64,000 nucleotides of DNA from Amycolatopsis cihanbeyliensis (GTDB taxonomy: Bacteria; Actinomycetota; Actinomycetes; Mycobacteriales; Pseudonocardiaceae). The position numbers were made by a program, and so were the translations under genes. The notes beneath the pieces are model-generated. The model was not told the DNA's origin, ran no database searches, and saw only the letters and a program-made list of their open reading frames with translations. The stretch is from contig NZ_VFML01000001.1 in assembly GCF_006715045.1 (NCBI RefSeq), positions 4,556,501 to 4,620,500 on the forward strand, written 5' to 3'. Below are positions 1-64,000 of this stretch, piece by piece (the stretch's first letter is position 1; each line of letters starts with the position of its first letter).

Positions 1-1
1 G

Positions 2-400
2 GTGGAGGAGTCGGATTCGGACGGCCTCTACAACGAGCCACTGCACCCGTACACCAAGGCGCTGCTGTCGGCGATTCCGGTGCCGGACCCGACCGTGGAG
101 GACGACCGGGAGCAGATCCTGCTCACCGGGGACCTACCCTCGCCCGCCAACCCGCCTTCCGGCTGCCGGTTCCACACCCGGTGCCCGTGGCGGCAGCCGA
201 CCCGGTGCGACACCGAGCGTCCGGAACTGCGCGAGCTGGGTAGCGGGCACCGGGTGGCCTGCCACTGGGCTGAGGACATCCAGGCCGGCCGGATCAAGCC
301 GCACGCGGTGAGTCCGGAACCCGTCGACTCCGACGGCTCGATCTCCCCGGACACCCCACTGATGGGCCCCGCCTCCGTCACCGAAACCCTCGACCACTGA
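2..400 (+). CDS. Oligopeptide/dipeptide ABC transporter ATP-binding protein, C-terminal fragment
   Basis: Only the last 132 residues lie in the window; the gene continues beyond the left edge, so the apparent GTG at base 2 is not a real start. The fragment carries the C-terminal signature of OppF/DppF-type ATPases: [16 protein letters not shown] followed by the cysteine-containing [11 protein letters not shown] segment that follows the nucleotide-binding domain in this family. The role is ATP hydrolysis driving peptide (or nickel) uptake at the inner face of the membrane. The stop codon abuts the stop of the convergent MMPL gene with no spacer. The family is secure; the substrate cannot be told from this end. 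Confidence 0.88.
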
Positions 401-3400
401 TCAGCCACCTCGGGTACGGGGCCACCAGTTGGCCTCGCCGAGGAGGGCTGCGGTGGCCGGCACGGTCAGCGTGCGGACGACGAAGGTGTCGATCAGCAGG
501 CCGGCCCCGACGGTGAAGCCGATCTGGGCGAGGGTGGTCACGTTGCCGGTCATCATCGCGAACATGCTGGCGGCGAAGATGACCCCGGCCGAGGTGATCA
601 CCCCGCCGGTGGCGCCCACCGCCCGGATCACCCCGGACCGTGTCCCGCGGGCCGACTCGTCCCGGATCCGGCTGATCAGCAGCAGGTTGTAGTCGGCACC
701 GACCGCGACCAGCGCGATGAACGAGATCGGCGCCACCGACCAGTGCAGGTTCTGGCCGAGCAGGTGCTGCCACACGGCCACCGACAACCCGATCGCCGAG
801 GCGTAGGACAGCACCACCGACACCAGCAGGTACAGCGGGGCGAGCACGCTGCGCAGCAGCAGGAACAGGATCACCAGTACGGTGCCCAGCGCCAGCAGGG
901 CGACCAGCAGAAAATCCTCCTGCACCAGGTCGTCCAGGTCCGCGTTGGTGGCCGCCATCCCGGTGGCCGCGATCCGGCTGCCGGCCAGCGGGGTCTCGGG
1001 CACCGCTCGCTCCGCGGCCGCCCGGACGGCGCGTGCCCGGTGCATCGCCTCGGTGCCGAACGGGTCGCTGTCACCGAGCACGATCATCCGCGCGGTGCGG
1101 CCGTCGGGGGAGAGGAAGTACCCGCTGGCCAGTGCGAGGTCCGGGTTGTCGAACGCGTTCGCGGGCAGGTAGAAGCCCCCGATCGCCGGGTCCTTCGCCG
1201 CGGTGCCGAGGTTCAGCAGGAAGTCGGCCGCCTCCCGCAGGCCACCACGCAGCTCCTCGGTGGACTCGGTGAGTTCGGCGGTGCCGTCCTCGACCCGCTC
1301 GGCCCCGTCCGCGGTCCGGCCCGCTCCCTCGGCCAGCTCGGTCGCCCCCCGGTGCGCCTCGCCCGCGCCGGCCGCGAGCTCGCCGAGCTTGCGCTCGAAT
1401 CGTCGCTGCGCGGTGGCGAGTTCCTGGATTCCCTGCTCGGCCTCGTGCAGCCCGCTGTTCAGCCGCGCGATCTGGGTGGCCAGCCGGCCGTTGCCCTCGG
1501 CAAGTTGCCGCGAACCCTCGGCGAGCCTGCGCAGCCCGGACAGCAGGGTGTCCCGGTTGGCGTGGTAGACCTCATTCAGTCCTTTTCGGACTTCGCGGCA
1601 GAAGGGGTCGGCGCCGCACAGCGGGCTGGCGTTCAACCCCTCCAGCGCGAGTCCGATGCTGTCCGCGAGTGACTTCGCCTGCTGGTAGGCCGAGGTCAGG
1701 GTGCCGGCCAGCTCCCGTGCCCCCTCGGCCAGCTGCTTGGCGCCCCGCTCCAGCCGGGCCGCGCCCTCGGCCGCGGTGCCGACCCCGCCGCCGGCCTCCC
1801 GCAGCCCGGCGAGCAGCTTCCCCGCCCCGTCCACCGCGGCACGGGAGCCCTCGGCCAGCCGCGCGGTGCCGTCGCTGAGGCCACCCGCGCCCTCGGCGAG
1901 CGCACCGGTCGCGTCGGAGAGGTCCGCCGCGCCACCGGCGAGCCGGTCGGCATCGCCCTGCCCCTCGGCGAGCTCGTTCGCCGCGGCGTCCAACCGCTTG
2001 CCGACCTCGCCGGACTGGTAGCCGACGGAGGCCTCGGTGATCGTCTCGCCGAGCGGCCGCGTCGCGCTGCGTACCGTGTTCACACCGTCTACTTTGGCCA
2101 CGGCGGCGGACACGGTTTCCAGCGCGGCGAGGCTTTCCGGGTTCCGCAGATCGTGATCGGCCTCGATCAGCAGGTAGTCCGGGAGCAGTTCGTTGGCCGG
2201 GAAGTGCTCGCGCAGGCCGGCGTAGCCGAGGTTGCTGTCGGTGTCCGCGGGTTGCACGCCCCGCTCGTCGAAGCTGAGTCGCAGCCCGGGCAGGAACGCG
2301 GCGAGCGCGATCAGCAGCACCAGGCTCAAGGCCAGCACCGGCACCGGTTTCCGGACGACCCTGGCGCCGGAGGACCGCCAGTAGCGGGCGCTCGGGGCCC
2401 GGCGTGGTTCGGCATGTCCCCGCCGCGCGGCCACGGTCAGCATGGCGGGGATCAAGGTCAGTGCCACCAGCAGGGTGATCACGATGCTGATCGACACCCC
2501 GGGCCCGGTGGTGCGGAAGATGCCGATCTCGGCGAGGAACAGGCAGGCACAGGCGGCCGCCACGGTGGCGCCGGAGGCGACGATCACCGCGGCCACCCGG
2601 GAGGTGGCCGTCGCGATCGCGGTGTCCGGGGCCTGACCGGCTCGCCGGTGCTCGTGGAACCGGCTGATCAGGAACACGCCGTAGTCGGTCCCCGCGCCGA
2701 GCACGATCGCGGTGGTGAGCGCGGTGGTGAAGGTGGACACCGGAAGGAAGTTCCCGCCGAGCAGCGCGATCACCGCCCTGGACACGGCGAGCGAGATTCC
2801 GATCGCCACGATCGGGATCAGCGCGGTCAGCACCGACCGGTAGATCAACAGCAGGATGATGGTGATCAACACGACGGTGGCCACGGTGATCATCGCGATG
2901 CTGGAGTCGGTCTCGTGCAACTCGTCCGCGATGGTCGCCGAGGGGCCGGTCACGTGCACCTCGAGATGCTCGGAGTGCACCTGTTCCTCGGTGGCCGCCC
3001 GCACCGCGGCGACGCCCGCGCCCACCTCGGGCGTGCCGATGCTGCCGCGCAGACCCACCGGCAGGTAGACGGCCTTGCCGTCCGCGCTGTTCATCGAATC
3101 GGCCAGGGCGGGCCGGGAAATGACGTCCTGAACCACGGCGACGTGTTCGGTGTCCGCGCGGAGCCGGTCGACCAGCAGCCGGTAGTACTCCCGGTCGACG
3201 TCGGTGAGGCCGTTGTCGTTCGACATCACCACGAAGGCCAAAGCCTGCGAGCCGCTCTCCTGGAAGCGGTTCGCCATCTCCTGCACCGCGCGTACCGACT
3301 CGGCCGTGGTCGGCACGAAGGGCGCCGACCGTTCCGCGATGACCTTCTCCACCTGCGGAATCGCCAGGTTCAGCCCGGCGGCCGCGGCTACCCAGCACAC

Positions 3401-3475
3401 GATGATCACCCCGGCGTACCGGGTGACCAGCCTGCCGAGCCGGGCGAAGGTTCCGTGCTGGTGCCGGGCCATCAC
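401..3475 (-). CDS. MMPL family RND-type transporter
   Basis: A 1024-residue membrane protein of the MMPL/RND superfamily, which exports lipids or hydrophobic compounds. It has one N-terminal membrane helix, a large outer loop, a bundle of helices at roughly residues 190-370, a long Ala/Gly-rich central domain and a second bundle near residues 870-1015. The central region (about 490-750) is made of heptad-like units of the type LAEGAxxLxxG, probably a long extracytoplasmic coiled coil. Charged GADYG-type motifs sit inside both bundles (GTDYGVFL and GADYNLLL), as in proton-driven RND pumps. I choose the GTG at 3475 because a strong GGGAGGAGGG lies just upstream; an ATG at 3520 is in frame but has no ribosome site. 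It is divergent from the DedA gene. Substrate unknown. Confidence 0.93.
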   Translation of the reverse strand: MMARHQHGTFARLGRLVTRYAGVIIVCWVAAAAGLNLAIPQVEKVIAERSAPFVPTTAESVRAVQEMANRFQESGSQALAFVVMSNDNGLTDVDREYYRLLVDRLRADTEHVAVVQDVISRPALADSMNSADGKAVYLPVGLRGSIGTPEVGAGVAAVRAATEEQVHSEHLEVHVTGPSATIADELHETDSSIAMITVATVVLITIILLLIYRSVLTALIPIVAIGISLAVSRAVIALLGGNFLPVSTFTTALTTAIVLGAGTDYGVFLISRFHEHRRAGQAPDTAIATATSRVAAVIVASGATVAAACACLFLAEIGIFRTTGPGVSISIVITLLVALTLIPAMLTVAARRGHAEPRRAPSARYWRSSGARVVRKPVPVLALSLVLLIALAAFLPGLRLSFDERGVQPADTDSNLGYAGLREHFPANELLPDYLLIEADHDLRNPESLAALETVSAAVAKVDGVNTVRSATRPLGETITEASVGYQSGEVGKRLDAAANELAEGQGDADRLAGGAADLSDATGALAEGAGGLSDGTARLAEGSRAAVDGAGKLLAGLREAGGGVGTAAEGAARLERGAKQLAEGARELAGTLTSAYQQAKSLADSIGLALEGLNASPLCGADPFCREVRKGLNEVYHANRDTLLSGLRRLAEGSRQLAEGNGRLATQIARLNSGLHEAEQGIQELATAQRRFERKLGELAAGAGEAHRGATELAEGAGRTADGAERVEDGTAELTESTEELRGGLREAADFLLNLGTAAKDPAIGGFYLPANAFDNPDLALASGYFLSPDGRTARMIVLGDSDPFGTEAMHRARAVRAAAERAVPETPLAGSRIAATGMAATNADLDDLVQEDFLLVALLALGTVLVILFLLLRSVLAPLYLLVSVVLSYASAIGLSVAVWQHLLGQNLHWSVAPISFIALVAVGADYNLLLISRIRDESARGTRSGVIRAVGATGGVITSAGVIFAASMFAMMTGNVTTLAQIGFTVGAGLLIDTFVVRTLTVPATAALLGEANWWPRTRGG

Positions 3476-3600
3476 GGTCCCTCCTCCCGGTGCGGTGCCG
3501 AACTCACCGGAAGTAGACATCCGTATAAATCGTGTTGTCCATAACTACGTGACGTGCGGCACGTGACCTCCGGCGTACCGTGGCCGTGGAGGAACCGACC

Positions 3601-4194
3601 GTGCACTTCGACCACTGGTTGGCCACCATCCCGGCGGTCGGGGTCTACCTCGTGGTGGCCGGGGTGGTCGGCCTGGAAAGCCTCGGCATCCCCCTGCCGG
3701 GCGAGCTGGTGCTGATCACGGCCGCGCTGCTGGCCGGGCGGCACACCGGGGTGGACCCGCTGTGGGTCGGCGGGTGCGCGGGCGCGGGGGCGATCGCAGG
3801 CGACAGCGCCGGCTACGCGATCGGCCGCCGGTACGGTCGCCGGTTGTTCGAGCGGGCGGGCCGCCGGTTCCCGCGCCATTTCGGTCCGGAACCGCTCGGC
3901 AGGGCCGAGCGACTGTTCGCCCGGCGCGGGGCGTGGGCGGTGTTCCTCGGCCGGTTCGTCGCGCTGCTGCGCATCCTGGCCGGACCGCTCGCGGGTTCGC
4001 TGCGCATGCGCTACCCGGCTTTCCTCGCGGCCAACGCGCTGGGTGGGATCGTGTGGGCCGGCGCGATGACCCTGCTCGGGTACTACCTCGGGGTGGCCGC
4101 CGAGCGCTGGTTGTCCGGTTTCTCCTGGCTCGCGCTGCTGCTCGCCGTGCTGACCGGGGGCGCGACCGTGGTGCTGCTGCGCCGTACGCGTTGA
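3601..4194 (+). CDS. DedA family membrane protein
   Basis: A 197-residue polytopic membrane protein of the DedA/VTT family (flippase-like proteins affecting envelope homeostasis). Visible family marks are the ESLGIPLPGELVL segment near the start, the glycine-rich GDSAGYAIGRRYGRR stretch and FLGRFVALLRILAGPLAGSLRM, which is the family's conserved arginine-containing re-entrant region. Start chosen at GTG 3601 because GGAGGA lies 7 bases upstream; an earlier in-frame GTG at 3580 has no ribosome site. The 3' end overlaps the convergent EamA gene by 112 bases. The specific lipid substrate cannot be inferred. Confidence 0.9.
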   Translation: MHFDHWLATIPAVGVYLVVAGVVGLESLGIPLPGELVLITAALLAGRHTGVDPLWVGGCAGAGAIAGDSAGYAIGRRYGRRLFERAGRRFPRHFGPEPLGRAERLFARRGAWAVFLGRFVALLRILAGPLAGSLRMRYPAFLAANALGGIVWAGAMTLLGYYLGVAAERWLSGFSWLALLLAVLTGGATVVLLRRTR

Positions 4195-5069
4195 AGGGAG
4201 CCGAGCAGCACCCCGCAGACCACCACCACGCCGGCGAGGATCTCGACCGTGGCCGGTCGCTCGTCCAGCACCAGGAACGCCATCGTCATCCCGACCACCG
4301 GTACCAGCAGGGAGAACGGCGCGACCACCCCGGCGGGGTTGCGGCGCATCAGGGTGGTCCAGATGCCGGAGCCGGCGATCGTGCCGATCAGCACCACGTA
4401 GCCGAGCCCGGCAAGCCCGGTCCAGCCGCCCGCGGTACCCAGCGTGGCCAGCGACTCCCACTGCGCGCCAGGGCCCTCGGCGAGCAGGGACAGGGCGAAC
4501 ATCGGCAGCGGCGGCACCACCGACATCCACAACGTCACGTGCAGCGGGTTCACCCGCTCCGGGTGCCGCGCGGTGCTGAGCGCCTTGCGGGAGCAGAGGT
4601 TGCCGACCGCCCAGCTCAACGCGCCGAGCAGGGTGAGCACCACCGGCAGCAGCGCGGCGTGCTCCGCACGATGCCAGGCGATCGCGCTCATCCCGGCGAC
4701 GGCCAGCAGGATCCCGGCGACCTGCCTGCCGGTGACCCGTTCACGCAGCAGGATCGCGCCGAGCAGCACGGTGAACGGTGCCGAGGCCTGCAACACCAGC
4801 GAGGCCAAGCCGGTGGGCATGCCGAGGTCGAGGCCGACGAACAGGAAGGCGAACTGCAGGGTGCCGAAACCGAGGCCGTAACCGATCAGCCAGCGGGCGG
4901 GGACGGCGGGGCGCGGGACCAGCAGCATGGTCGGCACCGCGATCACGGCGAAGCGCAGCGCACCGGCGAACAGCGGTGGGAAGTGCTCGACCGTCGCGTG
5001 GATGGCGAGGAAGTTGCAGCCCCACATGACCGCTACCAGCGCGGCGAGCAGGCGGTCCCGGGTCGGCAT
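4083..5069 (-). CDS. EamA/DMT family transporter
   Basis: A 328-residue protein with about ten membrane helices arranged as two EamA repeats, the drug/metabolite exporter layout. Typical segments are VMWGCNFLAIHATVEHFPPL at the start, FVGLDLGMPTGLASLVLQ in the first repeat and RRNPAGVVAPFSLLVPVVGM in the second, the last being close to the O-acetylserine/cysteine exporter subgroup. The ATG at 5069 begins the first helix; a longer reading frame upstream would run into the divergent LysR gene and is rejected. The last 112 bases overlap the DedA gene on the other strand. LysR regulators often control a divergent EamA exporter, but here the regulator is broken. Confidence 0.9.
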   Translation of the reverse strand: MPTRDRLLAALVAVMWGCNFLAIHATVEHFPPLFAGALRFAVIAVPTMLLVPRPAVPARWLIGYGLGFGTLQFAFLFVGLDLGMPTGLASLVLQASAPFTVLLGAILLRERVTGRQVAGILLAVAGMSAIAWHRAEHAALLPVVLTLLGALSWAVGNLCSRKALSTARHPERVNPLHVTLWMSVVPPLPMFALSLLAEGPGAQWESLATLGTAGGWTGLAGLGYVVLIGTIAGSGIWTTLMRRNPAGVVAPFSLLVPVVGMTMAFLVLDERPATVEILAGVVVVCGVLLGSLQRVRRSSTTVAPPVSTASSSASQEKPDNQRSAATPR

Positions 5070-5155
5070 GACCCTAGCCTGCGCCAGCCGATCGTGAAGC
5101 ACCAGCGACAAAATCTGCACATACCTTGTAGCTGTACTGCATTTATACTCGTGCC
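5070..5155. promoter_or_regulatory. Divergent EamA/LysR intergenic region
   Basis: An 86-base spacer between two divergent genes, visibly AT-richer than its surroundings. A TATACT box at 5144-5149 lies 7 bases before the LysR ATG at 5156, which would give a leaderless transcript. The segment TGTAGCTGTACTGCA just upstream has the loose T-N11-A look of a LysR operator. This is pattern reading only. Confidence 0.35.
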
Positions 5156-6003
5156 ATGGACGTGGACCGGCTGCGCATCCTGCGGGAGTTCGCCGACCGG
5201 GGCAGTGTGACCGCGGCCGCCCGCGCGCTGCACCGCACGCCCTCCGCCGTCTCCCAGCAGCTGCGCGCACTGGAGGCCGAGGCGGGCCTGCCGTTGACCG
5301 AGCCAGCCGGCCGCGGGCTGCGGCTCACCGACGCCGGCCAGGCACTGGTGGCGCGGGCCGACGAGGTGCTTGCCGCCCTGGAGCGTGCCGAGTCCGACCT
5401 GGACACCTATCGCAGCTCTCCGCGCGGGCGGGTACGGGTCGTGTTTCCCTTCCGCGGCACTGATGTTGCTGCCCGGGTTGCTGCACCGGATCGCCGCCCG
5501 CGAGCACCTGGACGTGGAGGTGGCCGATGTGGACATGTTGCCGTTCCAGGTTCCCGGCCTGGTCGCCGACTTCGACATCGTGGTGACGCACCGCGACGAG
5601 TACGCCGAGCCGTTCGAGTCCGAGCGACTCGAGGTCGCGCACTTGCTACGGGAGCCGCTGGACGTCGCGCTGCCGCCGGGACATCCGCTCGGTGCGCGGG
5701 AGCGGGTGGACCTCTCCGAGTTCGCGGGTGAACCCTGGATCGGGTCGGTGTCGGGTTTCCGGTCGACGACGTGCTGCGCTCGCTCTCGGTCCGTACCGGC
5801 GTGCGCACCCGGGTGGTGCACCGGATCAACGACTTCCGCATCATCGAAGCACTCGTCGCCGCCGGGCACGGGATAGCACTGCTGCCGAGATACACCATGG
5901 ACACCGCGGAGGAGCGCAGGCTCATGCGCAGGCCGTGCTGGACGAGTTGCGCGCCGAGGCGCGGGGCATCCGCACGGGTGAACGGTGTTCAGCCGCCGAT
6001 ATT
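5156..6003 (+). pseudogene. LysR family regulator, broken by frameshifts
   Basis: The reading starts as a clear LysR winged-helix protein (MDVDRLRILREFADRGSVTA, then TPSAVSQQLRALE) but does not continue in one frame. The protein leaves frame near base 5447, continues one frame later as the effector domain (FPSAALMLLPGLLHRIAA through GEPWIGSVSGF), returns to the first frame near 5759 (PVDDVLRSLSVRTGVRTRVV through GIALLPRY), and near 5925 loses the usual C-terminal strand before a third-frame end (AVLDELRAEARGIR). All parts of a roughly 280-residue LysR protein are otherwise recognisable and in order. Either a recently inactivated gene or sequencing errors in homopolymer runs such as GTTTCC. 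It would have regulated the adjacent EamA exporter. Confidence 0.75.
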
Positions 6004-6255
6004 CAGTCCGATGTGGATTCCGCCGAGGTTGACGGCCGGTGAGGTGTGCAGGTTCAGCGAGAGCAGGTTGCCGCTGATCCTGATCGGCTGCCCGGTGAGG
6101 TTGATCGTGGCGTCGGCGTCGACTCCCGTGTGCACGCCGGCGTCTCCGCCGATATGTCTGGCTTCTCGCTCGGCGCTTGCCGTGCCCGCGCCCACGATTC
6201 CGATGGTGGCCGCGACGGCGGCGACCGTGGTGAGGCGGCCGATGGTGCGGTTCAT
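5989..6255 (-). CDS. Small secreted protein, unknown function
   Basis: An 88-residue protein with a textbook signal peptide: MNRTIGR, a hydrophobic Ala/Val/Gly stretch, and the cleavage site TASA-ER near residue 28. The mature part, about 60 residues, has no cysteine and is rich in alternating hydrophobic residues (INLTGQPIRISGNLLSLNLH, then NLGGIHIGLNIGG), suggesting a beta-strand surface protein. It somewhat resembles the style of actinomycete chaplins but lacks their motifs, so I do not assign it. A ribosome site GGGAGCC lies just upstream. Its 3' end overlaps the decayed end of the LysR gene. Confidence 0.7.
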   Translation of the reverse strand: MNRTIGRLTTVAAVAATIGIVGAGTASAEREARHIGGDAGVHTGVDADATINLTGQPIRISGNLLSLNLHTSPAVNLGGIHIGLNIGG

Positions 6256-6427
6256 GCTGGCTCCCTGGGGTGTGTCGTGTTGGACATCACAACACTAAAC
6301 GCGTGCGCCCGGCGGACACAGAGTAGTCATCGCTGTGGGTGACCCGGCCGGCGAAACCATGACGTGTCCTGACGGGGTTGTCCGTGATCGTGGTCGGTGC
6401 AGGTTTCCCACAACGGACAGGAGCGGG

Positions 6428-7345
6428 ATGAACACGGATCTGCGGGGGAAGATCGCGCTGGTCGCGGGCGGTACCCGGGGCGCGAGCCGGGCGATCGCGG
6501 TCGAGCTCGGCCGTGGCGGCGCCACGGTGTACGTGACCGGCCGGACCACCAGGGCCGAGCGTTCGGAGATGAACCGTCCCGAGACCATCGAGGACACCGC
6601 CGAGCTGGTCAGCGCCGCTGGTGGGCAGGGGATCGCGATCCGGGTGGATCACCTGGACACCGCACAGGTGGCGGCCCTGGCCCGGCGGGTGGAAGAGGAG
6701 CGAGGCGGCCTGGACATCCTGGTCGACGGGCTCTGGGGCGGGGACGACTACCTCGAGTGGGGAAAGCCGGTCTGGGAGCACACCCTTGAGCCCGCACTGC
6801 GGCAGATCCGGCTGGGCATCGACGCGCACCTGATCACCAGCCACCACCTGCTGCCGCTGCTGATCCGCCTGCCGGGCGGGCTGGTGGTGGAGCTGACCGA
6901 CGGCACGGCGGAGTACAACGCGCGGTTCCGCAAGGGCACCTCGGTGCCGTTCTACGTCGCCAAGGCCGCCGCGCACCATCTCGCGCTCGGCCAGGCCGAG
7001 GACCTGCGCCCTTACGGTTGTACGGCGGTCGCGCTGACCCCCGGCTGGCTGCGTTCGGAGGGGATGCTGGACCACTTCGGCGTCACCGAGGACAACTGGC
7101 GGGACGCGCTGGCGCAGCAGCCGCACTTCGCGATCTCGGAGTCGCCCGCCTTCGTCGGCCGCGCGGTGGCCGCGCTGGCCGCCGACCCGGAGGTCGCGCG
7201 CTACACCGGGCAGACGCTCTCCAGCGGGCAACTGGCGAAGGTGTACGGGTTCACCGATATGGACGGCAGCCGCCCGGACGGGTGGCGGTACATGGTCGAG
7301 GTGACCGACGCGGGCAAACCCGCCGACACCACCGGCTACCGCTGA
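6428..7345 (+). CDS. Short-chain dehydrogenase/reductase
   Basis: A 305-residue NAD(P)-dependent oxidoreductase of the SDR superfamily. The N-terminal Rossmann motif is AGGTRGASRAIA (a variant of TGxxxGxG) and is followed by a basic NADP-type loop (VTGRTTRAERSEM). The catalytic YxxxK appears as FYVAKAAAHH. The protein is longer than classical SDRs because of inserts around residues 85-110 and at the C-terminus (TDMDGSRPDGWRYMVEV), a pattern of a distinct actinobacterial subgroup. Start chosen at ATG 6428 because AGGAG lies 4 bases upstream. It faces the WYL regulator gene tail to tail, with 8 bases between stops. Substrate unknown. Confidence 0.9.
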   Translation: MNTDLRGKIALVAGGTRGASRAIAVELGRGGATVYVTGRTTRAERSEMNRPETIEDTAELVSAAGGQGIAIRVDHLDTAQVAALARRVEEERGGLDILVDGLWGGDDYLEWGKPVWEHTLEPALRQIRLGIDAHLITSHHLLPLLIRLPGGLVVELTDGTAEYNARFRKGTSVPFYVAKAAAHHLALGQAEDLRPYGCTAVALTPGWLRSEGMLDHFGVTEDNWRDALAQQPHFAISESPAFVGRAVAALAADPEVARYTGQTLSSGQLAKVYGFTDMDGSRPDGWRYMVEVTDAGKPADTTGYR

Positions 7346-7353
7346 GCGCGTGC

Positions 7354-8349
7354 TCAACCGTTGCGGGCCGCCATCGCGGTGGCGACCTCGGCGAAGGCGG
7401 CCCGCAACGACGGCGGATCGAGGATCTCCACCTCGGCCCCGAGCCGGAGCATCTGCCCGAGGGCGACCTCGTGGCTCTCCACCGGCAGGTCCACCTCGAC
7501 CCGGCCGTCGGCGTCCGGTGGGCCCGCGTGGTTCCTGGCCTCGATCGACACATCGGGTTCGGCGATCAGGGACAGTGCCCGTAGCCCCGCCGGGCTCAGC
7601 TTGATCCGGATCCGCTCGCGCAGCAGGGCGCGGGCGAACTGGGCCGACGACTCCCGCCACCACTCCACGAGGTCGAAGCCCTCCGGCCGCTCGAACCGCT
7701 CCGGATGCGGCTCGGCCTCGGCGATCCGGGACACCCGGTAGGTGCGGATCGTCCGGTGCTCCGCACCGGCTTCCGGCACGTGCGCGACCAGGTACCAGAC
7801 GCCGGCCTTGAGCACCAGGCCCAGCGGCTCGAGCAGGCGTTCGGCCAGCCGCTCGCCCCGGCGGTAGCGCACGGTGAGCCGGTGCTGCTCCCAGACGGCG
7901 CGGGCCACGGCTGCCAGCTCGGCGGCCTCGTCCTCGCCGCGGAACCAGCCCGGCGCGTCCAGGTGGAACCGCTGCGCGACCTGCTGGGCCTGCTCGCGCA
8001 GCGGGCCGGGCAGGCTGGCCGAGACCTTGGCGTGCGCGGCCGACACGGCGGTGCCCAGCCCCAGCCCGGCCAGCGCCCGCGGGGTGCTCATCGCGAAAAG
8101 CGCCACCGCTTCCCGCGAGGTCAGCCCGTCCAGTCTGCTGCGCCAGCCCTCGACCAGGCGGATGCCCCCGTGCCTGCCGGGCTCAGCCCAGACCGGCACC
8201 CCCGCCTCGCGCAGCGCGGCGATGTCCCGGTGCATGGTGCGCTCGGAGACACCCAGCGCCTCGGCCAGCTCGGCGGCCGTCGCGCCTCGCCGGTTCTGCA
8301 GGGTGAACAGCAACGCCACCAACCGCTCGGATCGCATACCCCTGATCAT
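7354..8349 (-). CDS. HTH-WYL domain transcriptional regulator
   Basis: A 331-residue regulator. The N-terminus is a DeoR-type winged helix (LVALLFTLQNRRGATAAELA, then EALGVSERTMHRDIAALREA), the middle is the WYL ligand-binding domain (LEPLGLVLKAGVWYLVAHV, then IRTYRVSRIAEAE) and the C-terminus a WCX domain. The order and length are typical of YafY/PafBC-like regulators. The start is uncertain: GTG 8367, ATG 8349 and ATG 8337 are all in frame and none has a good ribosome site. The upstream region is occupied by 21-bp tandem repeats beginning only 22 bases away, which may influence its expression. The target is unknown; WYL proteins commonly control the gene next door, here the SDR. Confidence 0.88.
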   Translation of the reverse strand: MIRGMRSERLVALLFTLQNRRGATAAELAEALGVSERTMHRDIAALREAGVPVWAEPGRHGGIRLVEGWRSRLDGLTSREAVALFAMSTPRALAGLGLGTAVSAAHAKVSASLPGPLREQAQQVAQRFHLDAPGWFRGEDEAAELAAVARAVWEQHRLTVRYRRGERLAERLLEPLGLVLKAGVWYLVAHVPEAGAEHRTIRTYRVSRIAEAEPHPERFERPEGFDLVEWWRESSAQFARALLRERIRIKLSPAGLRALSLIAEPDVSIEARNHAGPPDADGRVEVDLPVESHEVALGQMLRLGAEVEILDPPSLRAAFAEVATAMAARNG

Positions 8350-8370
8350 GCCCACCCGCACCGACACCCG

Positions 8371-8494
8371 CGTGTTGGCCGCGCACGCGCGCGTGTTGGC
8401 TGTTCGCGTGCGCGAGTTTGCCGCTCACGCGCGCGAGTTTGCCGCTCATGCGTACGAGTTTGCCGCTCATGCGTACGAGTTGGCCGTTCGCCCG
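8371..8494. repeat. 21-bp tandem repeat, about six units
   Basis: Six consecutive imperfect units start at 8371, 8392, 8413, 8434, 8455 and 8476. The consensus is close to CGAGTTTGCCGCTCATGCGT; units 4 and 5 are identical. The first two units carry GTGTTGGC and the last GAGTTGGCC in the core. There are no unique spacers, so this is not a CRISPR array. An isolated matching copy occurs at 23149-23170 on the other side of the NRPS island. Confidence 0.9.
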
Positions 8495-8533
8495 CGAGTT
8501 GGGTCAAGTTGTGACTGGGGCACTTACCAAGGA

Positions 8534-8593
8534 GATCGAAAGTAGCTGGACGGAGCCGGGCCGTCGACCTGCACAGGTCGGCTACTTTCGATC
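8534..8593. repeat. Long hairpin with nested palindrome
   Basis: GATCGAAAGTAGC at 8534-8546 is matched exactly in inverse orientation by GCTACTTTCGATC at 8581-8593. Inside the loop, CGACCTG (8565-8571) pairs with CAGGTCG (8574-8580). No T-run follows on either side. It sits in a gene-free stretch (8350-8705) between the WYL gene and a transposase relic, so it may be a mobile-element end, an operator or a structured transcript. Confidence 0.75.
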
Positions 8594-8705
8594 GGGTTGG
8601 TCGTTGGTCGTCTTGGGGGCGCACTCGACCGAACGGGTCGGATGCGCCAAGCGCACCTCACCATGAAGCGCCCCGGGTCGGGCGCGACCTTCGATCGTCA
8701 CGTTT

Positions 8706-9615
8706 GTAGCGTTCATCGCGGAACATAAAGATCGGCTCGGGGCCGAGCCGATCTGTGCCGTGTTGCCGACTTCGGTGTGAAGATCGCCCGTCCACCTACG
8801 ATGCCGCCTTTTCGCGACCCAAATCGGCGCGTGAGGGACCAGATGAAGGCCTCATGGAGGAGATCCAGCGGGGGTATGACGAAAAGTACAAGGTGTACGG
8901 TGCCCGGAAAATGTGACGCCGGCCGAAGGGGGAGTGCGTGCAGGTCGGTCGTGTCCGGGTGGAGCGGCCGATGCGCTGGATGGGTCCGGTCAGGACAGTG
9001 GGCGGGAAGGCCGTGTGCACCCACTGTCCGGGACGACGATGGTGCCCGCGCCGCCGGCCCGGTGAAACGCCAGATCACGGCGGGTGCGTCGAATCCCTTG
9101 TGGATGGCGGACTTCACCTGCATGACGACCTGGTCCGGCACCGTGCACGTGTCGCTCGCCGTGAATGTGTCATCACGAAAACCCTCAATTGGAACAATCC
9201 AACCGAAGCGCCGCACGAACTACTACTCTCAGCTCGATAATCCGGTGTTGCGACGACCGGTCGGACCCGGGAAGTACACGTCATTCCGGTTCACCCAGAA
9301 TCCGATCGACGTGGGTACAGATGCCTCGATCGGAACCGTCGGCGATGCGCTCGACAACGCCCTCGCGGTAACGACCATCGGACTTTACAAAACCGAGTTG
9401 ATTAAATCCGGGCCATGGCCTCATGGGAAAGAAGTCGAAAAGGCCACCGCCGCGTCGGCGGACTGGTACAATGATCGAGGACTTCAGGAGGTCTGCGGCC
9501 ATCGGCCGCCGACCGGGTTCGAGACCCCGCACGAGCAAGGCGACCTGAGCAACCTGGTTGCCTGACCCAGTAACGAGTCTCTACGAAACTCGGGCGCTTC
9601 ACACTGTGCCGGACG
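8706..9615 (+). mobile_element. Decayed IS3-family insertion sequence (orfB transposase relic)
   Basis: Pieces of an IS3-type OrfB transposase appear in order but in different frames: FIAEHKDRLGAEPICAVLPT from 8706, a segment reading LMEEIQRGYDEKYKVYGARKM that then meets a stop near 8915, and from about 9060 the integrase core (VKRQITAGASNPLWMADFT). The C-terminal part runs to the stop at 9565 (IGTVGDALDNALA, GLYKTELI, DWYNDRGLQEVCGHRPP). The last catalytic glutamate is lost: the family's DNALAET reads DNALAVT. No orfA is seen. Sequence past the stop (ACGAGTCTCTACGAAACTCG near 9573) looks like the right terminal inverted repeat of this group. The element is dead by several independent lesions, which marks an old insertion at the island edge. 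Confidence 0.85.
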
Positions 9616-9706
9616 CGGCGATCACGTTCCTTCGAGTCCCGGCCTCCACGCACCGCCCATCATCACAGTGCGGCTGCCGTACTGTGAAGATCATGATCCG
9701 CAGGCC

Positions 9707-9736
9707 TTGACAGTTCCTCACGCCAGCACGAATACT
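9707..9736 (+). promoter_or_regulatory. Possible promoter for the StrR-like relic
   Basis: TTGACA at 9707-9712 and AATACT at 9731-9736 are separated by 18 bases, a plausible vegetative promoter pair. The predicted start near 9743 lies about 33 bases before the ATG at 9776. Bases 9616-9706 show nothing else recognisable. Confidence 0.35.
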
Positions 9737-9775
9737 ACAAGCAGTTTGACGTGTACCAAGCGGCCTGGGGGGCAG

Positions 9776-10410
9776 ATGGTGCTAAATGGGCAGAGCCCAA
9801 GCAACGCTGACAACGCGCAATTCTCCACGATCGACACGGAAAGTGAGCGAGCTGCCGCCGACTCCCCGAGAGCGGCCGGGGTGGATCTCGCCTATACACA
9901 AGTGCTCGCCGAAACGGATATCGCGCTTCCACCGATTCTCGTGCACCGTCCCACGGCGCGGGTGACCGGCGGCACACATCGGCTGCCGGCAACCAGTATA
10001 AAAGAAGTCACTGCGATCAAAGTGCAGTTCTTCGAGAGGGACGAGCAAGCCGCCTTTATCCTCGCACTGAGGTCGAGCAACGCGCACTGGTTGCCGCTGT
10101 CCCTGGCTGACCGTGAGAACGTCGCCCGCCGGATTCTCGATGCCCGACCCCCGGTGGTCCGGCCGCGTCCGCCCATCCGAACTGACACAAGGCCGTCAGC
10201 GCGCCCGCGAGCTGACCAGGAACAACCCGTCCACCTCGATTCGAGAAACTGCGCCGACACGCACCTCGACAAGACCACGCGCTCGACAGGTCGGTGTCAG
10301 CGACCTCGCCACACAGACCGCCGCTGATCAAGCAGCGGTACATCGACTCCGGTCGGACCCCACCGTACGTACACGGAAACTGAACGGGTCTCGTCCGGTA
10401 GATCTCTGGG
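9776..10410 (+). pseudogene. StrR-family pathway regulator, degenerate
   Basis: The segment from ATG 9776 encodes a decayed ParB-like N-terminal domain of the StrR/NovG type of antibiotic-cluster activator. Recognisable parts are DSPRAAGVDLAYTQVLAE, LPPILVHRPTARV, VQFFERDEQAAFILAL and HWLPLSLADRENVARRIL. The family's DGMHRLRAA reads GGTHRLPAT and a few residues are missing beside it. After about 10140 the frame changes: the rest of the family pattern (PRWSGRVRP, then TAADQAAVHRLRSDPTVR) is found in another frame, with the helix-turn-helix part eroded. I infer a former cluster-situated regulator that has lost function. Family assignment is from memory of the motif pattern and should be checked by profile search. 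Confidence 0.65.
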
Positions 10411-10411
10411 G

Positions 10412-10463
10412 GCCTGTTCCGAAACTGGACCTTGTCGACCGTTTCGCCAGTTCAGGAACAGGC
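10412..10463. terminator. 17-bp inverted repeat before the NRPS cluster
   Basis: GCCTGTTCC-GA-AACTGG at 10412-10428 pairs with CCAGTT-CA-GGAACAGGC at 10447-10463 around an 18-base loop; only the two central bases fail to match. There is no T-run. It lies between the StrR-like relic and the first cluster gene, so it could insulate the cluster as a terminator, be an operator, or be the footprint of a mobile element. Confidence 0.5.
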
Positions 10464-10569
10464 ATGATCCGCCAAGACGCATGCGGAAGTCCGGCGGGCA
10501 GTTCACAGAACTAGTTCAGAATCGCAAGCGCTGAAATTTGTGTCCAATGACTCGACAAAACGGGGAAAC

Positions 10570-10833
10570 ATGACTGCGGAAGATGCACGAGCGGAATTGC
10601 GCCAGCAAATTTTCTCTCTACTGGCCGAGGTTGCCGGCGGTGTTTTAGACAGTCAAACCATCGAATCGGATACGGAGTTTCCCGAGACGGGGATGAGTTC
10701 GATCGAATATCTGGCGCTTATCGAGAAGATCGAAACAAAGCTCGATGTCTTCATTGACCTCGAAGAGAACCAAGACCTGACCACCGTCGACAAGTTCTGC
10801 GATCTTCTCGTGGATCAAGTGCCATCAGCCTAA
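10570..10833 (+). CDS. Free-standing acyl/peptidyl carrier protein
   Basis: An 87-residue carrier protein. The phosphopantetheine attachment site is GMSSIEYLALIEKIE, with Ser44 as the modified residue; the usual Asp before it is replaced by Ser43. The four-helix pattern is complete (helix 1 LRQQIFSLLAEVAGGVL, helix 2 after the Ser, and a C-terminal TVDKFCDLL). Start chosen at ATG 10570 after GGGGA; an upstream in-frame GTG at 10540 has no ribosome site. First gene of the NRPS cluster, with base composition clearly poorer in GC than the flanking chromosome. It probably tethers a starter or two-carbon unit, or the amino acid activated by the separate adenylation protein, which itself lacks a carrier domain. 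Confidence 0.9.
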   Translation: MTAEDARAELRQQIFSLLAEVAGGVLDSQTIESDTEFPETGMSSIEYLALIEKIETKLDVFIDLEENQDLTTVDKFCDLLVDQVPSA

Positions 10834-10901
10834 AACGGCAACTTCCGCCTGCCGATTGCGATCGACGGTAACAAACGCGGCTGACCCCCCATCCGTACCA
10901 G

Positions 10902-10935
10902 CTCGGCCACGCCCTCTGCTCGGCCACGCCCTCTG
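10902..10935 (+). repeat. Perfect 17-bp tandem duplication
   Basis: CTCGGCCACGCCCTCTG occurs twice back to back (10902-10918 and 10919-10935) in the 129-base spacer between the carrier protein and monooxygenase genes. It looks like a recent slippage or duplication event and may space the promoter or leader of the monooxygenase gene. Confidence 0.85.
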
Positions 10936-10962
10936 ACAAAAGATTATGAGGTCTTCGATATC

Positions 10963-12105
10963 ATGGACTCAACGGCATTTGGTTGCTTCTTGCCCCCATT
11001 CCACGATCCTTCGGTCAGCCCTCAGGCGGCGCTGAAGCACGATATCGAACTGTGTGGACTGGCTGATGACCTTGGTTTCGACGAGATCTGGCTTGGTGAG
11101 CACCATTCCAGTGGTTGGAGCACACTCAGCTCGCCTGACATGTTGATCGCAGCGTTAGCCCGTGAAACTCGCCGTATTCGATTTGCTACTGGCGTGATAC
11201 CGCTTCCCTATCACCATCCTCTTCATGTCGCGGAACGGATGGTGCTGCTTGATCATCTCACGGCAGGTCGAGCGATTTTGGGCTGTGGAACGGGAACATA
11301 CGTTCACGACATGGAAATGATCGGGGTGGATCCAGGAACTGTCCGCGATCACTTCCGAGCGGCATTGGAAACCGTGCAAGCGCTTATCAACGGCGAGACG
11401 GTCGACACTACGACACCGTGGTTCACCGCGAAGAAAGCCGTACTGCAGCTCCGGCCGCTGAGGGGTTCCATCGAGACTGTCGTCGCGTCATCGCTGAGCG
11501 ATGCCGGGATCGAGCTACTGACCGACACCGCGACTACTCCGACCGTTCACGTGGTGCCACCCTGGGGTGCCATCCGGCCTGGAATGGACCCGGATCCGGT
11601 CGGCTCGCTCGTCGAGCGCGTCGAATCCTACCGGAACAAGTCCGCGGGTTCGACGCGGATCCGGTGCAACGTTTTCGTCCACGTCTCCGACTCCACGGAG
11701 GCGGGCATCGACGAGCTCATAAATGGATGGTCCGCACTGCGGCGCGATTTGTATCGTAATATTCTGGGCACGCCGATTCCGGACTCCCCGGCCGCTCATC
11801 GCAAGACGTTGGAGAGTCTTGTCAAGTCGGGTGCGTTCATTATCGGGGACACGGCGACGTGCACCCGCATGATTCGCGACCTCCTTGATCGGCTAGGCGA
11901 ACCGGTGTCGTTGAATTTCTTCGTTCCCCAGTGGATATCGTACAAAGCGACTTTCGATCAACTGACGGCGATCGCCGACGAGGTCGTGCCCGGGCTCTTC
12001 GGTGGGTTCGACGGTACCGCGGAGTCCATGAAGCTCACTTCGGAAGAGGCCGGACGTCAGATGAAGCTTCGAACCGAGACCATTGGTAATGGAGGCAGCA
12101 AATGA
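10963..12105 (+). CDS. Luciferase-like (LLM) flavin-dependent monooxygenase
   Basis: A 380-residue TIM-barrel flavoprotein of the bacterial luciferase-like family, which uses reduced FMN and oxygen for hydroxylation, N-oxygenation or Baeyer-Villiger type chemistry. Family marks are FGCFLPPFHDP at strand 1, ADDLGFDEIWLGEHHSSGWS, ATGVIPLPYHHPLHVAERM and LDHLTAGRAILGCGTG. The C-terminal part (GAFIIGDTATCTRMIRDLLD, NFFVPQW) is the usual late barrel region. Ribosome site weak (GAGG 12 bases upstream of the ATG). Its stop overlaps the P450 start in ATGA, so the two oxidases are translationally coupled and probably act on the same peptide or precursor. A partner flavin reductase is not encoded nearby. 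Confidence 0.9.
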   Translation: MDSTAFGCFLPPFHDPSVSPQAALKHDIELCGLADDLGFDEIWLGEHHSSGWSTLSSPDMLIAALARETRRIRFATGVIPLPYHHPLHVAERMVLLDHLTAGRAILGCGTGTYVHDMEMIGVDPGTVRDHFRAALETVQALINGETVDTTTPWFTAKKAVLQLRPLRGSIETVVASSLSDAGIELLTDTATTPTVHVVPPWGAIRPGMDPDPVGSLVERVESYRNKSAGSTRIRCNVFVHVSDSTEAGIDELINGWSALRRDLYRNILGTPIPDSPAAHRKTLESLVKSGAFIIGDTATCTRMIRDLLDRLGEPVSLNFFVPQWISYKATFDQLTAIADEVVPGLFGGFDGTAESMKLTSEEAGRQMKLRTETIGNGGSK

Positions 12106-13331
12106 GCTCTGCAGAAGTGAGTCTTGACTTCAGCTCTGACGAGTTTCTCGCCGACCCTTGGCATATCTACAAGGAACTCCGGCAAGCGGATCCGGTGCAC
12201 TGGTCGGAGGCGTTCAGGGCCTTCCTGGTCACGAGGTACGACGACGTTGTCGCCCTGCTGGCGGACCGGCAGGTCGTCAGCGGGTTTCCGATGCGCAGCA
12301 GTCGCCGGTTGTTCGGCCCGACGTTGCTGGACGCCGACGGACCGCGTCATCGTGAGTTGCGAAAGCTATTCACGCCACTGTTCGCGGGCGCCTCGGTGAA
12401 GCGGCTGCGCACCGAGATACTCATTCCCGCGGTGGACCAGGTTCTCGACTCGATCGAAGCCGAGATGGGGTCCATGGACGATGTCGAGATCGAGTTCATG
12501 GAACGGGTCGCGGTCGGAGTGCCCTATGCGATGGTCACCCGGCTGTTCGGTTTACCGCCGGAAGACGCGGCCTGGCTGCGTCCCCGGGTCCTTCCGCTGG
12601 CCGGTGCTATCGAGTTTCCGGCAACCTCGCTGGACACGGCGGTCGCGAGCAAGGCAGAACTGGTCGACTATCTGACAGACAAGCTCGCCAGTCGCCAAGA
12701 GGGCGACCGGATGCCGTTCCTCGACCTCGTCTTCCCCCCAGGTGAACCGGTTGACGAGTCCCTGCTGGGAACGGCCACGCTGTTTCTGCTGGCCGGAACG
12801 GAAACGAGTGTCGCCACCATCGGCAAGATCATGTATGCCATATTGGCGCATGACGTCGAACTGTCGGCGTTGGCGGACTCCGAGTACCGGGACCAGGTGG
12901 TGCGCGAGACGCTGCGCTGGGAACCGCCGAGTCACACTATCCTCAGATATGCGTCCACCGACCTGAACATTCACGGCGTGGACGTGCCGCGCCGGTCCGC
13001 GCTTCTGCTGTCGGTCGGTAGCGCCAGTCGCGACGAGAACACGTTCTCCGACCCGGACACGTGGCGTCCGGGTCGACCAGACCAGCGGATGCTGGCCTTT
13101 TCGTCCGGCCCGCACACCTGCCTGGGCATCCAGCTGGCCTTGGCGGAGTTCGACACGCTGTTCGAGCGGTTGTCGCTGCGGTTCGGCGGCGTCCAGCGCA
13201 GCGGGTCGCTCGACGGCATCCGGCGTGGCTTCTGGCGGCTGCGGGAGCGAGGCCACATCTTCCGCCGGCCCGATCATCTTTATGTGCGAATGGAGCGCCG
13301 ACGCGCGGGGAGAAGCGAGGCCGATGCCTGA
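12102..13331 (+). CDS. Cytochrome P450
   Basis: A 409-residue soluble bacterial P450. The I-helix oxygen-binding motif is LLAGTETSVATIG, the K-helix ExxR is ETLRWEPP, and the heme-ligand loop is FSSGPHTCLGIQLA with Cys340 as the thiolate. Length and motif order are those of a secondary-metabolism hydroxylase. It overlaps the monooxygenase gene by 4 bases and the adenylation gene by 8, firmly placing it in the NRPS operon, where it likely hydroxylates a carrier-bound amino acid or the released product. It needs a ferredoxin and reductase from elsewhere. Confidence 0.95.
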   Translation: MSSAEVSLDFSSDEFLADPWHIYKELRQADPVHWSEAFRAFLVTRYDDVVALLADRQVVSGFPMRSSRRLFGPTLLDADGPRHRELRKLFTPLFAGASVKRLRTEILIPAVDQVLDSIEAEMGSMDDVEIEFMERVAVGVPYAMVTRLFGLPPEDAAWLRPRVLPLAGAIEFPATSLDTAVASKAELVDYLTDKLASRQEGDRMPFLDLVFPPGEPVDESLLGTATLFLLAGTETSVATIGKIMYAILAHDVELSALADSEYRDQVVRETLRWEPPSHTILRYASTDLNIHGVDVPRRSALLLSVGSASRDENTFSDPDTWRPGRPDQRMLAFSSGPHTCLGIQLALAEFDTLFERLSLRFGGVQRSGSLDGIRRGFWRLRERGHIFRRPDHLYVRMERRRAGRSEADA

Positions 13332-15333
13332 CGCGGAAACCGCTCCATACGATCTGACGGCCGAACTTGCGGCCGGGTCCTCCGGGCGCGACCGGGCAGC
13401 GCTGGTGGTGGCCGCGTTCGCGGTGACTCTGTGCCGGTGGACGGCGATGAGCGAAGCCGCGATCGCGGTCGCCGGGAGGGTGATCCGGCTCCAGGTCGAC
13501 GACCGGGCGCTCATCGATGACTTCCTGCGGGCGGTGCACACGACCGGAGTCGCTGAAGACGGACCGGTGGACCTCGTGATCGCTTCCGAGCACGACGATC
13601 TTCGGTCTGGGGAGGTCCGCTTCAGCACCGAAATACCTTACGCCGCGCACGGGTTCGTCGCCGACGTCGCCGCCGCGGTGAGCGAGATGACGTCCCTCGA
13701 CGGTTCTCTCCAGGACGTGCGCTGCATCGCGCCGGAGCGTCGCCGGATCCTCGATGCGCTGGTCGGCGCGGACGTTCCCGTGGTGGACATCGAAACCCTG
13801 TTCCTGGAACAGGTGCGGCGCCACCCGCAGGAGGTCGCGGTCCGTGACGCGAGCGTTGAGCTGACCTACGAGCAACTCGCGCATGTCGCCGATCACTACG
13901 CCGACGTTCTGCGGCGTGCCGGGGTCCGGCCCCGGGACACGGTGCTCGTCGCGACCCGGAGATCGGTCGGGGAGGTGGTGGCGCTACTCGCGATCACCCG
14001 CCTCGGCGCCGCATACGCGGGATTCGACGACGACGCACCGGAAGCCCGGCTGGCGACGATCGTCGGCAAGCTGGCGCCCGCCGTCGCGGTGACCGATACC
14101 ACGACGACCGACCATCCCGCCCTGCGCGAGCTCACCCGGGTCGACTCGTGGCACCCCGGACAGCACACCGACACAGACCCCGAACCGCTGAGCCGACCAC
14201 CTGGCTCTCCGGATCCACACCGCACGGCGTACATCGCGTTCACCTCCGGTTCCACCGGCGAACCGAAGGGCGTTGTCGTCCCGCATCAGGCAGTCACGCG
14301 ACTCGCGCTCACGGTCGAACTCCAGGTGCGCCCCGGTGACCGCGTTCTACGCATGGCGCCACTGGCTTTCGACGCGTCGACGTACGAAATCTGGGTGACC
14401 CTGCTCAACGGCGCGACGCTCGAGGTCCTCCCGGTGAAACGTCCGTCGGTCGGAAGGCTCGAAAAGTTCTTCACCGAGCGGAAGGTCTCGGTCGCCTGGC
14501 TGACGGCCAGCCTGTTCCGGCTGCTTGCCAACTCTCGGCCGCGGGCGCTCGCCGGACTCCGCTGGCTCGTGAGCGGGGGAGAAGTCGTATCGCACGAGTC
14601 CGCGGCCCGCATGCTCGAGCTACACCCCGGGCTGGTGATCACGAACGGATACGGGCCCACCGAGAACACGACTTTCACGACCACACACACCGTGCGCGAC
14701 AGCGCGGAGATCAACGGGCCTCTTCCCATCGGCAGGCCGATCGCCGGCACCAAGGTTTTCGTCCTCGACCGGAACGCCCGTCTCGTTCCGCCCGGTGCGG
14801 TCGGCGAACTGTACGCGGCCGGATCAGGTGTAGCCGATGGTTATCTCAACGACGAGACCGAGACAAGCAGCCGGTTCGGTCACTTCTCTCCGGATGTCAA
14901 TGAACGCCTGTACCGCACCGGCGATCTGGTCCGACTCGACCCGCACGGCAACCTGGTATTCCTGGGCCGCGAGGACAAGCAGATCAAACTCGACGGGCAC
15001 CGCATCGAAACCGAGGAGATCAGCACCACCCTCGCTCGTCATCCCGATGTTCGGGACGCCGTGATCTTCGTTGCTCGGCAACCGAACCGAGGTCCGCAGC
15101 TCGTAGCAGCCGTCGTCATGCGCCCCGGCACCGATGCAGACCCACGATCACTGCGGACGTTCCTGTCACACCTGCTGCCCAGCTACGCCTTACCCGCCCT
15201 GTGGGTCGTGGTCGACGAGATCCCGCTCACCCGCAACGGAAAGGTCGACGAACAGGTCCTGATCGAATCCGCGACGCCGCCGGTACCCGCCAGCAGAGGA
15301 GACCGCGATGTCCTCGCCGCTCGACGGCCATGA
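13324..15333 (+). CDS. Stand-alone NRPS adenylation protein with a condensation half-domain
   Basis: A 669-residue protein. Residues about 1-150 resemble only the C-terminal lobe of a condensation domain (AALVVAAFAVTLCRWT; LVIASEHDD; LRSGEVRFSTEIPY), with no HHxxxDG. An adenylation domain follows (about 155-660) with intact cores: A3 FTSGSTGEPKG, A4 FDASTYEIW, A5 NGYGPTEN, A7 YRTGDLV, A8 DGHRIETEEI and the catalytic Lys640 in LTRNGKVD. The protein ends there with no carrier domain, so the aminoacyl group must go to a carrier in trans. My hand-read pocket residues (D, A, Y, W, V, G, G, T, F, K) resemble valine-type codes; this is a weak prediction. Start at ATG 13324 after GAGG. Overlaps the MbtH gene by 26 bases. 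Confidence 0.92.
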   Translation: MPDAETAPYDLTAELAAGSSGRDRAALVVAAFAVTLCRWTAMSEAAIAVAGRVIRLQVDDRALIDDFLRAVHTTGVAEDGPVDLVIASEHDDLRSGEVRFSTEIPYAAHGFVADVAAAVSEMTSLDGSLQDVRCIAPERRRILDALVGADVPVVDIETLFLEQVRRHPQEVAVRDASVELTYEQLAHVADHYADVLRRAGVRPRDTVLVATRRSVGEVVALLAITRLGAAYAGFDDDAPEARLATIVGKLAPAVAVTDTTTTDHPALRELTRVDSWHPGQHTDTDPEPLSRPPGSPDPHRTAYIAFTSGSTGEPKGVVVPHQAVTRLALTVELQVRPGDRVLRMAPLAFDASTYEIWVTLLNGATLEVLPVKRPSVGRLEKFFTERKVSVAWLTASLFRLLANSRPRALAGLRWLVSGGEVVSHESAARMLELHPGLVITNGYGPTENTTFTTTHTVRDSAEINGPLPIGRPIAGTKVFVLDRNARLVPPGAVGELYAAGSGVADGYLNDETETSSRFGHFSPDVNERLYRTGDLVRLDPHGNLVFLGREDKQIKLDGHRIETEEISTTLARHPDVRDAVIFVARQPNRGPQLVAAVVMRPGTDADPRSLRTFLSHLLPSYALPALWVVVDEIPLTRNGKVDEQVLIESATPPVPASRGDRDVLAARRP

Positions 15334-15499
15334 CGCCGATTTCGTGGTGGTCGTGAACGAAGAACAGCAATACAGCCGGTGGTCGGCGCCAGTCGCCGTG
15401 CCCAGTGGATGGACCATCGCCCACGGTTCGGCTGCCAACGACGGCTCTCCCTGCTACGCGCGGGACAGCCGGACCGACATGCGCCCGGTGAGCGCCTGA
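15308..15499 (+). CDS. MbtH-like protein
   Basis: A 63-residue MbtH family chaperone that binds and activates adenylation domains. The fingerprint is present: FVVVVNEEQQYSRW at the start, VPSGWTI in the middle and TDMRPVSA at the end. The region between (HGSAANDGSPCYARDSR) differs from the usual GxxxECLxYIxExW, so this is a divergent member. It begins inside the end of the adenylation gene and ends 15 bases before the large NRPS gene, consistent with serving both adenylation domains. Confidence 0.9.
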   Translation: MSSPLDGHDADFVVVVNEEQQYSRWSAPVAVPSGWTIAHGSAANDGSPCYARDSRTDMRPVSA

Positions 15500-15514
15500 A
15501 TGAAGGAGGGCTCG

Positions 15515-18500
15515 ATGAGGTTGTCGCTCGGGCAGGAGCGTTTGTGGCTGTTGCAGCAGCTCGACCGGACCAGCGCCGCGTACAACATTCCGATCGTTTT
15601 ACGGTTCCGCGACGGCGTCGATTTCGAGGCACTGGACCGAGCGCTCGACAGGCTCGTCGAACGTCACCCAGTGCTCCGCTGGACGTTCGCCGCGGACGAG
15701 TCGGGGACGCCGGTCGCCACACCGATGGCGGACTTTCGCATTCCGGTGGAGCGACGTACCGCCGGAGATGGCGAGAACGAGTGGCAGGCGCACACGGCCG
15801 ACTTGGCCATCGAACCGTTCGACCTCGCGGCCGCGCCGCCCGTGCGCGCAATGGTTGTCGAGTGCGCTGACGGATCGGCCGTGCTGTGCCTGGTGATGCA
15901 TCACATCATCACCGACGGTCGTTCCATCCAGATCGTGACCGAGGATCTGCCGACTTTCTACCGGTCGGCGACGCCCACGCCGATCGACATGACATACGAG
16001 GACTTCGTCGCATGGCAGCGCTCCGGCACCGAAAACGAGTCCGCGGCGGAACACCTCGAGTACTGGCGGCGGGAGCTCGACGGATTCGAACCACTGCGGC
16101 TGCCGGCGGACAGACCGCGACCGGCCAACCCCGGGTTCGCCGGCGACCACGTCGATTTCGAACTACCAACCGAGCTCACCAAGGCCTTTTGTGCATTCGC
16201 ATTGCGGAATCGGTGCGCGGTCTCCAGCGCCGTGGCCGCGGTGCTACAGGCGCTCATGTCGCTCCACTCCGGGCAAGAGGACATCACGATCGGAACGGTG
16301 CTGGCCGGCCGCGACGACCGCCGGTTCGCCGACGTACTCGGCTTTTTCGTGAACACCGTGGTTTTGCGCACTCACATTACCCCGTCGACGTCGTTCCGCG
16401 AGCTGCTCAAGGTGGCACGCACCAAGATGGTCGAGGCATACGCCCATCAACAGGCGCCGTTCGACCAGGTGGTCGCGGAGGTCCGGCCCGAACGGGAGTC
16501 GGGTCGCAACGCGATCTTCGATGTCGTGGTCGTGCACAACGGGGAGATTCCCCCGCCCGGCGAAGGCGAGATCACCAGCGTGCCATGGGCAGGCGTGGCG
16601 ACCCGGTTCGACCTGGAACTGGTCACCCACCTGCAGGACGGCAAGCTGCACGGCTCACTGGTGTTCCGCTCCAGCCTCTTTCACCGATCCACCGCCACGC
16701 GGCTCGTCAGCCGGCTTGTCTGGCTCGTCGAACACGCGCTGGAGAACCCGGACGAGCCGCTCTTCGGACCACTACGCGGGCAGCTCGACTACTGGCGGAA
16801 GCAGCTCGCTGATGCTCCCGCGGCACTGGACCTGCCAGCCGATCGCGTGCGCCCGCCGGTGGCGTCCTACCGCAGCGACTCGGTCCGCTTCGAAGTGGAC
16901 CCCGGTGTTGCCGGGGAGTTGCGTGAGCTGAGCAGTCGGCACGGCGTCACTCCGTTCATGGCCCTGCTGGCGACCTTCTCCCTCGTGCTGTCCCGCTACG
17001 CACGCACCACCGAGGTGACGGTCGGAGTACCCACGACCGGAGGAACCAGCTCGGAACCAGAACCACTGACCGGGTTCGACGCCAACACACTGGTGCTGCT
17101 CACCGACCTTTCCGGTGATCCCACCTTCCCGGAACTGCTGGGGCGCGTGCGGGAGACCACGCTCGGCGCCCACGCGCACCAGGACGTCCCCTTCGAACGT
17201 CTCGTAGCAGAGCTGGCACCCCAACGAGACTTCAGCCGCAACCCCCTCACGCAGGTCGCCCTCCAGCTGGTGGACGTGCCGTTGTCGAACGTTCCGCCTG
17301 CCGGTACGGAAGCGCAACCATTCGATCTCGAATGTCACGTGGCGGACCGGAACGGCGTGCTGGAGGCCCGGGTCGACTACAACGCCGGCGTGTTCGACCG
17401 GGTCACGATCGAACGATTCATCCAGCACTTCCAGCAGCTACTCGCATCCGTCGGAGCGGACCCGGAGCAACCGCTGTCCGCCCTGCCGATGATGAGCGAC
17501 TCCGAAACCCGGCGGCTGGCGCAGGACTGGAACGACACCACCGCGACGTTGCCGAACCCGGCGACGGTGCCCGCGGCGTTCGCCGAACAGGTCCGCCACC
17601 GACCTCACGCGACAGCCCTGGTATGCGACGAGGACTCCCTGACCTACGCCGAGCTCGACGCCCGGTCCAACCAGCTCGCGCACCGGCTGCGAACCCTGGG
17701 CGCCGAACCCGGGGCCCTCATCGGAGTGTGCCTGCCACGCTCCACCGAACTGATCACCGCATTGCTCGCGATTCTCAAGACCGGCGCCGCGTACCTGCCG
17801 ATCGACCCGGAGTACCCCGAGGAGCGCCAACGGCTCCTCCTCACCGATGGCGACGCCCGACTCGTGGTCACCACCGACCTGGTGGGCGATCCCACCATCG
17901 ATGAGGAACCATCGACCGCGCTCGAGTCCGTAGTGCGGCCGCAGGACCTGGCCTACGTCATCTACACGTCCGGTTCAACCGGACGCCCCAAGGGCGTCGA
18001 AATCGAGCACCAGGCAATCATCCGCCTTGTCACCGGAATGCCGGAGGGCATCCTCGGCCCTCGCGAGGTACTGCTACACGCATCAGCAATCTCCTTCGAC
18101 GCCGCTACTTTCGAGATCTGGGGTGCCCTCCTCGCCGGCGCCACGTGCGCCATTTCCACTGAGCGAGTCCTCACCGCCCGACCGCTCGCCAACGCGATCG
18201 CTCGCCACCGGATCAGCACGCTCTGGCTGACCTCGTCGTTGTTCAACCACATCGTCGACGAGGACACCACGGCGCTGACCGGGCTCCGTCATCTGCTCGT
18301 CGGCGGCGAGGCGCTGTCCGTCGCCCATGTTCGCCGCGCTGTCACCGCTCTGCCCGGCACGCGGGTCTTCAACGGTTACGGCCCTACCGAATGCACCACG
18401 TTCGCCACCTGCCACCCCATCGCCTCTCCTGTTCCCGCCGACACCAGCGGCATCCCCATCGGCCGCCCGATCGGCAACACCCGCGTGTATGTCCTGGACG

Positions 18501-20401
18501 ACCAGGGCCGGCTCGCGCCGACCGGAGTACCGGGAGAACTCCACGTGGCCGGACCCGGTGTCGCAAGAGGCTACCGAGGGCAACCGGAACTCACCGCGGA
18601 GAAGTTCGTCCGCAATCTCTACGACACCACGAGCGGCCGGCTTTACCGGACAGGGGACCTCGTCCGTCACAACGCCAACGGCGACATCGAGTTCCTCGGG
18701 CGCCTCGACGACCAGATCAAGATCCGCGGCTACCGCATCGAACCTCAGGAGATCGAAGCCAGCCTCCAGGCCCATCCGGACATTCCGCAGGCCGCCGTTG
18801 TCGCGCGCGAAGACACGCCCGGCCAGAAGAGACTCGTCGCCTATCTCAAGGTCCCGGGTGATGACGTTCCTGACGACGCCGCCCTGCGTGCCCATCTGCG
18901 AAGCGAGCTGCCGGAGTACATGGTGCCCGAGGCGTTCGTGGCACTTCCCGAACTACCGTTGACCATCAACGGAAAACTGGATTCCAGCGCGCTTCCGGCA
19001 CCCGACAGCGGCACCCGAACGGACACGGCCGCGACGTTCGTCCGACCACGTAACCAGACCGAAGAAGCCTTGGCTGCGATCTGGGCCCACGTTCTCGACG
19101 TCGATACCGTCGGCAGGAACGAAAGCTTCTTCGACGTTGGCGGACACTCTCTGAAAGCCGCACAGCTCGCCGTCCGGATCAGTGAGACGTTCGACATCCA
19201 ACTACCGTTGCGGACGGTGTTCGAACGGCCCACGATCGCGAAGCTGGCCGAAGAGATGAACAGCGAGCGGCGGACAAGCACAGGCCACGTGCGCTCGTTC
19301 GACCCCCAGCCCATACTGCGCAGCGTTGTCCCGGACCCGCTGCCACCACGCAAGCTCGACGAGATCTCGGACGTCCTGCTCACCGGAGCCACGGGCTTCG
19401 TCGGGGCGTACTTGGTCCGCGAGTTGCTGGCACGGACCAGCGCGCGCGTCCACTGCCTCGTCCGGGCGGCGGACGAGGACGCGGCGTGGCATCGGCTGCG
19501 CGCGAATCTCGACCATTACGGCCTGTGGCACGACATCGACCACGAGCGGATCGCGGTCGTTCCCGGCGATCTCGCCGCGTCCGGACTCGGGCTCACCACC
19601 GCGACCTTCGGTCGCCTCGCGGACGAGATCGACCTGATCTGCCACAACGGCGCTCGGGTCGATGCGCTCTCGAGCTACGAGCAGCTCGAGGAGACCAACG
19701 TGGGTGGTACCCGTGAACTCATCCGGCTGGCGGCCACCACCTGGCTCAAGCAACTACAGTTCGTGTCGACCATTTCCGCTGCCGATGAAGGTGACGCGCG
19801 CAGCGGGTACGCGGAGACCAAGTCGCATGCCGAGCGGCTGGTCATCGCCGCACACGAGCGCGGAATGCCGGCAGCGATCTACCGGCTGCCCCGGATCGTC
19901 GGAGACTCGCAGACCGGACAGGGGAACACGCGGGACATCATGTTGCGGGTGCTGCGGATCATTCTCGAACTCGGCGCCGCACCCGACACCGAGCTGGAGG
20001 AACCCTGGCTCGAGGTGGACGAGACAGCCGGTCTGCTCGCCCGGATCGGTGCGGAGCAGCCGCCGGACGGCAGCCGCTTCGTGCTGACGAGTCGGCGACC
20101 TGTACGTCTCACGCACGTGCTGGAGCTACTGCGGAGCACCGGCACGGCGATCGACACCCGGCCGGTAGTCGACTGGCTCGCGATGCTCGAGGCCCACTCT
20201 CCTGAGGAACACGCCATCCTGAAACTGCTCTTCGAGTCCCCTCCTGGCGCCAGCGGCAACGGTGGGCCAAGTCGTGAGTTCGTTCCGATCGTCGTTCGGA
20301 GCCCCGACGACAACGCGATACTTCGCTACGTCGACAGAATGCTTGTCCGGTCTCCTCAAGCCGCGAAGTCCGGAGAATACGAAAGGTCATTGCAAACATG
20401 A
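15515..20401 (+). CDS. NRPS: C - half C - A - PCP - thioester reductase
   Basis: A 1628-residue synthetase. A complete condensation domain spans about 1-410 with HHIITDG (His129-Gly135). Next comes a second, N-truncated condensation lobe (about 420-665; LDYWRKQLADAP, NTLVLLTDL, HQDVPFERLVAEL, RDFSRNPLTQ) lacking the catalytic histidines. The adenylation domain (670-1165) has TSGSTGRPKG, FDAATFEIW, NGYGPTEC and Lys1154; hand-read pocket D-A-F-W-L-G-G-T-F-K is close to the valine code. The carrier domain has GGHSLKAAQ with Ser1212. A reductase domain (1285-1628) has TGATGFVGAYLVRELL and Tyr1432-x3-Lys1436, so release should be reductive, giving an aldehyde or alcohol. No thioesterase or epimerase. 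Start at ATG 15515 because GGAGGG sits just upstream. ATGA overlap with the E1 alpha gene. Confidence 0.95.
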   Translation: MRLSLGQERLWLLQQLDRTSAAYNIPIVLRFRDGVDFEALDRALDRLVERHPVLRWTFAADESGTPVATPMADFRIPVERRTAGDGENEWQAHTADLAIEPFDLAAAPPVRAMVVECADGSAVLCLVMHHIITDGRSIQIVTEDLPTFYRSATPTPIDMTYEDFVAWQRSGTENESAAEHLEYWRRELDGFEPLRLPADRPRPANPGFAGDHVDFELPTELTKAFCAFALRNRCAVSSAVAAVLQALMSLHSGQEDITIGTVLAGRDDRRFADVLGFFVNTVVLRTHITPSTSFRELLKVARTKMVEAYAHQQAPFDQVVAEVRPERESGRNAIFDVVVVHNGEIPPPGEGEITSVPWAGVATRFDLELVTHLQDGKLHGSLVFRSSLFHRSTATRLVSRLVWLVEHALENPDEPLFGPLRGQLDYWRKQLADAPAALDLPADRVRPPVASYRSDSVRFEVDPGVAGELRELSSRHGVTPFMALLATFSLVLSRYARTTEVTVGVPTTGGTSSEPEPLTGFDANTLVLLTDLSGDPTFPELLGRVRETTLGAHAHQDVPFERLVAELAPQRDFSRNPLTQVALQLVDVPLSNVPPAGTEAQPFDLECHVADRNGVLEARVDYNAGVFDRVTIERFIQHFQQLLASVGADPEQPLSALPMMSDSETRRLAQDWNDTTATLPNPATVPAAFAEQVRHRPHATALVCDEDSLTYAELDARSNQLAHRLRTLGAEPGALIGVCLPRSTELITALLAILKTGAAYLPIDPEYPEERQRLLLTDGDARLVVTTDLVGDPTIDEEPSTALESVVRPQDLAYVIYTSGSTGRPKGVEIEHQAIIRLVTGMPEGILGPREVLLHASAISFDAATFEIWGALLAGATCAISTERVLTARPLANAIARHRISTLWLTSSLFNHIVDEDTTALTGLRHLLVGGEALSVAHVRRAVTALPGTRVFNGYGPTECTTFATCHPIASPVPADTSGIPIGRPIGNTRVYVLDDQGRLAPTGVPGELHVAGPGVARGYRGQPELTAEKFVRNLYDTTSGRLYRTGDLVRHNANGDIEFLGRLDDQIKIRGYRIEPQEIEASLQAHPDIPQAAVVAREDTPGQKRLVAYLKVPGDDVPDDAALRAHLRSELPEYMVPEAFVALPELPLTINGKLDSSALPAPDSGTRTDTAATFVRPRNQTEEALAAIWAHVLDVDTVGRNESFFDVGGHSLKAAQLAVRISETFDIQLPLRTVFERPTIAKLAEEMNSERRTSTGHVRSFDPQPILRSVVPDPLPPRKLDEISDVLLTGATGFVGAYLVRELLARTSARVHCLVRAADEDAAWHRLRANLDHYGLWHDIDHERIAVVPGDLAASGLGLTTATFGRLADEIDLICHNGARVDALSSYEQLEETNVGGTRELIRLAATTWLKQLQFVSTISAADEGDARSGYAETKSHAERLVIAAHERGMPAAIYRLPRIVGDSQTGQGNTRDIMLRVLRIILELGAAPDTELEEPWLEVDETAGLLARIGAEQPPDGSRFVLTSRRPVRLTHVLELLRSTGTAIDTRPVVDWLAMLEAHSPEEHAILKLLFESPPGASGNGGPSREFVPIVVRSPDDNAILRYVDRMLVRSPQAAKSGEYERSLQT

Positions 20402-21372
20402 CTCGTGAACATCAGATGACTCTGTATCGGTCTATGAAACTGATCCGGGAGTTCGAAGAACGATGCCTGGAGATGGCAATTGCTGGTGAGATCATCGGGG
20501 GTATTCACCCGTACATCGGGCAGGAGGCTGTTGCCGTAGGCGTATGTTCGAACCTGACGGAGCGAGATTTCATCACGAGCACTCACCGGGGACACGGGCA
20601 TGTGCTGGCAAAGGGTGCGGACCCCCGCCGTCTGCTTGCCGAGCTCCTTGGCACCCTCGAAGGTTTCAACAAGGGTCGTGGCGGATCGATGCATGCTGCG
20701 GACATCGAGCTGGGTATCCTGGGTGCCAACGGTATCGTCGGAGCGGGGGGAGCAATAGGGACCGGCGCCGCCTGGGTCGCCAAGGACCGCGGAAGCTCGG
20801 ATGTCGTCATCAGCTTCTTCGGCGACGGAGCAATGAGCCAAGGCGTACTGTTGGAAGCATTCAACCTGGCCGCAATCTGGTCCTTGCCGGTGCTGTTTGT
20901 CTGCGAGAACAACATGTACGCGACGAGTCTCAAGGTTGAGTCCGGACTCGCGGGCAACGCGGCGCGGCGCGCCGAAGGCTTCGGGCTGGTTGCACGTACG
21001 GTCGACGGCATGGACGTCGAGTCCGTGGCGTCCACGGCGGGGGAACTGATCGAACGGTGTCGCGAGAACAAAGGCCCGGCGTTCTTGGAATGCTCGACCT
21101 ACCGGTTCTTTGAGCATCACTCCATACTCGAACAATTGGGGGTCGGGTTTCGTGATCCTGACGAAATAGCCAGTTGGCGCAAGCGGGATCCGATCCTCTC
21201 ATTGGGTAAGCAGTTGAGCGATGCCGCTGTCGCCGAGATCGATGAAGATGTAAAGGGAAAAATCGATGAAGCGGTTGATTTTGCAAGGAACGCCGCGCCG
21301 CCCGACCCGAAGGACGCACTTATGTATCTGTACTCAGGAGAGGTCGCGGTCCGGCCAGGGGTGATCCTGTGA
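20398..21372 (+). CDS. Thiamine-diphosphate dehydrogenase E1 component, alpha subunit
   Basis: A 324-residue E1 alpha protein of the pyruvate/acetoin/branched-chain dehydrogenase class. The thiamine-diphosphate motif is intact: GDG at about residue 142 through the ENN at about 170 (FFGDGAMSQG ... VCENNMYATS). The segment GRGGSMHAADIELGILGANG is closest in style to acetoin/pyruvate E1 alpha. It decarboxylates a 2-oxoacid, or cleaves a ketose, to a thiamine-bound acyl anion, normally passed to a lipoyl E2; no E2 or E3 is encoded here. It overlaps the NRPS stop by 4 bases and the beta gene by 4. Codon use is much less GC-rich than the chromosome (about 45% in the first 60 bases). Role in the pathway is inferred: supply of a C2/acyl unit, or an acyloin reaction. 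Confidence 0.92.
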   Translation: MTREHQMTLYRSMKLIREFEERCLEMAIAGEIIGGIHPYIGQEAVAVGVCSNLTERDFITSTHRGHGHVLAKGADPRRLLAELLGTLEGFNKGRGGSMHAADIELGILGANGIVGAGGAIGTGAAWVAKDRGSSDVVISFFGDGAMSQGVLLEAFNLAAIWSLPVLFVCENNMYATSLKVESGLAGNAARRAEGFGLVARTVDGMDVESVASTAGELIERCRENKGPAFLECSTYRFFEHHSILEQLGVGFRDPDEIASWRKRDPILSLGKQLSDAAVAEIDEDVKGKIDEAVDFARNAAPPDPKDALMYLYSGEVAVRPGVIL

Positions 21373-22352
21373 GTGATCTGCAATCCGTGTCGCTCCCCGG
21401 GTATGTGCGTGCGCTGAACCGCGCACTGCATGCCGAGATGGCGGCGGACGACAGCGTTTTCGTGATCGGTGAAGACGTGCGGGTCGGAGCGAGTGGAGTC
21501 ACCGCGGGTCTGGTACCCCAGTTTGGCACGGAGCGAGTGCTGGACACGCCGTTGTCCGAGCAATCTTTTACCAGTTTCGGGACCGGTGCCGCGATGGTCG
21601 GCAGAAGGCCCGTGATCGAGTTTCAGATATCCTCGCTGCTGTACCTGGTGTTTGAGCAGATAGTGAACCAGGCTCACAAGTTCTCGTTGATGACCGGCGG
21701 GCAAGTTCATGTACCTGTCACGTACATGGTTTCGGGCTCGGGTTCGAGATGTGGATGGGCAGGCCAACATTCGGACAGCCCGTACAGTCTGCTCGCACAT
21801 GCGGGGATCAAGACGCTGGTTCCAAGCAGGCCGGAGGACGCTTATGGACTGTTGCGGTCGGCGGTTCGGGATCCCGACCCGGTAGCGGTGTTTGCCCCTT
21901 CCGCGTTGATGGAGGCAGCGGATGTCGCCGACTCGGGAGAAGAGGAGGTCGTGCCACTGGGAGAAGCGAACGTCCTGCGGGAGGGCGATGACCTGACGGT
22001 AGTGGCGGTGGGGCAGCATGTCGGTACAGCACTTGAGGTTGCCGAGAGTCTTGCCGATCAGGTCGAAGTCGAGGTTATTGATCCGAGAACGGTTTACCCG
22101 TTCGATTGGCAGCGCCTCGGTAAATCGGTCAACAAGACCGGGCGCCTTGTCGTGATCGATGACTCGAACCGTATGTGCGGGTTGGGGGCGGAGATAATTG
22201 CGACAGCGGCCGAAGAGTTCGATCTGCTGGCGCCGCCGAAGCGTGTCAGCAGGCCCGATGGTGCGGTCATCCCGTACGCTCTTGCGCTCGATCAGGAGTT
22301 GGTATCCGGTACTGAACGACTGACGAAGGCCATCAGAGCGGCGTTGATGTAA
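21369..22352 (+). CDS. Thiamine-diphosphate dehydrogenase E1 component, beta subunit
   Basis: A 327-residue transketolase-like E1 beta protein, partner of the preceding gene. Motifs include VFVIGEDVRVGASGVTAGLV near the N-terminus, the glutamate-bearing VLDTPLSEQSFTSFGTGAAM, QIVNQAHKF, and GSGSRCGWAGQHSDSPYSLL. The C-terminal transketolase domain (LREGDDLTVVAVGQHVGTAL, VEVIDPRTVYPFDW) is complete. GTG start in a GTGA overlap with the alpha gene, so the two subunits are made together as an alpha2-beta2 enzyme. Length and order match AcoA-AcoB, but the operon setting is biosynthetic rather than catabolic. Confidence 0.92.
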   Translation: MSDLQSVSLPGYVRALNRALHAEMAADDSVFVIGEDVRVGASGVTAGLVPQFGTERVLDTPLSEQSFTSFGTGAAMVGRRPVIEFQISSLLYLVFEQIVNQAHKFSLMTGGQVHVPVTYMVSGSGSRCGWAGQHSDSPYSLLAHAGIKTLVPSRPEDAYGLLRSAVRDPDPVAVFAPSALMEAADVADSGEEEVVPLGEANVLREGDDLTVVAVGQHVGTALEVAESLADQVEVEVIDPRTVYPFDWQRLGKSVNKTGRLVVIDDSNRMCGLGAEIIATAAEEFDLLAPPKRVSRPDGAVIPYALALDQELVSGTERLTKAIRAALM

Positions 22353-22404
22353 GAGAGCGGACGCCCCGCACCAGGAAATTCCTCCGCAGCGCCAAGGGAG
22401 AATA

Positions 22405-22992
22405 ATGGAGACAAACGACATCGTGGATGGCTACCGGCGGACGCAGGACGCCTTCGACGCCGTCCTTGCCGCCGTCCCGTCGCAACGGTGGAACGCGGCG
22501 TCAGCGTGCGAACTCTGGACTGTGCGTGACGTGGTAGGCCACGTCATCTGGGGGCTGGAGGTCCTGCGCCATCACGTGACGGGCCAGGAGTACACGGAAC
22601 GAACCGGCCCACCGGGCTCCGAGAATCCCGGTGAGCTCGCCGGCGACGACCCATTGGCCGGGTGGCGCGCGACCCGCGAAGCGACTGCCGCCGCCCTCAC
22701 CGATGAGGTACTCGATCTGCCCGCCGCCCCGTGGTACGAGGCCCTGCGCCCCGGCGTGAAGGTCACGGACCACCTGGAAATGTTGACCTTCGACACCTTG
22801 GTCCATACCTGGGATATCGGGTCCGCGCTCGGCATGGACGTGCGTCTGGAGCCCGATCTCGTCGCGCGGTCGTTCTCCCTTGCCCGCTTGATCATCAGCC
22901 GCACGCCGAGCACCTTCGGTCCCAAACTGGCCCCGCCACCGGACGCCGACAAGCAGACCCGCTTTCTGGCCTTCCTCGGCCGATCGGTCTGA
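22405..22992 (+). CDS. DinB/MDMPI-like (TIGR03086-type) metal-binding protein
   Basis: A 195-residue protein of the DinB-like four-helix superfamily that includes mycothiol-dependent maleylpyruvate isomerase and thiol transferases. Conserved elements are the N-terminal DGYRRTQDAFDAVL helix, CELWTVRDVVGHVIWGLEVL carrying one metal-ligand histidine, and TFDTLVHTWDIGSALGMDV carrying another. AAGGGAGA precedes the ATG. It begins 52 bases after the E1 beta gene on the same strand. Its activity is unknown; in this setting a mycothiol transferase that detoxifies a reactive (for example aldehyde) product is a reasonable inference. Confidence 0.85.
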   Translation: METNDIVDGYRRTQDAFDAVLAAVPSQRWNAASACELWTVRDVVGHVIWGLEVLRHHVTGQEYTERTGPPGSENPGELAGDDPLAGWRATREATAAALTDEVLDLPAAPWYEALRPGVKVTDHLEMLTFDTLVHTWDIGSALGMDVRLEPDLVARSFSLARLIISRTPSTFGPKLAPPPDADKQTRFLAFLGRSV

Positions 22993-23148
22993 AGCTTCGG
23001 TCCGGTTCGATGGCGTCAGCGGCGCAGCATCGCGCGGTCGCCGGGCCTTGACCGTGTCCGCGCCCGTAGAACCGCAGGTCGAGGCGGGTTCCCACCAAGG
23101 TTCATGCCATGCGAAACAACCTGAGTGGAGAATCCGCCTGGCCACTCG

Positions 23149-23170
23149 TGCACGCGAGTTGGCCGTTCCG
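23149..23170 (+). repeat. Isolated copy of the 21-bp repeat
   Basis: The sequence here shares the exact 13-mer GAGTTGGCCGTTC (23156-23168) with the last unit of the 8.4-kb tandem array (8477-8489), again preceded by a CGCG-type context. The 217-base spacer 22993-23209 holds nothing else I can name. The two sites bracket the accessory island. Confidence 0.6.
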
Positions 23171-23209
23171 GTGCAGCGAGGCCGTCGCTCGGCGTACCGA
23201 GTTCCGTGC

Positions 23210-23401
23210 TCAGCGGCGCACCGTGCCGAGGAAGGCTCGCCAGGCGGCGGGTTCCAGGGTGAGGTGGCCGGCGGCGGGGTCCTTCGAGTCGCGCACGGCC
23301 GCCGCCCGCGCGGTGGTCGCCACCTCGACACAGTCACCGTTGTTGGCGTTGCTGTGGCTGCTCTTGCGCCAGGTCAGCTCGGCGTGCTCGGGGGTGGTCA
23401 T
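23210..23401 (-). CDS. DUF397 domain protein
   Basis: A 63-residue DUF397 protein, recognised by LTWRKSSHSNANNGDCVEVA and the later VRDSKDP. In actinomycetes these small proteins are encoded beside XRE-DUF5753 regulators and several pairs affect development or antibiotic production. Start at ATG 23401; it overlaps the upstream regulator gene by 68 bases in another frame, so the pair is cotranscribed and probably coupled. Confidence 0.9.
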   Translation of the reverse strand: MTTPEHAELTWRKSSHSNANNGDCVEVATTARAAAVRDSKDPAAGHLTLEPAAWRAFLGTVRR

Positions 23402-24275
23402 GACGTCCGGCCTCCATCTGGTCGTACTCGCTTGCCAGCCAGGCAAGCCACTCCCGCGATTGTCCCGCATCCAGCGCATCCCGATCGAGTCGCGCCAGTA
23501 TCTCCCGGTACATCGCGACGTCCTCGGGCTCCTCCAGGAACAGCCCCGCGGCCCAGGAGTCCACGTAGGTGACCGGCGGGTGCTCGGCGTACCCCATCAC
23601 CTTGAACGCGCCACCGACGATGCCGTACGGCCCCGCCGCATCCGGCACCACCCGGATGGAGCAGCGTGGCCAGGAGTCCACCAGCAGCAGGCTGACCAGT
23701 TGCTCGTGCATCACCTCCGGCCCGCCGACCACCGCCCGCAGCGCTCGCTCGTGCAGGAAGAACTTGCACCACGGCGACCGTGCCCGCTTCAGCACGTGCT
23801 GCCTGGCCAGCCGGGCGTCGACTCGCAGCTCGATGTCCTCGGGTGGGCGGTTCGATCCCCAGCGGAACAGCTCGCGGATGTACTGCTCGGTCTGCAGCAG
23901 CCCCGGCACGATCAGCGGGTCGTAGCTGGTGATCGCGTTCGCCGTGCCCTCCTGCAGGATCAGCGAGCGCAGCTCCTCGGGCAGCTCCCGGCTGTGCGGC
24001 CGGAGCCAGTAGCGGCTGTCCGCCTCCCGGGCGAGGGTGACCAGCCGGTTCAACTCCGACCGCACCACCAGGCCGCAGCTGACCAGGTAGACCGCAACGT
24101 CCACTTCGGAGGCGCCGCGTTGCCCGCTCTCCATCCGGGACACCTTGCTCGGTGACCAGCCGAGGGTGCGCGCCAGGTCGTGCCCGCTCAACCCGGATCG
24201 CTGGCGGATCCGCCGTAGCTCGGCACCGAGTTCCCTTGCCCGCGCGGTGGAGTCCCGCTTCGCCTTCGCCGTCAT
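23334..24275 (-). CDS. XRE family regulator with DUF5753
   Basis: A 313-residue regulator. The N-terminal helix-turn-helix reads LGAELRRIRQRSGLSGHDLA followed by RTLGWSPSKVSRMESGQRG. The rest is DUF5753, with characteristic ITSYDPLIVPGLLQTEQYI, VDARLARQHVL and YGIVGGAFKVM. This is the standard partner of the overlapping DUF397 gene downstream. The C-terminal tail (DHPRARRADLAQEQPQQRQQR) lies within the overlap. The signal and targets are unknown; it borders the NRPS island but faces away from it. Confidence 0.93.
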   Translation of the reverse strand: MTAKAKRDSTARARELGAELRRIRQRSGLSGHDLARTLGWSPSKVSRMESGQRGASEVDVAVYLVSCGLVVRSELNRLVTLAREADSRYWLRPHSRELPEELRSLILQEGTANAITSYDPLIVPGLLQTEQYIRELFRWGSNRPPEDIELRVDARLARQHVLKRARSPWCKFFLHERALRAVVGGPEVMHEQLVSLLLVDSWPRCSIRVVPDAAGPYGIVGGAFKVMGYAEHPPVTYVDSWAAGLFLEEPEDVAMYREILARLDRDALDAGQSREWLAWLASEYDQMEAGRHDHPRARRADLAQEQPQQRQQR

Positions 24276-24371
24276 CCGACCAACCTAGAACGCCAGGTCA
24301 GCAGGGGTCCGGCACGGCGCGGCCGGTTCACCGGAAGAGATGCGCCCTTGCCAGGGGCGCAACTCGCCCGA

Positions 24372-26333
<1,962 letters not shown>

Positions 26334-26402
26334 TTACCCGCGCTGGCCCGAGAGGGTTACTCGCCCGTAGCGTTGCCCGTTGTCACATGCGAGACTCCCT
26401 CC

Positions 26403-26855
26403 ATGGCCGAGCACGCTCAGCAGCCCGACGACGAGGACGAGGCCACCAGGGCTGTGCCCTCCACCCAGCCCTCCACCCAGCCCTCCACCCAGCCGTCCAC
26501 CCAGCGCAGGCCGGAGCCCGAGCCCGCCCCGCCGCGCAAGGTCGACTGGCGCGCGGTCCGGGAGCGGGCGGCCGGCCTGACCGCCGGCGTCGTGCGCTGG
26601 GTCGGCCTGCTCTTCGCGCTGGTGCTGGTGCTGCACGTGGTCTTCGTGATCGGCGAAGGTAACCCGGACAACGGCATCGTGTCCTTCGTGAACGACGTGT
26701 CCGACACCCTCGTGGTCGGGTTCAAGGACATGTTCACGCCCGAGGGCGCCCAGCTGCGGGCGCTGGTCAACTACGGCATCGCCGCGGTGTTCTGGCTGGT
26801 CGTCTCCGCGATCCTGGCCAGGATCATCCGGCGGGTCGGCGGCTCCTCGCTGTAG
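26403..26855 (+). CDS. Membrane protein with N-terminal PSTQ repeats
   Basis: A 150-residue protein divergent from leuA. The N-terminus is acidic (EHAQQPDDEDEATRA) and followed by four PSTQ repeats and a Pro/Glu stretch. Two membrane helices follow (GVVRWVGLLFALVLVLHVVFVI and LVNYGIAAVFWLVVSAILAR) separated by a loop with VSFVNDVSDTLVVGFKDMF. It is a conserved type of actinobacterial membrane protein of unknown function. A shared 16-mer (GAGGGTTACTCGCCCG, 26352-26367) lies upstream. Confidence 0.8.
   Translation: MAEHAQQPDDEDEATRAVPSTQPSTQPSTQPSTQRRPEPEPAPPRKVDWRAVRERAAGLTAGVVRWVGLLFALVLVLHVVFVIGEGNPDNGIVSFVNDVSDTLVVGFKDMFTPEGAQLRALVNYGIAAVFWLVVSAILARIIRRVGGSSL
26457..26504 (+). repeat. 12-bp coding tandem repeat, four units
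   Basis: Four units of CCCTCCACCCAG (the last with one change) encode PSTQ four times in the cytoplasmic tail of the membrane protein. Copy number at such a repeat is likely to vary between strains by slippage. Confidence 0.9.
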
Positions 26856-26864
26856 CCGGGCCGG

Positions 26865-27455
26865 TCAGAACGCCGGCGAGCCCCACTCGCCGGTGAACGC
26901 GAACTCCGCGAGTGGGATGCGCCTGCGCGGTGCCCGCTCCCGCTCTATCCTGCGGTCCTCGGCCAGGATCTCCGGCTCAACCTGCGTACCCACCGCGATG
27001 GCGACCACCGGGCGCACGTCCTCGGGGAGGGCGAACTCGCGCCGGACCGCGTCCGCGTCGAAGCCGGCCATCTGGTGCCCGACCAGGCCCTCGGCCACCG
27101 CCTGGAGCACGAGGTTCTGGCTGGCCAGCCCCACCGCGTACTCGCTGAGTGGTATCTCACCCTTCTCGTTGCGGGTGACGGCGCAGCCGATCAGCAACAC
27201 GCCCGCCCGGTGCGCCCAGCCCTGGTTGCCCTCGGCGAGGGTGCCGAGGATCCGGGTGAAGGTGGCCTCGGAACGGCGGCCGAGCAGGAAGCGGGCGGGC
27301 TGGGTATTGCCCGAGGACGGCGCCCAGCGGGCCGCCTCGAGCAGGGCGCGCACCCGGCGGTCGTCGATCTCCGCCGCGGGGTCGAGGGCGCGGGGGCTCC
27401 ACCGCCGGGCGATCAGGTCGTGCACCGCCACGCTGGTTTCGGCGATCTTGTCCAT
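26865..27455 (-). CDS. Nitroreductase family protein
   Basis: A 196-residue flavin-dependent nitroreductase-like protein. It opens with VHDLIARRWSPRALDPAAEI, has the FMN-binding LLEAARWAPSSGNTQPARFL loop and GLASQNLVLQAVAEGLVGHQ, and ends with the basic RRRIPLAEFAFTGEWG tail common to the HBN/malonic-semialdehyde-reductase-like group. It reduces nitro, quinone or enal substrates with NAD(P)H. ATG 27455 starts the homologous part; longer frames upstream are not supported. Single gene, tail to tail with the membrane protein. Confidence 0.92.
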   Translation of the reverse strand: MDKIAETSVAVHDLIARRWSPRALDPAAEIDDRRVRALLEAARWAPSSGNTQPARFLLGRRSEATFTRILGTLAEGNQGWAHRAGVLLIGCAVTRNEKGEIPLSEYAVGLASQNLVLQAVAEGLVGHQMAGFDADAVRREFALPEDVRPVVAIAVGTQVEPEILAEDRRIERERAPRRRIPLAEFAFTGEWGSPAF

Positions 27456-27607
27456 GCCCGCATGATTCCATCCCCCGGAAGTGGCCGACGCCACACGGTG
27501 AGATGGTGCCGAAACCTGCCGCGGGTAGGCTTTCTGACTAATCAAGTGGGACGCGAAGCCCCCGGCAGCTGGGAGTGGCCCGTCCCAGTGAGGGAGGTTC
27601 GAGCGAA

Positions 27608-28873
27608 GTGGCGCTCGTGGTCCAGAAGTACGGCGGTTCGTCGTTGGAGAGCGCTGACCGCATCAAGCGCGTGGCCGAACGGATCGTGGCCACGAAGAAG
27701 GCCGGTAACGAGGTGGTCGTGGTCTGCTCGGCCATGGGCGACACGACCGACGAGTTGCTGGAGCTGGCCGAGGAGGTCAACCCGGTACCGCCGGAGCGCG
27801 AGATGGACATGCTGCTCACCGCCGGTGAGCGGATCTCGAACGCGCTGGTCGCCATGGCGATCTCGGCGCACGGCGCGGAGGCCTGGTCATTCACCGGATC
27901 GCAGGCAGGCGTGGTCACCACCTCGGTGCACGGCAACGCCCGGATCATCGATGTGACACCGAGCCGGGTCACCGAGGCGCTGGAGCAGGGATACATCGCG
28001 CTGGTGGCCGGTTTCCAGGGCGTCGCACAGGACACTAAGGACATCACCACCCTCGGCCGTGGCGGGTCCGACGCCACCGCGGTGGCGCTGGCCGCGTCCC
28101 TGAACGCCGACGTCTGCGAGATCTACTCCGACGTCGATGGCGTCTACACCGCCGATCCGCGGATCGTGCCGAACGCGCGCAAGCTGGACACCGTTCCGTA
28201 CGAGGAGATGCTCGAGCTCGCGGCCTCCGGCGCCAAGGTGCTGATGCTGCGCTGCGTGGAGTACGCCCGGCGCTACGGAGTGCCGATCCGTGTTCGCTCT
28301 TCCTACAGTGACAAGCCGGGTACGACGGTTGCCGGCTCGATTGAGGAGATCCCCGTGGAACAAGCGTTGATCACCGGTGTTGCCCATGACCGGTCCGAAG
28401 CCAAGATCACGGTGACCGGAGTCCCGGACCACGCCGGTGCCGCGGCGCAGATCTTCCGGGTGGTCGCCGATGCCGAGATCGACATCGACATGGTGCTGCA
28501 GAACATCTCCAACACCAGCTCCGGCCGCACCGACATCACCTTCACGCTGTCCAAGGCCAACGGTCCGAAGGCGGTGGAGGAGCTGGAGGCGATCAAGGAG
28601 AGCCTCGACTTCACCGCCGTGCTCTACGACGACCACGTCGGGAAGGTTTCCCTTGTCGGTGCCGGTATGCGCTCGCACCCCGGGGTGACCGCCTCGTTCT
28701 GCGAGGCGCTGGCGAAGGCGGGGGTGAACATCGAGATCATCAACACCTCGGAGATCCGGATCTCGGTGTTGATCAGGGACGCGCAGGTGGACGACGCCGT
28801 GCGCGCGATCCACGAGGCATTCGAACTCGGCGGCGACGAGGAAGCCGTCGTCTACGCAGGGAGTGGACGCTGA
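27608..28873 (+). CDS. ask: Aspartate kinase
   Basis: A 421-residue aspartokinase, first step of the lysine/threonine/methionine/diaminopimelate pathway. The kinase domain begins [20 protein letters not shown] and includes [20 protein letters not shown]. Two ACT domains occupy about 265-421 ([20 protein letters not shown] and [19 protein letters not shown]) and mediate Lys/Thr feedback. Start chosen at GTG 27608 after GGGAGG because it gives the family's usual 421 residues. It is 2 bases from asd, a classic actinobacterial ask-asd operon. An internal start makes a separate beta subunit likely. Confidence 0.97.
28343..28357 (+). promoter_or_regulatory. Internal start for aspartokinase beta subunit
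   Basis: Inside ask, GAGGAG at 28343-28348 stands 6 bases before an in-frame GTG at 28355. Translation from there would give a 172-residue protein comprising only the ACT domains. Corynebacterium and Bacillus aspartokinases are alpha2-beta2 enzymes whose beta subunit arises from just such an in-frame start. Confidence 0.7.
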
Positions 28874-28875
28874 CA

Positions 28876-29940
28876 ATGGCCCCTACTTTGGCTCTGGTCG
28901 GTGCGACCGGCGCGGTCGGCACCGTGATGATCGACATCATCAACAACCGTGAATCCGTGCCCTGGGGCGAGATCCGGTTGATCGCCTCGCCCCGCTCGGC
29001 CGGCAAGAAGATCACCGTGCGCGGCGAGGAGCGGACCGTGGTCGCGCTCGCCCCCGAGGCCTTCGACGGCGTGGACATCGCGATGTTCGACGTGCCGGAC
29101 GAGGTCTCCGCCGAGTGGGCTCCGGTCGCGGTGGCCCGCGGCGCGGTCGCGGTGGACAACTCCGGAGCGTTCCGGATGGACGACGAGGTGCCGCTCGTGG
29201 TGCCCGAGGTGAACCCGGGCAAGGTCGCGGACCGTCCTAAGGGGATCATCGCGAACCCCAACTGCACCACGCTTTCCATGATGGCCGCGCTCGGCGCGTT
29301 GCACCGCGAGTTCCAGCTCACCGAGCTGGTGATCGCCTCCTACCAGGCCGCCTCCGGCGCCGGCCAGGAGGGCATCGACCAGCTGTACGGCGAGCTGGAC
29401 GCCGTGGCCGGCAAGGGACTCGGCGCCCGGGCGGGGGACGTCCGAGCCGCGGTCGAGGCCGCGGGCCTTTCCCTCGCCGACTCGCCGTTCGCCGGGACCC
29501 CGCTGGCCCTCAACGTGGTTCCCTCGGCCGGTTCCTACAAGGGCGACGGCTGGTTCTCCGAGGAACTCAAGGTACGCAACGAGTCCCGCAAGATCCTCGG
29601 GATCCCGGACCTCAAGGTGTCGGCGACCTGCGTGCGGGTCCCCGTGGTCACCACGCACTCGCTTGCCGTGCACGCCACCTTCGCCCGCGAGGTGACAGTG
29701 GAGTCCGCGCACAAGGTGTTCGAGGCACAACAGTCCATTGTGCTCATCGACGAGCCGGAGCGGGGCCGGTTCCCGACCCCGGCCGATGTCGTCGGTGGCG
29801 ACCCGACGTACGTGGGCAGGGTGCGGCAGGCCCTTGACTTCCCGAACACGCTGGACTTCTTCGTGTGCGGGGACAACCTGCGCAAGGGTGCCGCGCTGAA
29901 CACCTACGAGGTCGCCGAGAACCTGGCCACCGAGTTCTGA
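28876..29940 (+). CDS. asd: Aspartate-semialdehyde dehydrogenase
   Basis: A 354-residue enzyme that reduces aspartyl phosphate to aspartate semialdehyde with NADPH, the step after aspartokinase. The N-terminal nucleotide motif is [16 protein letters not shown]. The active-site cysteine lies in [14 protein letters not shown], and the later [12 protein letters not shown] and [16 protein letters not shown] segments are family signatures. Two bases separate it from the ask stop, so the pair is cotranscribed and probably coupled. Confidence 0.97.
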
Positions 29941-30018
29941 CCCGGTGTGGGCAGGGGCTTCCCGCCTGCTGAGGGTTTACTGAGAGGTCGATCGGGTACC
30001 GCTTGACCGCGAGCGCAC

Positions 30019-30053
30019 CCGGGTGTTTCATAACGTTGTTGTGAAACACCCGG
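30019..30053. promoter_or_regulatory. 35-bp perfect palindrome upstream of a membrane gene
   Basis: CCGGGTGTTTCA (30019-30030) is repeated exactly inverted as TGAAACACCCGG (30042-30053) around 11 bases. It ends 28 bases before the ATG at 30082. No T-run follows, which favours an operator for the membrane gene/rtcB unit over a terminator for asd, although the latter is possible. Confidence 0.6.
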
Positions 30054-30081
30054 ATGCGCCGCTCGTGGAGAGGGTCCGATC

Positions 30082-30555
30082 ATGCACACGCTCAGTCTCA
30101 GCCCGCATTCCCGCCGGATCGCGGGCATCCTGCTACTCAGTCTCGTCGGCGTCGAGTTCGGCGGGCTGTTCATGGCCAGGGTGGTCACCGGTGGCGTGCC
30201 GACCACCGAGTTCCAGCAGTCCTTCTTCCGTGCCGGGCACGCGCATGCCGGCATGCTCGTCACGCTCGGGCTGGTCGGCCTGCTCATGGCCGACGCGGCC
30301 CGGTTGCACGGGCGCGTCGGGATCCTGGCCCGCACCGGCATTCCGGCCGCCGCGATCCTGATGCCGGCCGGATTCTTCTTCTCCGCCATGGGTTCCGGGG
30401 TCACCGGACCGAACGGGTTGATCGTGCTGCTGTTCCTCGGCGGAGCCAGCCTGGCGGCCGGCGTGGTCACCCTCGGAATCGGCTTGCTGCGCGGGCGGAG
30501 TCCGGCAAAACCAGTTGAGGCGCCGCCCGCGGCGCGGGATTCTCTGGTGACCTGA
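30082..30555 (+). CDS. Four-helix membrane protein with HAHAG motif
   Basis: A 157-residue integral membrane protein with four predicted helices. Conserved-looking polar residues cluster in FFRAGHAHAGMLV after helix 1 and in FSAMGSGVTGPNG between helices 3 and 4. The histidine pair resembles heme- or metal-binding membrane proteins, but I do not recognise a named family. GAGAGGG precedes the ATG. It lies 23 bases before rtcB and shares the palindromic upstream region, so the two may be coexpressed. Confidence 0.75.
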   Translation: MHTLSLSPHSRRIAGILLLSLVGVEFGGLFMARVVTGGVPTTEFQQSFFRAGHAHAGMLVTLGLVGLLMADAARLHGRVGILARTGIPAAAILMPAGFFFSAMGSGVTGPNGLIVLLFLGGASLAAGVVTLGIGLLRGRSPAKPVEAPPAARDSLVT

Positions 30556-30578
30556 AACGAAACCACCGAGGGGAGATC

Positions 30579-31760
30579 ATGTACACCGTCGAGGGCGCAC
30601 GGGTACCGATCAGGATGTGGGCCGATCCGCGTTCGGTCGAGGACGTCGCGATGCGCCAACTGCACAACGTCGCGAACCTGCCGTGGGTGCGCGGGCTGGC
30701 GGTGATGCCGGATGTGCACTACGGCAAGGGTGCGACCGTGGGCAGCGTCATCGCGATGCGGGACGCCGTGTCGCCCTCGGCGGTCGGCGTGGACATCGGC
30801 TGCGGGATGAGCGCGGTGCGGACCTCGCTGTACGCCGCGGATCTTCCGGACGACCTCGGGACGCTGCGCGGCCGGATCGAGCAGCGGGTTCCGGTGGGGT
30901 TCCGGATGCACAAGAACCCGGTGAACCCGGCGCGGGTCCACGGGGTCGGCGGCTGGGACCAGTTCTGGCGTGGCTTCGACCACCTGCACGAGGGCGTGCG
31001 CGGGCTGCGTGGCAGGGCGCGTGCGCAGCTGGGCAGCCTCGGCGGCGGCAACCACTTCATCGAGGTCTGCCTCGAGCAGGGCGACGCGGGCCGGGTCTGG
31101 CTGATGCTGCACTCCGGTTCCCGCAACATCGGCAAGGAGCTGGCCGAGCGGCACATCGACGTGGCGCGCGGGCTGCCACACAATGCCGACCTGCCGGACC
31201 GCGACCTCGCCGTGTTCGTGGCCGGGACCCCGGAGATGGCGGCCTACCGCAGGGACCTGTTCTGGGCGCAGGAGTACGCCGCACGCAACCGGGCGACCAT
31301 GGTGGCGCTGATCAAGCAGGCGCTGGCGGACACCGTGCCCGGCACCCGGTTCGACGACGCGATCAGCTGCCACCACAACTACGTCGCCGAGGAGACCTAC
31401 GACGGCGTGGATCTGCTGGTCACCCGCAAGGGCGCGATCCGGGCAGGCGCGGGCGAGCTCGGGATCATCCCGGGCAGCATGGGCACCGGTTCCTACGTCG
31501 TGCGCGGGCTCGGTAACGAGCGCTCGTTCCGGTCCGCCGCGCACGGGGCCGGCAGGCGGATGTCCAGGAACAAGGCGCGCAGGACGTTCACCGCCGAGGA
31601 CCTCGTCGAGCAGACCACCGGGGTGGAGTGCCGCAAGGACAAGGGCGTGGTGGACGAGATCCCGTCGGCGTACAAGGACATCGGCTCGGTGATCGCCGCG
31701 CAGCGCGACCTGGTCGAGGTGGTCGCGCACCTCAAGCAGGTGGTGTGTGTCAAGGGATGA
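30579..31760 (+). CDS. rtcB: RNA-splicing ligase RtcB
   Basis: A 393-residue RtcB ligase, joining 2',3'-cyclic phosphate (or 3'-phosphate) and 5'-hydroxyl RNA ends with GTP and Mn2+. Metal and guanylate-binding motifs are all present: VMPDVHYGKGATVGSVIAM, VGVDIGCGMSAVRT (with the conserved cysteine), LGSLGGGNHFIEV, HSGSRNIGKE, CHHNYVAEE and GIIPGSMGTGSYVV; the C-terminal AYKDI region carries the usual end. Shorter than the Escherichia coli enzyme but typical for the actinobacterial form. GAGGGGAG precedes the ATG. Probably RNA repair, with no archease gene beside it. Confidence 0.96.
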   Translation: MYTVEGARVPIRMWADPRSVEDVAMRQLHNVANLPWVRGLAVMPDVHYGKGATVGSVIAMRDAVSPSAVGVDIGCGMSAVRTSLYAADLPDDLGTLRGRIEQRVPVGFRMHKNPVNPARVHGVGGWDQFWRGFDHLHEGVRGLRGRARAQLGSLGGGNHFIEVCLEQGDAGRVWLMLHSGSRNIGKELAERHIDVARGLPHNADLPDRDLAVFVAGTPEMAAYRRDLFWAQEYAARNRATMVALIKQALADTVPGTRFDDAISCHHNYVAEETYDGVDLLVTRKGAIRAGAGELGIIPGSMGTGSYVVRGLGNERSFRSAAHGAGRRMSRNKARRTFTAEDLVEQTTGVECRKDKGVVDEIPSAYKDIGSVIAAQRDLVEVVAHLKQVVCVKG

Positions 31761-31782
31761 GCCACCCCGGTAATCTGGCCGC

Positions 31783-32205
31783 ATGATGGGGCGAAACAGG
31801 AAAATCCGGGCGGCGGCAGGCCTGTTCGCGCTGCTGTGCCTGCCGCTGGCCGGCTGCGGTGAGGACCTGGGCAACGCGGTCAACGACGCCGACCAGGCCA
31901 TCGACCAGGCACAGGGTGCGATGGACAAGGCCGGGGCCTGCTCCGAGGCACTCGGTATCACCGCCGATTTCAACCCCGAGGTTCCGGATCCGCAGCAACT
32001 GCAGGCCGAGGCCGGGGAGAAGGCCAACCAGTTGCAGGAGTTGGGCAACCAGGTGGCGGACGCCAGCCTGCGCGAGTCCCTGCTCGCCATGGCGGACGGC
32101 TACGTGGAGGTCGAGCGGGCCAAGGCGGATCGGCTGGCCAATATGAACGACTGGATCCGCAAGCAGTCGGAGAACCTGGAGAACCTGCGCCAGATCTGCC
32201 TCTGA
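31783..32205 (+). CDS. Lipoprotein of unknown function
   Basis: A 140-residue secreted lipoprotein. The signal peptide ends in the lipobox LPLAGC, giving lipid attachment at Cys25. The mature protein is helical and Gln/Ala/Asp-rich (NAVNDADQAIDQAQGAMDKA; EAGEKANQLQELGNQVADAS), likely a coiled coil, with two further cysteines (ACSEAL and the C-terminal ICL). No known domain recognised. It follows rtcB by 22 bases. Confidence 0.82.
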   Translation: MMGRNRKIRAAAGLFALLCLPLAGCGEDLGNAVNDADQAIDQAQGAMDKAGACSEALGITADFNPEVPDPQQLQAEAGEKANQLQELGNQVADASLRESLLAMADGYVEVERAKADRLANMNDWIRKQSENLENLRQICL

Positions 32206-32255
32206 CCGGGTGCCGGCTCACCCGGCCGCCGTAGCCGATCTCGACCAGCGGCGAC

Positions 32256-33476
32256 TCACTCCCGCACGGCGGAAGCGAGGGCGGCCGGTTTTCCGGCCGC
32301 CGCGCCGCGTTGCAGCAGCACTCCGCACGCGGCGAGAGCCAACCCGCCGAGACCGGAGGCCACGAAACCCATGGCCGGCGAGGAATGGTCGATGACGAAC
32401 CCGACCACCGGGTTGCCGATGGCGATGCCCAGCCGGGTCGCGGAGTCCTGCATCCCCATGGCCTCGCCCCGCACGGCGGCCGGCGCCAGCGAGCTGACCG
32501 ACTCGGTGGTGGCGGCCAGCGTGGGCGCGCAGGCCAGGTTGGTCGGGATCAGGGCGAGCGCAAGCAGCCACCAGGAGCCTTCGAACAGCCCGACCGGCAG
32601 CACCAGCACGGCGAGCAGGATCATCAGGGTGAGTTGGGAAAGCGAGCGCCGCACCGCCCCGTGGATCACCCCGCCGACCAGGGAGGCCGCGCACATCACC
32701 GCGATCACCAGGCCGGTCCAGCCGACCTCACCGGAGTCGCGCAGGGCGGCCAGCGCGGCGAGTTCGGTACCGATCAGGACGAACAGCGCGCCGCAGGCGA
32801 TGAGCAGGGTGGCGATCAGCCTTGCGCTCAGCCACGAACGGATCGGCGGCCGGACTCCGGTGGTCGCCTGCACCTCGTTCGTCGCCCGGATCGGCGGGTT
32901 CATCGTGTACAGCGCGATCCCGACCAGCGCGAACGCCATCCCGATCGAGGTCAGCGCCAGGTCGGAGGACAGCTGGGTGGCCAGCGCGATCCCGGCGGCG
33001 GGGCCGATCATGAACGAGGTCTCCACCGAGATGGTGTCCATGGAGAACGCCGCGCGCCGGCGCTCCGGTGGCACCAGGGCGGTGAGGATCTGCCGCGCGA
33101 TCGACCCGGCCGGTACGGCGAGCATCCCGGCCGGGAACGCCGCGACCAGCAACGCCAGGTAGGGCAGGTGCGGGGTGCTCACCCAGTAGGCGCAGGAGAC
33201 CACGGCACAGCCGGCGACCACCGGCCGTAGCCCGTGCCGGTCGATCAGCCTGCCGAGCAGCGGGGCGCCCAGCGCGCTGCCCGCCATGGTCATGGTGCCC
33301 ACCAGGCCTGCTGCGCCGTACCCGCGCCCGAGGTCGCTGACCACGTGCAGCGTCAGCGTGATGCCCATCGCCGTCATCGGCACCCTGGCGAAGAACATCA
33401 GCAGCATCGTGGTCGGCACCCGGGGCGTGCCGAGGACGTGGCGGAACGACTGCACGTCCCGAGACAATCGCAACAT
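32256..33476 (-). CDS. MFS transporter
   Basis: A 406-residue major facilitator with about twelve helices. The loop 2-3 signature is GAPLLGRLIDRHGLRPV. Other segments such as TMLLMFFARVPMTAMGITLT at the first helix and ASAVRE at the end fit sugar-efflux/drug-efflux subfamilies. ATG 33476 is in the right place but lacks a ribosome site; a TTG at 33491 is an alternative. A second MFS gene at 57.7 kb is of the same general type (both contain a conserved FSMDTISVET/FSYEAISMEM segment near helix 5). Substrate unknown. Confidence 0.9.
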   Translation of the reverse strand: MLRLSRDVQSFRHVLGTPRVPTTMLLMFFARVPMTAMGITLTLHVVSDLGRGYGAAGLVGTMTMAGSALGAPLLGRLIDRHGLRPVVAGCAVVSCAYWVSTPHLPYLALLVAAFPAGMLAVPAGSIARQILTALVPPERRRAAFSMDTISVETSFMIGPAAGIALATQLSSDLALTSIGMAFALVGIALYTMNPPIRATNEVQATTGVRPPIRSWLSARLIATLLIACGALFVLIGTELAALAALRDSGEVGWTGLVIAVMCAASLVGGVIHGAVRRSLSQLTLMILLAVLVLPVGLFEGSWWLLALALIPTNLACAPTLAATTESVSSLAPAAVRGEAMGMQDSATRLGIAIGNPVVGFVIDHSSPAMGFVASGLGGLALAACGVLLQRGAAAGKPAALASAVRE

Positions 33477-33604
33477 GGTACGAGCGTGCAACTAATTTGT
33501 CCTGCCTCCGGCGCGCACGTACCCCCCGCGGGCCGAACGGTGGATGTGCCGAACGCGGGGCACCGGCTCGTCGAGGAGACCCCCGGTTCGGCACCGCGGA
33601 GCTG

Positions 33605-34519
33605 CTACGTTTCCTCGCCGGGCGACCCCGCGAGCAGGTGCCTGCGCAGGAACTCGGTCTGGTCCGCCACCGCCCGCTCGAACCACTCGCCGAGGTAGAT
33701 GTCGAAGTGCCCGATCGGGTACCGCTGGATCTCGCCCCGCGGTGCCTTGCGCGCGTGCCGCACGGTGTTCTCCGCGGGGCACAGGCTGTCCCGGTCGGTG
33801 ACGCACCACAGCGCGGGGCAGCGCACCGCGCCAGCCTTGCGCCCCGGCCGGTAGAACGGCACCCGCAACCCGACCCTGGCGGCCACCCGGTTGCGCCAGT
33901 TCGTCTCGGCCGGCACCAGCGCCTCCATGCCCGGCTTCGCGTCCGGGGTGGTCATCATCCCGGCGGCGCCCGGCGCGGCCACCGCGGGAACGTAGTGCGG
34001 CTCCCGGCCGGCCAGCGCACCGAGCTGGTCCAGCAACGCGTGCCCGGTCAGCCGCAACGCGGGCAGCGGCCCGATCCGGCGCACGGTGGCCAGGCCGTCG
34101 GCGAACGGGCACTGCGCGACCAGCGCGGCGATCCGCGGGTCCTCGGCGGCGACGGTCACCACGTGGCCGCCGGAGTAGGAGGAGCCGAACAGCCCGATCC
34201 GTGCCGGGTCCACCCAGTCCAGGCCGCGGGCGTAGGCCACGGCGTGGTGCCAGTCGTGCAGCTGGCAGGTGATGTCCAGTAGCTGGCGCGGCTGCCCGGC
34301 GCTCGCGCCGAAGAACCGGTAGTCGAACAGCAGCGCCCCGAGCCCGGCCGCCTGGAACCGCTCGGCATAGGCGTCCAGCCGCAGCTCCCTGGTGCCGGAG
34401 AACCCGTGCGCCATGACGACCAGCGGGTGTGGACCCGGCCCGTCGGGCCGGTACAGCCAGGCCGCGCAGTCGAGGCCGGCGGAGGGGAACGTGACCTCGG
34501 TCCGGTCCACGGGCACCAC
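33605..34519 (-). CDS. Alpha/beta hydrolase
   Basis: A 304-residue cytoplasmic alpha/beta hydrolase of the dienelactone-hydrolase/acyl-peptidase-like type. The oxyanion region is VVMAHGFSGTRELRL, the nucleophile elbow GLFGSSYSGGHVV, the acid is in WCVTDRDSLCP and the histidine in YPIGHFDIY. The GTG at 34519 follows GAAAGG. A TACCTACT box (34544-34551) just upstream recurs before two other esterase genes in the window. Substrate not predictable. Confidence 0.9.
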   Translation of the reverse strand: MVPVDRTEVTFPSAGLDCAAWLYRPDGPGPHPLVVMAHGFSGTRELRLDAYAERFQAAGLGALLFDYRFFGASAGQPRQLLDITCQLHDWHHAVAYARGLDWVDPARIGLFGSSYSGGHVVTVAAEDPRIAALVAQCPFADGLATVRRIGPLPALRLTGHALLDQLGALAGREPHYVPAVAAPGAAGMMTTPDAKPGMEALVPAETNWRNRVAARVGLRVPFYRPGRKAGAVRCPALWCVTDRDSLCPAENTVRHARKAPRGEIQRYPIGHFDIYLGEWFERAVADQTEFLRRHLLAGSPGEET

Positions 34520-34642
34520 CCTTTCGGGACGCTCTTCCGAGACTACCTACTACCCGGTAAGCGTAGCCGGAGCTGGGCGGTATCCCCCGACCCGGCGAGC
34601 TTTCTTGACTCATTCCAGAAAACTCGGCAGGCTGTGCGTGTC

Positions 34643-35122
34643 ATGCCATACCAGGACCATCCCGTGCGGGAGCGCCTCAGAGCGGCCGGGTTACGCGTCA
34701 CCGCGCCGCGGGTCGCCGTGCTCGAATGGCTCGCCGACCATCCCCACACCACGGCCGAGCAGGTCGCGGTCGGTGCGCGAGAGTTACTCGGATCGGTCTC
34801 CACCCAGGCCGTCTACGACGTGCTCGGTGCCTGCGCGGGTGCTGGACTGGTGCGCAAGATCGAGCCGGCCGGGCATCCGGCGCGGTTCGAGACGAGGACC
34901 GGAGACAACCATCACCACCTGGTCTGCCGTAGCTGTGGGCGTACCGAGGACGTCGACTGCGTGCACGGCTCGGCACCCTGCCTCGACCCGTCGGACGCGG
35001 CGGGCTTCGAGGTGGAGGCGGCGGAAGTGGTGTTCTGGGGTCTGTGTTCCGACTGTTCTGACCGCGTAGCCGCCGACCAGGCGGCCCGCGAGCGTCCACC
35101 ACGACTAGGAGGCACGGCGTGA
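34643..35122 (+). CDS. catR: Fur family peroxide regulator (CatR/FurA type)
   Basis: A 159-residue Fur-family repressor. The winged-helix part reads [20 protein letters not shown], then [20 protein letters not shown]. The metal-binding C-terminal domain has [20 protein letters not shown] and a final CSDC pair for structural zinc. It precedes and overlaps katA by 4 bases (GTGA), the layout of CatR-CatA in Streptomyces, where the repressor is inactivated by peroxide. No ribosome site precedes ATG 34643; TTGACT lies about 37 bases upstream, so the transcript may be leaderless. Confidence 0.92.
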
Positions 35123-36561
35123 CCAAACCGACCACCAACAATGTGGGTATCCCGGTTGCCAGTGACGACGATTCACTGACCCTGGGAGCCAACGGCCCGA
35201 TCCTGTTGCAGGACCACTACCTCATCGAGAAGAACGCGCAGTTCAACCGGGAGCGCGTGCCCGAGCGGGTGGTGCACGCGAAGGGTGGCGGCGCCTTCGG
35301 GTTCTTCGAGGTCACCGAGGACGTCAGCCAGTTCACCAAGGCCGACGTGTTCCAGCCCGGTAAGCGCACCGACACGCTGCTGCGGTTCTCCACCGTCGCC
35401 GGGGAGCTCGGCTCGCCGGACACCTGGCGGGACCCGCGCGGGTTCGCGCTCAAGTTCTACACCGAGCAGGGCAACTACGACATGGTCGGGAACAACACCC
35501 CGGTGTTCTTCATCCGGGATCCGATCAAGTTCCCGGACTTCATCCGCTCGCAGAAGCGCCGCGCGGACAACCACCTGCGGGACCACGACATGCAGTGGGA
35601 CTTCTGGACCCTGCGTCCGGAGTCGGCCCACCAGGTGACCTGGCTGATGGGTGACCGGGGTATCCCGAAGACCTGGCGGCACATGAACGGGTACTCCTCG
35701 CACACCTACCTGTGGCAGAACGCCGCGGGGGAGAAGTTCTGGGTCAAGTACCACTTCAAGACCGACCAGGGCATCGACTACCTGCCGCAGGACGAGGCGG
35801 ACCGGCTGGCCGGTGCGGACTCCGACCACCACATCCGCGACCTCCACGACAGCATCAAGCGCGGCAACGAGCCGAGCTGGACGCTGTACGTGCAGGTCAT
35901 GCCGCACGACGAGGCCGCGGACTACCGGTTCAACCCGTTCGACCTGACCAAGGTCTGGCCGCACGGTGACTACCCGCTGATCAAGGTCGGCAGGCTGGTG
36001 CTGAACCGCAACCCGGAGAACTACTTCGCCGAGATCGAGCAGGCCGCGTTCGAGCCGACCAACCTGGTGCCCGGCATCGGGCCCTCGCCGGACAAGATGC
36101 TGCTCGGCAGGCTGTTCGCCTACCCGGACACGCACCGCTACCGGATCGGCCCGAACTACACGCAGCTGCCGGTGAACGCGGCGAAGTCGCCGGTGCACAC
36201 CTACTCCAAGGACGGCCCGATGCGGTACAGCAACCCGGCCGACCCGGTGTACGCGCCGAACTCCTACGGCGGCCCGCACGCCGACCCCGCGCTCGCCGGT
36301 GAGACGGCCTCGGCCTACGGTGCCACCGGCGAGGTGCTGCGTTCGGCGTACAAGCAGCACGCCGAGGACGACGACTTCGGCCAGGCGGGCACGATGGTGC
36401 GCACGGTGCTGAACGACGAGCAGCGGGAGCGCCTCGCGAACAACATCATCGGGCACGCCGGTAAGGGCGTATCCCAGCCCGTGCTCGAGCGGGTCTTCGA
36501 ATACTGGCGCAACGTGGACAAGACGCTCGGCGACAAGGTCGCGGGCGCCTTCACCAGGTAG
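35119..36561 (+). CDS. katA: Monofunctional heme catalase
   Basis: A 480-residue small-subunit clade catalase converting hydrogen peroxide to water and oxygen. The catalytic histidine region is [16 protein letters not shown], the asparagine lies in [17 protein letters not shown], and the heme-ligand tyrosine is in [17 protein letters not shown]. The full family length is present. GTG 35119 overlaps the catR stop and follows AGGAGG. Expression should be derepressed by peroxide through CatR. A strong terminator follows at 36586. Confidence 0.97.
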
Positions 36562-36585
36562 ACCTCGCTCCCACCACGAGGTGAC

Positions 36586-36621
36586 GGCGGCCCGGCGGGC
36601 GGTAACGCTCGCCGGGCCGCC
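36586..36621 (+). terminator. Terminator after katA
   Basis: GGCGGCCCGGCG (36586-36597) pairs perfectly with CGCCGGGCCGCC (36610-36621) around a 12-base loop and is followed by GTCCTTTTC, a rho-independent terminator for catR-katA. Confidence 0.85.
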
Positions 36622-36998
36622 GTCCTTTTCGCGGGACCCCGCTGTGACGGGAGGGGTCGTTGCGACAAACGTGGGGGACTGAACCACGGCGGGGTCCATA
36701 TGACACGCCAACACCACCGGGTGACTAAGGGAAACGATCACCGAATACCGTCGTGTGGGTTACCTGTTTGTTCTTTTGGGTGAAAAAGTCACTTTGCGTA
36801 TCTGTTGATCGAGAATCCATGATCATCTGGGCGAGGGTCATGGTCGGGTGTTCATCACTTGCGGGTATTTGCCGGCTCGCCGAATTCATCACGTAAAGGG
36901 TGAGGAATGCGTCCGACCAAGTGACCGGCTGGTGGCCGATGGACACGGTTGGTACGCATTACACCTGTCAGGTCTTTAAAGGGCCCAGGAGGTACGAA
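36622..36998. other. Gene-free, AT-richer spacer
   Basis: About 375 bases with no credible gene on either strand. Composition is noticeably richer in A and T than the surroundings (for example TGTTTGTTCTTTTGGGTG near 36765), as in regulated promoter regions. It probably holds the promoter and a long leader for the secreted protein at 36999. I see no repeat or known RNA motif. Confidence 0.5.
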
Positions 36999-37508
36999 AT
37001 GAAAGGCAAAATTGCCCGCTCAATAGCGGCGGTTGCCGTGGGCAGCCTGCTCGCGGTGGTTTCGGGCGGAGTAGCCGCGGCGAGCGTCCTCGACAACGGG
37101 AAGGGCTCGTCCAGCACCGAGGCGGCCGGAGCGCAGGTCCTCGAGCTGCGGGATGAGTTGACCAAGGTGGCGTACGCGGGCGATGTCCAGGCCACCCAGC
37201 GGGCGCTGGACGACCTCGACCCGTTGCTGACCGACATTTCCGCCGGTCAGCGCTACGAGATCCAGGCCGATGCGATGGAGACGGCGGGCACGGCGCAGCA
37301 GTGGCGCACCGAGACGTCCGACGCGCTGTCCGGTAAGGCGCAGCCGCGCCAGGTGCCACCGGTACCGGGGCTGCCCGAACTGCCCGACCCGCTGAGCATG
37401 ATCACCGGCCTGCTGCAGAGCCTGCTGACGCTGCTCACCGATCTGCTCGGTGGGCTGCTTGGTGGCGGCGTTCCGGAATTGCCGGTTCCCGAGGTACCAG
37501 CGCCCTGA
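36999..37508 (+). CDS. Secreted protein, unknown function
   Basis: A 169-residue exported protein. The signal peptide MKGKIARSIAAVAVGSLLAV ends near GGVAAASV. The mature N-terminal half is charged and helical (LELRDELTKVAYAGDVQATQ; RALDDLDPLL), while the C-terminal third is Pro/Leu/Gly-rich with a hydrophobic LLTLLTDLLGGLLGGG stretch and ends in PELPVPEVPAP. ATG 36999 is set by AGGAGG 6 bases upstream. No known domain; a cell-surface or secreted role is inferred from the signal peptide alone. Confidence 0.82.
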   Translation: MKGKIARSIAAVAVGSLLAVVSGGVAAASVLDNGKGSSSTEAAGAQVLELRDELTKVAYAGDVQATQRALDDLDPLLTDISAGQRYEIQADAMETAGTAQQWRTETSDALSGKAQPRQVPPVPGLPELPDPLSMITGLLQSLLTLLTDLLGGLLGGGVPELPVPEVPAP

Positions 37509-37539
37509 AGAACGACCAACTGAATGGGAGAGGGGAGCC

Positions 37540-37575
37540 GGAATCCGGTGTGGACGCAAATCCACACCGGATTCC
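37540..37575. terminator. Bidirectional terminator
   Basis: A perfect 15-bp stem (GGAATCCGGTGTGGA at 37540-37554 with its complement at 37561-37575) with a 6-base CGCAAA loop lies between two convergent genes and would stop transcription from both sides. Confidence 0.88.
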
Positions 37576-37580
37576 GTCAT

Positions 37581-38639
37581 TCAGTGACCCGCGTTCCGGC
37601 TGAGGCCGACCTGCAACGCCCCGGCCGCCTCGGCGGTGGCCTCGGTGCAGCGGCGCCCGATGCCGAGGAAGTTCGCGTACCCGTGGATCAGGTCCGACTG
37701 CCGGGACAGCGCCACCCGCACCCCCGCCGCGGCCAGCCGCTCCGCGTAGGCCTCGCCCTCGTCCCGCAACGGATCGAACCCGGCGGTGGCGATGTAGGCG
37801 GGTGGCAGCCCGCTCACGTCCTCGGCCAGCAGCGGGGACACCAGGGGGTCGGTGCGCCGGTCCGGGTCCGGGACGTAGTGGTCCATGAACCAGGTCATGG
37901 CCTCGTCGGTGAGGAAGAAGCCGTCGCCGAACAGCTCCCGCGAACGCCGGCGCACGCTGGCGTCCACCGCCGGGTAGATCAGCAGTTGGAAGGCGGGCGC
38001 CGGGCCACCCCTGCGGGTGGTCCGCAGGGCGACCACGGCGGCGAGGTTCCCGCCCGCGCTGTCCCCGCCGACGGCGATCCGGCTCGGCTCGGCGCCGAGC
38101 TCGCTCGCCTTGGCGTGGGCGTAGTCGAAGGCGGTCAGCGCATCCTCGGTGGCGGCGGGGAACGGGTGCTCGGGAGCCAGCCGGTACTCCACCGACAGCA
38201 CCCGCACCTGCGCGTGCTTGGCGAGGAAACGCGCCGTGTTCTCGTGGCTGGTCCGGGAACCGATCACCCAGCCGCCGCCGTGGTAGAAGACCAGCAGCCC
38301 GGACCCCTCCGGCAGGCCTTCCGGCGTGTACAGGGTCGCCGGAAGATCGCCGTGCTCCGCGGGGATCGTGAGCTCCCTGCCGCTGACCGGCTGGATCGGC
38401 TTACCACTGACCAGGTGCCGCGCCTCGTCGATCGCGGTCCGCGAGCCGCGCACGCTCCGGCCGACCAGCTCGGTGCCGGAGAGTTGCTGCAGGCGCAGCA
38501 GCAACTGCGCGTCCAACGCCAGCTCCTGCCCGTCAAGGCGGATCGGCTTGCCCGCGATCAGCCTGCGCGCCGGCCGGGGCAGGGCATACAGCAACTGGGC
38601 CCCGAGGGCCTGGATCCGGACCTGCAGGGGTATCGCCAT
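37581..38639 (-). CDS. HSL-family esterase/lipase
   Basis: A 352-residue alpha/beta hydrolase of the hormone-sensitive lipase family. The oxyanion motif is VFYHGGGWVIGS, the nucleophile elbow VGGDSAGGNLAAV, the acid near TAGFDPLRDEG and the histidine in LIHGYANF. These enzymes cleave short and medium acyl esters. Upstream (38671-38687) an imperfect operator of the TAGCTACT-N4-AGTA type resembles the lipase operator at 52.4 kb. It ends 5 bases from a bidirectional terminator. Confidence 0.93.
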   Translation of the reverse strand: MAIPLQVRIQALGAQLLYALPRPARRLIAGKPIRLDGQELALDAQLLLRLQQLSGTELVGRSVRGSRTAIDEARHLVSGKPIQPVSGRELTIPAEHGDLPATLYTPEGLPEGSGLLVFYHGGGWVIGSRTSHENTARFLAKHAQVRVLSVEYRLAPEHPFPAATEDALTAFDYAHAKASELGAEPSRIAVGGDSAGGNLAAVVALRTTRRGGPAPAFQLLIYPAVDASVRRRSRELFGDGFFLTDEAMTWFMDHYVPDPDRRTDPLVSPLLAEDVSGLPPAYIATAGFDPLRDEGEAYAERLAAAGVRVALSRQSDLIHGYANFLGIGRRCTEATAEAAGALQVGLSRNAGH

Positions 38640-38884
38640 CTTTCCTCCTCGCGATGTACTCGCTTGAGGTTACTTACGAGTAGCTACGGGCGCCAGGGGA
38701 GGGTTGTGCACAATCCGGGCGGAGCTCGCGGAGGGTGGCTCGTGGCGCCCGGATACGGGTGCGGCGCGGACGGTGGCCGTACCTACCGCTGCGCATCACG
38801 CTCTTCGTACAAGATTCGATGTGAGGTAGGACTCCGCACGAAAAGCTGGCTCTCAACCAAACTCGAGGGTCTAGCCTCGGAGTC

Positions 38885-39469
38885 GTGAGTTCTTCCAACG
38901 CGATCACAGTGCTCGGCATCGGCGGCTCGTTGCGCGACGGGTCCCAGTCCGAACGCGCACTCGGCATAGCGCTGGACGGCGCGGCCGAGGCGGGCGCGGA
39001 GACCAAGGCCATCACCGGCAGCGACCTGGTGCTGCCGTTCTACGACGCGACCGCCACCGAACGCACGCCGGAGGCGACGGCGCTGGTGGAGGCCATTCGG
39101 GCGGCCGACGGGCTGATCGTGGTCTCACCCGGCTACCACGGTGGGCTGTCCGGCCTGGTGAAGAACGCGCTGGACTACGTGGAGGACCTCCGGCCGGACA
39201 GCAGGCCGTACCTGGACGGGCGCGGCATCGGGCTGGTCGCGGTCGCCTTCGGCTGGCAGGCCGCGGTCACCACCCTCGATCAACTGCGCACGATCGCGCA
39301 CGCCCTGCGTGGCTGGCCCACGCCGCTCGGCGGGGCGGTGAACACCGCCGAGGTGAAGTTCGACGAGGCCGGTGGTGCCTCGGAGGAGCGAACCGTGCGC
39401 AACCTGCGCGTCATCGGCGACCAGGTGGTCGAGTTCGCCCGTGCCCGCAGGGCGGCCGCCACGATTTGA
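38885..39469 (+). CDS. NADPH-dependent FMN reductase
   Basis: A 194-residue flavodoxin-fold reductase. Phosphate-binding loop GIGGSLRDGSQSERAL is at the N-terminus and the FMN-contacting SPGYHGGLSGLVKNALDYVE in the middle, both standard for this family. It reduces FMN, quinones or azo compounds. GTG start. Such enzymes can feed reduced flavin to luciferase-like monooxygenases, but nothing links this one to the NRPS cluster 16 kb away. The upstream 245-base gap carries the divergent promoters with the esterase. Confidence 0.9.
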   Translation: MSSSNAITVLGIGGSLRDGSQSERALGIALDGAAEAGAETKAITGSDLVLPFYDATATERTPEATALVEAIRAADGLIVVSPGYHGGLSGLVKNALDYVEDLRPDSRPYLDGRGIGLVAVAFGWQAAVTTLDQLRTIAHALRGWPTPLGGAVNTAEVKFDEAGGASEERTVRNLRVIGDQVVEFARARRAAATI

Positions 39470-39703
39470 TCTCAGCGATCGTGGGTACTCCCCAGGAGGG
39501 TTATTCGGAACGACCCAGCGACCGCGGGCCGCCAGGCCCGTGGTCACCGCGGCGCGCAGCGCCACCGATTGGGTGGCGGTGGGCGACGGGCGGGAGGTCG
39601 TTGCAGGTCACCGCACTGGCGAGGCGCCTTGCCGACCTGAATAACCCGACCGCGGAATAGACACTAGGTCGCAACGTTGTGCGAGCAGGGAGGACTGCGA
39701 GGC

Positions 39704-40180
39704 ATGGCTCACTCACCGATCAAGAGCCCGCTGGCCGAAAGCGAGAAGGAGGTCACCGGCAACGCGCTGCAGGCCACGCTGGTGGACCTGATCGACCTGT
39801 CGCTGACCGCGAAGCAGGCGCACTGGAACGTCGTCGGCAAGAACTTCCGTAGCGTCCACCTGCAGTTGGACGAGCTGGTGAACACGGCGCGCACCTACAC
39901 CGACGAGGTGGCCGAGCGGGCCAACGCCATCGGGGTGTCGCCCAACGGCAAGGCGCGCACCGTCCTGGAGAGCTCCGGGCTGCCGGAGTACCCGGACAAC
40001 TGGCAGTCCGACGCCGCCACGGTGGACGCCATCGTGGGCATCCTCGCCGAGCTGATCCAGCGGCTACGGGCGCGGATCGACGAGACCGACAAGAGCGACC
40101 TGGTGACCCAGGACCTGCTGATCGAGATCGCAGCCAAGCTCGAGGAGGCGCACTGGATGTGGCAGGCCCAGCAGGCCTGA
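39704..40180 (+). CDS. dps: Dps-family DNA-binding ferritin-like protein
   Basis: A 158-residue Dps protein that stores iron at a ferroxidase site and protects DNA from peroxide. Ferroxidase ligands are visible in SLTAKQAHWNVVGKNFRSVHL (His and Asp/Glu at the dimer interface) with the downstream LDELVNTARTYTDEVAERA. ATG 39704 follows GGAGG. It is followed at once by a strong terminator. The gap before it (39470-39703) has only a GGAGGGTTATTCGG stretch similar to a motif seen at 26.35 and 42.11 kb. Confidence 0.95.
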   Translation: MAHSPIKSPLAESEKEVTGNALQATLVDLIDLSLTAKQAHWNVVGKNFRSVHLQLDELVNTARTYTDEVAERANAIGVSPNGKARTVLESSGLPEYPDNWQSDAATVDAIVGILAELIQRLRARIDETDKSDLVTQDLLIEIAAKLEEAHWMWQAQQA

Positions 40181-40215
40181 GCTTGGTCTTTGACCCGGAG
40201 GCCAAAGACCAAGCT
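40180..40215. terminator. Bidirectional terminator after dps
   Basis: AGCTTGGTCTTTG (40180-40192) pairs exactly with CAAAGACCAAGCT (40203-40215) around a 10-base loop. It separates dps from the convergent peptidase gene. Confidence 0.88.
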
Positions 40216-40224
40216 GAGTGCCCG

Positions 40225-42069
40225 CTACCTCAGCCCGAGCCTGCGTAGCGCGAAGTAGACCTCGATCGCGGTCTGCTTGACCGTCTCGGCGACCACCAGG
40301 GAGCCGTGGCCCGCGTCGTAGCGGTAGAACTCGTACGGCACGTCGCGGGCCGCCAGCCGGTCGAGGTAGTTCTCGATCTGCCGGATCGGGCAGCGCGGAT
40401 CGTTGTCGCCCGCGAGCACGAGGACCGGGGCGCGTACCGCGTCGACGTAGGTCAGCGGTGAGCACTCGGTGTACACCCGCGGCTTCTCCTCGGGGGAGCC
40501 GCCGAAGAGCGCGCGGTCGAACGAGCGTAGCTGCTCCATCTCGTCCTCGTAGGCCGCGAGGTAGTCGGCGACCGGTACGCCGGCGACGCCCACCGCCCAG
40601 CGGTCCGGCTGGGTGCCCAGCGCGAGCAGGGCCAGGTAACCGCCCCAGGAGGCGCCGTTCACCACGCAGCGGTCCGGGTCCGCCAGCCCGCTGCGCACCG
40701 CCCAGTCGTGCACGGCGGCGACGTCCTCCAGCTCGGTGAGTCCCGGCCTACCCTCGATCGCGTCCCGCCAGGCCGAGCCGTACCCGGTCGAGCCGCGATA
40801 GTTCACCTCCACGACGGCGAAGCCGGCGTCGAGCCAGGTGGCGCGGTAGGCGGAGAACCGGTCCTCGTCGGCGGCGTGCGGGCCGCCGTGCAGGGTGAAC
40901 ACCGTGGGCAGCGGGCCGTCCGCCGCACCGCCGGGCCGGGCGACCAGCGCGTGGATCGTGCCGGCCTCGCCCTCCACGAAGGCGTCGGTGACCGGGGCGG
41001 ATCCGGGCGCCCGCTCGCCGGGCGGGCTGAGCAGCACCCGGTCGCCACCGCCGGCCGTGCGCGCCCTGATCACGGCGGGCTCGGCCGCGCTGGACCAGGA
41101 GTACTCCACGGTGCCGTCCGGGCGGACGCCCGCACCGCCGATCCGCCCGGCCGGGGTGTCCAACGAGGACAACTCGGCGGTGGTCAGGTCGTACCGGTAC
41201 AGCGAGCTGCGGCCATGGTGAAAATGCACCACGAGCAGTGCATCGGCCCGCGGGTACCAGGTCGCGGCGACCTCGCCCGGCAGGTCCAGCGCCAGCTCGG
41301 TCTCGGTGTCCGCCGCCACGTCCCAGATCAGCAGTTCCTCCCTGCCGTGCCGCTCGTGCAGCACCAGCAGCCGGGAGTCCCCGCGCACCGGGGAGAACTC
41401 GAGCGCGGCGAGCCCCTTGCCCTCGCCGTCCCACTTCTCGGCGACCGGCTCGAACTCCGCGCAGGACAGCACCCGCAAGGCCGGGTGCCGGGAGTCGCCG
41501 TGTTCGGAGTGCGAGATGGCCAGCAGCCGCTCGTCCCTGGACAGCGCCGCGACGCCGGCGTCGTCCTCGCTGGTGTAGAACCGGGTGGCCGGCCCGCCGG
41601 TGCTGGCGTACAGCGAGCTGCCCTCGTCGGTGGACACCCCGAGCGCGACGATCCGGTGGCCGATCTCCAACCCGGCCGGGTAGCCGTCCGGAACCCCGTC
41701 CACCGCCGGCTCCGGCGTGCCGCCCCCGCCGAAGGGTTCGCGCACCCAGGAGCCGAACTCGTCCCCGTCGGTGTCGTTGAACCACCAGATCCACGCGCCG
41801 TCCGGCGCGAGCGTGGCGTGCAGCGTGCCGTTCGGCCGGTCGGTCACCCGCCGGTGTTCGTCGCCGCCCCGGTCCCAGGCGTAGACCTCCCAGACCCCGC
41901 TGGCATTGGAGACGTAGAGGTTGCGGCCGGGGGCATCCAGCGCCCAGTCCGGAACCGACATGCGGGCGGCGCGGAAACGCGCACGCCAGCGGTCCTCGGT
42001 GGCCGCGTCGTCGAACAGGCGCTCGGGCACGATGGCTGCTGGGTGCTGGGCGGTCGGCTGCGTGTTCAC
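40225..42069 (-). CDS. S9 family prolyl oligopeptidase-like peptidase
   Basis: A 614-residue serine peptidase. An N-terminal beta-propeller (about 40-340, with repeated strands such as NLYVSNASGVWEVYAWDRGG) gates access to a C-terminal alpha/beta hydrolase domain. The nucleophile is in VNGASWGGYLALL, the acid in LAGDNDPRCPIRQ and the histidine in DAGHGSLV. The family cleaves short peptides or acyl amino acids. No signal peptide, so cytoplasmic. Divergent from a methyltransferase gene 33 bases away. Confidence 0.94.
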   Translation of the reverse strand: MNTQPTAQHPAAIVPERLFDDAATEDRWRARFRAARMSVPDWALDAPGRNLYVSNASGVWEVYAWDRGGDEHRRVTDRPNGTLHATLAPDGAWIWWFNDTDGDEFGSWVREPFGGGGTPEPAVDGVPDGYPAGLEIGHRIVALGVSTDEGSSLYASTGGPATRFYTSEDDAGVAALSRDERLLAISHSEHGDSRHPALRVLSCAEFEPVAEKWDGEGKGLAALEFSPVRGDSRLLVLHERHGREELLIWDVAADTETELALDLPGEVAATWYPRADALLVVHFHHGRSSLYRYDLTTAELSSLDTPAGRIGGAGVRPDGTVEYSWSSAAEPAVIRARTAGGGDRVLLSPPGERAPGSAPVTDAFVEGEAGTIHALVARPGGAADGPLPTVFTLHGGPHAADEDRFSAYRATWLDAGFAVVEVNYRGSTGYGSAWRDAIEGRPGLTELEDVAAVHDWAVRSGLADPDRCVVNGASWGGYLALLALGTQPDRWAVGVAGVPVADYLAAYEDEMEQLRSFDRALFGGSPEEKPRVYTECSPLTYVDAVRAPVLVLAGDNDPRCPIRQIENYLDRLAARDVPYEFYRYDAGHGSLVVAETVKQTAIEVYFALRRLGLR

Positions 42070-42102
42070 CCCCCGATCCTGCCAGTCCGTAGGGTTATCG
42101 GC

Positions 42103-42831
42103 GTGCAGGAGGGTTACTCGCCCGGCGTCGCCGGTTTCGTGCTGCCGCTGCTGCGGCCGGGGATGCGGGTACTCGACGCCGGCTGCGGGAGCGGGGCGAT
42201 CACGCTCGGTCTCGAAGCGGCTACGCGTGGAGTTCGGCTGCTCGGGGTCGACAGGGCGCTCGGCGAGACGGCACCCGCGGCACCCGATTCATCTACTGTG
42301 GACTTCCTGGCGGCCGCGGCGGATTCGTTGCCGTTTCCGGCCGACTCGATGGACGTGGTGTTCGCGCATGCCCTGCTCGAGCGGGTCGCCGACCCGGCGG
42401 CCGTGCTCGGCGAGTTCGGCAGGGTGCTCCGCCCCGGTGGCGCACTCGCGCTGTCTACTTCGGACTGGAGCCGGGCGAGGATCCGGCCGAGGACGGCGAA
42501 CGTGGATGCCGCACTGCGCGGTTACCAGCTCTTGCGGCGGCGGGACGGCGGCAACCCGTTCGCCGGAAGGCGGGTCGCCGAGCAGGTGCAGCGGGCCGGG
42601 TTCACCGATGTCCGTTCCAGGACGCGGTACCTGCCGGATCGGGACTACCGCGAGCTCGGGCGTGCGGTGGAGGCGGAGCTGGCCGTGGCGCTGGAGTCCG
42701 CGGGCAGCGATCGCGCGCTGCTGGCCAGCGCGGCGCGTTCGGCCTGGGTGTGGGCTCGCGGTGGGGGTGGCGAGTTCAGCCAGTGCTGGGTCGAGATCCT
42801 CGCGACGTCCCCCGTAGCGTCCCCCACGTAG
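42103..42831 (+). CDS. Class I SAM-dependent methyltransferase
   Basis: A 242-residue methyltransferase of the methyltransf_11 type. Motif I is VLDAGCGSGAITLGL, the acidic strand 2 is LLGVDRA, and later motifs are DSLPFPADSMDVVFAHALLE and LRPGGALAL. The GTG at 42103 directly follows a TAGGGTTAT stretch without a ribosome site, so it may be leaderless. The first codons contain the 16-mer GAGGGTTACTCGCCCG seen upstream of the gene at 26403. Substrate unknown. Confidence 0.88.
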   Translation: MQEGYSPGVAGFVLPLLRPGMRVLDAGCGSGAITLGLEAATRGVRLLGVDRALGETAPAAPDSSTVDFLAAAADSLPFPADSMDVVFAHALLERVADPAAVLGEFGRVLRPGGALALSTSDWSRARIRPRTANVDAALRGYQLLRRRDGGNPFAGRRVAEQVQRAGFTDVRSRTRYLPDRDYRELGRAVEAELAVALESAGSDRALLASAARSAWVWARGGGGEFSQCWVEILATSPVASPT

Positions 42832-42919
42832 GGGACGGCGCAACCCGTGGCCGTTCGCTCACGTCTTCCAGGTGACGGCGCCGGATACGCCGGCGTCGCG
42901 GCAAGTCGGGGAGTGAACC

Positions 42920-43432
42920 ATGAGTGCACGCAGCGCGGCGATCATCGGTTCGATCGTGCTCGGCCTGACGTTCGGTTCGGCGGGAGCGTCCGGTGCCTCC
43001 GTGGCCGGGGACGAACGGGTGCTCGGGCCGCGAGGCTACAAGTCCTTGCATCTCGGCCAGCCGGAGCCCGCGGCCCGGGCGACCGGGCTGCTGGTGGACA
43101 AGCAGGCCGGCGAGGAGTGCCACTACTACTACCTGCGCCCGAGTGAGGGCCAGACCAACGTGGGCAGTGGGGTGTTCGTCGACCCCGGCCGGGGCGTGAT
43201 GATGATCGGCGGGACGGTGAAATCCCATACGCCGAAGGGAGTCACCCTCGGTTCGCGGTTCGGCGAGGTTCGGGCCGCTTATCCGGACATGCGGCGGCTG
43301 CCGCCGTTGACCTGGGTGTACACGGCAGCGGTTCCGGGTAACGAGGACGCCAGATACCGGTTCGCCTTCGATGAGGCGGGCCGGGTGGCCGACTTCGCGC
43401 TGGAGGCCGCCGAGATGGGCGCCTGCGGCTGA
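42920..43432 (+). CDS. Secreted protein, unknown function
   Basis: A 170-residue exported protein with a signal peptide (MSARSAAIIGSIVLGLTFGS, cleavage near GASG-AS). The mature part has LGPRGYKSLHLGQPEPAARA, a segment common to a group of small actinobacterial secreted proteins that contain a repeat of this type, and two cysteines (GEECHYYY and the C-terminal GACG) that could form a disulfide. TLGSRFGEVRAAYPD is a further motif of that group. No biochemical role known to me. Confidence 0.85.
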   Translation: MSARSAAIIGSIVLGLTFGSAGASGASVAGDERVLGPRGYKSLHLGQPEPAARATGLLVDKQAGEECHYYYLRPSEGQTNVGSGVFVDPGRGVMMIGGTVKSHTPKGVTLGSRFGEVRAAYPDMRRLPPLTWVYTAAVPGNEDARYRFAFDEAGRVADFALEAAEMGACG

Positions 43433-43456
43433 GGTCGGTCACACCTGCCGGTGGAG

Positions 43457-44311
43457 TCACAACCGGGCCGCGACCTTGTGCACCAGTGCGGGGACGAGCG
43501 GCAGCGGGGGCGGTGACGGGTTCTCCCGGCGCGGATTCGGGTTGATCAGAACGCCGACATGCGGCCCGCGCCGGGCCGCTTCGCGTAGTACCTGCGCGCC
43601 CGGCCGGGTCCAGTGCTGGCCGCCCCACGGGACGCCGGTGGCGTGCCGGTACCTTGCCAGCCGGGGCGCGCTGGTGAACACGCACAGCCAGTCGCCCTGG
43701 GTGGCGGTGTGCGCGATGGCCGGGCCGCTGGTGACCGACCGCGGCACGTGCACCTCGGCGAGCAGGAAATGCCGGAGGACGAGTTCTTCGAGATCGGCGG
43801 GGCCACTCAGCTCGCGGATGGCGCGGCAGAGTTGGTCGGTCCGCTGCTCCCGGATCACCCTGGCACGAACGATTTCCGGCGGGAGTACCGGTTGCGTATG
43901 GCCGAGGCTGACCACCAACTCGTCGCAGAAACGCTGCCGCAACCGCTCCGCCTGCCGTTTCGAGAAGCCCTCGCCCTCGTGCCGGTGTAACTCCCGCAGC
44001 CGCTCGCCCAGCATTTTCTCGGACATGGGCGGCTCCAGCCCGACGTTGTAGCAGGCGGCCACGACGAGCGGGAAGGTCGGTTCGGTGAATCTCTCCAGCA
44101 CGGCCTCCAGCCGCAGGACCACCTTGGCCCTGAGCTGTTCCAGGGTGTCGTTCTCGGTGATGTGCCAGATCCGCCGCAACTCCGGCCCGAGCCGGTTGCG
44201 CAGGTCGCGATGTCGCAGCCCAAGACCTTTGTGTAGTGACTCGAGCCGGTTCGCGGCACCGCGCCATATGTCATTGTCGATGTCGGTGCCACTGTCGAGT
44301 CTGAGCATCAT
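43457..44311 (-). CDS. SseB-domain-like protein
   Basis: A 284-residue protein. The N-terminal two-thirds is helical and charged with no family I recognise (LRNRLGPELRRIWHITENDT; EKMLGERLRELHRHEGEGF). The C-terminal third resembles an SseB domain (GDWLCVFTSAPRLARYRHAT; EAARRGPHVGVLINP), found in actinobacteria near secretion and phage-defence loci. ATG 44311 follows GAGGGGGAAGC, which sets the start; a longer open frame upstream is rejected. Function unknown. Confidence 0.78.
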   Translation of the reverse strand: MMLRLDSGTDIDNDIWRGAANRLESLHKGLGLRHRDLRNRLGPELRRIWHITENDTLEQLRAKVVLRLEAVLERFTEPTFPLVVAACYNVGLEPPMSEKMLGERLRELHRHEGEGFSKRQAERLRQRFCDELVVSLGHTQPVLPPEIVRARVIREQRTDQLCRAIRELSGPADLEELVLRHFLLAEVHVPRSVTSGPAIAHTATQGDWLCVFTSAPRLARYRHATGVPWGGQHWTRPGAQVLREAARRGPHVGVLINPNPRRENPSPPPLPLVPALVHKVAARL

Positions 44312-44721
44312 TGCTTCCCCCTCGGTCCGCATGGCGGTGAGGCCGAACAGAGTAGCGAATACCGGCATCTTGTCTCGCGGGAACCCTACGAAATGCCTGA
44401 CGACCTGGCATTTTGCCAGATTCTCGCCGTCATGTCGCCAATAATTGACGCACGGCCAAGGATCTTGCCGGTGGGACCGCACTTCTCGCCATGAACCGCC
44501 GTCCGGCGATGGTGATTTGGTGGATAATGATCATTGCGAAGTGGAATTGCGATTCTGTTCGTTTACGGCCTGAGCTGTAGCAACATCCTCGAGTGACCAG
44601 GAATTCCGCGGACCAGAATTACGTAGTGGCACCGACCGTCCCGCTCGTTCGCGCCGAGCACCACCGGGCCGAGCCACGCCAGCTCACCGCGCCGGGGCTC
44701 GGCCTCTGGGCCGATACAGAA
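44312..44721. other. Gene-free, AT-richer spacer
   Basis: About 410 bases with no credible gene. The part near 44440-44570 is AT-rich for this genome (for example GGATAATGATCATTGC) and contains the likely promoter of the SseB-like gene. No repeat or RNA gene seen apart from the tRNA terminator at its right end. Confidence 0.5.
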
Positions 44722-44760
44722 GAAGGTCCCTGCTCGCGCTCTCCGCGAACAGGGACCTTC
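44722..44760 (-). terminator. Terminator of tRNA-Pro
   Basis: GAAGGTCCCTG (44722-44732) pairs with CAGGGACCTTC (44750-44760); the stem continues through CTCGCG/CGCGAA in the loop. It begins 12 bases past the 3' end of the tRNA. Confidence 0.85.
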
Positions 44761-44771
44761 CAGATCCCACG

Positions 44772-44845
44772 TCGGGGTGGCGGGATTTGAACCCACGACC
44801 TCCTCGACCCGAACGAGGCACGCTACCAAGCTGCGCCACACCCCG
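44772..44845 (-). tRNA. tRNA-Pro (anticodon CGG)
   Basis: The minus strand folds as a full cloverleaf: acceptor arm CGGGGTG (44845-44839) with CACCCCG (44779-44773) plus discriminator A; a D arm GCGCAGCTTGGTAGCGT; an anticodon arm CCTCG-TTCGGGT-CGAGG with anticodon CGG; and a T arm GTGGGTTCAAATCC. CCA is not encoded. Reads CCG, a common proline codon in this genome. Confidence 0.96.
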
Positions 44846-44874
44846 AGGTACTGCTTAACGGGCCGATGAAGAGT

Positions 44875-45855
44875 CTAGCGGACGTCGCTCGACACCTTGA
44901 ACGGGGTTTCCCGGTGGCTCTGCCGGCCGCCGGAAGGCCTGGGCACGAGGGTGAGCAGGGTGGCTTCCGGCGGGCAGGCGAACCGCACGGGTGCGTAAGG
45001 CGAGGTGCCGAGGCCCGCGGATACGTGCAGCCACATGGTGGCGCCCCACCGGGAGACCCCGCGAGCCCTGGAACGGTCCAGCTCGCAGTTGGTGACCAGG
45101 GCGCCGAGGCCGGGTAGCCGGAGCTGGCCGCCGTGGGTGTGCCCGGCGAGCACGAGGTCGTAGCCGTCGGCGGCGAAGGTGTCCAGTACCCGGGGTTCGG
45201 GGGAGTGGGTGATGCCCAGCCGCAGTGCCGCGGACCGATCCGCCCGGCCCGAGATGTCGACATATCGATCTCGTTGCAGGTGTGGATCGTCGACCCCGGC
45301 GGCGAACACGGTCTGCCCCGCGGCGGTGAAGGTCCGCCGCACGTGGGTCAGGTCGAGCCAGCCGCGCTCGATCAGCGCGGCCCGCAGGTCGCGCCAGGGC
45401 AGCCGGATACCGTAGATCCGCCGCTTGCGGCCGCGCGGCATCAGGTAGCGGACGGGGTTCTTCGGCTTCGGCCCGTAGTAGTCGTTGCTGCCGAAGACGA
45501 AGACGCCCGGCCGGTCCAGCAGTGGGCCGAGCGCGCGCAACACGGCGGGGACGGCCTGCCGGTGCGCGAGGTTGTCTCCGGTGTTCACCACCAGATCGGG
45601 TTCGAGATCGTCCAGTGCCGCCACCCACCGCTGCTTGGAGACCTGGCCGGGAAGCATGTGCAGGTCGGAGATGTGCAGGATCTTCAGCGGGTGAGTACCG
45701 GGGGCGAGTACCGGCACCTCGGCGGTGCGCAGGGTCCAGTGCCGCCGCTCGATGGCCGCGGCATAACCGACTGTCGCGGCACCGAGGGCGACCGTCCCCG
45801 CGACGAGGCGCTTGACCCGCGCCCCGACCGCAGTGGTGTTACCGAGCGTGCTCAC
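44875..45855 (-). CDS. Metallophosphoesterase
   Basis: A 326-residue calcineurin-like phosphoesterase, homologous in position to Rv3683. An N-terminal hydrophobic segment (LVAGTVALGAATVGYAAAIE) probably anchors it in the membrane. Metal ligands are in KILHISDLHMLPGQ, VVNTGDNLAH, FVFGSNDYYG (the usual GNHD reads GSND), ITHSPEP and VLAGHTHGGQ. It lies beside the class A penicillin-binding protein gene as in mycobacteria. Substrate unknown. Confidence 0.93.
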   Translation of the reverse strand: MSTLGNTTAVGARVKRLVAGTVALGAATVGYAAAIERRHWTLRTAEVPVLAPGTHPLKILHISDLHMLPGQVSKQRWVAALDDLEPDLVVNTGDNLAHRQAVPAVLRALGPLLDRPGVFVFGSNDYYGPKPKNPVRYLMPRGRKRRIYGIRLPWRDLRAALIERGWLDLTHVRRTFTAAGQTVFAAGVDDPHLQRDRYVDISGRADRSAALRLGITHSPEPRVLDTFAADGYDLVLAGHTHGGQLRLPGLGALVTNCELDRSRARGVSRWGATMWLHVSAGLGTSPYAPVRFACPPEATLLTLVPRPSGGRQSHRETPFKVSSDVR

Positions 45856-45881
45856 GTCATCCAGGATACGTGCTCGAGGGG

Positions 45882-46031
45882 ATGATCCGCCGCATGCCCG
45901 GCGATCAGCCGTGCGGTGCGTTCGGTGCCCTCCCGGAGGGTGCCCACGGCACTGCTCTTCCCGGGGGAGACCACCGGATCCACACGAACTCCTACACCAT
46001 GTGCTCGAAATGTGACTACCCGTGGCAGTAA
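45882..46031 (+). CDS. Possible 49-residue protein with a CxxC end
   Basis: A short frame with GAGGGG immediately before ATG 45882 (a second ATG at 45894 would be better spaced) and a TAA at 46029. The protein is unremarkable until HRIHTNSYTMCSKCDYPWQ at the C-terminus, where MCSKCD looks like half of a zinc ribbon and the following PWQ ends the chain. Codon third positions are GC-biased as in real genes. No family recognised; the gap between the flanking genes would otherwise be empty. Tentative. Confidence 0.35.
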   Translation: MIRRMPGDQPCGAFGALPEGAHGTALPGGDHRIHTNSYTMCSKCDYPWQ

Positions 46032-46085
46032 AGGCTCTTTCCGTTTGAGCGGATGAATGTCACTCGATCGGGTGTTCTTGAATGG

Positions 46086-48296
46086 TTACATGTGCTCGTA
46101 ACGCGGGTCGGACGGCGGCAGGGGCTCGACCGGTTCGCCTTCCATGAGCTTGCTCATGGCGCTGAACCAGGTCTGCGCCGGAGTCTTACCGCCGAACATG
46201 GTGGAAAGACTGCTGCCTTGCGGAACGGCCGTGACGTTGCCGGGGCTGCCGTAGTGCAGGCCACCGTTGGGTGAGTCCGGCCGGAACACCATCGCGGCGC
46301 CGGCCAGTTGTGGCGTGGCGCCGACGAACGAGGCGGAACCGTTGTGCTGGGTGGTGCCGGTCTTTCCGATCATCGGCCGGGTCCAGTCGACCGCACTGGC
46401 GGCCCGGGCCGAAGTGCCACCGGCGACGTCGTCCTTGCTCATCCCGACCGCGAGCGTGTTGGCAAGACCTTCGTCGATGACCTGCTCGCAGGGCTTGTCC
46501 TTGAACGGGATCTTCTCGCCGTTGCGGTCGGTGATCTCCGCGATCGGCGTCGGCGGGCACCAGGTGCCGCCGCTGATGATCGTGGCCGCGACATTCGCCA
46601 GCTCGAGACCGCTCGTCGGGCTCACCCCGAGGGTGAAGGAACCGAGACCCGGCGAGTTCTCCTTCGGCCCGAACCAGGTCTTCTGATCGACCTGGGCTTC
46701 CCTTTGCTCGGCATCGGGATCCGGCTCCCCGCCGGTGGCTGCGTTCCCGGCCATGGACTTGCGCATGCCGAGCTTGCTGGTCATGTCCACGACCGGCCCC
46801 ATCCCCACCTTTTCCTCGAGGATGACAAAGCCGGTGTTGGGCGAGGTCGCCAGGGCCTGCTGCAAGGTCATCGAGGATGGGTAATGGTCGCCGGAGTTCT
46901 TCACGCAGTAGCCGCGGGTGTAAGGAGCGATGTAGGGACACGGTGCCGGGCTGCCGCTGAACACGCGTGAGAGGTGGTTTTTCGGCGTCTGGATGGTGTC
47001 GTAGATCCCTACCTTGCCTTCCTCCATGGCGGCGGCGGCCGTGAAGATCTTGTAGCTGGACCCGGCCCCTGTGACGTTCCACACCCCGGATGGGAGCGCG
47101 TAGACCGTCTGTCCCTTGTCTTTGTCGGTGCCGTAGTCCCGGTTGGCGGCGAGGGCGACCACCTCGTGCCGGTCCTTACCGGGCCGGACGAGGGACAGCG
47201 TGTTCGCCACGTTGTCCTCGTTCTTGTCGACCTGTTCCTCGGCGGCCCGCTTGGCCTCGTTGTTGGCCTTCTGGTCCATGGTGGTGCGGATGGTCCAACC
47301 GCCGGTGTAGATCTCGTCCTCGGTGAGCCCGGACTGGAGTAGGTAGTCCTCGACGTACTGGCAGAAGAAACCGTTGCCGGGGCCCGCGCCCACGCAGTTG
47401 GATGCCGGCTTGTCCGGCCCGTCGGGCAGGACGCCGAGATCCTGGCCCATGATCCGCTTCGCGTCCTCCGGCGCGAGCTTGCGGTTCTCCACCATCTTCT
47501 CCAGCACCCAGTTGCGCCGCTCGGTGGCGGCCTCCGGGTGGTTCCACGGGTCGAACTTCGGCGGGTTGTTCACCATGCCCGCGAGCAACGCGGCCTGTGC
47601 GGCGTTCAGTTTGTCCGGTGTGGTGCCGAAATAGGCTCGAGCCGCGGCGCCGATGCCGTAGATCTTCCGGGAGAACTCGACCACATTCAGGTAGCCGGTG
47701 AGAATCTGGTCCTTGGGCATCTTCGTCTCGAGCTGGATCGCGATCCGCGCTTCCTTGAGCTTGCGAGCGATCGAGACTTCCTGCGCCTTCTGCTGCCCGA
47801 GCTCATCGCCCCGGTAGATGACGTTGATCAGGTAATTCTTCACATACTGCTGGGTGAGCGTGGAGGCGCCTTGCGTATTGCCGGTGCTGGTGCTGATGGC
47901 CGCGCGCAAGGTGCCCTTCCAGTCGACACCGCGGTGTTGGTAGAAGCGCCGGTCCTCGACCGAGATCATCGCCCACTTCATCGCCTCGGAGATCTCGTCA
48001 CTGGCGGTAGGTATCCGGTACTGCTCGTACAGGGTGGCGATCCGGTTGCCCTGCGCATCGGTCACGTTCGTGACCAGCGGCGGGGGTACGTCCGCCAGTT
48101 CCGAGGACATGTCGTCGACCGTTTCGCTCGCCTGGTTCGACACCACCCCGGCGGCGCCGACGATCGGGAACAACAGCCCCGCGACCAGCACACCGGCGAG
48201 CAGGCAGAGTCCGAGCAGCTTCAGCAGACCATCGCTCTTACGCACGGGAACCAGGGTACGCGGACGTGGTGTGTCCGCCGTGACGCGTGACGCCAT
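46086..48296 (-). CDS. ponA2: Bifunctional class A penicillin-binding protein
   Basis: A 736-residue peptidoglycan synthase. After an N-terminal membrane helix (LLGLCLLAGVLVAGLLFPIV) the glycosyltransferase family 51 domain shows MISVEDRRFYQHRGVDW, GASTLTQQYVKN and YLNVVEFSRKIYGI. The transpeptidase domain has the active serine in GAGSSYKIF (SxxK), SPNTG (SxN) and GKTGTT. No C-terminal PASTA repeat is visible; the protein ends in PPSDPRYEHM. Position next to whiB4 and the phosphoesterase matches PonA2 (Rv3682). Start at ATG 48296; a longer frame to 48368 has no support. Confidence 0.95.
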   Translation of the reverse strand: MASRVTADTPRPRTLVPVRKSDGLLKLLGLCLLAGVLVAGLLFPIVGAAGVVSNQASETVDDMSSELADVPPPLVTNVTDAQGNRIATLYEQYRIPTASDEISEAMKWAMISVEDRRFYQHRGVDWKGTLRAAISTSTGNTQGASTLTQQYVKNYLINVIYRGDELGQQKAQEVSIARKLKEARIAIQLETKMPKDQILTGYLNVVEFSRKIYGIGAAARAYFGTTPDKLNAAQAALLAGMVNNPPKFDPWNHPEAATERRNWVLEKMVENRKLAPEDAKRIMGQDLGVLPDGPDKPASNCVGAGPGNGFFCQYVEDYLLQSGLTEDEIYTGGWTIRTTMDQKANNEAKRAAEEQVDKNEDNVANTLSLVRPGKDRHEVVALAANRDYGTDKDKGQTVYALPSGVWNVTGAGSSYKIFTAAAAMEEGKVGIYDTIQTPKNHLSRVFSGSPAPCPYIAPYTRGYCVKNSGDHYPSSMTLQQALATSPNTGFVILEEKVGMGPVVDMTSKLGMRKSMAGNAATGGEPDPDAEQREAQVDQKTWFGPKENSPGLGSFTLGVSPTSGLELANVAATIISGGTWCPPTPIAEITDRNGEKIPFKDKPCEQVIDEGLANTLAVGMSKDDVAGGTSARAASAVDWTRPMIGKTGTTQHNGSASFVGATPQLAGAAMVFRPDSPNGGLHYGSPGNVTAVPQGSSLSTMFGGKTPAQTWFSAMSKLMEGEPVEPLPPSDPRYEHM

Positions 48297-48553
48297 TCCG
48301 GCGACATCAGGTAACAAAAACACCCCGGGGTCTTGGCGACGGAACCACAGCCCCCTACAGTCCGTCACATCTCACGAAAACAACACGGTTACCGTGTGGG
48401 CGAGGGTGGTTTCGGCTCGCGCGGTGATCGAATGGCACCGGTGCCGGGGAGGCGCCGGTGGAGGGGCGTGAGCACAGGGAGACCTGCTCGCGGGGGACGA
48501 GGTGATCTTGCCGCCCGTGCGGGAGGTCGCAACAGGTTTAGGGAGCTGGGGGT

Positions 48554-48865
48554 ATGGAACCCAACCAGTCGGACTGGCGACTCAGTGCAGCCTGCCGGGA
48601 CACCGATCCGGACGGCCTCTTCGTCCGGGGTGCCGAGCAGAACAGGGCCAAGTTGGTGTGCATGGGGTGTCCGGTGCGCACCGAATGTCTCGCGGAGGCG
48701 CTGGACAACAGGATCGACTTCGGCGTCTGGGGAGGAATGACCGAACGGGAGCGCCGCGCCCTGCTGCGCAGGCGACCCGAGGTGGTGAGCTGGTGGGACC
48801 TGCTGGAGTCCGCCAAGCGCGAGTTCGACCCGGACGAGGCGGACCGCACCGCGCGGGTTTCCTGA
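48554..48865 (+). CDS. whiB4: WhiB family iron-sulfur regulator (WhiB4 type)
   Basis: A 103-residue WhiB-like protein. Cluster ligands are Cys14, Cys36, Cys39 and Cys45 in the C-x21-C-x2-C-x5-C pattern; the turn FGVWGGMTERERRALLRRRP follows. Position opposite ponA2 and next to the arsA pair corresponds to Rv3681c (WhiB4), a redox-responsive regulator. It binds a [4Fe-4S] cluster and senses oxygen or nitric oxide in homologs. Confidence 0.93.
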   Translation: MEPNQSDWRLSAACRDTDPDGLFVRGAEQNRAKLVCMGCPVRTECLAEALDNRIDFGVWGGMTERERRALLRRRPEVVSWWDLLESAKREFDPDEADRTARVS

Positions 48866-48878
48866 GCTCTTCCCGCGC

Positions 48879-50006
48879 TCAGGAGCCCGCGAGGCGCTCG
48901 CCGATATCGCGCAGGCCGTGCAGGTCGTGCACGTCGCTCGGCAGGGCGGGAACGGCGGCCACCGGGACCCCCGGGTGCGCCCTGGTGAACCGGGCGAGTA
49001 GCCGCTTCTCCCGCTCGGCGAGGGCGACCCGGTCGGCGTGCAGCCGGAGCACCGCGGCGGCCAGGGGCGCGTGCTGGCCACCGCGGTCCAGCGCGTCCGC
49101 CGCCGCCAGCGCGTCGGTGGCGGAGAGCTCGGCGAGCACCGGGTGGGTCCGGTTCGCCACCAGGCCGGACAGTGGCATCGACTCCTCGGACAGCCGCTCC
49201 ACGAAGTAGCTGGCCTCGCGCAGGGCATCCGGTTCGGGCGCGGCCACCACCAGGAACGCCGTGCCCGCCGAGCGCAGCAGCTCGGCGGTCTTGCGGGCCC
49301 GCTCCCGGAAGCCGCCGAACATGGTGTCGAAGGCCTGCATGAACGCGGAGGCGTCGGCGAGCAGCTGCCCGCCGAGGATGGTGGACACCGCCTTGGCGAA
49401 CATCGAGAACCCGGCGCTGACCACCTTGCGCAGGCCCCAGCCGCTCGCCTTCGCCGGACCGGTGAGCAGCCGGATCATTCGACCATCCAGCGCGGTGGAC
49501 AGCCGGCTCGGCGCGTCCAGGAAGTCCAGCGCCGAGCGGCTGGGCGGGGTGTCCACGATGATCAGGTCCCAGTCGCCGGTCGCGGCGAGCTGGCCGAGCT
49601 TCTCCATCGCCATGTACTCCTGCGTTCCGGAGAACGAGGTGGAGATGGTCTGGTAGAAGGGATTGGCCAGCAACTGCTCGGCGCGCTCCGGCCCGGCGTG
49701 CACCCGCACCATGTCGTCGAAGGTGCGCCGCATGTCCAGCATCATCGCCCAGAGTTCACCCCGGGGATCGAAACCCTCGACCGACACCTTCCGCGGGTGG
49801 TTGCCGAGCTCCCGCAGGCCCAGCGCCTGTGCCAGCCTGCGGGCGGGGTCGATGGTCAGTACCACGGTCTGCCTGCCGCGCTGGGCGGCCCGCAGTGCCA
49901 GCGCCGCGGCGGTGGTGGTCTTGCCGACCCCGCCGGAGCCGCAGCACACGATCACCCTGGTCTGCTGGTCGTCGATCAGTGCGTCGATGTCGAGCGGGCT
50001 GCTCAT
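48879..50006 (-). CDS. ArsA-like anion-transporting ATPase (second of pair)
   Basis: A 375-residue P-loop ATPase of the ArsA/GET3 class. The deviant Walker A is [18 protein letters not shown], with the A-loop [16 protein letters not shown] and switch region [20 protein letters not shown]. Position corresponds to Rv3680. Mycobacterial homologs form a heterodimer with the neighbouring protein and support survival in low oxygen with toxic metabolites. ATG 50006 overlaps the stop of a 54-codon linking frame in ATGA. The stop lies 13 bases from the convergent whiB4 stop. Confidence 0.93.
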
Positions 50007-50167
50007 GGCTCGACTCCTTCTTGCTGCGCTCCTCGGCCCGTTGGCCGGGCCTGCGATGCTCGCTCGTCGTCGCCTTCGGTGCCGGGCTGCTTGACTCCTC
50101 CGCCCTGCGCTCCTCGGCCCGTTGGCCGGACCTGCGATGCTCGCTCGTCGTCGCCTTCGCGGCTCAT
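50003..50167 (-). CDS. 54-codon linking frame made of a duplicated repeat
   Basis: Between the two arsA genes lies an ATG-initiated frame that overlaps the first arsA stop (ATGA at 50167) and the second arsA start (ATGA at 50006). The encoded peptide is two copies of GDDERASQ(V/A)RPTGRGAQ separated by a short linker. It comes from two 55-bp DNA copies (see the repeat). Either a dispersed repeat that inserted at a gene junction while keeping translational coupling, or a true small protein. I favour the former. Confidence 0.4.
50024..50159. repeat. Two 55-bp direct repeats between the arsA genes
   Basis: Bases 50024-50078 and 50105-50159 are identical but for one base (GGGCCT versus GGACCT), with 26 bases between them. 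Each contains GCTCCTCGGCCCGTTGGCC and CGATGCTCGCTCGTCGTCGC. The offset of 81 bases preserves the reading frame. Confidence 0.92.
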
Positions 50168-51192
50168 CGTTGGCCCACCCCCTGGTCCACCAGCACGTCC
50201 GCGAGTTCGTAGAGCGCGGCGACGTCCACCCCGTCGGTGATCTCCGGCAGTTCCAGGGTGGGCAGGTCCGCCTCGGCGAGCTGTTCCCGCGCCCGCTGCT
50301 CGGCGGCCACCCGGATGGCGTGCTCGACGGTCTCCTCCACCAGCGCGTCCACTGTGCTCACCGGCAGGTCCAGCCCGGCCGCGGTGAGCCCGGTGCGTAC
50401 CCTGGAGGCGTCCACCCTGCCGTCCGCGGCCGCGGTGACCGAACGCCCCGGCAGCCGCGGCGGCCGAACCCGGTTGACCAGCACCGAACCGGGCCGCAGG
50501 TCCGCGCCGTCCAGTTCGGACACGGCTTCCACGGTCTCCCGGACCGGCATCTCCTCCAGCAGGGTTACCAGGTGCACGGCGGTTTCCCCGGAATGCAGCA
50601 GGCGCACCACGCCCTCGGCCTGCCCGCGGATCGGGCCGGTCTTGGCCAGGTCGGTGAGCGCCTTGGTCACATCGAGGAACTTGACCACCCGCCCGGTCGG
50701 CGGGGCGTCCACCACCACGGCGTCGTAGGCGTACCTGCCGTCGGCGTCGGTGCGGCCGACGCACTCCTTGATCTTGCCGGTGAGCAGCACGTCCCGCAGG
50801 CCGGGCGCGAGGGTGGTGGCGAACTCGATCGCCCCCATCCGGCGCAGTGTCCGGCCGGCGAACCCGAGGTTGTAGAACATCTCGAAGTACTCGAGCAGGG
50901 CCGCCTCGACGTCGATGTGCAAGGCGCGCAGCTCGCCGCCGCCGGGTGCGGACGCGATGCGCTGCTCGGCATAGGGCAGCGGCTCGGTGTCGAACAGCTG
51001 GGCGAATCCCTGCCTGCCCTCGACCTCGATCAGCAGGACCCGCCTACCCCCGCTGGCCAGCGCCAGCCCGAGCGAGGCGGCAAGCGTGGTCTTGCCGGTT
51101 CCACCCTTGCCGGTGACGAAATGCAGGCGGGTGCGCGCGAGTTCTTCGGTCCAGCCGGCTAGCCCAGAGGTCACCTTCGCAGCGTATGTCAC
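50164..51192 (-). CDS. ArsA-like anion-transporting ATPase (first of pair)
   Basis: A 342-residue P-loop ATPase, the Rv3679 counterpart. Walker A is [20 protein letters not shown], then [17 protein letters not shown] and the switch segment [17 protein letters not shown]. Start GTG 51192 (a GTG at 51174 is also possible; neither has a strong ribosome site). It is 2 bases downstream of a small membrane protein gene and coupled to the second arsA through the repeat frame. The pair probably acts as a heterodimer. Confidence 0.92.
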
Positions 51193-51194
51193 TG

Positions 51195-51443
51195 TTAACT
51201 GGCCGCCAGCGCGACGGTGACGGTGATCGCGAGCAACCCCACGAGCACCCAGGTCACCGCCGCCGGTAGCACGGTGAGGGTGAGCACGCCGAGTACCCCG
51301 AGTGCGCTGCAGCACATCGCGCCGGAAAGGGCCACCTGCCCGCCGTTTCCGGTCCGTTCCCGGACCTTGGCCAGCACGATCAGCGTGCCGACGACGCCCG
51401 CGACGCCGAGCAGGGCGGTCGCGATCACCCGCCACGTCTCCAT
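51195..51443 (-). CDS. Small membrane protein
   Basis: An 82-residue protein made of three membrane helices (VIATALLGVAGVVGTLIVLA, ALSGAMCCSALGVLGVLTLT, VTWVLVGLLAITVTVALAA) with a short charged loop KVRERTGNGG. It directly precedes the arsA genes on the same strand. No known family; possibly cotranscribed with arsA. Confidence 0.7.
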   Translation of the reverse strand: METWRVIATALLGVAGVVGTLIVLAKVRERTGNGGQVALSGAMCCSALGVLGVLTLTVLPAAVTWVLVGLLAITVTVALAAS

Positions 51444-51452
51444 CAGGCCAAA

Positions 51453-52418
51453 CTAGCGTGCCGCCCCGAGCGGGGTGACCAGGACGCACGGCACCGGTTC
51501 GGGATCGGCCGGATCGAGCGCGTTCAGCACGTGCCCCGCGGCGACCGGATCGGCCGCGACCGCGGCGTGCTCGGCGAAGTCCAGCCCGCATTCCTCCTGC
51601 AGCACGACGTTGTGCACGTTCGGTGCCTCGGCGACACCGCTGGTGTAGGGGATGACCGCCTCGTCGTAGCGGGTGACGATGTTGGTGTACTGCACTTCCG
51701 GCGCGAAAATGCCTTTCGCGTGCAGCTTCTTCAGGTAGTCCGAACCCTGGAGGAACTGCCGGCAGGAGCCGCAGATCGGGTCGAGTACCCCGTCCACCAC
51801 CTTGTCCAGCCCGAACAGCTTGGCGTGCTGGTACAACGCGGACAGGCCGAGCAGCGTGGTGCCCTGCCACAGCGGTGTCAGGCTCACATACTTGTCTACT
51901 TTGGACTCTCCGCCGAGGAACCGGACGTAGTAGCTCGGCATGAGGGTGCCTTCGGAGTGGCCGAGTATGTCCACTGTGGCCGCGCCGGTACTGGCCAGCA
52001 CCCGGTCGACGAAGGTGGCGAGCTCCTCGGCGCTGCGCTCCATCGGCAGCAGCCCGCCCGGCTGGTACACCGGTAACGGGTCGCCGGGAACGCCGTAGGT
52101 CAGCGAGAAGACGCAGTACCCCTCGTTGGCCAGCAGCGGGCTGAAGGTTTGCCAGTTCACCGTCTGGTTGGCGCCAAGGCCGTGCACCAGCACCACCGGG
52201 TTCGGGTGCTGCTCGCTGGGCTCGCAATCCCAGTCGTTGGCCCCCGGTGGTGGGCTGTTCGGCGCCGCGAGCTGCGCGGGAACGGCCGCCGCGAGGCTCC
52301 ACGGGACCGGAAGTGGCTCCGTGTCGGCCTGTGCGATCGCCGGGGTGACCAGGACGGCCAGGGCGGCGACGAGCAGGCATGACAGCAGGGACGACAGCCG
52401 GGACAACGCTGTCCGCAT
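51453..52418 (-). CDS. Secreted lipase/esterase
   Basis: A 321-residue exported lipase. Signal peptide to about residue 32 (LLVAALAVLVTPAIAQA-DT). The mature enzyme has NPVVLVHGLGANQTVNWQ, the nucleophile in VDILGHSEGTLMPSYY and the catalytic histidine near AEHAAVAADP/GHVLNALDP. Several cysteine pairs suggest disulfides (CGSCRQF). It is a paralog of the adjacent gene, about the same length and with the same motifs, implying tandem duplication. A TACCTACT-N4-AGTAGGTA palindrome lies 11 bases upstream of the start. Confidence 0.93.
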   Translation of the reverse strand: MRTALSRLSSLLSCLLVAALAVLVTPAIAQADTEPLPVPWSLAAAVPAQLAAPNSPPPGANDWDCEPSEQHPNPVVLVHGLGANQTVNWQTFSPLLANEGYCVFSLTYGVPGDPLPVYQPGGLLPMERSAEELATFVDRVLASTGAATVDILGHSEGTLMPSYYVRFLGGESKVDKYVSLTPLWQGTTLLGLSALYQHAKLFGLDKVVDGVLDPICGSCRQFLQGSDYLKKLHAKGIFAPEVQYTNIVTRYDEAVIPYTSGVAEAPNVHNVVLQEECGLDFAEHAAVAADPVAAGHVLNALDPADPEPVPCVLVTPLGAAR

Positions 52419-52428
52419 ATGAACTCCT

Positions 52429-52448
52429 TACCTACTGAGTAGTAGGTA
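52429..52448. promoter_or_regulatory. Lipase operator palindrome
   Basis: TACCTACT (52429-52436), spacer GAGT, then AGTAGGTA (52441-52448): a perfect 8-bp palindrome with 4-base spacer, TetR-like in form, in the 66-base gap between the two lipase paralogs. Similar half-sites occur upstream of two other esterase genes (34544 and 38671). Confidence 0.6.
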
Positions 52449-52484
52449 TGAAGCCAATCACAAGCATGCCGGGTGGCATATGCC

Positions 52485-53378
52485 TCATCCGGACGGTTTT
52501 ACCGGTTGCATCGGCACGCAGGGGACCGGCGCGGCGTTCGCCGGATCCAGGGCGTTCAGCACGTGGCCGAGGGCGTTCGGATCGATCACGATGCCGACGT
52601 GGTTGACCCTGTCGGCGGGGCAGCCGTCCTGCAGCACGATGTTGGTGACGTTGGGTCCCTCGCCGAGCCCGGTGGTGTACGGGACGGCGATCTCGTCGTA
52701 CCGGGTGACGATGTTGGTATAGGTGATCTCCGGCAGGAAGATCCCGCCCTCGTGCAGGGTGCGCAGGGTCGGTGAGTCGCTGAGTAGCTGGGTGCACGCC
52801 CGGCAGTCGGTGAGCAGCCGGCTGACCCAGCCCAGGCCGAGCGCGCGGAGCAGGCCGTAGAGGTTCGCCATGCCCGCGACGTTCGTACCGTCCCACCCCG
52901 GCGCGAGGCTCACGTACCTGTCGATCTTGCCCCGGCCGTCGAGCAGCTTGGCGTAGTACGTCGGCACGATCGTGCCCTGCGAGTACCCGACGATGTCCAC
53001 CTGCCGCGCCCCGGTCGCCGATCTGACCCTGGCCACGAAGCCGGCGAGCTCGGCCGCGCTGTACTCGATCGGCATCAGGCCGCCCACCACCTCTTCCACC
53101 ACGGGGGCGTCCGGGATGACCCCGTAGGTCAGGGCGAAGGCACAGTAGCCCTCGCGGACCAGCTTCGGGCCCAACGCGCGCCAGGTGGTGTCCTTGTTGT
53201 CCCTGGTCCCGTGCACCAGCACCACCGGATTCGGGTGGTCCGCACCGGGCTCGCAGGACCAGTCGTTGAAGCCGCCGCGCCCGCCGGCGGCCGGGCTCGC
53301 CGCGGCCGGGCCGGTGAGCACGGTGCCGAGCAGGGCGGCCAGGACGGAAACGGTGAACGCGTGGCGTGCTCGGCGCAT
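52485..53378 (-). CDS. Secreted lipase/esterase, paralog
   Basis: A 297-residue exported lipase closely related to its downstream neighbour. The signal peptide is MRRARHAFTVSVLAALLGTV with a site near AAAS. Motifs: NPVVLVHGTRDNKDTTWRAL, nucleophile VDIVGYSQGTIVPTYYAKLL, shared ITYTNIVTRYDE and histidine in DRVNHVGIVIDP. A conserved CRACTQLL parallels CGSCRQFL of the paralog. ATG 53378 is chosen because the longer open frame upstream lacks any signal peptide logic. Confidence 0.93.
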   Translation of the reverse strand: MRRARHAFTVSVLAALLGTVLTGPAAASPAAGGRGGFNDWSCEPGADHPNPVVLVHGTRDNKDTTWRALGPKLVREGYCAFALTYGVIPDAPVVEEVVGGLMPIEYSAAELAGFVARVRSATGARQVDIVGYSQGTIVPTYYAKLLDGRGKIDRYVSLAPGWDGTNVAGMANLYGLLRALGLGWVSRLLTDCRACTQLLSDSPTLRTLHEGGIFLPEITYTNIVTRYDEIAVPYTTGLGEGPNVTNIVLQDGCPADRVNHVGIVIDPNALGHVLNALDPANAAPVPCVPMQPVKPSG

Positions 53379-53591
53379 GAGATACCCCCGGTTGCTCGGA
53401 CGAGTTGCTCGGACGAAACGACTCCTCCCTCGACATTCGGGCACAGAACGCCTGACGACTAGGACACGACAGGGTGGACTCCGGGTTGCGACTTGCTACT
53501 TACGGTCACTCAGGGCAGCTGGCTCCGCGGGGGCCCGTGGCTGTGGTCCGTTTGGCAGCCCCGCTTGGCAGTCCCGCTACGCTCGGGACCC

Positions 53592-53753
53592 ATGAGTGCC
53601 ACCACATGGGAGTACGCCACCGTCCCGCTGCTGATCCACGCCACCAAGCAGATCCTCGACCAATGGGGTGAGGACGGCTGGGAGCTGGTGACGGTGCTGC
53701 CCAACCCGAGCGGCGAGCAGCACGTCGCGTACCTGAAGCGACCGAAGGGCTGA
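53592..53753 (+). CDS. DUF4177-type small protein
   Basis: A 53-residue protein (TTWEYATVPLLIHATKQILD; QWGEDGWELVTVLPNPSG) matching the short DUF4177 group and the position of Rv3678A beside ridA. It starts 3 bases before the ridA gene ends its spacer, on the same strand. The GDGWELV-like core is characteristic. Function unknown. Confidence 0.82.
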   Translation: MSATTWEYATVPLLIHATKQILDQWGEDGWELVTVLPNPSGEQHVAYLKRPKG

Positions 53754-53756
53754 GCC

Positions 53757-54212
53757 ATGAGCTGGAGCGCCAGACTCACCGAGCTCGGTATCGAACTGCC
53801 CGCGGTGGCCGCTCCGGTGGCCGCCTACGTACCGGCGGTGCGCAGCGGCTCGCAGGTACTGACCTCAGGCCAGCTGCCGTTCGTCGGCGGCGCGCTCCCG
53901 GCCACCGGGAAGGTCGGCGGCGAGGTGAGCCCGGAGGAGGCCAAGCAGCACGCGCGCACCGCGATGCTGAACGCGCTGGCCGCCGTGCACGACCTGGTCG
54001 GCATCGACACGGTGACCCGGGTGGTGAAGGTCGTCGGCTATGTGGCCTCCGCGGAGGGGTTCACCGGCCAGCCCGCCGTGATCAACGGCGCGTCGGAGCT
54101 GCTCGGTGAGGTTTTCGGCGACGCGGGCACGCACGCCCGGTCGGCGGTGGGGGTAGCGGAGTTGCCGCTCGGCACTCCGGTCGAGGTCGAGCTGGTTGTC
54201 GAGGTGGCCTGA
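53757..54212 (+). CDS. RidA family deaminase-like protein
   Basis: A 151-residue RidA/YjgF family protein; the family hydrolyses reactive enamine/imine intermediates from pyridoxal enzymes. Marks are RSGSQVLTSGQLPFVGGALP, the EEAKQHARTAMLNALAAVHD helix and RSAVGVAELPLGTPVEVEL containing the conserved Arg near the end. It is the Rv3678c counterpart. The stop overlaps the next start by one base (TGATG). Confidence 0.93.
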   Translation: MSWSARLTELGIELPAVAAPVAAYVPAVRSGSQVLTSGQLPFVGGALPATGKVGGEVSPEEAKQHARTAMLNALAAVHDLVGIDTVTRVVKVVGYVASAEGFTGQPAVINGASELLGEVFGDAGTHARSAVGVAELPLGTPVEVELVVEVA

Positions 54213-54850
54213 TGGATCCGGATATCGAACAGTCCTGTCACGAACTGCTGCTGCGCCTTGCGGGGCGGCTACCCGATCAGGTGTTGTGGCGGTTCCGCGA
54301 CTGGCTCGGCGAGGGTGCGATGGGCACGCTCGCGCGGACGCTCCCGAAGTCTTTGCTAAAGCACAATGTTGATTTGGAGCAGCCGGAGTATCGCCTGCTC
54401 GTGGCGGGGGTCATCCCGCACGGCGGGGATTGGCACCAGGTCAGTTCCACGCTCGGGGTGGACGACGTCACCGAGAACCGGTACACATTCACCTCGGGTG
54501 CACCCGATTGGGTGAACTCCGTCGACTCGGTGTCCATGCTGGTGCACGCAACGTTGCGAGGCCGGCCGGATGTCGGCGAGGTGCGGGAAAGCTGGCGGCA
54601 CGGCGGTGCCACGGAGGGTGCCGGCGAGCGCGAGCCGAAGCGGGTGCTGCTGGTCACCGCGTTGTCCGGAGTAACGCGGCTGACCGGGGAACTCCAGCGG
54701 GTGCTGCGCGTGCTCGGTGATGAGGCACCCAGCGTCGAGGTGCTGCCGCAGCGGCTCGAGCTGCCGGACTACCACCGCGCCGCGCTGGCCGACTCGCGGC
54801 TCGTGTGCGTGGGAGCCGTGGAGACCGGGCACAGACTCGTCCCGGCGTAG
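54212..54850 (+). CDS. Conserved protein, unknown function
   Basis: A 212-residue soluble protein, translationally coupled to ridA. It begins with a helical segment (SCHELLLRLAGRLPDQVLWR) similar to the start of the next gene (LHNLLLALAGRLDDSALSEA). The C-terminal part looks like a small Rossmann-like fold (RVLLVTALSGVTRLTGELQR; RLVCVGAVETGHRLVPA). No family recognised. The pairing suggests the two proteins share a domain and perhaps form a complex. Confidence 0.75.
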   Translation: MDPDIEQSCHELLLRLAGRLPDQVLWRFRDWLGEGAMGTLARTLPKSLLKHNVDLEQPEYRLLVAGVIPHGGDWHQVSSTLGVDDVTENRYTFTSGAPDWVNSVDSVSMLVHATLRGRPDVGEVRESWRHGGATEGAGEREPKRVLLVTALSGVTRLTGELQRVLRVLGDEAPSVEVLPQRLELPDYHRAALADSRLVCVGAVETGHRLVPA

Positions 54851-54892
54851 AGCCCGCTGCTCCTCCAGCGGCGGGCTGGAGGGAGTTAGGCC

Positions 54893-56035
54893 ATGGCGGA
54901 GGTCCACGACGGCCCGGCCGGCGACGGTCTCGCCGTGCCGTTGCGGCTGCACAACCTGCTACTGGCACTGGCGGGCAGACTGGACGACAGCGCCCTCTCC
55001 GAGGCGCGCGAGCTGGTGGCTCGCTCGCATCTGGACGAGGCCGCCGAGCTCGCGGCCGGCACGCTGATCGCGGGCCGGATCCCGACGGCCGGGTCCGAGC
55101 AGCGCGAGCTGGCCCTGGTGCTGGAGATGAGCAGGTCGGACCCGACGCTGGTGGACCAGGTGCTCGTCGACGAGGGCTACACCCCGCAGCCGCACCGGTT
55201 CACCGGTGAGAACGAGCCGGAGCGGGGCGTAGCCGAGGCGCTGGAGAAGACCCTGCGGGTGCTGCCGGACCTGCGCTCGGTGCATGCCGTCTGGCGCAAC
55301 ACCCCGGCGGGCAGCGTGCCGGGTCCGTTGCCACAGCGGGTGGTGCTGGTGGAGATCGGTCCGGAGGCGCACCCGCCCGCGGTGGCCTACCGGGTGGACG
55401 CCGCCCTGCGACGCGCGAACCTGCCCTCGGTGGTCGAGGTGACCGGGCCGTGGGCGGAGCGGTTCGGCTACCACGAGAGTGCCTACGGTTCGGCGACCGC
55501 GGTCTGGCTCGCCTCCTCCGCGAGCTCCGGTAGCCAGTCCTCCGGCGAGCAGCGGCCGAAGAAGCGCAACCGACACGTCTCCCCGGTGGCCGAGACACCG
55601 AGGGAACCCGCGCAGGCCGGCGCGCCAGCCATGACCGAACAGCCGGAGCGACCGGAGCGACCGGAGCAGCCCCCGGCGCCGAACCCGCTCGCCGTCCCGC
55701 CTGCCCGGCAGGAGGACCAGGAGGGCGTGGCCAGCACGACCGACATGAGTTCGGCCGACGTGGCCCAGCTCCGCGCCGCGCTGGCCGAGGACCCGGAGAC
55801 CGGTAAGGCGATCGCCGAGGGCAGGACGCGCACCGACGAGGTCGTCGAGCTGCCCGAGTTGGACCTGGACGACCCGCAGCTGAGCGAGCGTGATCGCGAG
55901 TTGCTCCGCGAGTTGCATGCCGAGCTCGCCGAACGGGAACGTGCCGAAGCCGCGGGGGGCAGGCCGAACAACGGTGCCAAGCGCGGTACCGAGCCACCCG
56001 CGCGTGGCTGGGCGGACGGTTTCTCCGGCGCGTGA
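54893..56035 (+). CDS. Conserved protein with Pro/Glu-rich linker, unknown function
   Basis: A 380-residue protein. Residues 1-200 form a globular part (LHNLLLALAGRLDDSALSEA; EALEKTLRVLPDLRSVHAVW; RVDAALRRANLPSVVEVTGP). Residues about 205-290 are low complexity (PERPERPEQPPAPNP). The C-terminus is charged and helical (DLDDPQLSERDRELLRELHA). It starts 43 bases after the preceding unknown gene and shares its N-terminal pattern. No known function; the linker suggests a scaffold. Confidence 0.72.
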   Translation: MAEVHDGPAGDGLAVPLRLHNLLLALAGRLDDSALSEARELVARSHLDEAAELAAGTLIAGRIPTAGSEQRELALVLEMSRSDPTLVDQVLVDEGYTPQPHRFTGENEPERGVAEALEKTLRVLPDLRSVHAVWRNTPAGSVPGPLPQRVVLVEIGPEAHPPAVAYRVDAALRRANLPSVVEVTGPWAERFGYHESAYGSATAVWLASSASSGSQSSGEQRPKKRNRHVSPVAETPREPAQAGAPAMTEQPERPERPEQPPAPNPLAVPPARQEDQEGVASTTDMSSADVAQLRAALAEDPETGKAIAEGRTRTDEVVELPELDLDDPQLSERDRELLRELHAELAERERAEAAGGRPNNGAKRGTEPPARGWADGFSGA

Positions 56036-56076
56036 CGTGACGAGCGTCTCCCACGGGGCCGGCGCCACCGCGGCGT

Positions 56077-56889
56077 ATGTTGCGAGGTGTGCGGCAACCG
56101 GATGACCTCAGTTTCGACGCGTCCCTGCTCCCCGAACCCGCGGTGACCCCGGCCGTGCCCAAGGACGCGGCCACGGTGATCCTCCTGCGGGACACTCCGG
56201 ACGGGGTGGAGGTGTTCCTGCAGCGCAGGGTCGCCGGGATGGCCTTCGCCGGTGGGATGACCGTGTTCCCCGGCGGCGGGGTGGACGAGCGGGACGCCGA
56301 TGCCTCGGTGCGCTGGGCGGGCCCGCCGCCCGCACGCTGGGCGCAATGGTTCGGCTGCGCGGAACCGATGGCGCGGGCACTGGTGTGCGCGGCGGTGCGG
56401 GAGACCTTCGAGGAGTCCGGGGTCCTGCTCGCCGGCAGCCCTACCGAAGTGGTCGCCGACACCGCTCGGTACGCGCGGGCAAGGGCCGCGCTGGTCTCCA
56501 GGGAGCTGTCCCTGGCCACCTTCCTGGCAGAGACCGGCTTCACCCTGCGCGCCGACCTGCTGCGCCCGTGGGCGAACTGGGTGACACCGGCGTCGGAGGC
56601 GCGCCGTTACGACACCCGGTTCTTCGTCGCGGCGCTGCCCGCGGGGCAGCGGGCCGACGGTGCCACCACGGAGGCGGAGAGTTCGGGCTGGTGGCGGCCC
56701 GCGGACGCGCTGACCGACGCCCGCGCGGGTCGCAGTGCCCTGATGCCGCCGACCTGGATCACACTGTCCGAGCTCGGCGAGTTCGATGCCACGGATGCGG
56801 TGCTCGCCGCGCCCCGGTCGATCGAGAAGATCATCCCGAACCTGGTCAGGGAAGGGGACAAGGTGCGAGTGGTATGGGAGCAGGCGTGA
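56077..56889 (+). CDS. NUDIX hydrolase
   Basis: A 270-residue NUDIX protein. The NUDIX box is split: GGGVDERDADASVRWAGPP, then after about 20 further residues AAVRETFEESGVLLAG. This long insert inside the box is typical of the RP2p/NUDT19-type acyl-CoA diphosphatase subgroup. TVILLRDTPDGVEVFLQRRV opens the fold. The stop overlaps the metallo-beta-lactamase start by 4 bases. Precise substrate uncertain. Confidence 0.88.
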   Translation: MLRGVRQPDDLSFDASLLPEPAVTPAVPKDAATVILLRDTPDGVEVFLQRRVAGMAFAGGMTVFPGGGVDERDADASVRWAGPPPARWAQWFGCAEPMARALVCAAVRETFEESGVLLAGSPTEVVADTARYARARAALVSRELSLATFLAETGFTLRADLLRPWANWVTPASEARRYDTRFFVAALPAGQRADGATTEAESSGWWRPADALTDARAGRSALMPPTWITLSELGEFDATDAVLAAPRSIEKIIPNLVREGDKVRVVWEQA

Positions 56890-57674
56890 GTCGAGACAGG
56901 TCGGCACAGCATCCCGCGCCCGGTGTGTTGCGCGAGGTGTCCCCGGTGGCCTCGGTGCTGCTCGAGGACAACCCATCGGTGATGACCCTGGACGGCACGA
57001 ACAGCTGGGTGCTGCGGGCGCCAGGCGCGCGTGGCTGCGTGGTGGTCGATCCCGGGTACGACGACCCGGAGCACCTGGACCGGCTCGCCGGGGTCGGCCT
57101 GGTGGAGCTGGTGGTGCTCACCCATCACCATCCCGATCACGCCGAGGGCGCCTCCCGGTTCGCGGAGCGGGTGGGCGCGCCGGTGCGCGCGTTCGACCCG
57201 GGGCTGTGCCGTGGCTCGGGCCGGCTGCGCCCCGGCGAGGAGCTGGTGGCTGGCGGGCTGCGAATCGAGGTGCTGCACACCCCGGGGCACACCAGGGACT
57301 CGGTGTCCCTGCGGCTGGAGCACGCCGGGCGCCCGCACGTGCTGACCGGTGACACGGTGCTGGGCCGCGGCACCACCGTGCTGACCGACCTCGGCGACTA
57401 CCTGGACTCGCTGGACGTACTGTGCGAGCTGCCGCCGGACACCCTCGGGCTGCCGGGACACGGACCGGAGCTGGCCGACCTCGGCGCGGTGGCCAGGGAG
57501 TACCGCGAGCACCGCAGGCAGCGGCTGGACCAGGTGCGGGCGGCCGTGCGCGAGCTCGGGCCGGACGCCACCCCGCGGCAGGTGGTGGAGGTGGTCTACG
57601 CCGACGTCGACCGCTCGCTGTGGGGCCCCGCCGAGGCCAGCGTCACCGCCCAGCTGGAGTACCTGCGCCGGTAG
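56886..57674 (+). CDS. Metallo-beta-lactamase fold hydrolase
   Basis: A 262-residue MBL-fold hydrolase (Rv3677c counterpart, LACTB2-like). The zinc motif is VVLTHHHPDHAEGA, followed by LHTPGHTRDSVSL, VLTGDTVLG and LPGHGPEL. A C-terminal helical region (REYREHRRQRLDQVRAAVRE) completes the LACTB2 type, whose members act as endoribonucleases or thioester hydrolases. GTG in a GTGA overlap with the NUDIX gene. Confidence 0.93.
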   Translation: MSRDRSAQHPAPGVLREVSPVASVLLEDNPSVMTLDGTNSWVLRAPGARGCVVVDPGYDDPEHLDRLAGVGLVELVVLTHHHPDHAEGASRFAERVGAPVRAFDPGLCRGSGRLRPGEELVAGGLRIEVLHTPGHTRDSVSLRLEHAGRPHVLTGDTVLGRGTTVLTDLGDYLDSLDVLCELPPDTLGLPGHGPELADLGAVAREYREHRRQRLDQVRAAVRELGPDATPRQVVEVVYADVDRSLWGPAEASVTAQLEYLRR

Positions 57675-57698
57675 GGATCCATTCCCGAACGAACCACG

Positions 57699-58958
57699 CT
57701 AGGTCGCGGCCACCCGGACCGGCTCGGGGGCGTCCCGCGTGCCGGACCGCACGGTCCCGCGCAGCAGCCAGACCACCCCGGCCAGCAGCACCGCGGCCGC
57801 GGCCGCGGTGAGGAACGCGGTGGGCGGTCCGCCGTGCTCGACCAGGTAGCCGCTGACCGACTGGCCCGCGGCCAGACCGAGGGTGGCGGCGGTGAGCACC
57901 CAGCCGAACGCCTCCGCGGCGGTTCCCCTCGGGGCGACCACCTCGATCACCGCGGAGTGCGTCGTCGACTGCGGGGTGATCAGTGCCCCCGCGGCCAGCA
58001 TCGCCAGCGCCAGCCCCCACAGCGTGCCCGGTAGCGCCAGCAGGGCCACCAGCGCACCGAACCCGCCGAGCAGCACCGGCAGCCGCACCGGCATGGTGCG
58101 CGGCCAGGGGCGCAGGCTGTAGGCGACCCCGAAACCGACCGAGCTGATCGACCAGGCCGAGAGCAACAGCCCGCCGACCGCGGCGTGCCCGGCCTGGGTC
58201 GCCGCTGCCGGTACGGCGACCTCCACGAACCCGAGCACCACCCCGAAGCCGAACACGGCGATCGCCAGGGTGCGCATCCCCGGGCTGGCCAGCGCGCCGA
58301 GCAAGGTGCCGCCGGCCCGCTCGGCCGGGCCCCAGGCCCGCACGGCCGGGCTGAACGCGAAGCAGGTGGCTCCGGCGACCATGCAGGCGGCGCCGAGCGC
58401 CATTCCGGTGCCCGGCCACGGGGCGGCGATCAGCAGCCCGGCGATACCCGGCCCGAGGATGAAGAACATCTCCATGCTGATCGCCTCGTAGGAGAAGGCG
58501 GCATTGCGGGTCGGGCCGGGCGGCAGCAGCCTGCTCCACAGCGCCCGGGAGGCGGAACCGGTCATCGGTTCGGTCAGACCGATGCAGGCCGCGAGGGTGA
58601 TCAGCATCGGGGTCGGCGCCCGGGCCTCGATCGCGACGATCAACGCGGTCATCGCGGTGAGAAACAATCCGATCACGATCAGCAACGGCCGGGTTGGGCC
58701 GAACCGGTCCATCAGCCTGCCCTGGATGACCGCACCCACCGCGACCCCGATCAGGGCGCTTGCGGATACCAGCCCGGCGATCGCGAACGAGCCGGTTGTG
58801 CGTTGCACGTAGAGCAATGCGGAGATCCCGATCATCGCGATGGGCAGCCTGGCCAGCACGGACGCCGCCGCCGGCCCACGCGCTCCGGGCGTGGTCAGTG
58901 CGGCGCGGTAGTCGGCGAGGGACGCGCGGCCTTCCGCGGAGTCAGCAGGCTGGGACAC
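57699..58958 (-). CDS. MFS transporter
   Basis: A 419-residue major facilitator with about twelve helices. The loop 2-3 motif reads GAVIQGRLMDRFGPTRPLL, and FSYEAISMEMFFILGPGIAG marks helix 5. It resembles the MFS protein at 32.3 kb in overall pattern. GTG 58958 follows directly on a nested palindrome that may be its operator. Substrate unknown; drug efflux is a common role. Confidence 0.88.
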   Translation of the reverse strand: MSQPADSAEGRASLADYRAALTTPGARGPAAASVLARLPIAMIGISALLYVQRTTGSFAIAGLVSASALIGVAVGAVIQGRLMDRFGPTRPLLIVIGLFLTAMTALIVAIEARAPTPMLITLAACIGLTEPMTGSASRALWSRLLPPGPTRNAAFSYEAISMEMFFILGPGIAGLLIAAPWPGTGMALGAACMVAGATCFAFSPAVRAWGPAERAGGTLLGALASPGMRTLAIAVFGFGVVLGFVEVAVPAAATQAGHAAVGGLLLSAWSISSVGFGVAYSLRPWPRTMPVRLPVLLGGFGALVALLALPGTLWGLALAMLAAGALITPQSTTHSAVIEVVAPRGTAAEAFGWVLTAATLGLAAGQSVSGYLVEHGGPPTAFLTAAAAAVLLAGVVWLLRGTVRSGTRDAPEPVRVAAT

Positions 58959-58962
58959 GTGT

Positions 58963-59000
58963 ATCAGTGTGCCGAAAAATGGTACGGGGGTACCACTGAT
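58963..59000. promoter_or_regulatory. Nested palindrome before MFS gene
   Basis: ATCAGTG (58963-58969) pairs with CACTGAT (58994-59000); inside it GGTAC (58981-58985) pairs with GTACC (58990-58994). It ends 4 bases before the MFS start codon, a position fit for a repressor site. The rest of the gene-free stretch to 59242 shows nothing I can name. Confidence 0.45.
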
Positions 59001-59242
59001 TTTCCGGTGTGTTGGCTCACCCGGCGGAGGTTTCGGTCTCGGTTGGATAACGGAGTCCGGCTTTTCGCGAGATTCGCGCAACGAATCGATCGAGAAGGCG
59101 TCCTTGAGAGTGAACGGCCTTGAGTTGGTGGGTAGGGGTCGTGCGATGGTTGACCAACTGAACGAGTTTCCCTCCGGAATCAGGTCGGGGCCTACACCGG
59201 AGGGCGGGGAGCGCGGGCTGTCGGGGGATGGTCCGCGCACGG

Positions 59243-59286
59243 CAAGAGGCCGGTGCGCCACGTCGGGGGTGGCGCCCGGCCTCTTG
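59243..59286 (-). terminator. Terminator downstream of crp
   Basis: CAAGAGGCCGG-T-GCGCCA (59243-59260) pairs with TGGCGC-C-CCGGCCTCTTG (59270-59286) with one mismatch. It lies 58 bases past the crp stop on its strand. Confidence 0.75.
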
Positions 59287-59344
59287 TCATGTCACGGGTC
59301 GATGCGCGGTCCCAGCTCGGCTGGGACCGGTTCGGCGGGGTTGG

Positions 59345-60019
59345 TCAGCGAGCCCGCCGTGCCAGCCGCTCCGGGTCCAGGATCAGCACGCTCTTGCCCT
59401 CGAGGCGCAGCCAACCGCGGTGCGCGAAGTCGGCCAGCGCCTTGTTCACCGTCTCCCGGGACGCGCCGACGAACTGGGCGATCTCCTCCTGGGTCAGGTC
59501 GTGGGTGACCCGCAGTAGCCCGGCCTCCTGGCTGCCGAAACGCTGCGCAAGCTGCAGCAGCGCCCGCGCCACCCGGCCGGGGACGTCGGTGAAGATCAAC
59601 TCGGCGACCATGTTGTTGGTGCGGCGCAGCCTGCGGGCGACCACTCGCAGCAGCTGCTCGGCGATCTCCGGCCGGGTCGAGATCCACTGGCGCAGTGCGG
59701 CCCGGTCCATGGTGACCGAGCGCACCTCGGTCACCGTGGTGGCGCTCGAGGTCCGCGGACCCGGGTCGAAGATGGACAGCTCACCGAACATGTCCGAGGG
59801 GCCGAAGATCCCGAGCAGGTTCTCCCTGCCGTCCGGGGACTTGCGGCCGATCTTCACCTTGCCGGACTGGATGATGTACAGCTTGTCACCAGGCTCGCCC
59901 TCGTTGAAGATCACGTGGCCCCGCGGGAACTCCACACTCTCCAAGGTTTGGGCGAGCGCCTCGGCCGCCGCGGGTTCCACGCCCTGGAAGATGCCCGCGC
60001 GGGCCAGGGTTTCGTCCAC
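59345..60019 (-). CDS. crp: Crp/GlxR-type cAMP-dependent regulator
   Basis: A 224-residue Crp-family global regulator, the same length as the mycobacterial Crp (Rv3676). The cyclic-nucleotide domain has [20 protein letters not shown] and [20 protein letters not shown], where the arginine binds the cAMP phosphate. The helix-turn-helix is [20 protein letters not shown]. Start set at GTG 60019 because AGGAGG stands 6 bases upstream and gives the family length; longer frames to 60082 are rejected. Confidence 0.96.
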
Positions 60020-60239
60020 CTCGTGCCTCCTCATCGTGTGGCGAGCCGTGATCCTCGGGCAGAGGAGCGTGTCGCCTGCCACTCACATGCAGTCTAGGGC
60101 GTGCCGTGGACATCGGTCCGTGGCTCGCCGCCGGAGCGACAAACCCGCCCGAGCGGGTGAGTACGGCTCCGGCGTGCGATCGTCCGGACACCGTCCGTGT
60201 GGCGGCGGCTACCGAAACGATCACGCCCAACGAGGGAGC

Positions 60240-60491
60240 CTAACTGCGGGCACGACGAGGGCGCAGCTTGGCCGTCCTTCCGCCGAGCCTGCGTAGCCGG
60301 AACAGCTCCAGCGCCCGGCCGATGCCGTGCCCGTACAGTGCCCTGACCTCGTTCGGCTGCGCCTGTTCCAGGAACTCTTCGACGTCTTCCTCGCGTACCG
60401 TCACGTTGCGCAGCCGGTTTTCCACCCGTTCCATGGCCAGCGCGAAGAACATGACCACGAGGGGAACCGCGATGACGAACCAGACAGTCAT
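60240..60491 (-). CDS. Small membrane-anchored protein
   Basis: An 83-residue protein with one N-terminal membrane helix (VWFVIAVPLVVMFFALAM) and a charged cytoplasmic tail (ERVENRLRNVTVREEDVEEF; RLGGRTAKLRPRRARS). Conserved position between crp and nth; no known domain. The longer open frame upstream to 60899 is antisense to nth and is rejected. Confidence 0.72.
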   Translation of the reverse strand: MTVWFVIAVPLVVMFFALAMERVENRLRNVTVREEDVEEFLEQAQPNEVRALYGHGIGRALELFRLRRLGGRTAKLRPRRARS

Positions 60492-60645
60492 GGACTCCAG
60501 AGTCTCCAGATCCTCGCTGATGGCGGCTCGGTCTGTGCGCCAGGTGTGTGTTGTGGTGTGTCGGCCGGCCAGTTCCCTCGGGAAGGCACCTTCTCGGGCG
60601 GTGGGCGCTACCTCGAAGGTCGGATGGCGCCCGTAGGCTATCGGG

Positions 60646-61425
60646 GTGTCATCCGTCGCTCGAAGTGCCCCCCGAAAGGGTGGCGCCAGTAGTCGCTCTT
60701 TCGAGGGAGAGAGCCGGCTTGCGTTAGTGAGACGTGCCAGGCGTATGAAACGTTGCCTCGACGAGGCATATCCGGACGCGCATTGCGAGCTGGATTTCGG
60801 TACGCCGCTGGAACTGATCGTGGCCGTGGTGCTGTCCGCGCAGACCACGGACGTGCGGGTCAACGAGGTGACCCCCGCCCTGTTCGCCAGGTACCGCACC
60901 GCCGCCGACTACGCCGGGGCCGACCCGACCGAGTTGGAGGAACTACTGCGCCCGACCGGGTTCTTCCGGGCCAAGGCCAGGTCGTTGCTGCGGCTGGGCG
61001 CGGAGCTGGTCGAGCGGTTCGACGGCGAGGTGCCGCGCACCATCGAGGAACTGGTCACCCTGCCCGGGGTCGGCCGCAAGACCGCGAACGTGGTGCTCGG
61101 CAACGCCTTCGACGTGCCGGGGATCACAGTGGATACCCACTTCGGCCGGCTGGTCCGGCGCTGGGGCTGGACCGCGGAGGAGGACCCGGTCAAGGTCGAG
61201 CACGCGGTCGGTGAGCTGATCCCGCGCAAGGAGTGGACGATGCTCTCGCACCGGGTGATCTTCCACGGCCGCCGGGTCTGCCACGCCCGCAAGCCCGCCT
61301 GCGGTGCCTGCCCGCTGGCCAGGGACTGCCCGGCCTTCGGCGCGGGGCCGACCGAGTTCGCCGAGGCGGCCAAGTTGGTGAAGGGACCGGAACGCGAGCA
61401 CCTGCTGGCGATGGTGCAGCGGTGA
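60646..61425 (+). CDS. nth: Endonuclease III
   Basis: A 259-residue DNA glycosylase/AP lyase removing oxidised pyrimidines. The helix-hairpin-helix with catalytic lysine nearby reads [17 protein letters not shown], the catalytic Asp is in [15 protein letters not shown], and the [4Fe-4S] ligands are [20 protein letters not shown] 60646 lies 7 bases after TAGGCT, so it may be a leaderless transcript; the N-terminal 25 residues are extra to the family core. Rv3674c counterpart. Confidence 0.95.
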
Positions 61426-61563
61426 CCGGGCGTCCGAGAACCGCTGGGACCTGTGGTGGCGAGCGGAGGAACGCGCCCACCCTTCTCCCACCACCACCCG
61501 AACGGAGGCGCTCCCGCCGCAGTGCTCAGCGGCGAGGAGCCCACGAGCGGGGAGGCGGGGCGC

Positions 61564-62289
61564 ATGACCCGCGGACGTGACGGCCGCGACCGGAGTCCGA
61601 GCCCCGCCGAGCCGACCGTGTCGCCCGCTTCCCGGCAAGCACTGACCTCCCGGACGTCCGGCACCAGGGCCACGGTCCTCAGATGGGGGCTCCTCGCCGC
61701 GGTACTTGCGCTGGCGGTGGTGGTCGCGGTGCTGCCGCGCGGCGAGGAGGAGGCTCCCTCTCGGCAACATCCCCAGCCCGTGGCGGCCGACCTGACCCAG
61801 GCCAGGGCGCGGGCGGCTTTGCCGCCCTGCCCCGGTGGTGGGCGCGGCGAGGTCGACCGGCTGGCCGGGGTGTCGGCCATCTGCCTCGCCGACGGCTCCC
61901 CGGTCGATCTCGGCGCCGCCCTCGCCGGCCGGACCACCCTGGTGAACGTCTGGGCCACCTGGTGCGCGCCCTGCCGGGCCGAGCTACCCGTGCTGGCCGC
62001 CTATGCCGAGCAGCCCGGCTCGGTGCCGGTGCTGGGCGTGCAGGTGGCCAGCGGCCAGGCGGACGGCCTCGACCTGCTCGCCGAGCTGGACGTGCGGCTG
62101 CCGAGCGTGCACGACGGCGAGGACATGACCGCCGGGCCGGTGCGCTCGGCGCTGCGCGTCCCGCGGGCCCTGCCGGCCTCGTACCTGGTCACCGCGGAGG
62201 GCGCGGTGCGGTTCGTCACCGACCCGCGGCTGTTCGACGACGTCGCCGCGGTGCGCTCGGCGGTCGAGTCCTACGGCGGTGCCACGTGA
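61564..62289 (+). CDS. TlpA-like membrane-anchored thioredoxin
   Basis: A 241-residue redox protein. A single membrane helix (WGLLAAVLALAVVVAVLP) places the thioredoxin domain outside. The active site is VNVWATWCAPCRAELPVL. An extra cysteine pair (ALPPCPGG ... SAICLADG) precedes it. Corresponds to Rv3673c, a likely extracytoplasmic thiol reductase. GGGGAGGCGGGG precedes the ATG. Its stop overlaps the next gene by 4 bases. Confidence 0.93.
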   Translation: MTRGRDGRDRSPSPAEPTVSPASRQALTSRTSGTRATVLRWGLLAAVLALAVVVAVLPRGEEEAPSRQHPQPVAADLTQARARAALPPCPGGGRGEVDRLAGVSAICLADGSPVDLGAALAGRTTLVNVWATWCAPCRAELPVLAAYAEQPGSVPVLGVQVASGQADGLDLLAELDVRLPSVHDGEDMTAGPVRSALRVPRALPASYLVTAEGAVRFVTDPRLFDDVAAVRSAVESYGGAT

Positions 62290-62990
62290 CCGGTGCGCTG
62301 GTGCGACCCGGTTCGGTACCCGGCTGGCTGCGCCCGCTGGTGGAGGTCAGCGGCGAGCTGGACACGCAGACCTTCACCGCCTTCCGCCCACCGCGCGGTA
62401 CGGCCAGCCGCCCCGCCTCGGTGCTGGTGCTGTTCGGCGAGCAGGGCGGCGAGCCGGATGTGCTGCTGCTGCGCAGGGCCGACACCCTCGGATCGCATGC
62501 CGGCCAGGTTGCCTTCCCCGGGGGCGGGGCCGAGGACGGCGACGGCGGGCCGGTGGCCACCGCGCTGCGCGAGGCCGAGGAGGAGACCGGTGTCGAGCCC
62601 TCCGGGGTGCGGCCGGTCGCCCTGCTGCCGGAGTTGTACGTTCCGGTTTCCGGGTTCGCCGTCACCCCGGTGCTGGCGAGCTGGGACACCCCGTCCCCGG
62701 TGCGGGCGGTGGATCCGGGGGAGACCGCCGCGGTGGCGCGGGTGCCGATCGCCGAACTGGTCGCCCCGGCGAACCGTTTCCAGGTACACAAGCCCGGTTC
62801 GGGGTGGCGCGGTCCCGCCTTCGAGGTCAACGGCCTGTTCGTCTGGGGCTTCACCGCGGGCCTGCTCTCCGTGCTGCTCACCCTGGGCGGGTGGGAACGC
62901 GACTGGGATCGCTCGGACGTGCGGGACGTTGACGTAGCGTTGGCCGAGCACGAGGCCCGTACCGGGGCCGGTCGGGACAACAGTGGGTAG
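62286..62990 (+). CDS. CoA-type NUDIX hydrolase
   Basis: A 234-residue NUDIX protein of the CoA pyrophosphatase group, position of Rv3672c. The CoA motif and box are contiguous: LRRADTLGSHAGQVAFPGGG, then ALREAEEETGV. The terminal LGGWERDWDRSDVRDVDVAL is usual. GTG start in a GTGA overlap with the thioredoxin gene. It likely hydrolyses CoA or related diphosphates. Confidence 0.93.
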   Translation: MTGALVRPGSVPGWLRPLVEVSGELDTQTFTAFRPPRGTASRPASVLVLFGEQGGEPDVLLLRRADTLGSHAGQVAFPGGGAEDGDGGPVATALREAEEETGVEPSGVRPVALLPELYVPVSGFAVTPVLASWDTPSPVRAVDPGETAAVARVPIAELVAPANRFQVHKPGSGWRGPAFEVNGLFVWGFTAGLLSVLLTLGGWERDWDRSDVRDVDVALAEHEARTGAGRDNSG

Positions 62991-62999
62991 GGAGCGGGC

Positions 63000-64000
63000 G
63001 TGAACTGGGTCGACGTGCTGGTCGTGCTGCTGGCCGTGCTGGCGGCGGTGTCCGGCGCGCGGCAGGGTGTGGTGATCGCGTTGCCCGCCTTTCTCGGGGT
63101 GGTGCTCGGGGCGGTCGTCGGCATCCGGGTCGCGCCGCTGATCGTCGACCTGTTCGAGAGCGTGGTCGCCAGGGTGGCGTTCGCGGTGGCCACGGTGGTC
63201 TTCCTGATCGCGCTGGGGGAGACCCTCGGCGTCTGGATCGGCAACAAGATCAAACGCCGGATCAGGTCCCCCAAGCTGTCCGGGGCGGACAACACGCTCG
63301 GCGCGATCGTGCAGGGCGCTGTGGTCTTCGTGGTCGCCTGGCTGATCGCGTTGCCGCTGACCAGCGTGGCCGGGTTGCCGGGCCTGGCCTCGGCGATCAA
63401 CAACTCGAAGGTGCTCGGCGGCGTCAACTCGGTGATGCCGAACGCGGCGCAGAACCTGCCCAACGAGCTGCGCAAGCTGCTGATCGACGAGTCCGGTTTC
63501 CCGTTCATCCTCGATCCCTTCGACAAGGCGCCGATCAACGAGATCGAACCCCCTGACCCGAGCCTGCAGAACAGGCCGGTCGTGCAGCAGTTGCGGGGCA
63601 GCGTGGTGAAGGTGCGGGGCGCGGCGCCGTCCTGCTCCCGGGCGCTGGAGGGCACCGGCTTCGTGATCGCACCGCGGCGGGTGATGACGAACGCGCACGT
63701 GGTGGCGGGCACCAACGAGGTCGCGCTGGAGACGGACCGGGGTCGGGTGCCCGCCCGGGTGGTGTACTTCGATCCGGAGACCGATGTCGCGATCCTCGCC
63801 GCGCCCGCGCTCGAGGCGCCGGCGATGCGGTTCGCCTCGTCCCCTGCCCGGGCCGGGGACGACGCGATCGTGCTCGGCTACCCGCTGGACGGCCCGTACA
63901 CGGCGAAGGAGGCACGGGTGCGGGCGCAGATCAACCTGCGCGGCCCGGACATCTACGACGAGCAGACCGTGCAGCGCCAGGTGTTCACCGTGCGCGGCGA
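63000..64000 (+). CDS. marP: MarP-type membrane serine protease, N-terminal part
   Basis: About 333 residues before the window ends; the gene continues to the right. The N-terminus is a four-helix membrane domain (CvpA-like; WVDVLVVLLAVLAAVSGARQ ... VVFLIALGETLGVWIG). The periplasmic chymotrypsin-like domain begins at about residue 205, with the catalytic His in RRVMTNAHVVAGTNEV and Asp in DPETDVAILAAPAL; the serine lies off the edge. SCSRALEGTGFVI contains the conserved cysteine that pairs with another in MarP. GTG 63000 after GGGAG. Rv3671c counterpart, needed for acid and oxidative stress survival in mycobacteria. Confidence 0.94.
   Translation, partial: MNWVDVLVVLLAVLAAVSGARQGVVIALPAFLGVVLGAVVGIRVAPLIVDLFESVVARVAFAVATVVFLIALGETLGVWIGNKIKRRIRSPKLSGADNTLGAIVQGAVVFVVAWLIALPLTSVAGLPGLASAINNSKVLGGVNSVMPNAAQNLPNELRKLLIDESGFPFILDPFDKAPINEIEPPDPSLQNRPVVQQLRGSVVKVRGAAPSCSRALEGTGFVIAPRRVMTNAHVVAGTNEVALETDRGRVPARVVYFDPETDVAILAAPALEAPAMRFASSPARAGDDAIVLGYPLDGPYTAKEARVRAQINLRGPDIYDEQTVQRQVFTVRG

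Follow-up and report, generated by a model that had tools for sequence, protein, structure and literature searches.

A nonribosomal peptide synthetase gene cluster with a terminal reductase and an E1-type thiamine-diphosphate enzyme pair in Amycolatopsis cihanbeyliensis, a candidate source of peptidyl alpha-hydroxyketones

The window analysed in this study is a stretch of 64,000 nt from Amycolatopsis cihanbeyliensis (assembly GCF_006715045.1, contig NZ_VFML01000001.1, positions 4,556,501–4,620,500, forward strand). An earlier note on this DNA had described nine genes of a nonribosomal peptide synthetase (NRPS) cluster on one strand, and all nine were present on the plus strand. The features, in window coordinates, are as follows.

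8369–23209, no strand: insertion, as delimited against a congener by aligning the window with L199
9779–10370, plus strand: remnant of a broken regulator-like gene (two separate pieces match, not in one frame, and the middle is missing)
10570–10833, plus strand: free-standing carrier protein (PP-binding, 24.9 bits, above the Pfam cut-off)
10963–12105, plus strand: LLM (luciferase-like) monooxygenase, probably FMN-dependent (Bac_luciferase, 131.5 bits)
12102–13331, plus strand: cytochrome P450 (p450, 86.9 bits; haem Cys and AGTETS motifs)
13324–15333, plus strand: free-standing adenylation (A) protein (AMP-binding, 251 bits)
15308–15499, plus strand: MbtH-like protein (MbtH, 53.7 bits)
15500–20401, plus strand: NRPS synthetase, C-halfC-A-PCP-R (Pfam and NCBIfam domains, motifs)
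20398–21372, plus strand: E1 alpha-type thiamine-diphosphate (ThDP) subunit with HHS loop (E1_dh, 219.8 bits)
21369–22352, plus strand: E1 beta-type ThDP subunit (Transket_pyr and Transketolase_C)
22405–22992, plus strand: DinB/MDMPI-fold protein of mycothiol-enzyme type (MDMPI_N, 54.9 bits; TIGR03086 and TIGR03083 above cut-off)

Overlaps of 4–26 bases, previously given for most of the genes, were found at five of the eight junctions (4, 8, 26, 4, and 4 bases); one further junction abuts and two are gaps of 129 and 52 bases, a count that holds for the starts given above. The carrier start at 10570 proved right, with the longest ORF beginning at 10540, and the start of the free A protein at 13324 was our choice within an ORF running from 13225. 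The reading of a compact, operon-like NRPS cluster was upheld.

The cluster is carried by a 14.8-kb insertion. It is missing at this site in the closest congener (L199), to which window positions 1–8368 and 23210–26778 align with approximately 0.77 kb between them there; this congener has its own copy of the cluster at another place. An integrase-like remnant was seen at the left side of the insertion.

The cluster is small and self-contained and has moved horizontally among relatives of Amycolatopsis. In 12 other genomes, eight of its nine genes recur in unchanged order at 70–94% protein identity, and all eight conserved genes gave dN/dS of 0.02–0.37 against four relatives, indicating purifying selection; the gene set is therefore not due to chance. 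The ninth is the MbtH gene, which the window copy has and which is missing between the A and NRPS genes in the other 12 full copies. A scan of the class with E1 alpha found relatives at the threshold in 3 of 394 genomes, the window's own included, and scans with the LLM protein did so in 2 of 401, 5 of 150, and 3 of 300 genomes, a further one giving 10 of 168 with the window's own included. Plasmid searches with the LLM and E1 alpha proteins returned relatives all under 60%. One cluster copy was observed in Nocardia panacis.

A broken regulator gene just upstream of the cluster is absent from the earlier note. Its remnant matches, at 53% and 46%, residues 1–141 and 184–275 of a 335-aa regulator-like protein, which seven Amycolatopsis copies (L116–L119, L121–L123) encode in full and which has weak helix-turn-helix matches, most of them below cut-off. 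Because this gene is kept in seven relatives and broken in the window, the window copy may be silent. An acquired island that is decaying or silent, with no present product in the A. cihanbeyliensis strain, would also fit the integrase-like remnant and the existence of a truncated copy in a congener (L120), where a reductase remnant, E1 alpha/beta and DinB are left and where the gene content is the result of decay. We consider such a state of the window copy very unlikely, since all eight conserved genes have open reading frames in it and show purifying selection in comparisons with four relatives, their catalytic motifs are kept, and the regulator may be dispensable, copies L113–L115 having no such gene within approximately 5 kb upstream.

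The synthetase consists of a C domain (approximately 15500–16774), a half C (16775–17569), an A domain (17579–18994), a PCP (19067–19252), and a reductase domain, R (19373–20398). The motifs HHxxxDG, GGHSL, and YxxxK are present, so that the C, A, PCP and R domains and motifs of a terminal-reductase NRPS are all in place. The half C, at residues approximately 426–690, represents a C-terminal lobe that follows a complete C domain; it shares 34% with the C2 of Plantactinospora and 30–31% with C1 lobes, a difference too weak to indicate its origin. The NCBIfam models for AusA (aureusimine) and MxcG (myxochelin) matched below cut-off and the thioester-reductase domain above it; the window synthetase differs from NRPSs of this type in having one elongation module plus the extra half C, a free A and a free carrier protein acting in trans, and E1 and DinB genes downstream. 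Release of a short peptide aldehyde or alcohol, as proposed before, is still what the terminal reductase with its YxxxK predicts, and this motif was found in 13 of 13 R-type clusters.

The phosphopantetheine Ser motif of the free carrier (ETGMSSI) and the haem Cys and AGTETS motifs of the P450 are shared by the window, the 12 full relatives and Plantactinospora; the carrier Ser is also kept in a Dactylosporangium protein (45%). All matches of the LLM protein to NCBIfam LLM families were below their cut-offs. The A codes, DAYWVGGTFK for the free protein (read by eye) and DAFWLGGTFK for the synthetase (by reading), are presumably valine-like, and the motif DAY-x-[VL]GGTF was found by script in the free A protein of 12 of the 13 clusters, L116 being ambiguous. 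The Asp in an A-domain code is used for alpha-amino groups. As both codes keep it, an amino acid is, by this rule, what the free A protein is expected to load on the carrier. The free A protein has approximately 150 extra N-terminal residues, also present in Plantactinospora, and comparison of this extension with C lobes gave no detectable similarity.

The Plantactinospora-type cluster has the same order, carrier-LLM-P450-A-MbtH-NRPS, with the MbtH gene at the same place and identities of 58% (carrier), 76% (LLM), 81% (P450), 70% (A), 59% (MbtH), and 67% (first C domain). Its synthetase, in contrast, continues as A-PCP-C-A-PCP-TE by reading, the TE being confirmed by Pfam, and an MFS-like gene is present. 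No E1, DinB or reductase match was found in it; carrier, A, LLM and P450 are thus all four found together without E1, and the carrier appears to belong to this set. E1 and DinB were present in 13 of 13 R-type clusters read (the window plus 12) and in none of four TE-type clusters read. This association counts once, since the R-type clusters are one lineage, perhaps with one shared gain. Two Rhodococcus strains carry R-type synthetases; no row named Rhodococcus occurred among the best 120 E1 alpha relatives in the clustered database, many of these rows being without a name.

The E1 alpha gene overlaps the synthetase gene by 4 bases and is overlapped to the same extent by the E1 beta gene. A partner E2 was not found near the pair: E1 beta has the two usual domains alone, without a lipoyl or E2 domain in Pfam, and an E2 profile (PF00198) gave no match in the window. 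The three E2 matches of the genome lie at 2.16, 2.54, and 3.86 Mb, with the window at 4.56–4.62 Mb, and near 3.86 Mb another E1 alpha-like gene adjoins an E2. In 84 loci of HH type, a lipoyl-motif scan detected nothing in the 4 kb around E1; it is an insensitive scan, as the motif was detected in just 22 of 80 other E1 loci. One stray lipoyl motif was noted at window position 40081.

The loop of the window E1 alpha is FFEHHSILEQLG. An HH[ST] loop was found in 73 E1 loci and not in 80 others, several of the loci coming from the same genomes; the window loop is unlike GHxxxD, AHTTSDD and similar forms, which occur in E1 loci that fall outside the HH clade. The nearest pair among relatives whose context was readable is that of an everninomicin locus (L185), at 62% (alpha) and 69% (beta) identity; P0024–P0036, at 59–64%, may be closer. 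Matches to EvdO1 (707 bits) and EvdO2 (568 bits), together with nucleotidyltransferase, sugar-epimerase, EryCIII-like and halogenase genes, identify this locus. A tree of 58 E1 alpha+beta rows, built without AviB, Pau, Plm, QncN/QncL, SclQ1–4, NapB/NapD and DinU/DinS sequences, placed the window family (11 rows) as sister to three orthosomycin-like rows with support of 92/89, below the 95 mark of the tool, both groups being inside a 26-row clade with 100/100.

As members of the PDH-like superfamily, E1 alpha and beta might supply free acyl-CoA or another acyl thioester from a 2-oxoacid, for the pathway or for metabolism; PglB/PglC are reportedly proposed for acyl-CoA-type supply in phenylglycine pathways. 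This role is quite unlikely here, in view of the lack of an E2 match in the window and the other E1 alpha-like gene with its E2 near 3.86 Mb, the loop, the sister relation to orthosomycin pairs, and the 4-base overlaps with the NRPS gene and between the E1 genes. An ordinary PDH/BCDH function was rejected on three grounds: an E2 was not found nearby, the loop is of another form, and the pair falls in a different part of the tree. The lack of an adjacent E2 and the loop also set the pair apart from acetoin dehydrogenase complexes.

The QncN/QncL, SclQ1–4, NapB/NapD and DinU/DinS systems likewise combine an E1-type pair and a free carrier within an NRPS cluster, and the tetrahydroisoquinoline synthetases, too, have a reductase at the end (PMC7570522). 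None of the nine genes is an isoquinoline gene, as had been stated. The proposed analogy to NapB/NapD and QncN/QncL, with a glycolyl unit loaded on the free carrier, was not upheld. PMC6335953 describes lipoyl and acyltransferase domains that are fused in QncL and separate as SclQ4; lipoyl attachment and acyltransferase (E2) domains gave no Pfam match in the nine proteins, the carrier set occurs without E1, and the everninomicin pair is the nearest E1 kin among relatives with readable context. Carrier loading of the NapB/NapD type was therefore set aside as the lead, the lipoyl/E2 part not being found and the carrier occurring with an E1-less cassette.

This reading, in which E1 would transfer two carbons of a ketose phosphate or 2-oxoacid to the carrier for the first C domain to install as an acyl cap at the N-terminus, would make use of the free carrier in the cluster. 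It also has parallels: some sister-clade clusters (L010, L126, L131) have carriers and ketosynthase or KASIII genes, so that carrier acylation is possible for the wider E1 group, and in dnacin a carrier and a KASIII accompany an E1-type pair (PMC7570522). Nevertheless, we judge it unlikely for this cluster, where the domains of QncL/SclQ4 (PMC6335953) were not found, the E1-less Plantactinospora set keeps the carrier, and the Asp of the A codes leads one to expect an amino acid on that carrier.

The absence of a nearby E2 is a feature shared with the C2 transferases of the orthosomycin/paulomycin type, all of which are two-subunit E1 alpha/beta enzymes (EvdU5/EvdS3, AviB1/AviB2, Pau11/Pau12 and Plm8/Plm9), the everninomicin pair also having the HH[ST] loop. 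The PDH-like pair EvdU5/EvdS3 is hypothesised to add acetyl to UDP-4-keto-xylose (PMC10338323), and the same kind of step, with pyruvate, is assigned to AviB1/AviB2, Pau11/Pau12 and Plm8/Plm9 (PMC4425429, PMC4753412, PMC4802897). In those pathways a ketosugar is the acceptor, and genes for NDP-sugars and glycosyltransferases are present; here an NRPS with a terminal reductase takes their place. As no NDP-sugar or glycosyltransferase genes were detected among the nine genes or the 20 flanking ORFs tested, the acceptor must differ from that of the known relatives. The missing lipoyl/E2 domains, the carrier cassette without E1 and the everninomicin kinship together make it more likely that the C2 unit is added to a carbonyl than loaded on a carrier.

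A pathway in two halves can be proposed. In the first half (free A, free carrier, LLM and P450, with or without MbtH), the free A protein would load a valine-like amino acid on the free carrier, where oxidation would take place, and the first C domain would condense this residue with another valine-like one carried by the PCP. The second half (terminal reductase, E1 alpha/beta and DinB) would finish the molecule: the reductase would set the peptide free in aldehyde form, and a hydroxyethyl-ThDP carbanion, generated by the E1 pair most likely from pyruvate, would attack this aldehyde in the way proposed for the relatives and their ketosugar. The product would be a peptidyl alpha-hydroxy methyl ketone (acyloin). 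The whole reading, from reductive release to a peptidyl alpha-hydroxyketone, has in our estimate nearly an even chance of being correct.

A different acceptor for the E1 carbon-carbon bond would be a ketone made by the LLM monooxygenase or the P450 on the carrier-bound residue. The flavin monooxygenase domains in NRPS modules for solanimycin, myxothiazol and melithiazol are reportedly of the LLM type. Such domains hydroxylate the glycyl alpha carbon in these three systems (PMC10204066), a reaction that could lead from an amino acid to a 2-oxo acyl group. With LLM and P450 occurring without E1 in Plantactinospora, and with E1 and DinB confined, in the clusters read, to those that end in a reductase, an acceptor of this kind seems improbable compared with the released aldehyde. 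Solanimycin was also considered as a possible known product of a set combining LLM, P450 and reductase, and was rejected because, as described in PMC10204066, it does not match.

The predicted model of the DinB protein (pLDDT 86.5) showed fold matches in Foldseek, the best with E of 0.014 and probability of 1.00 and none at E ≤ 0.001. The metal-ligand-type residues H46, D130 and H134 were invariant in 10 sequences. By fold and conserved residues, the protein appears to be of the mycothiol-enzyme type, for which use of a metal and mycothiol is predicted; it may act on the electrophilic product or protect against it with mycothiol. The chain ending itself, 'reduce, then acylate', in which the aldehyde would be made only as the acceptor for an orthosomycin-type E1 transferase to give a C-terminal acyloin that DinB would handle with mycothiol, is a tentative proposal, somewhat more likely wrong than right.

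No published counterpart of this chain ending was found in the literature searched, where neither NRPS clusters of the E1 type nor acyloins of peptides turned up. Phosphonothrixin, a possible precedent, was looked for there without result and was not drawn on. No characterised cluster with this gene set was found in that literature either. For NRPS clusters in general, lipoyl and E2 domains should be checked before an E1 pair is assigned to carrier loading of the NapB/NapD type. If the proposed pathway is true, reductive NRPS release and an E1-type C2 transferase would be linked into a new chain-ending step, peptidyl alpha-hydroxyketones would be predicted as a testable product class, and the eight conserved genes, with 13 full copies, would provide a small system for the study of E2-independent E1-type C-C transferases.

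The nine plus-strand genes described in the earlier note (carrier protein, LLM monooxygenase, P450, free adenylation (A) protein, MbtH, NRPS, E1 alpha, E1 beta, and DinB) were all present in the window, and the overlaps it reported were observed at 5 of the 8 gene junctions. All domains it assigned to the synthetase, C-halfC-A-PCP-reductase, were also found. The first C domain was complete, with the motif HHIITDG; of the second, the C-terminal lobe alone was present, followed by A, PCP (GGHSL), and a thioester-reductase domain with YxxxK. The specificity codes, read by eye against the GrsA positions, were DAYWVGGTFK for the free A protein and DAFWLGGTFK for the synthetase A domain; both are presumably valine-like.

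In a set of 390 genomes from the host's family, which included that of the window, E1 alpha occurred at 81% identity or more in 12 others; it was also present in Nocardia panacis. Thirteen loci were read, giving 12 full copies (L113-L119, L121-L123, L005, and L008), defined by long tblastn matches to eight proteins in order; the thirteenth, L120 of genome G147, was a truncated copy containing only a reductase remnant, E1 alpha, E1 beta, and DinB. The gene set is a family and not a one-off. By script, with the fourth position unread, the synthetase A code was invariant in 13 of 13 clusters and the free A code was DAY-x-[VL]GGTF in 12 of 13, L116 being read ambiguously. MbtH lay at 15308-15499 in the window and was found between A and NRPS in none of the 12 other full copies with a terminal reductase (R-type). 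Because a Plantactinospora cluster also has an MbtH gene between A and NRPS, the simpler explanation is that the other copies lost it. The 12 copies lacking it still keep both A domains.

The closest relative found was G085 (LeuA, 96%). In its aligned site (L199), window regions 1-8368 and 23210-26778 adjoin, with approximately 0.77 kb between them. Window region 8369-23209, in which the cluster lies, is a 14.8-kb insertion, absent at the same site in this closest congener found; G085 carries its own cluster copy at approximately 1.806 Mb, 1.3 Mb away from the insertion site. GC content was mostly lower over window 8-24 kb. Two features preceded the carrier gene:

8777-9565, integrase-core-like ORF with a weak rve_3 match, on the left side of the insertion
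9779-10370, + strand, broken regulator-like remnant in two pieces in different frames (9779-10141 and 10161-10370)

The former is perhaps a transposon remnant. The regulator-like protein (335 to 346 aa, weak helix-turn-helix matches), which we take to resemble ParB-type antibiotic regulators, was full-length in seven Amycolatopsis copies (L116-L119 and L121-L123) and went undetected in L113, L114, L115, and L120; for L005 and L008, the upstream span covered was approximately 0.5 kb only. As judged from the sequence, the window copy has lost this regulator. Downstream gene content was common to the Amycolatopsis copies only.

Following the LLM relatives revealed clusters that resemble this one at the front and differ from it at the back. 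The Plantactinospora cluster showed identities to the window of 58% (carrier), 76% (LLM), 81% (P450), 70% (A), 59% (MbtH), and 67% (first C domain). Unlike the window, it continues, by reading, as A-PCP-C-A-PCP-TE, and matches to E1, DinB, and reductase were all absent from this 34-kb locus. Three further thioesterase-ending (TE-type) loci, L211, L212, and L213, contained LLM (43–45%), a related first C domain (44–47%), and TE; over 19.5 kb, E1, DinB, and reductase matches were all absent, and carrier and P450 were undetected. L212 contained a 48% relative of the regulator-like protein. In the top 120 relatives retrieved with the first C domain, PF07993 occurred in 21 proteins of 73–100% identity and PF00975 in 22 of at least 44%. 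E1 and DinB were present in all 13 R-type clusters read (window included) and in none of the 4 TE-type; because the R-type clusters form one lineage, this association counts as one event. R-type synthetases were also found in two Rhodococcus strains, and no E1 alpha named Rhodococcus was among the best 120 E1 alpha relatives. LLM relatives of 54–65% outside this NRPS setting occurred in Nocardia (L137, L138, and L216) and Dactylosporangium (L148), with a carrier-like ORF nearby in L137 and L138 (by eye) and in L148.

All 120 best E1 alpha relatives had HH[ST], a position occupied, where the loop was printed, by GHxxxD, AHxEGM, or AHTTSDD in other E1 loci. HH[ST] was present in 73 fetched loci and absent in 80, several of both being from the same genomes. 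A lipoyl motif within 4 kb of E1 was found in 0 of 84 HH-type loci versus 22 of 80 others, the scan covering 4 kb on both sides in 30 and 46 of these, respectively. Since the motif is insensitive (22 of 80), a PF00198 search of the own genome was the stronger test; all E2 matches were outside the window. The earlier note had likened the pair to NapB/NapD and QncN/QncL. According to PMC6335953, the unit in quinocarcin and scleric acid travels via lipoyl and acyltransferase domains, whereas the window's E1 beta (327 residues) has its two usual domains only. With the E2 matches outside the window, NapB/NapD- and QncL-type loading is considered unlikely. The dnacin pair, according to PMC7570522, comprises DinS (754 aa) and DinU (306 aa), with the carrier DinT.

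The closest E1 relatives with readable context were L185 and L186, taken as Micromonospora (E1 alpha 62%, E1 beta 68–69%). In a 58-row E1 alpha+beta tree, the window family was sister to L185, L186, and Dactylosporangium G1307 (92/89), inside a 26-row clade (100/100); a quick E1 alpha tree (85 rows, L185 left out) grouped the window family, G1307, and 15 relatives of unread context (27 rows, SH-aLRT 99), both trees being without NapB, QncN, and AviB sequences. Two L185 oxygenases matched EvdO1 (707 bits) and EvdO2 (568 bits), and nucleotidyltransferase, epimerase-type, EryCIII-like, and halogenase genes lay beside them; L185 is an everninomicin locus, and its E1 pair would be EvdU5/EvdS3. This PDH-like ThDP pair is hypothesised in PMC10338323 to add acetyl to UDP-4-keto-xylose, and a step of this kind, using pyruvate, is assigned to AviB1/AviB2, Pau11/Pau12, and Plm8/Plm9 in PMC4425429, PMC4753412, and PMC4802897. 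In G1307 (L158, L173), approximately 31 kb separates the HH-type E1 alpha gene from E1 beta, and the region also contains sugar-epimerase, EryCIII-like glycosyltransferase, and PhyH genes.

Carriers, together with ketosynthase or KASIII genes, were present in some clusters of the E1 clade sister to this one. In L126 and L131 (related E1 loci L128 and L129), E1 pairs lay near KASIII-type genes and carriers; the latter two share one ORF in L126, which also had a condensation-domain protein, and are separate in L131; no lipoyl motif was seen near E1 in these loci. A further E1 alpha/beta family belonged to biosynthetic clusters of a Saccharothrix group (L124, L125, and L127) and Kribbella (L010 and L011). 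These clusters also encode an HPPD/glyoxalase-type protein, adenylating enzymes, and an oxygenase of the PhyH type; L124 has a C-A-PCP NRPS and L010 has ketosynthases.

No published cluster with the same gene set was found in the open-access literature searched (most subscription papers being outside the search). In the pathway proposed, the free A protein would charge the free carrier, and LLM and P450 would oxidise the residue bound to it; in solanimycin, myxothiazol, and melithiazol, glycyl residues are hydroxylated at the alpha carbon by flavin monooxygenase domains, according to PMC10204066. The first C domain would couple the oxidised residue to a second, the terminal reductase would free the peptide as an aldehyde, and the E1 pair would add a C2 unit onto it to give an acyloin. 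The DinB protein may act on the product or shield against it; its model matched mycothiol S-transferase and maleylpyruvate isomerase, with ClbS, which confers self-resistance to colibactin, ranking lower; the best E value was 0.014, at probability 1.00. We place the specific acyloin product a little short of an even chance because the role of the everninomicin pair is itself a published hypothesis, the R-E1 association is a single phylogenetic event, the Rhodococcus synthetases had no Rhodococcus-named E1 alpha among the best 120, carriers occur with ketosynthase or KASIII genes in sister-clade clusters, and the window copy is without an intact regulator. Setting aside a QncL-type system is the more confident of the two conclusions.
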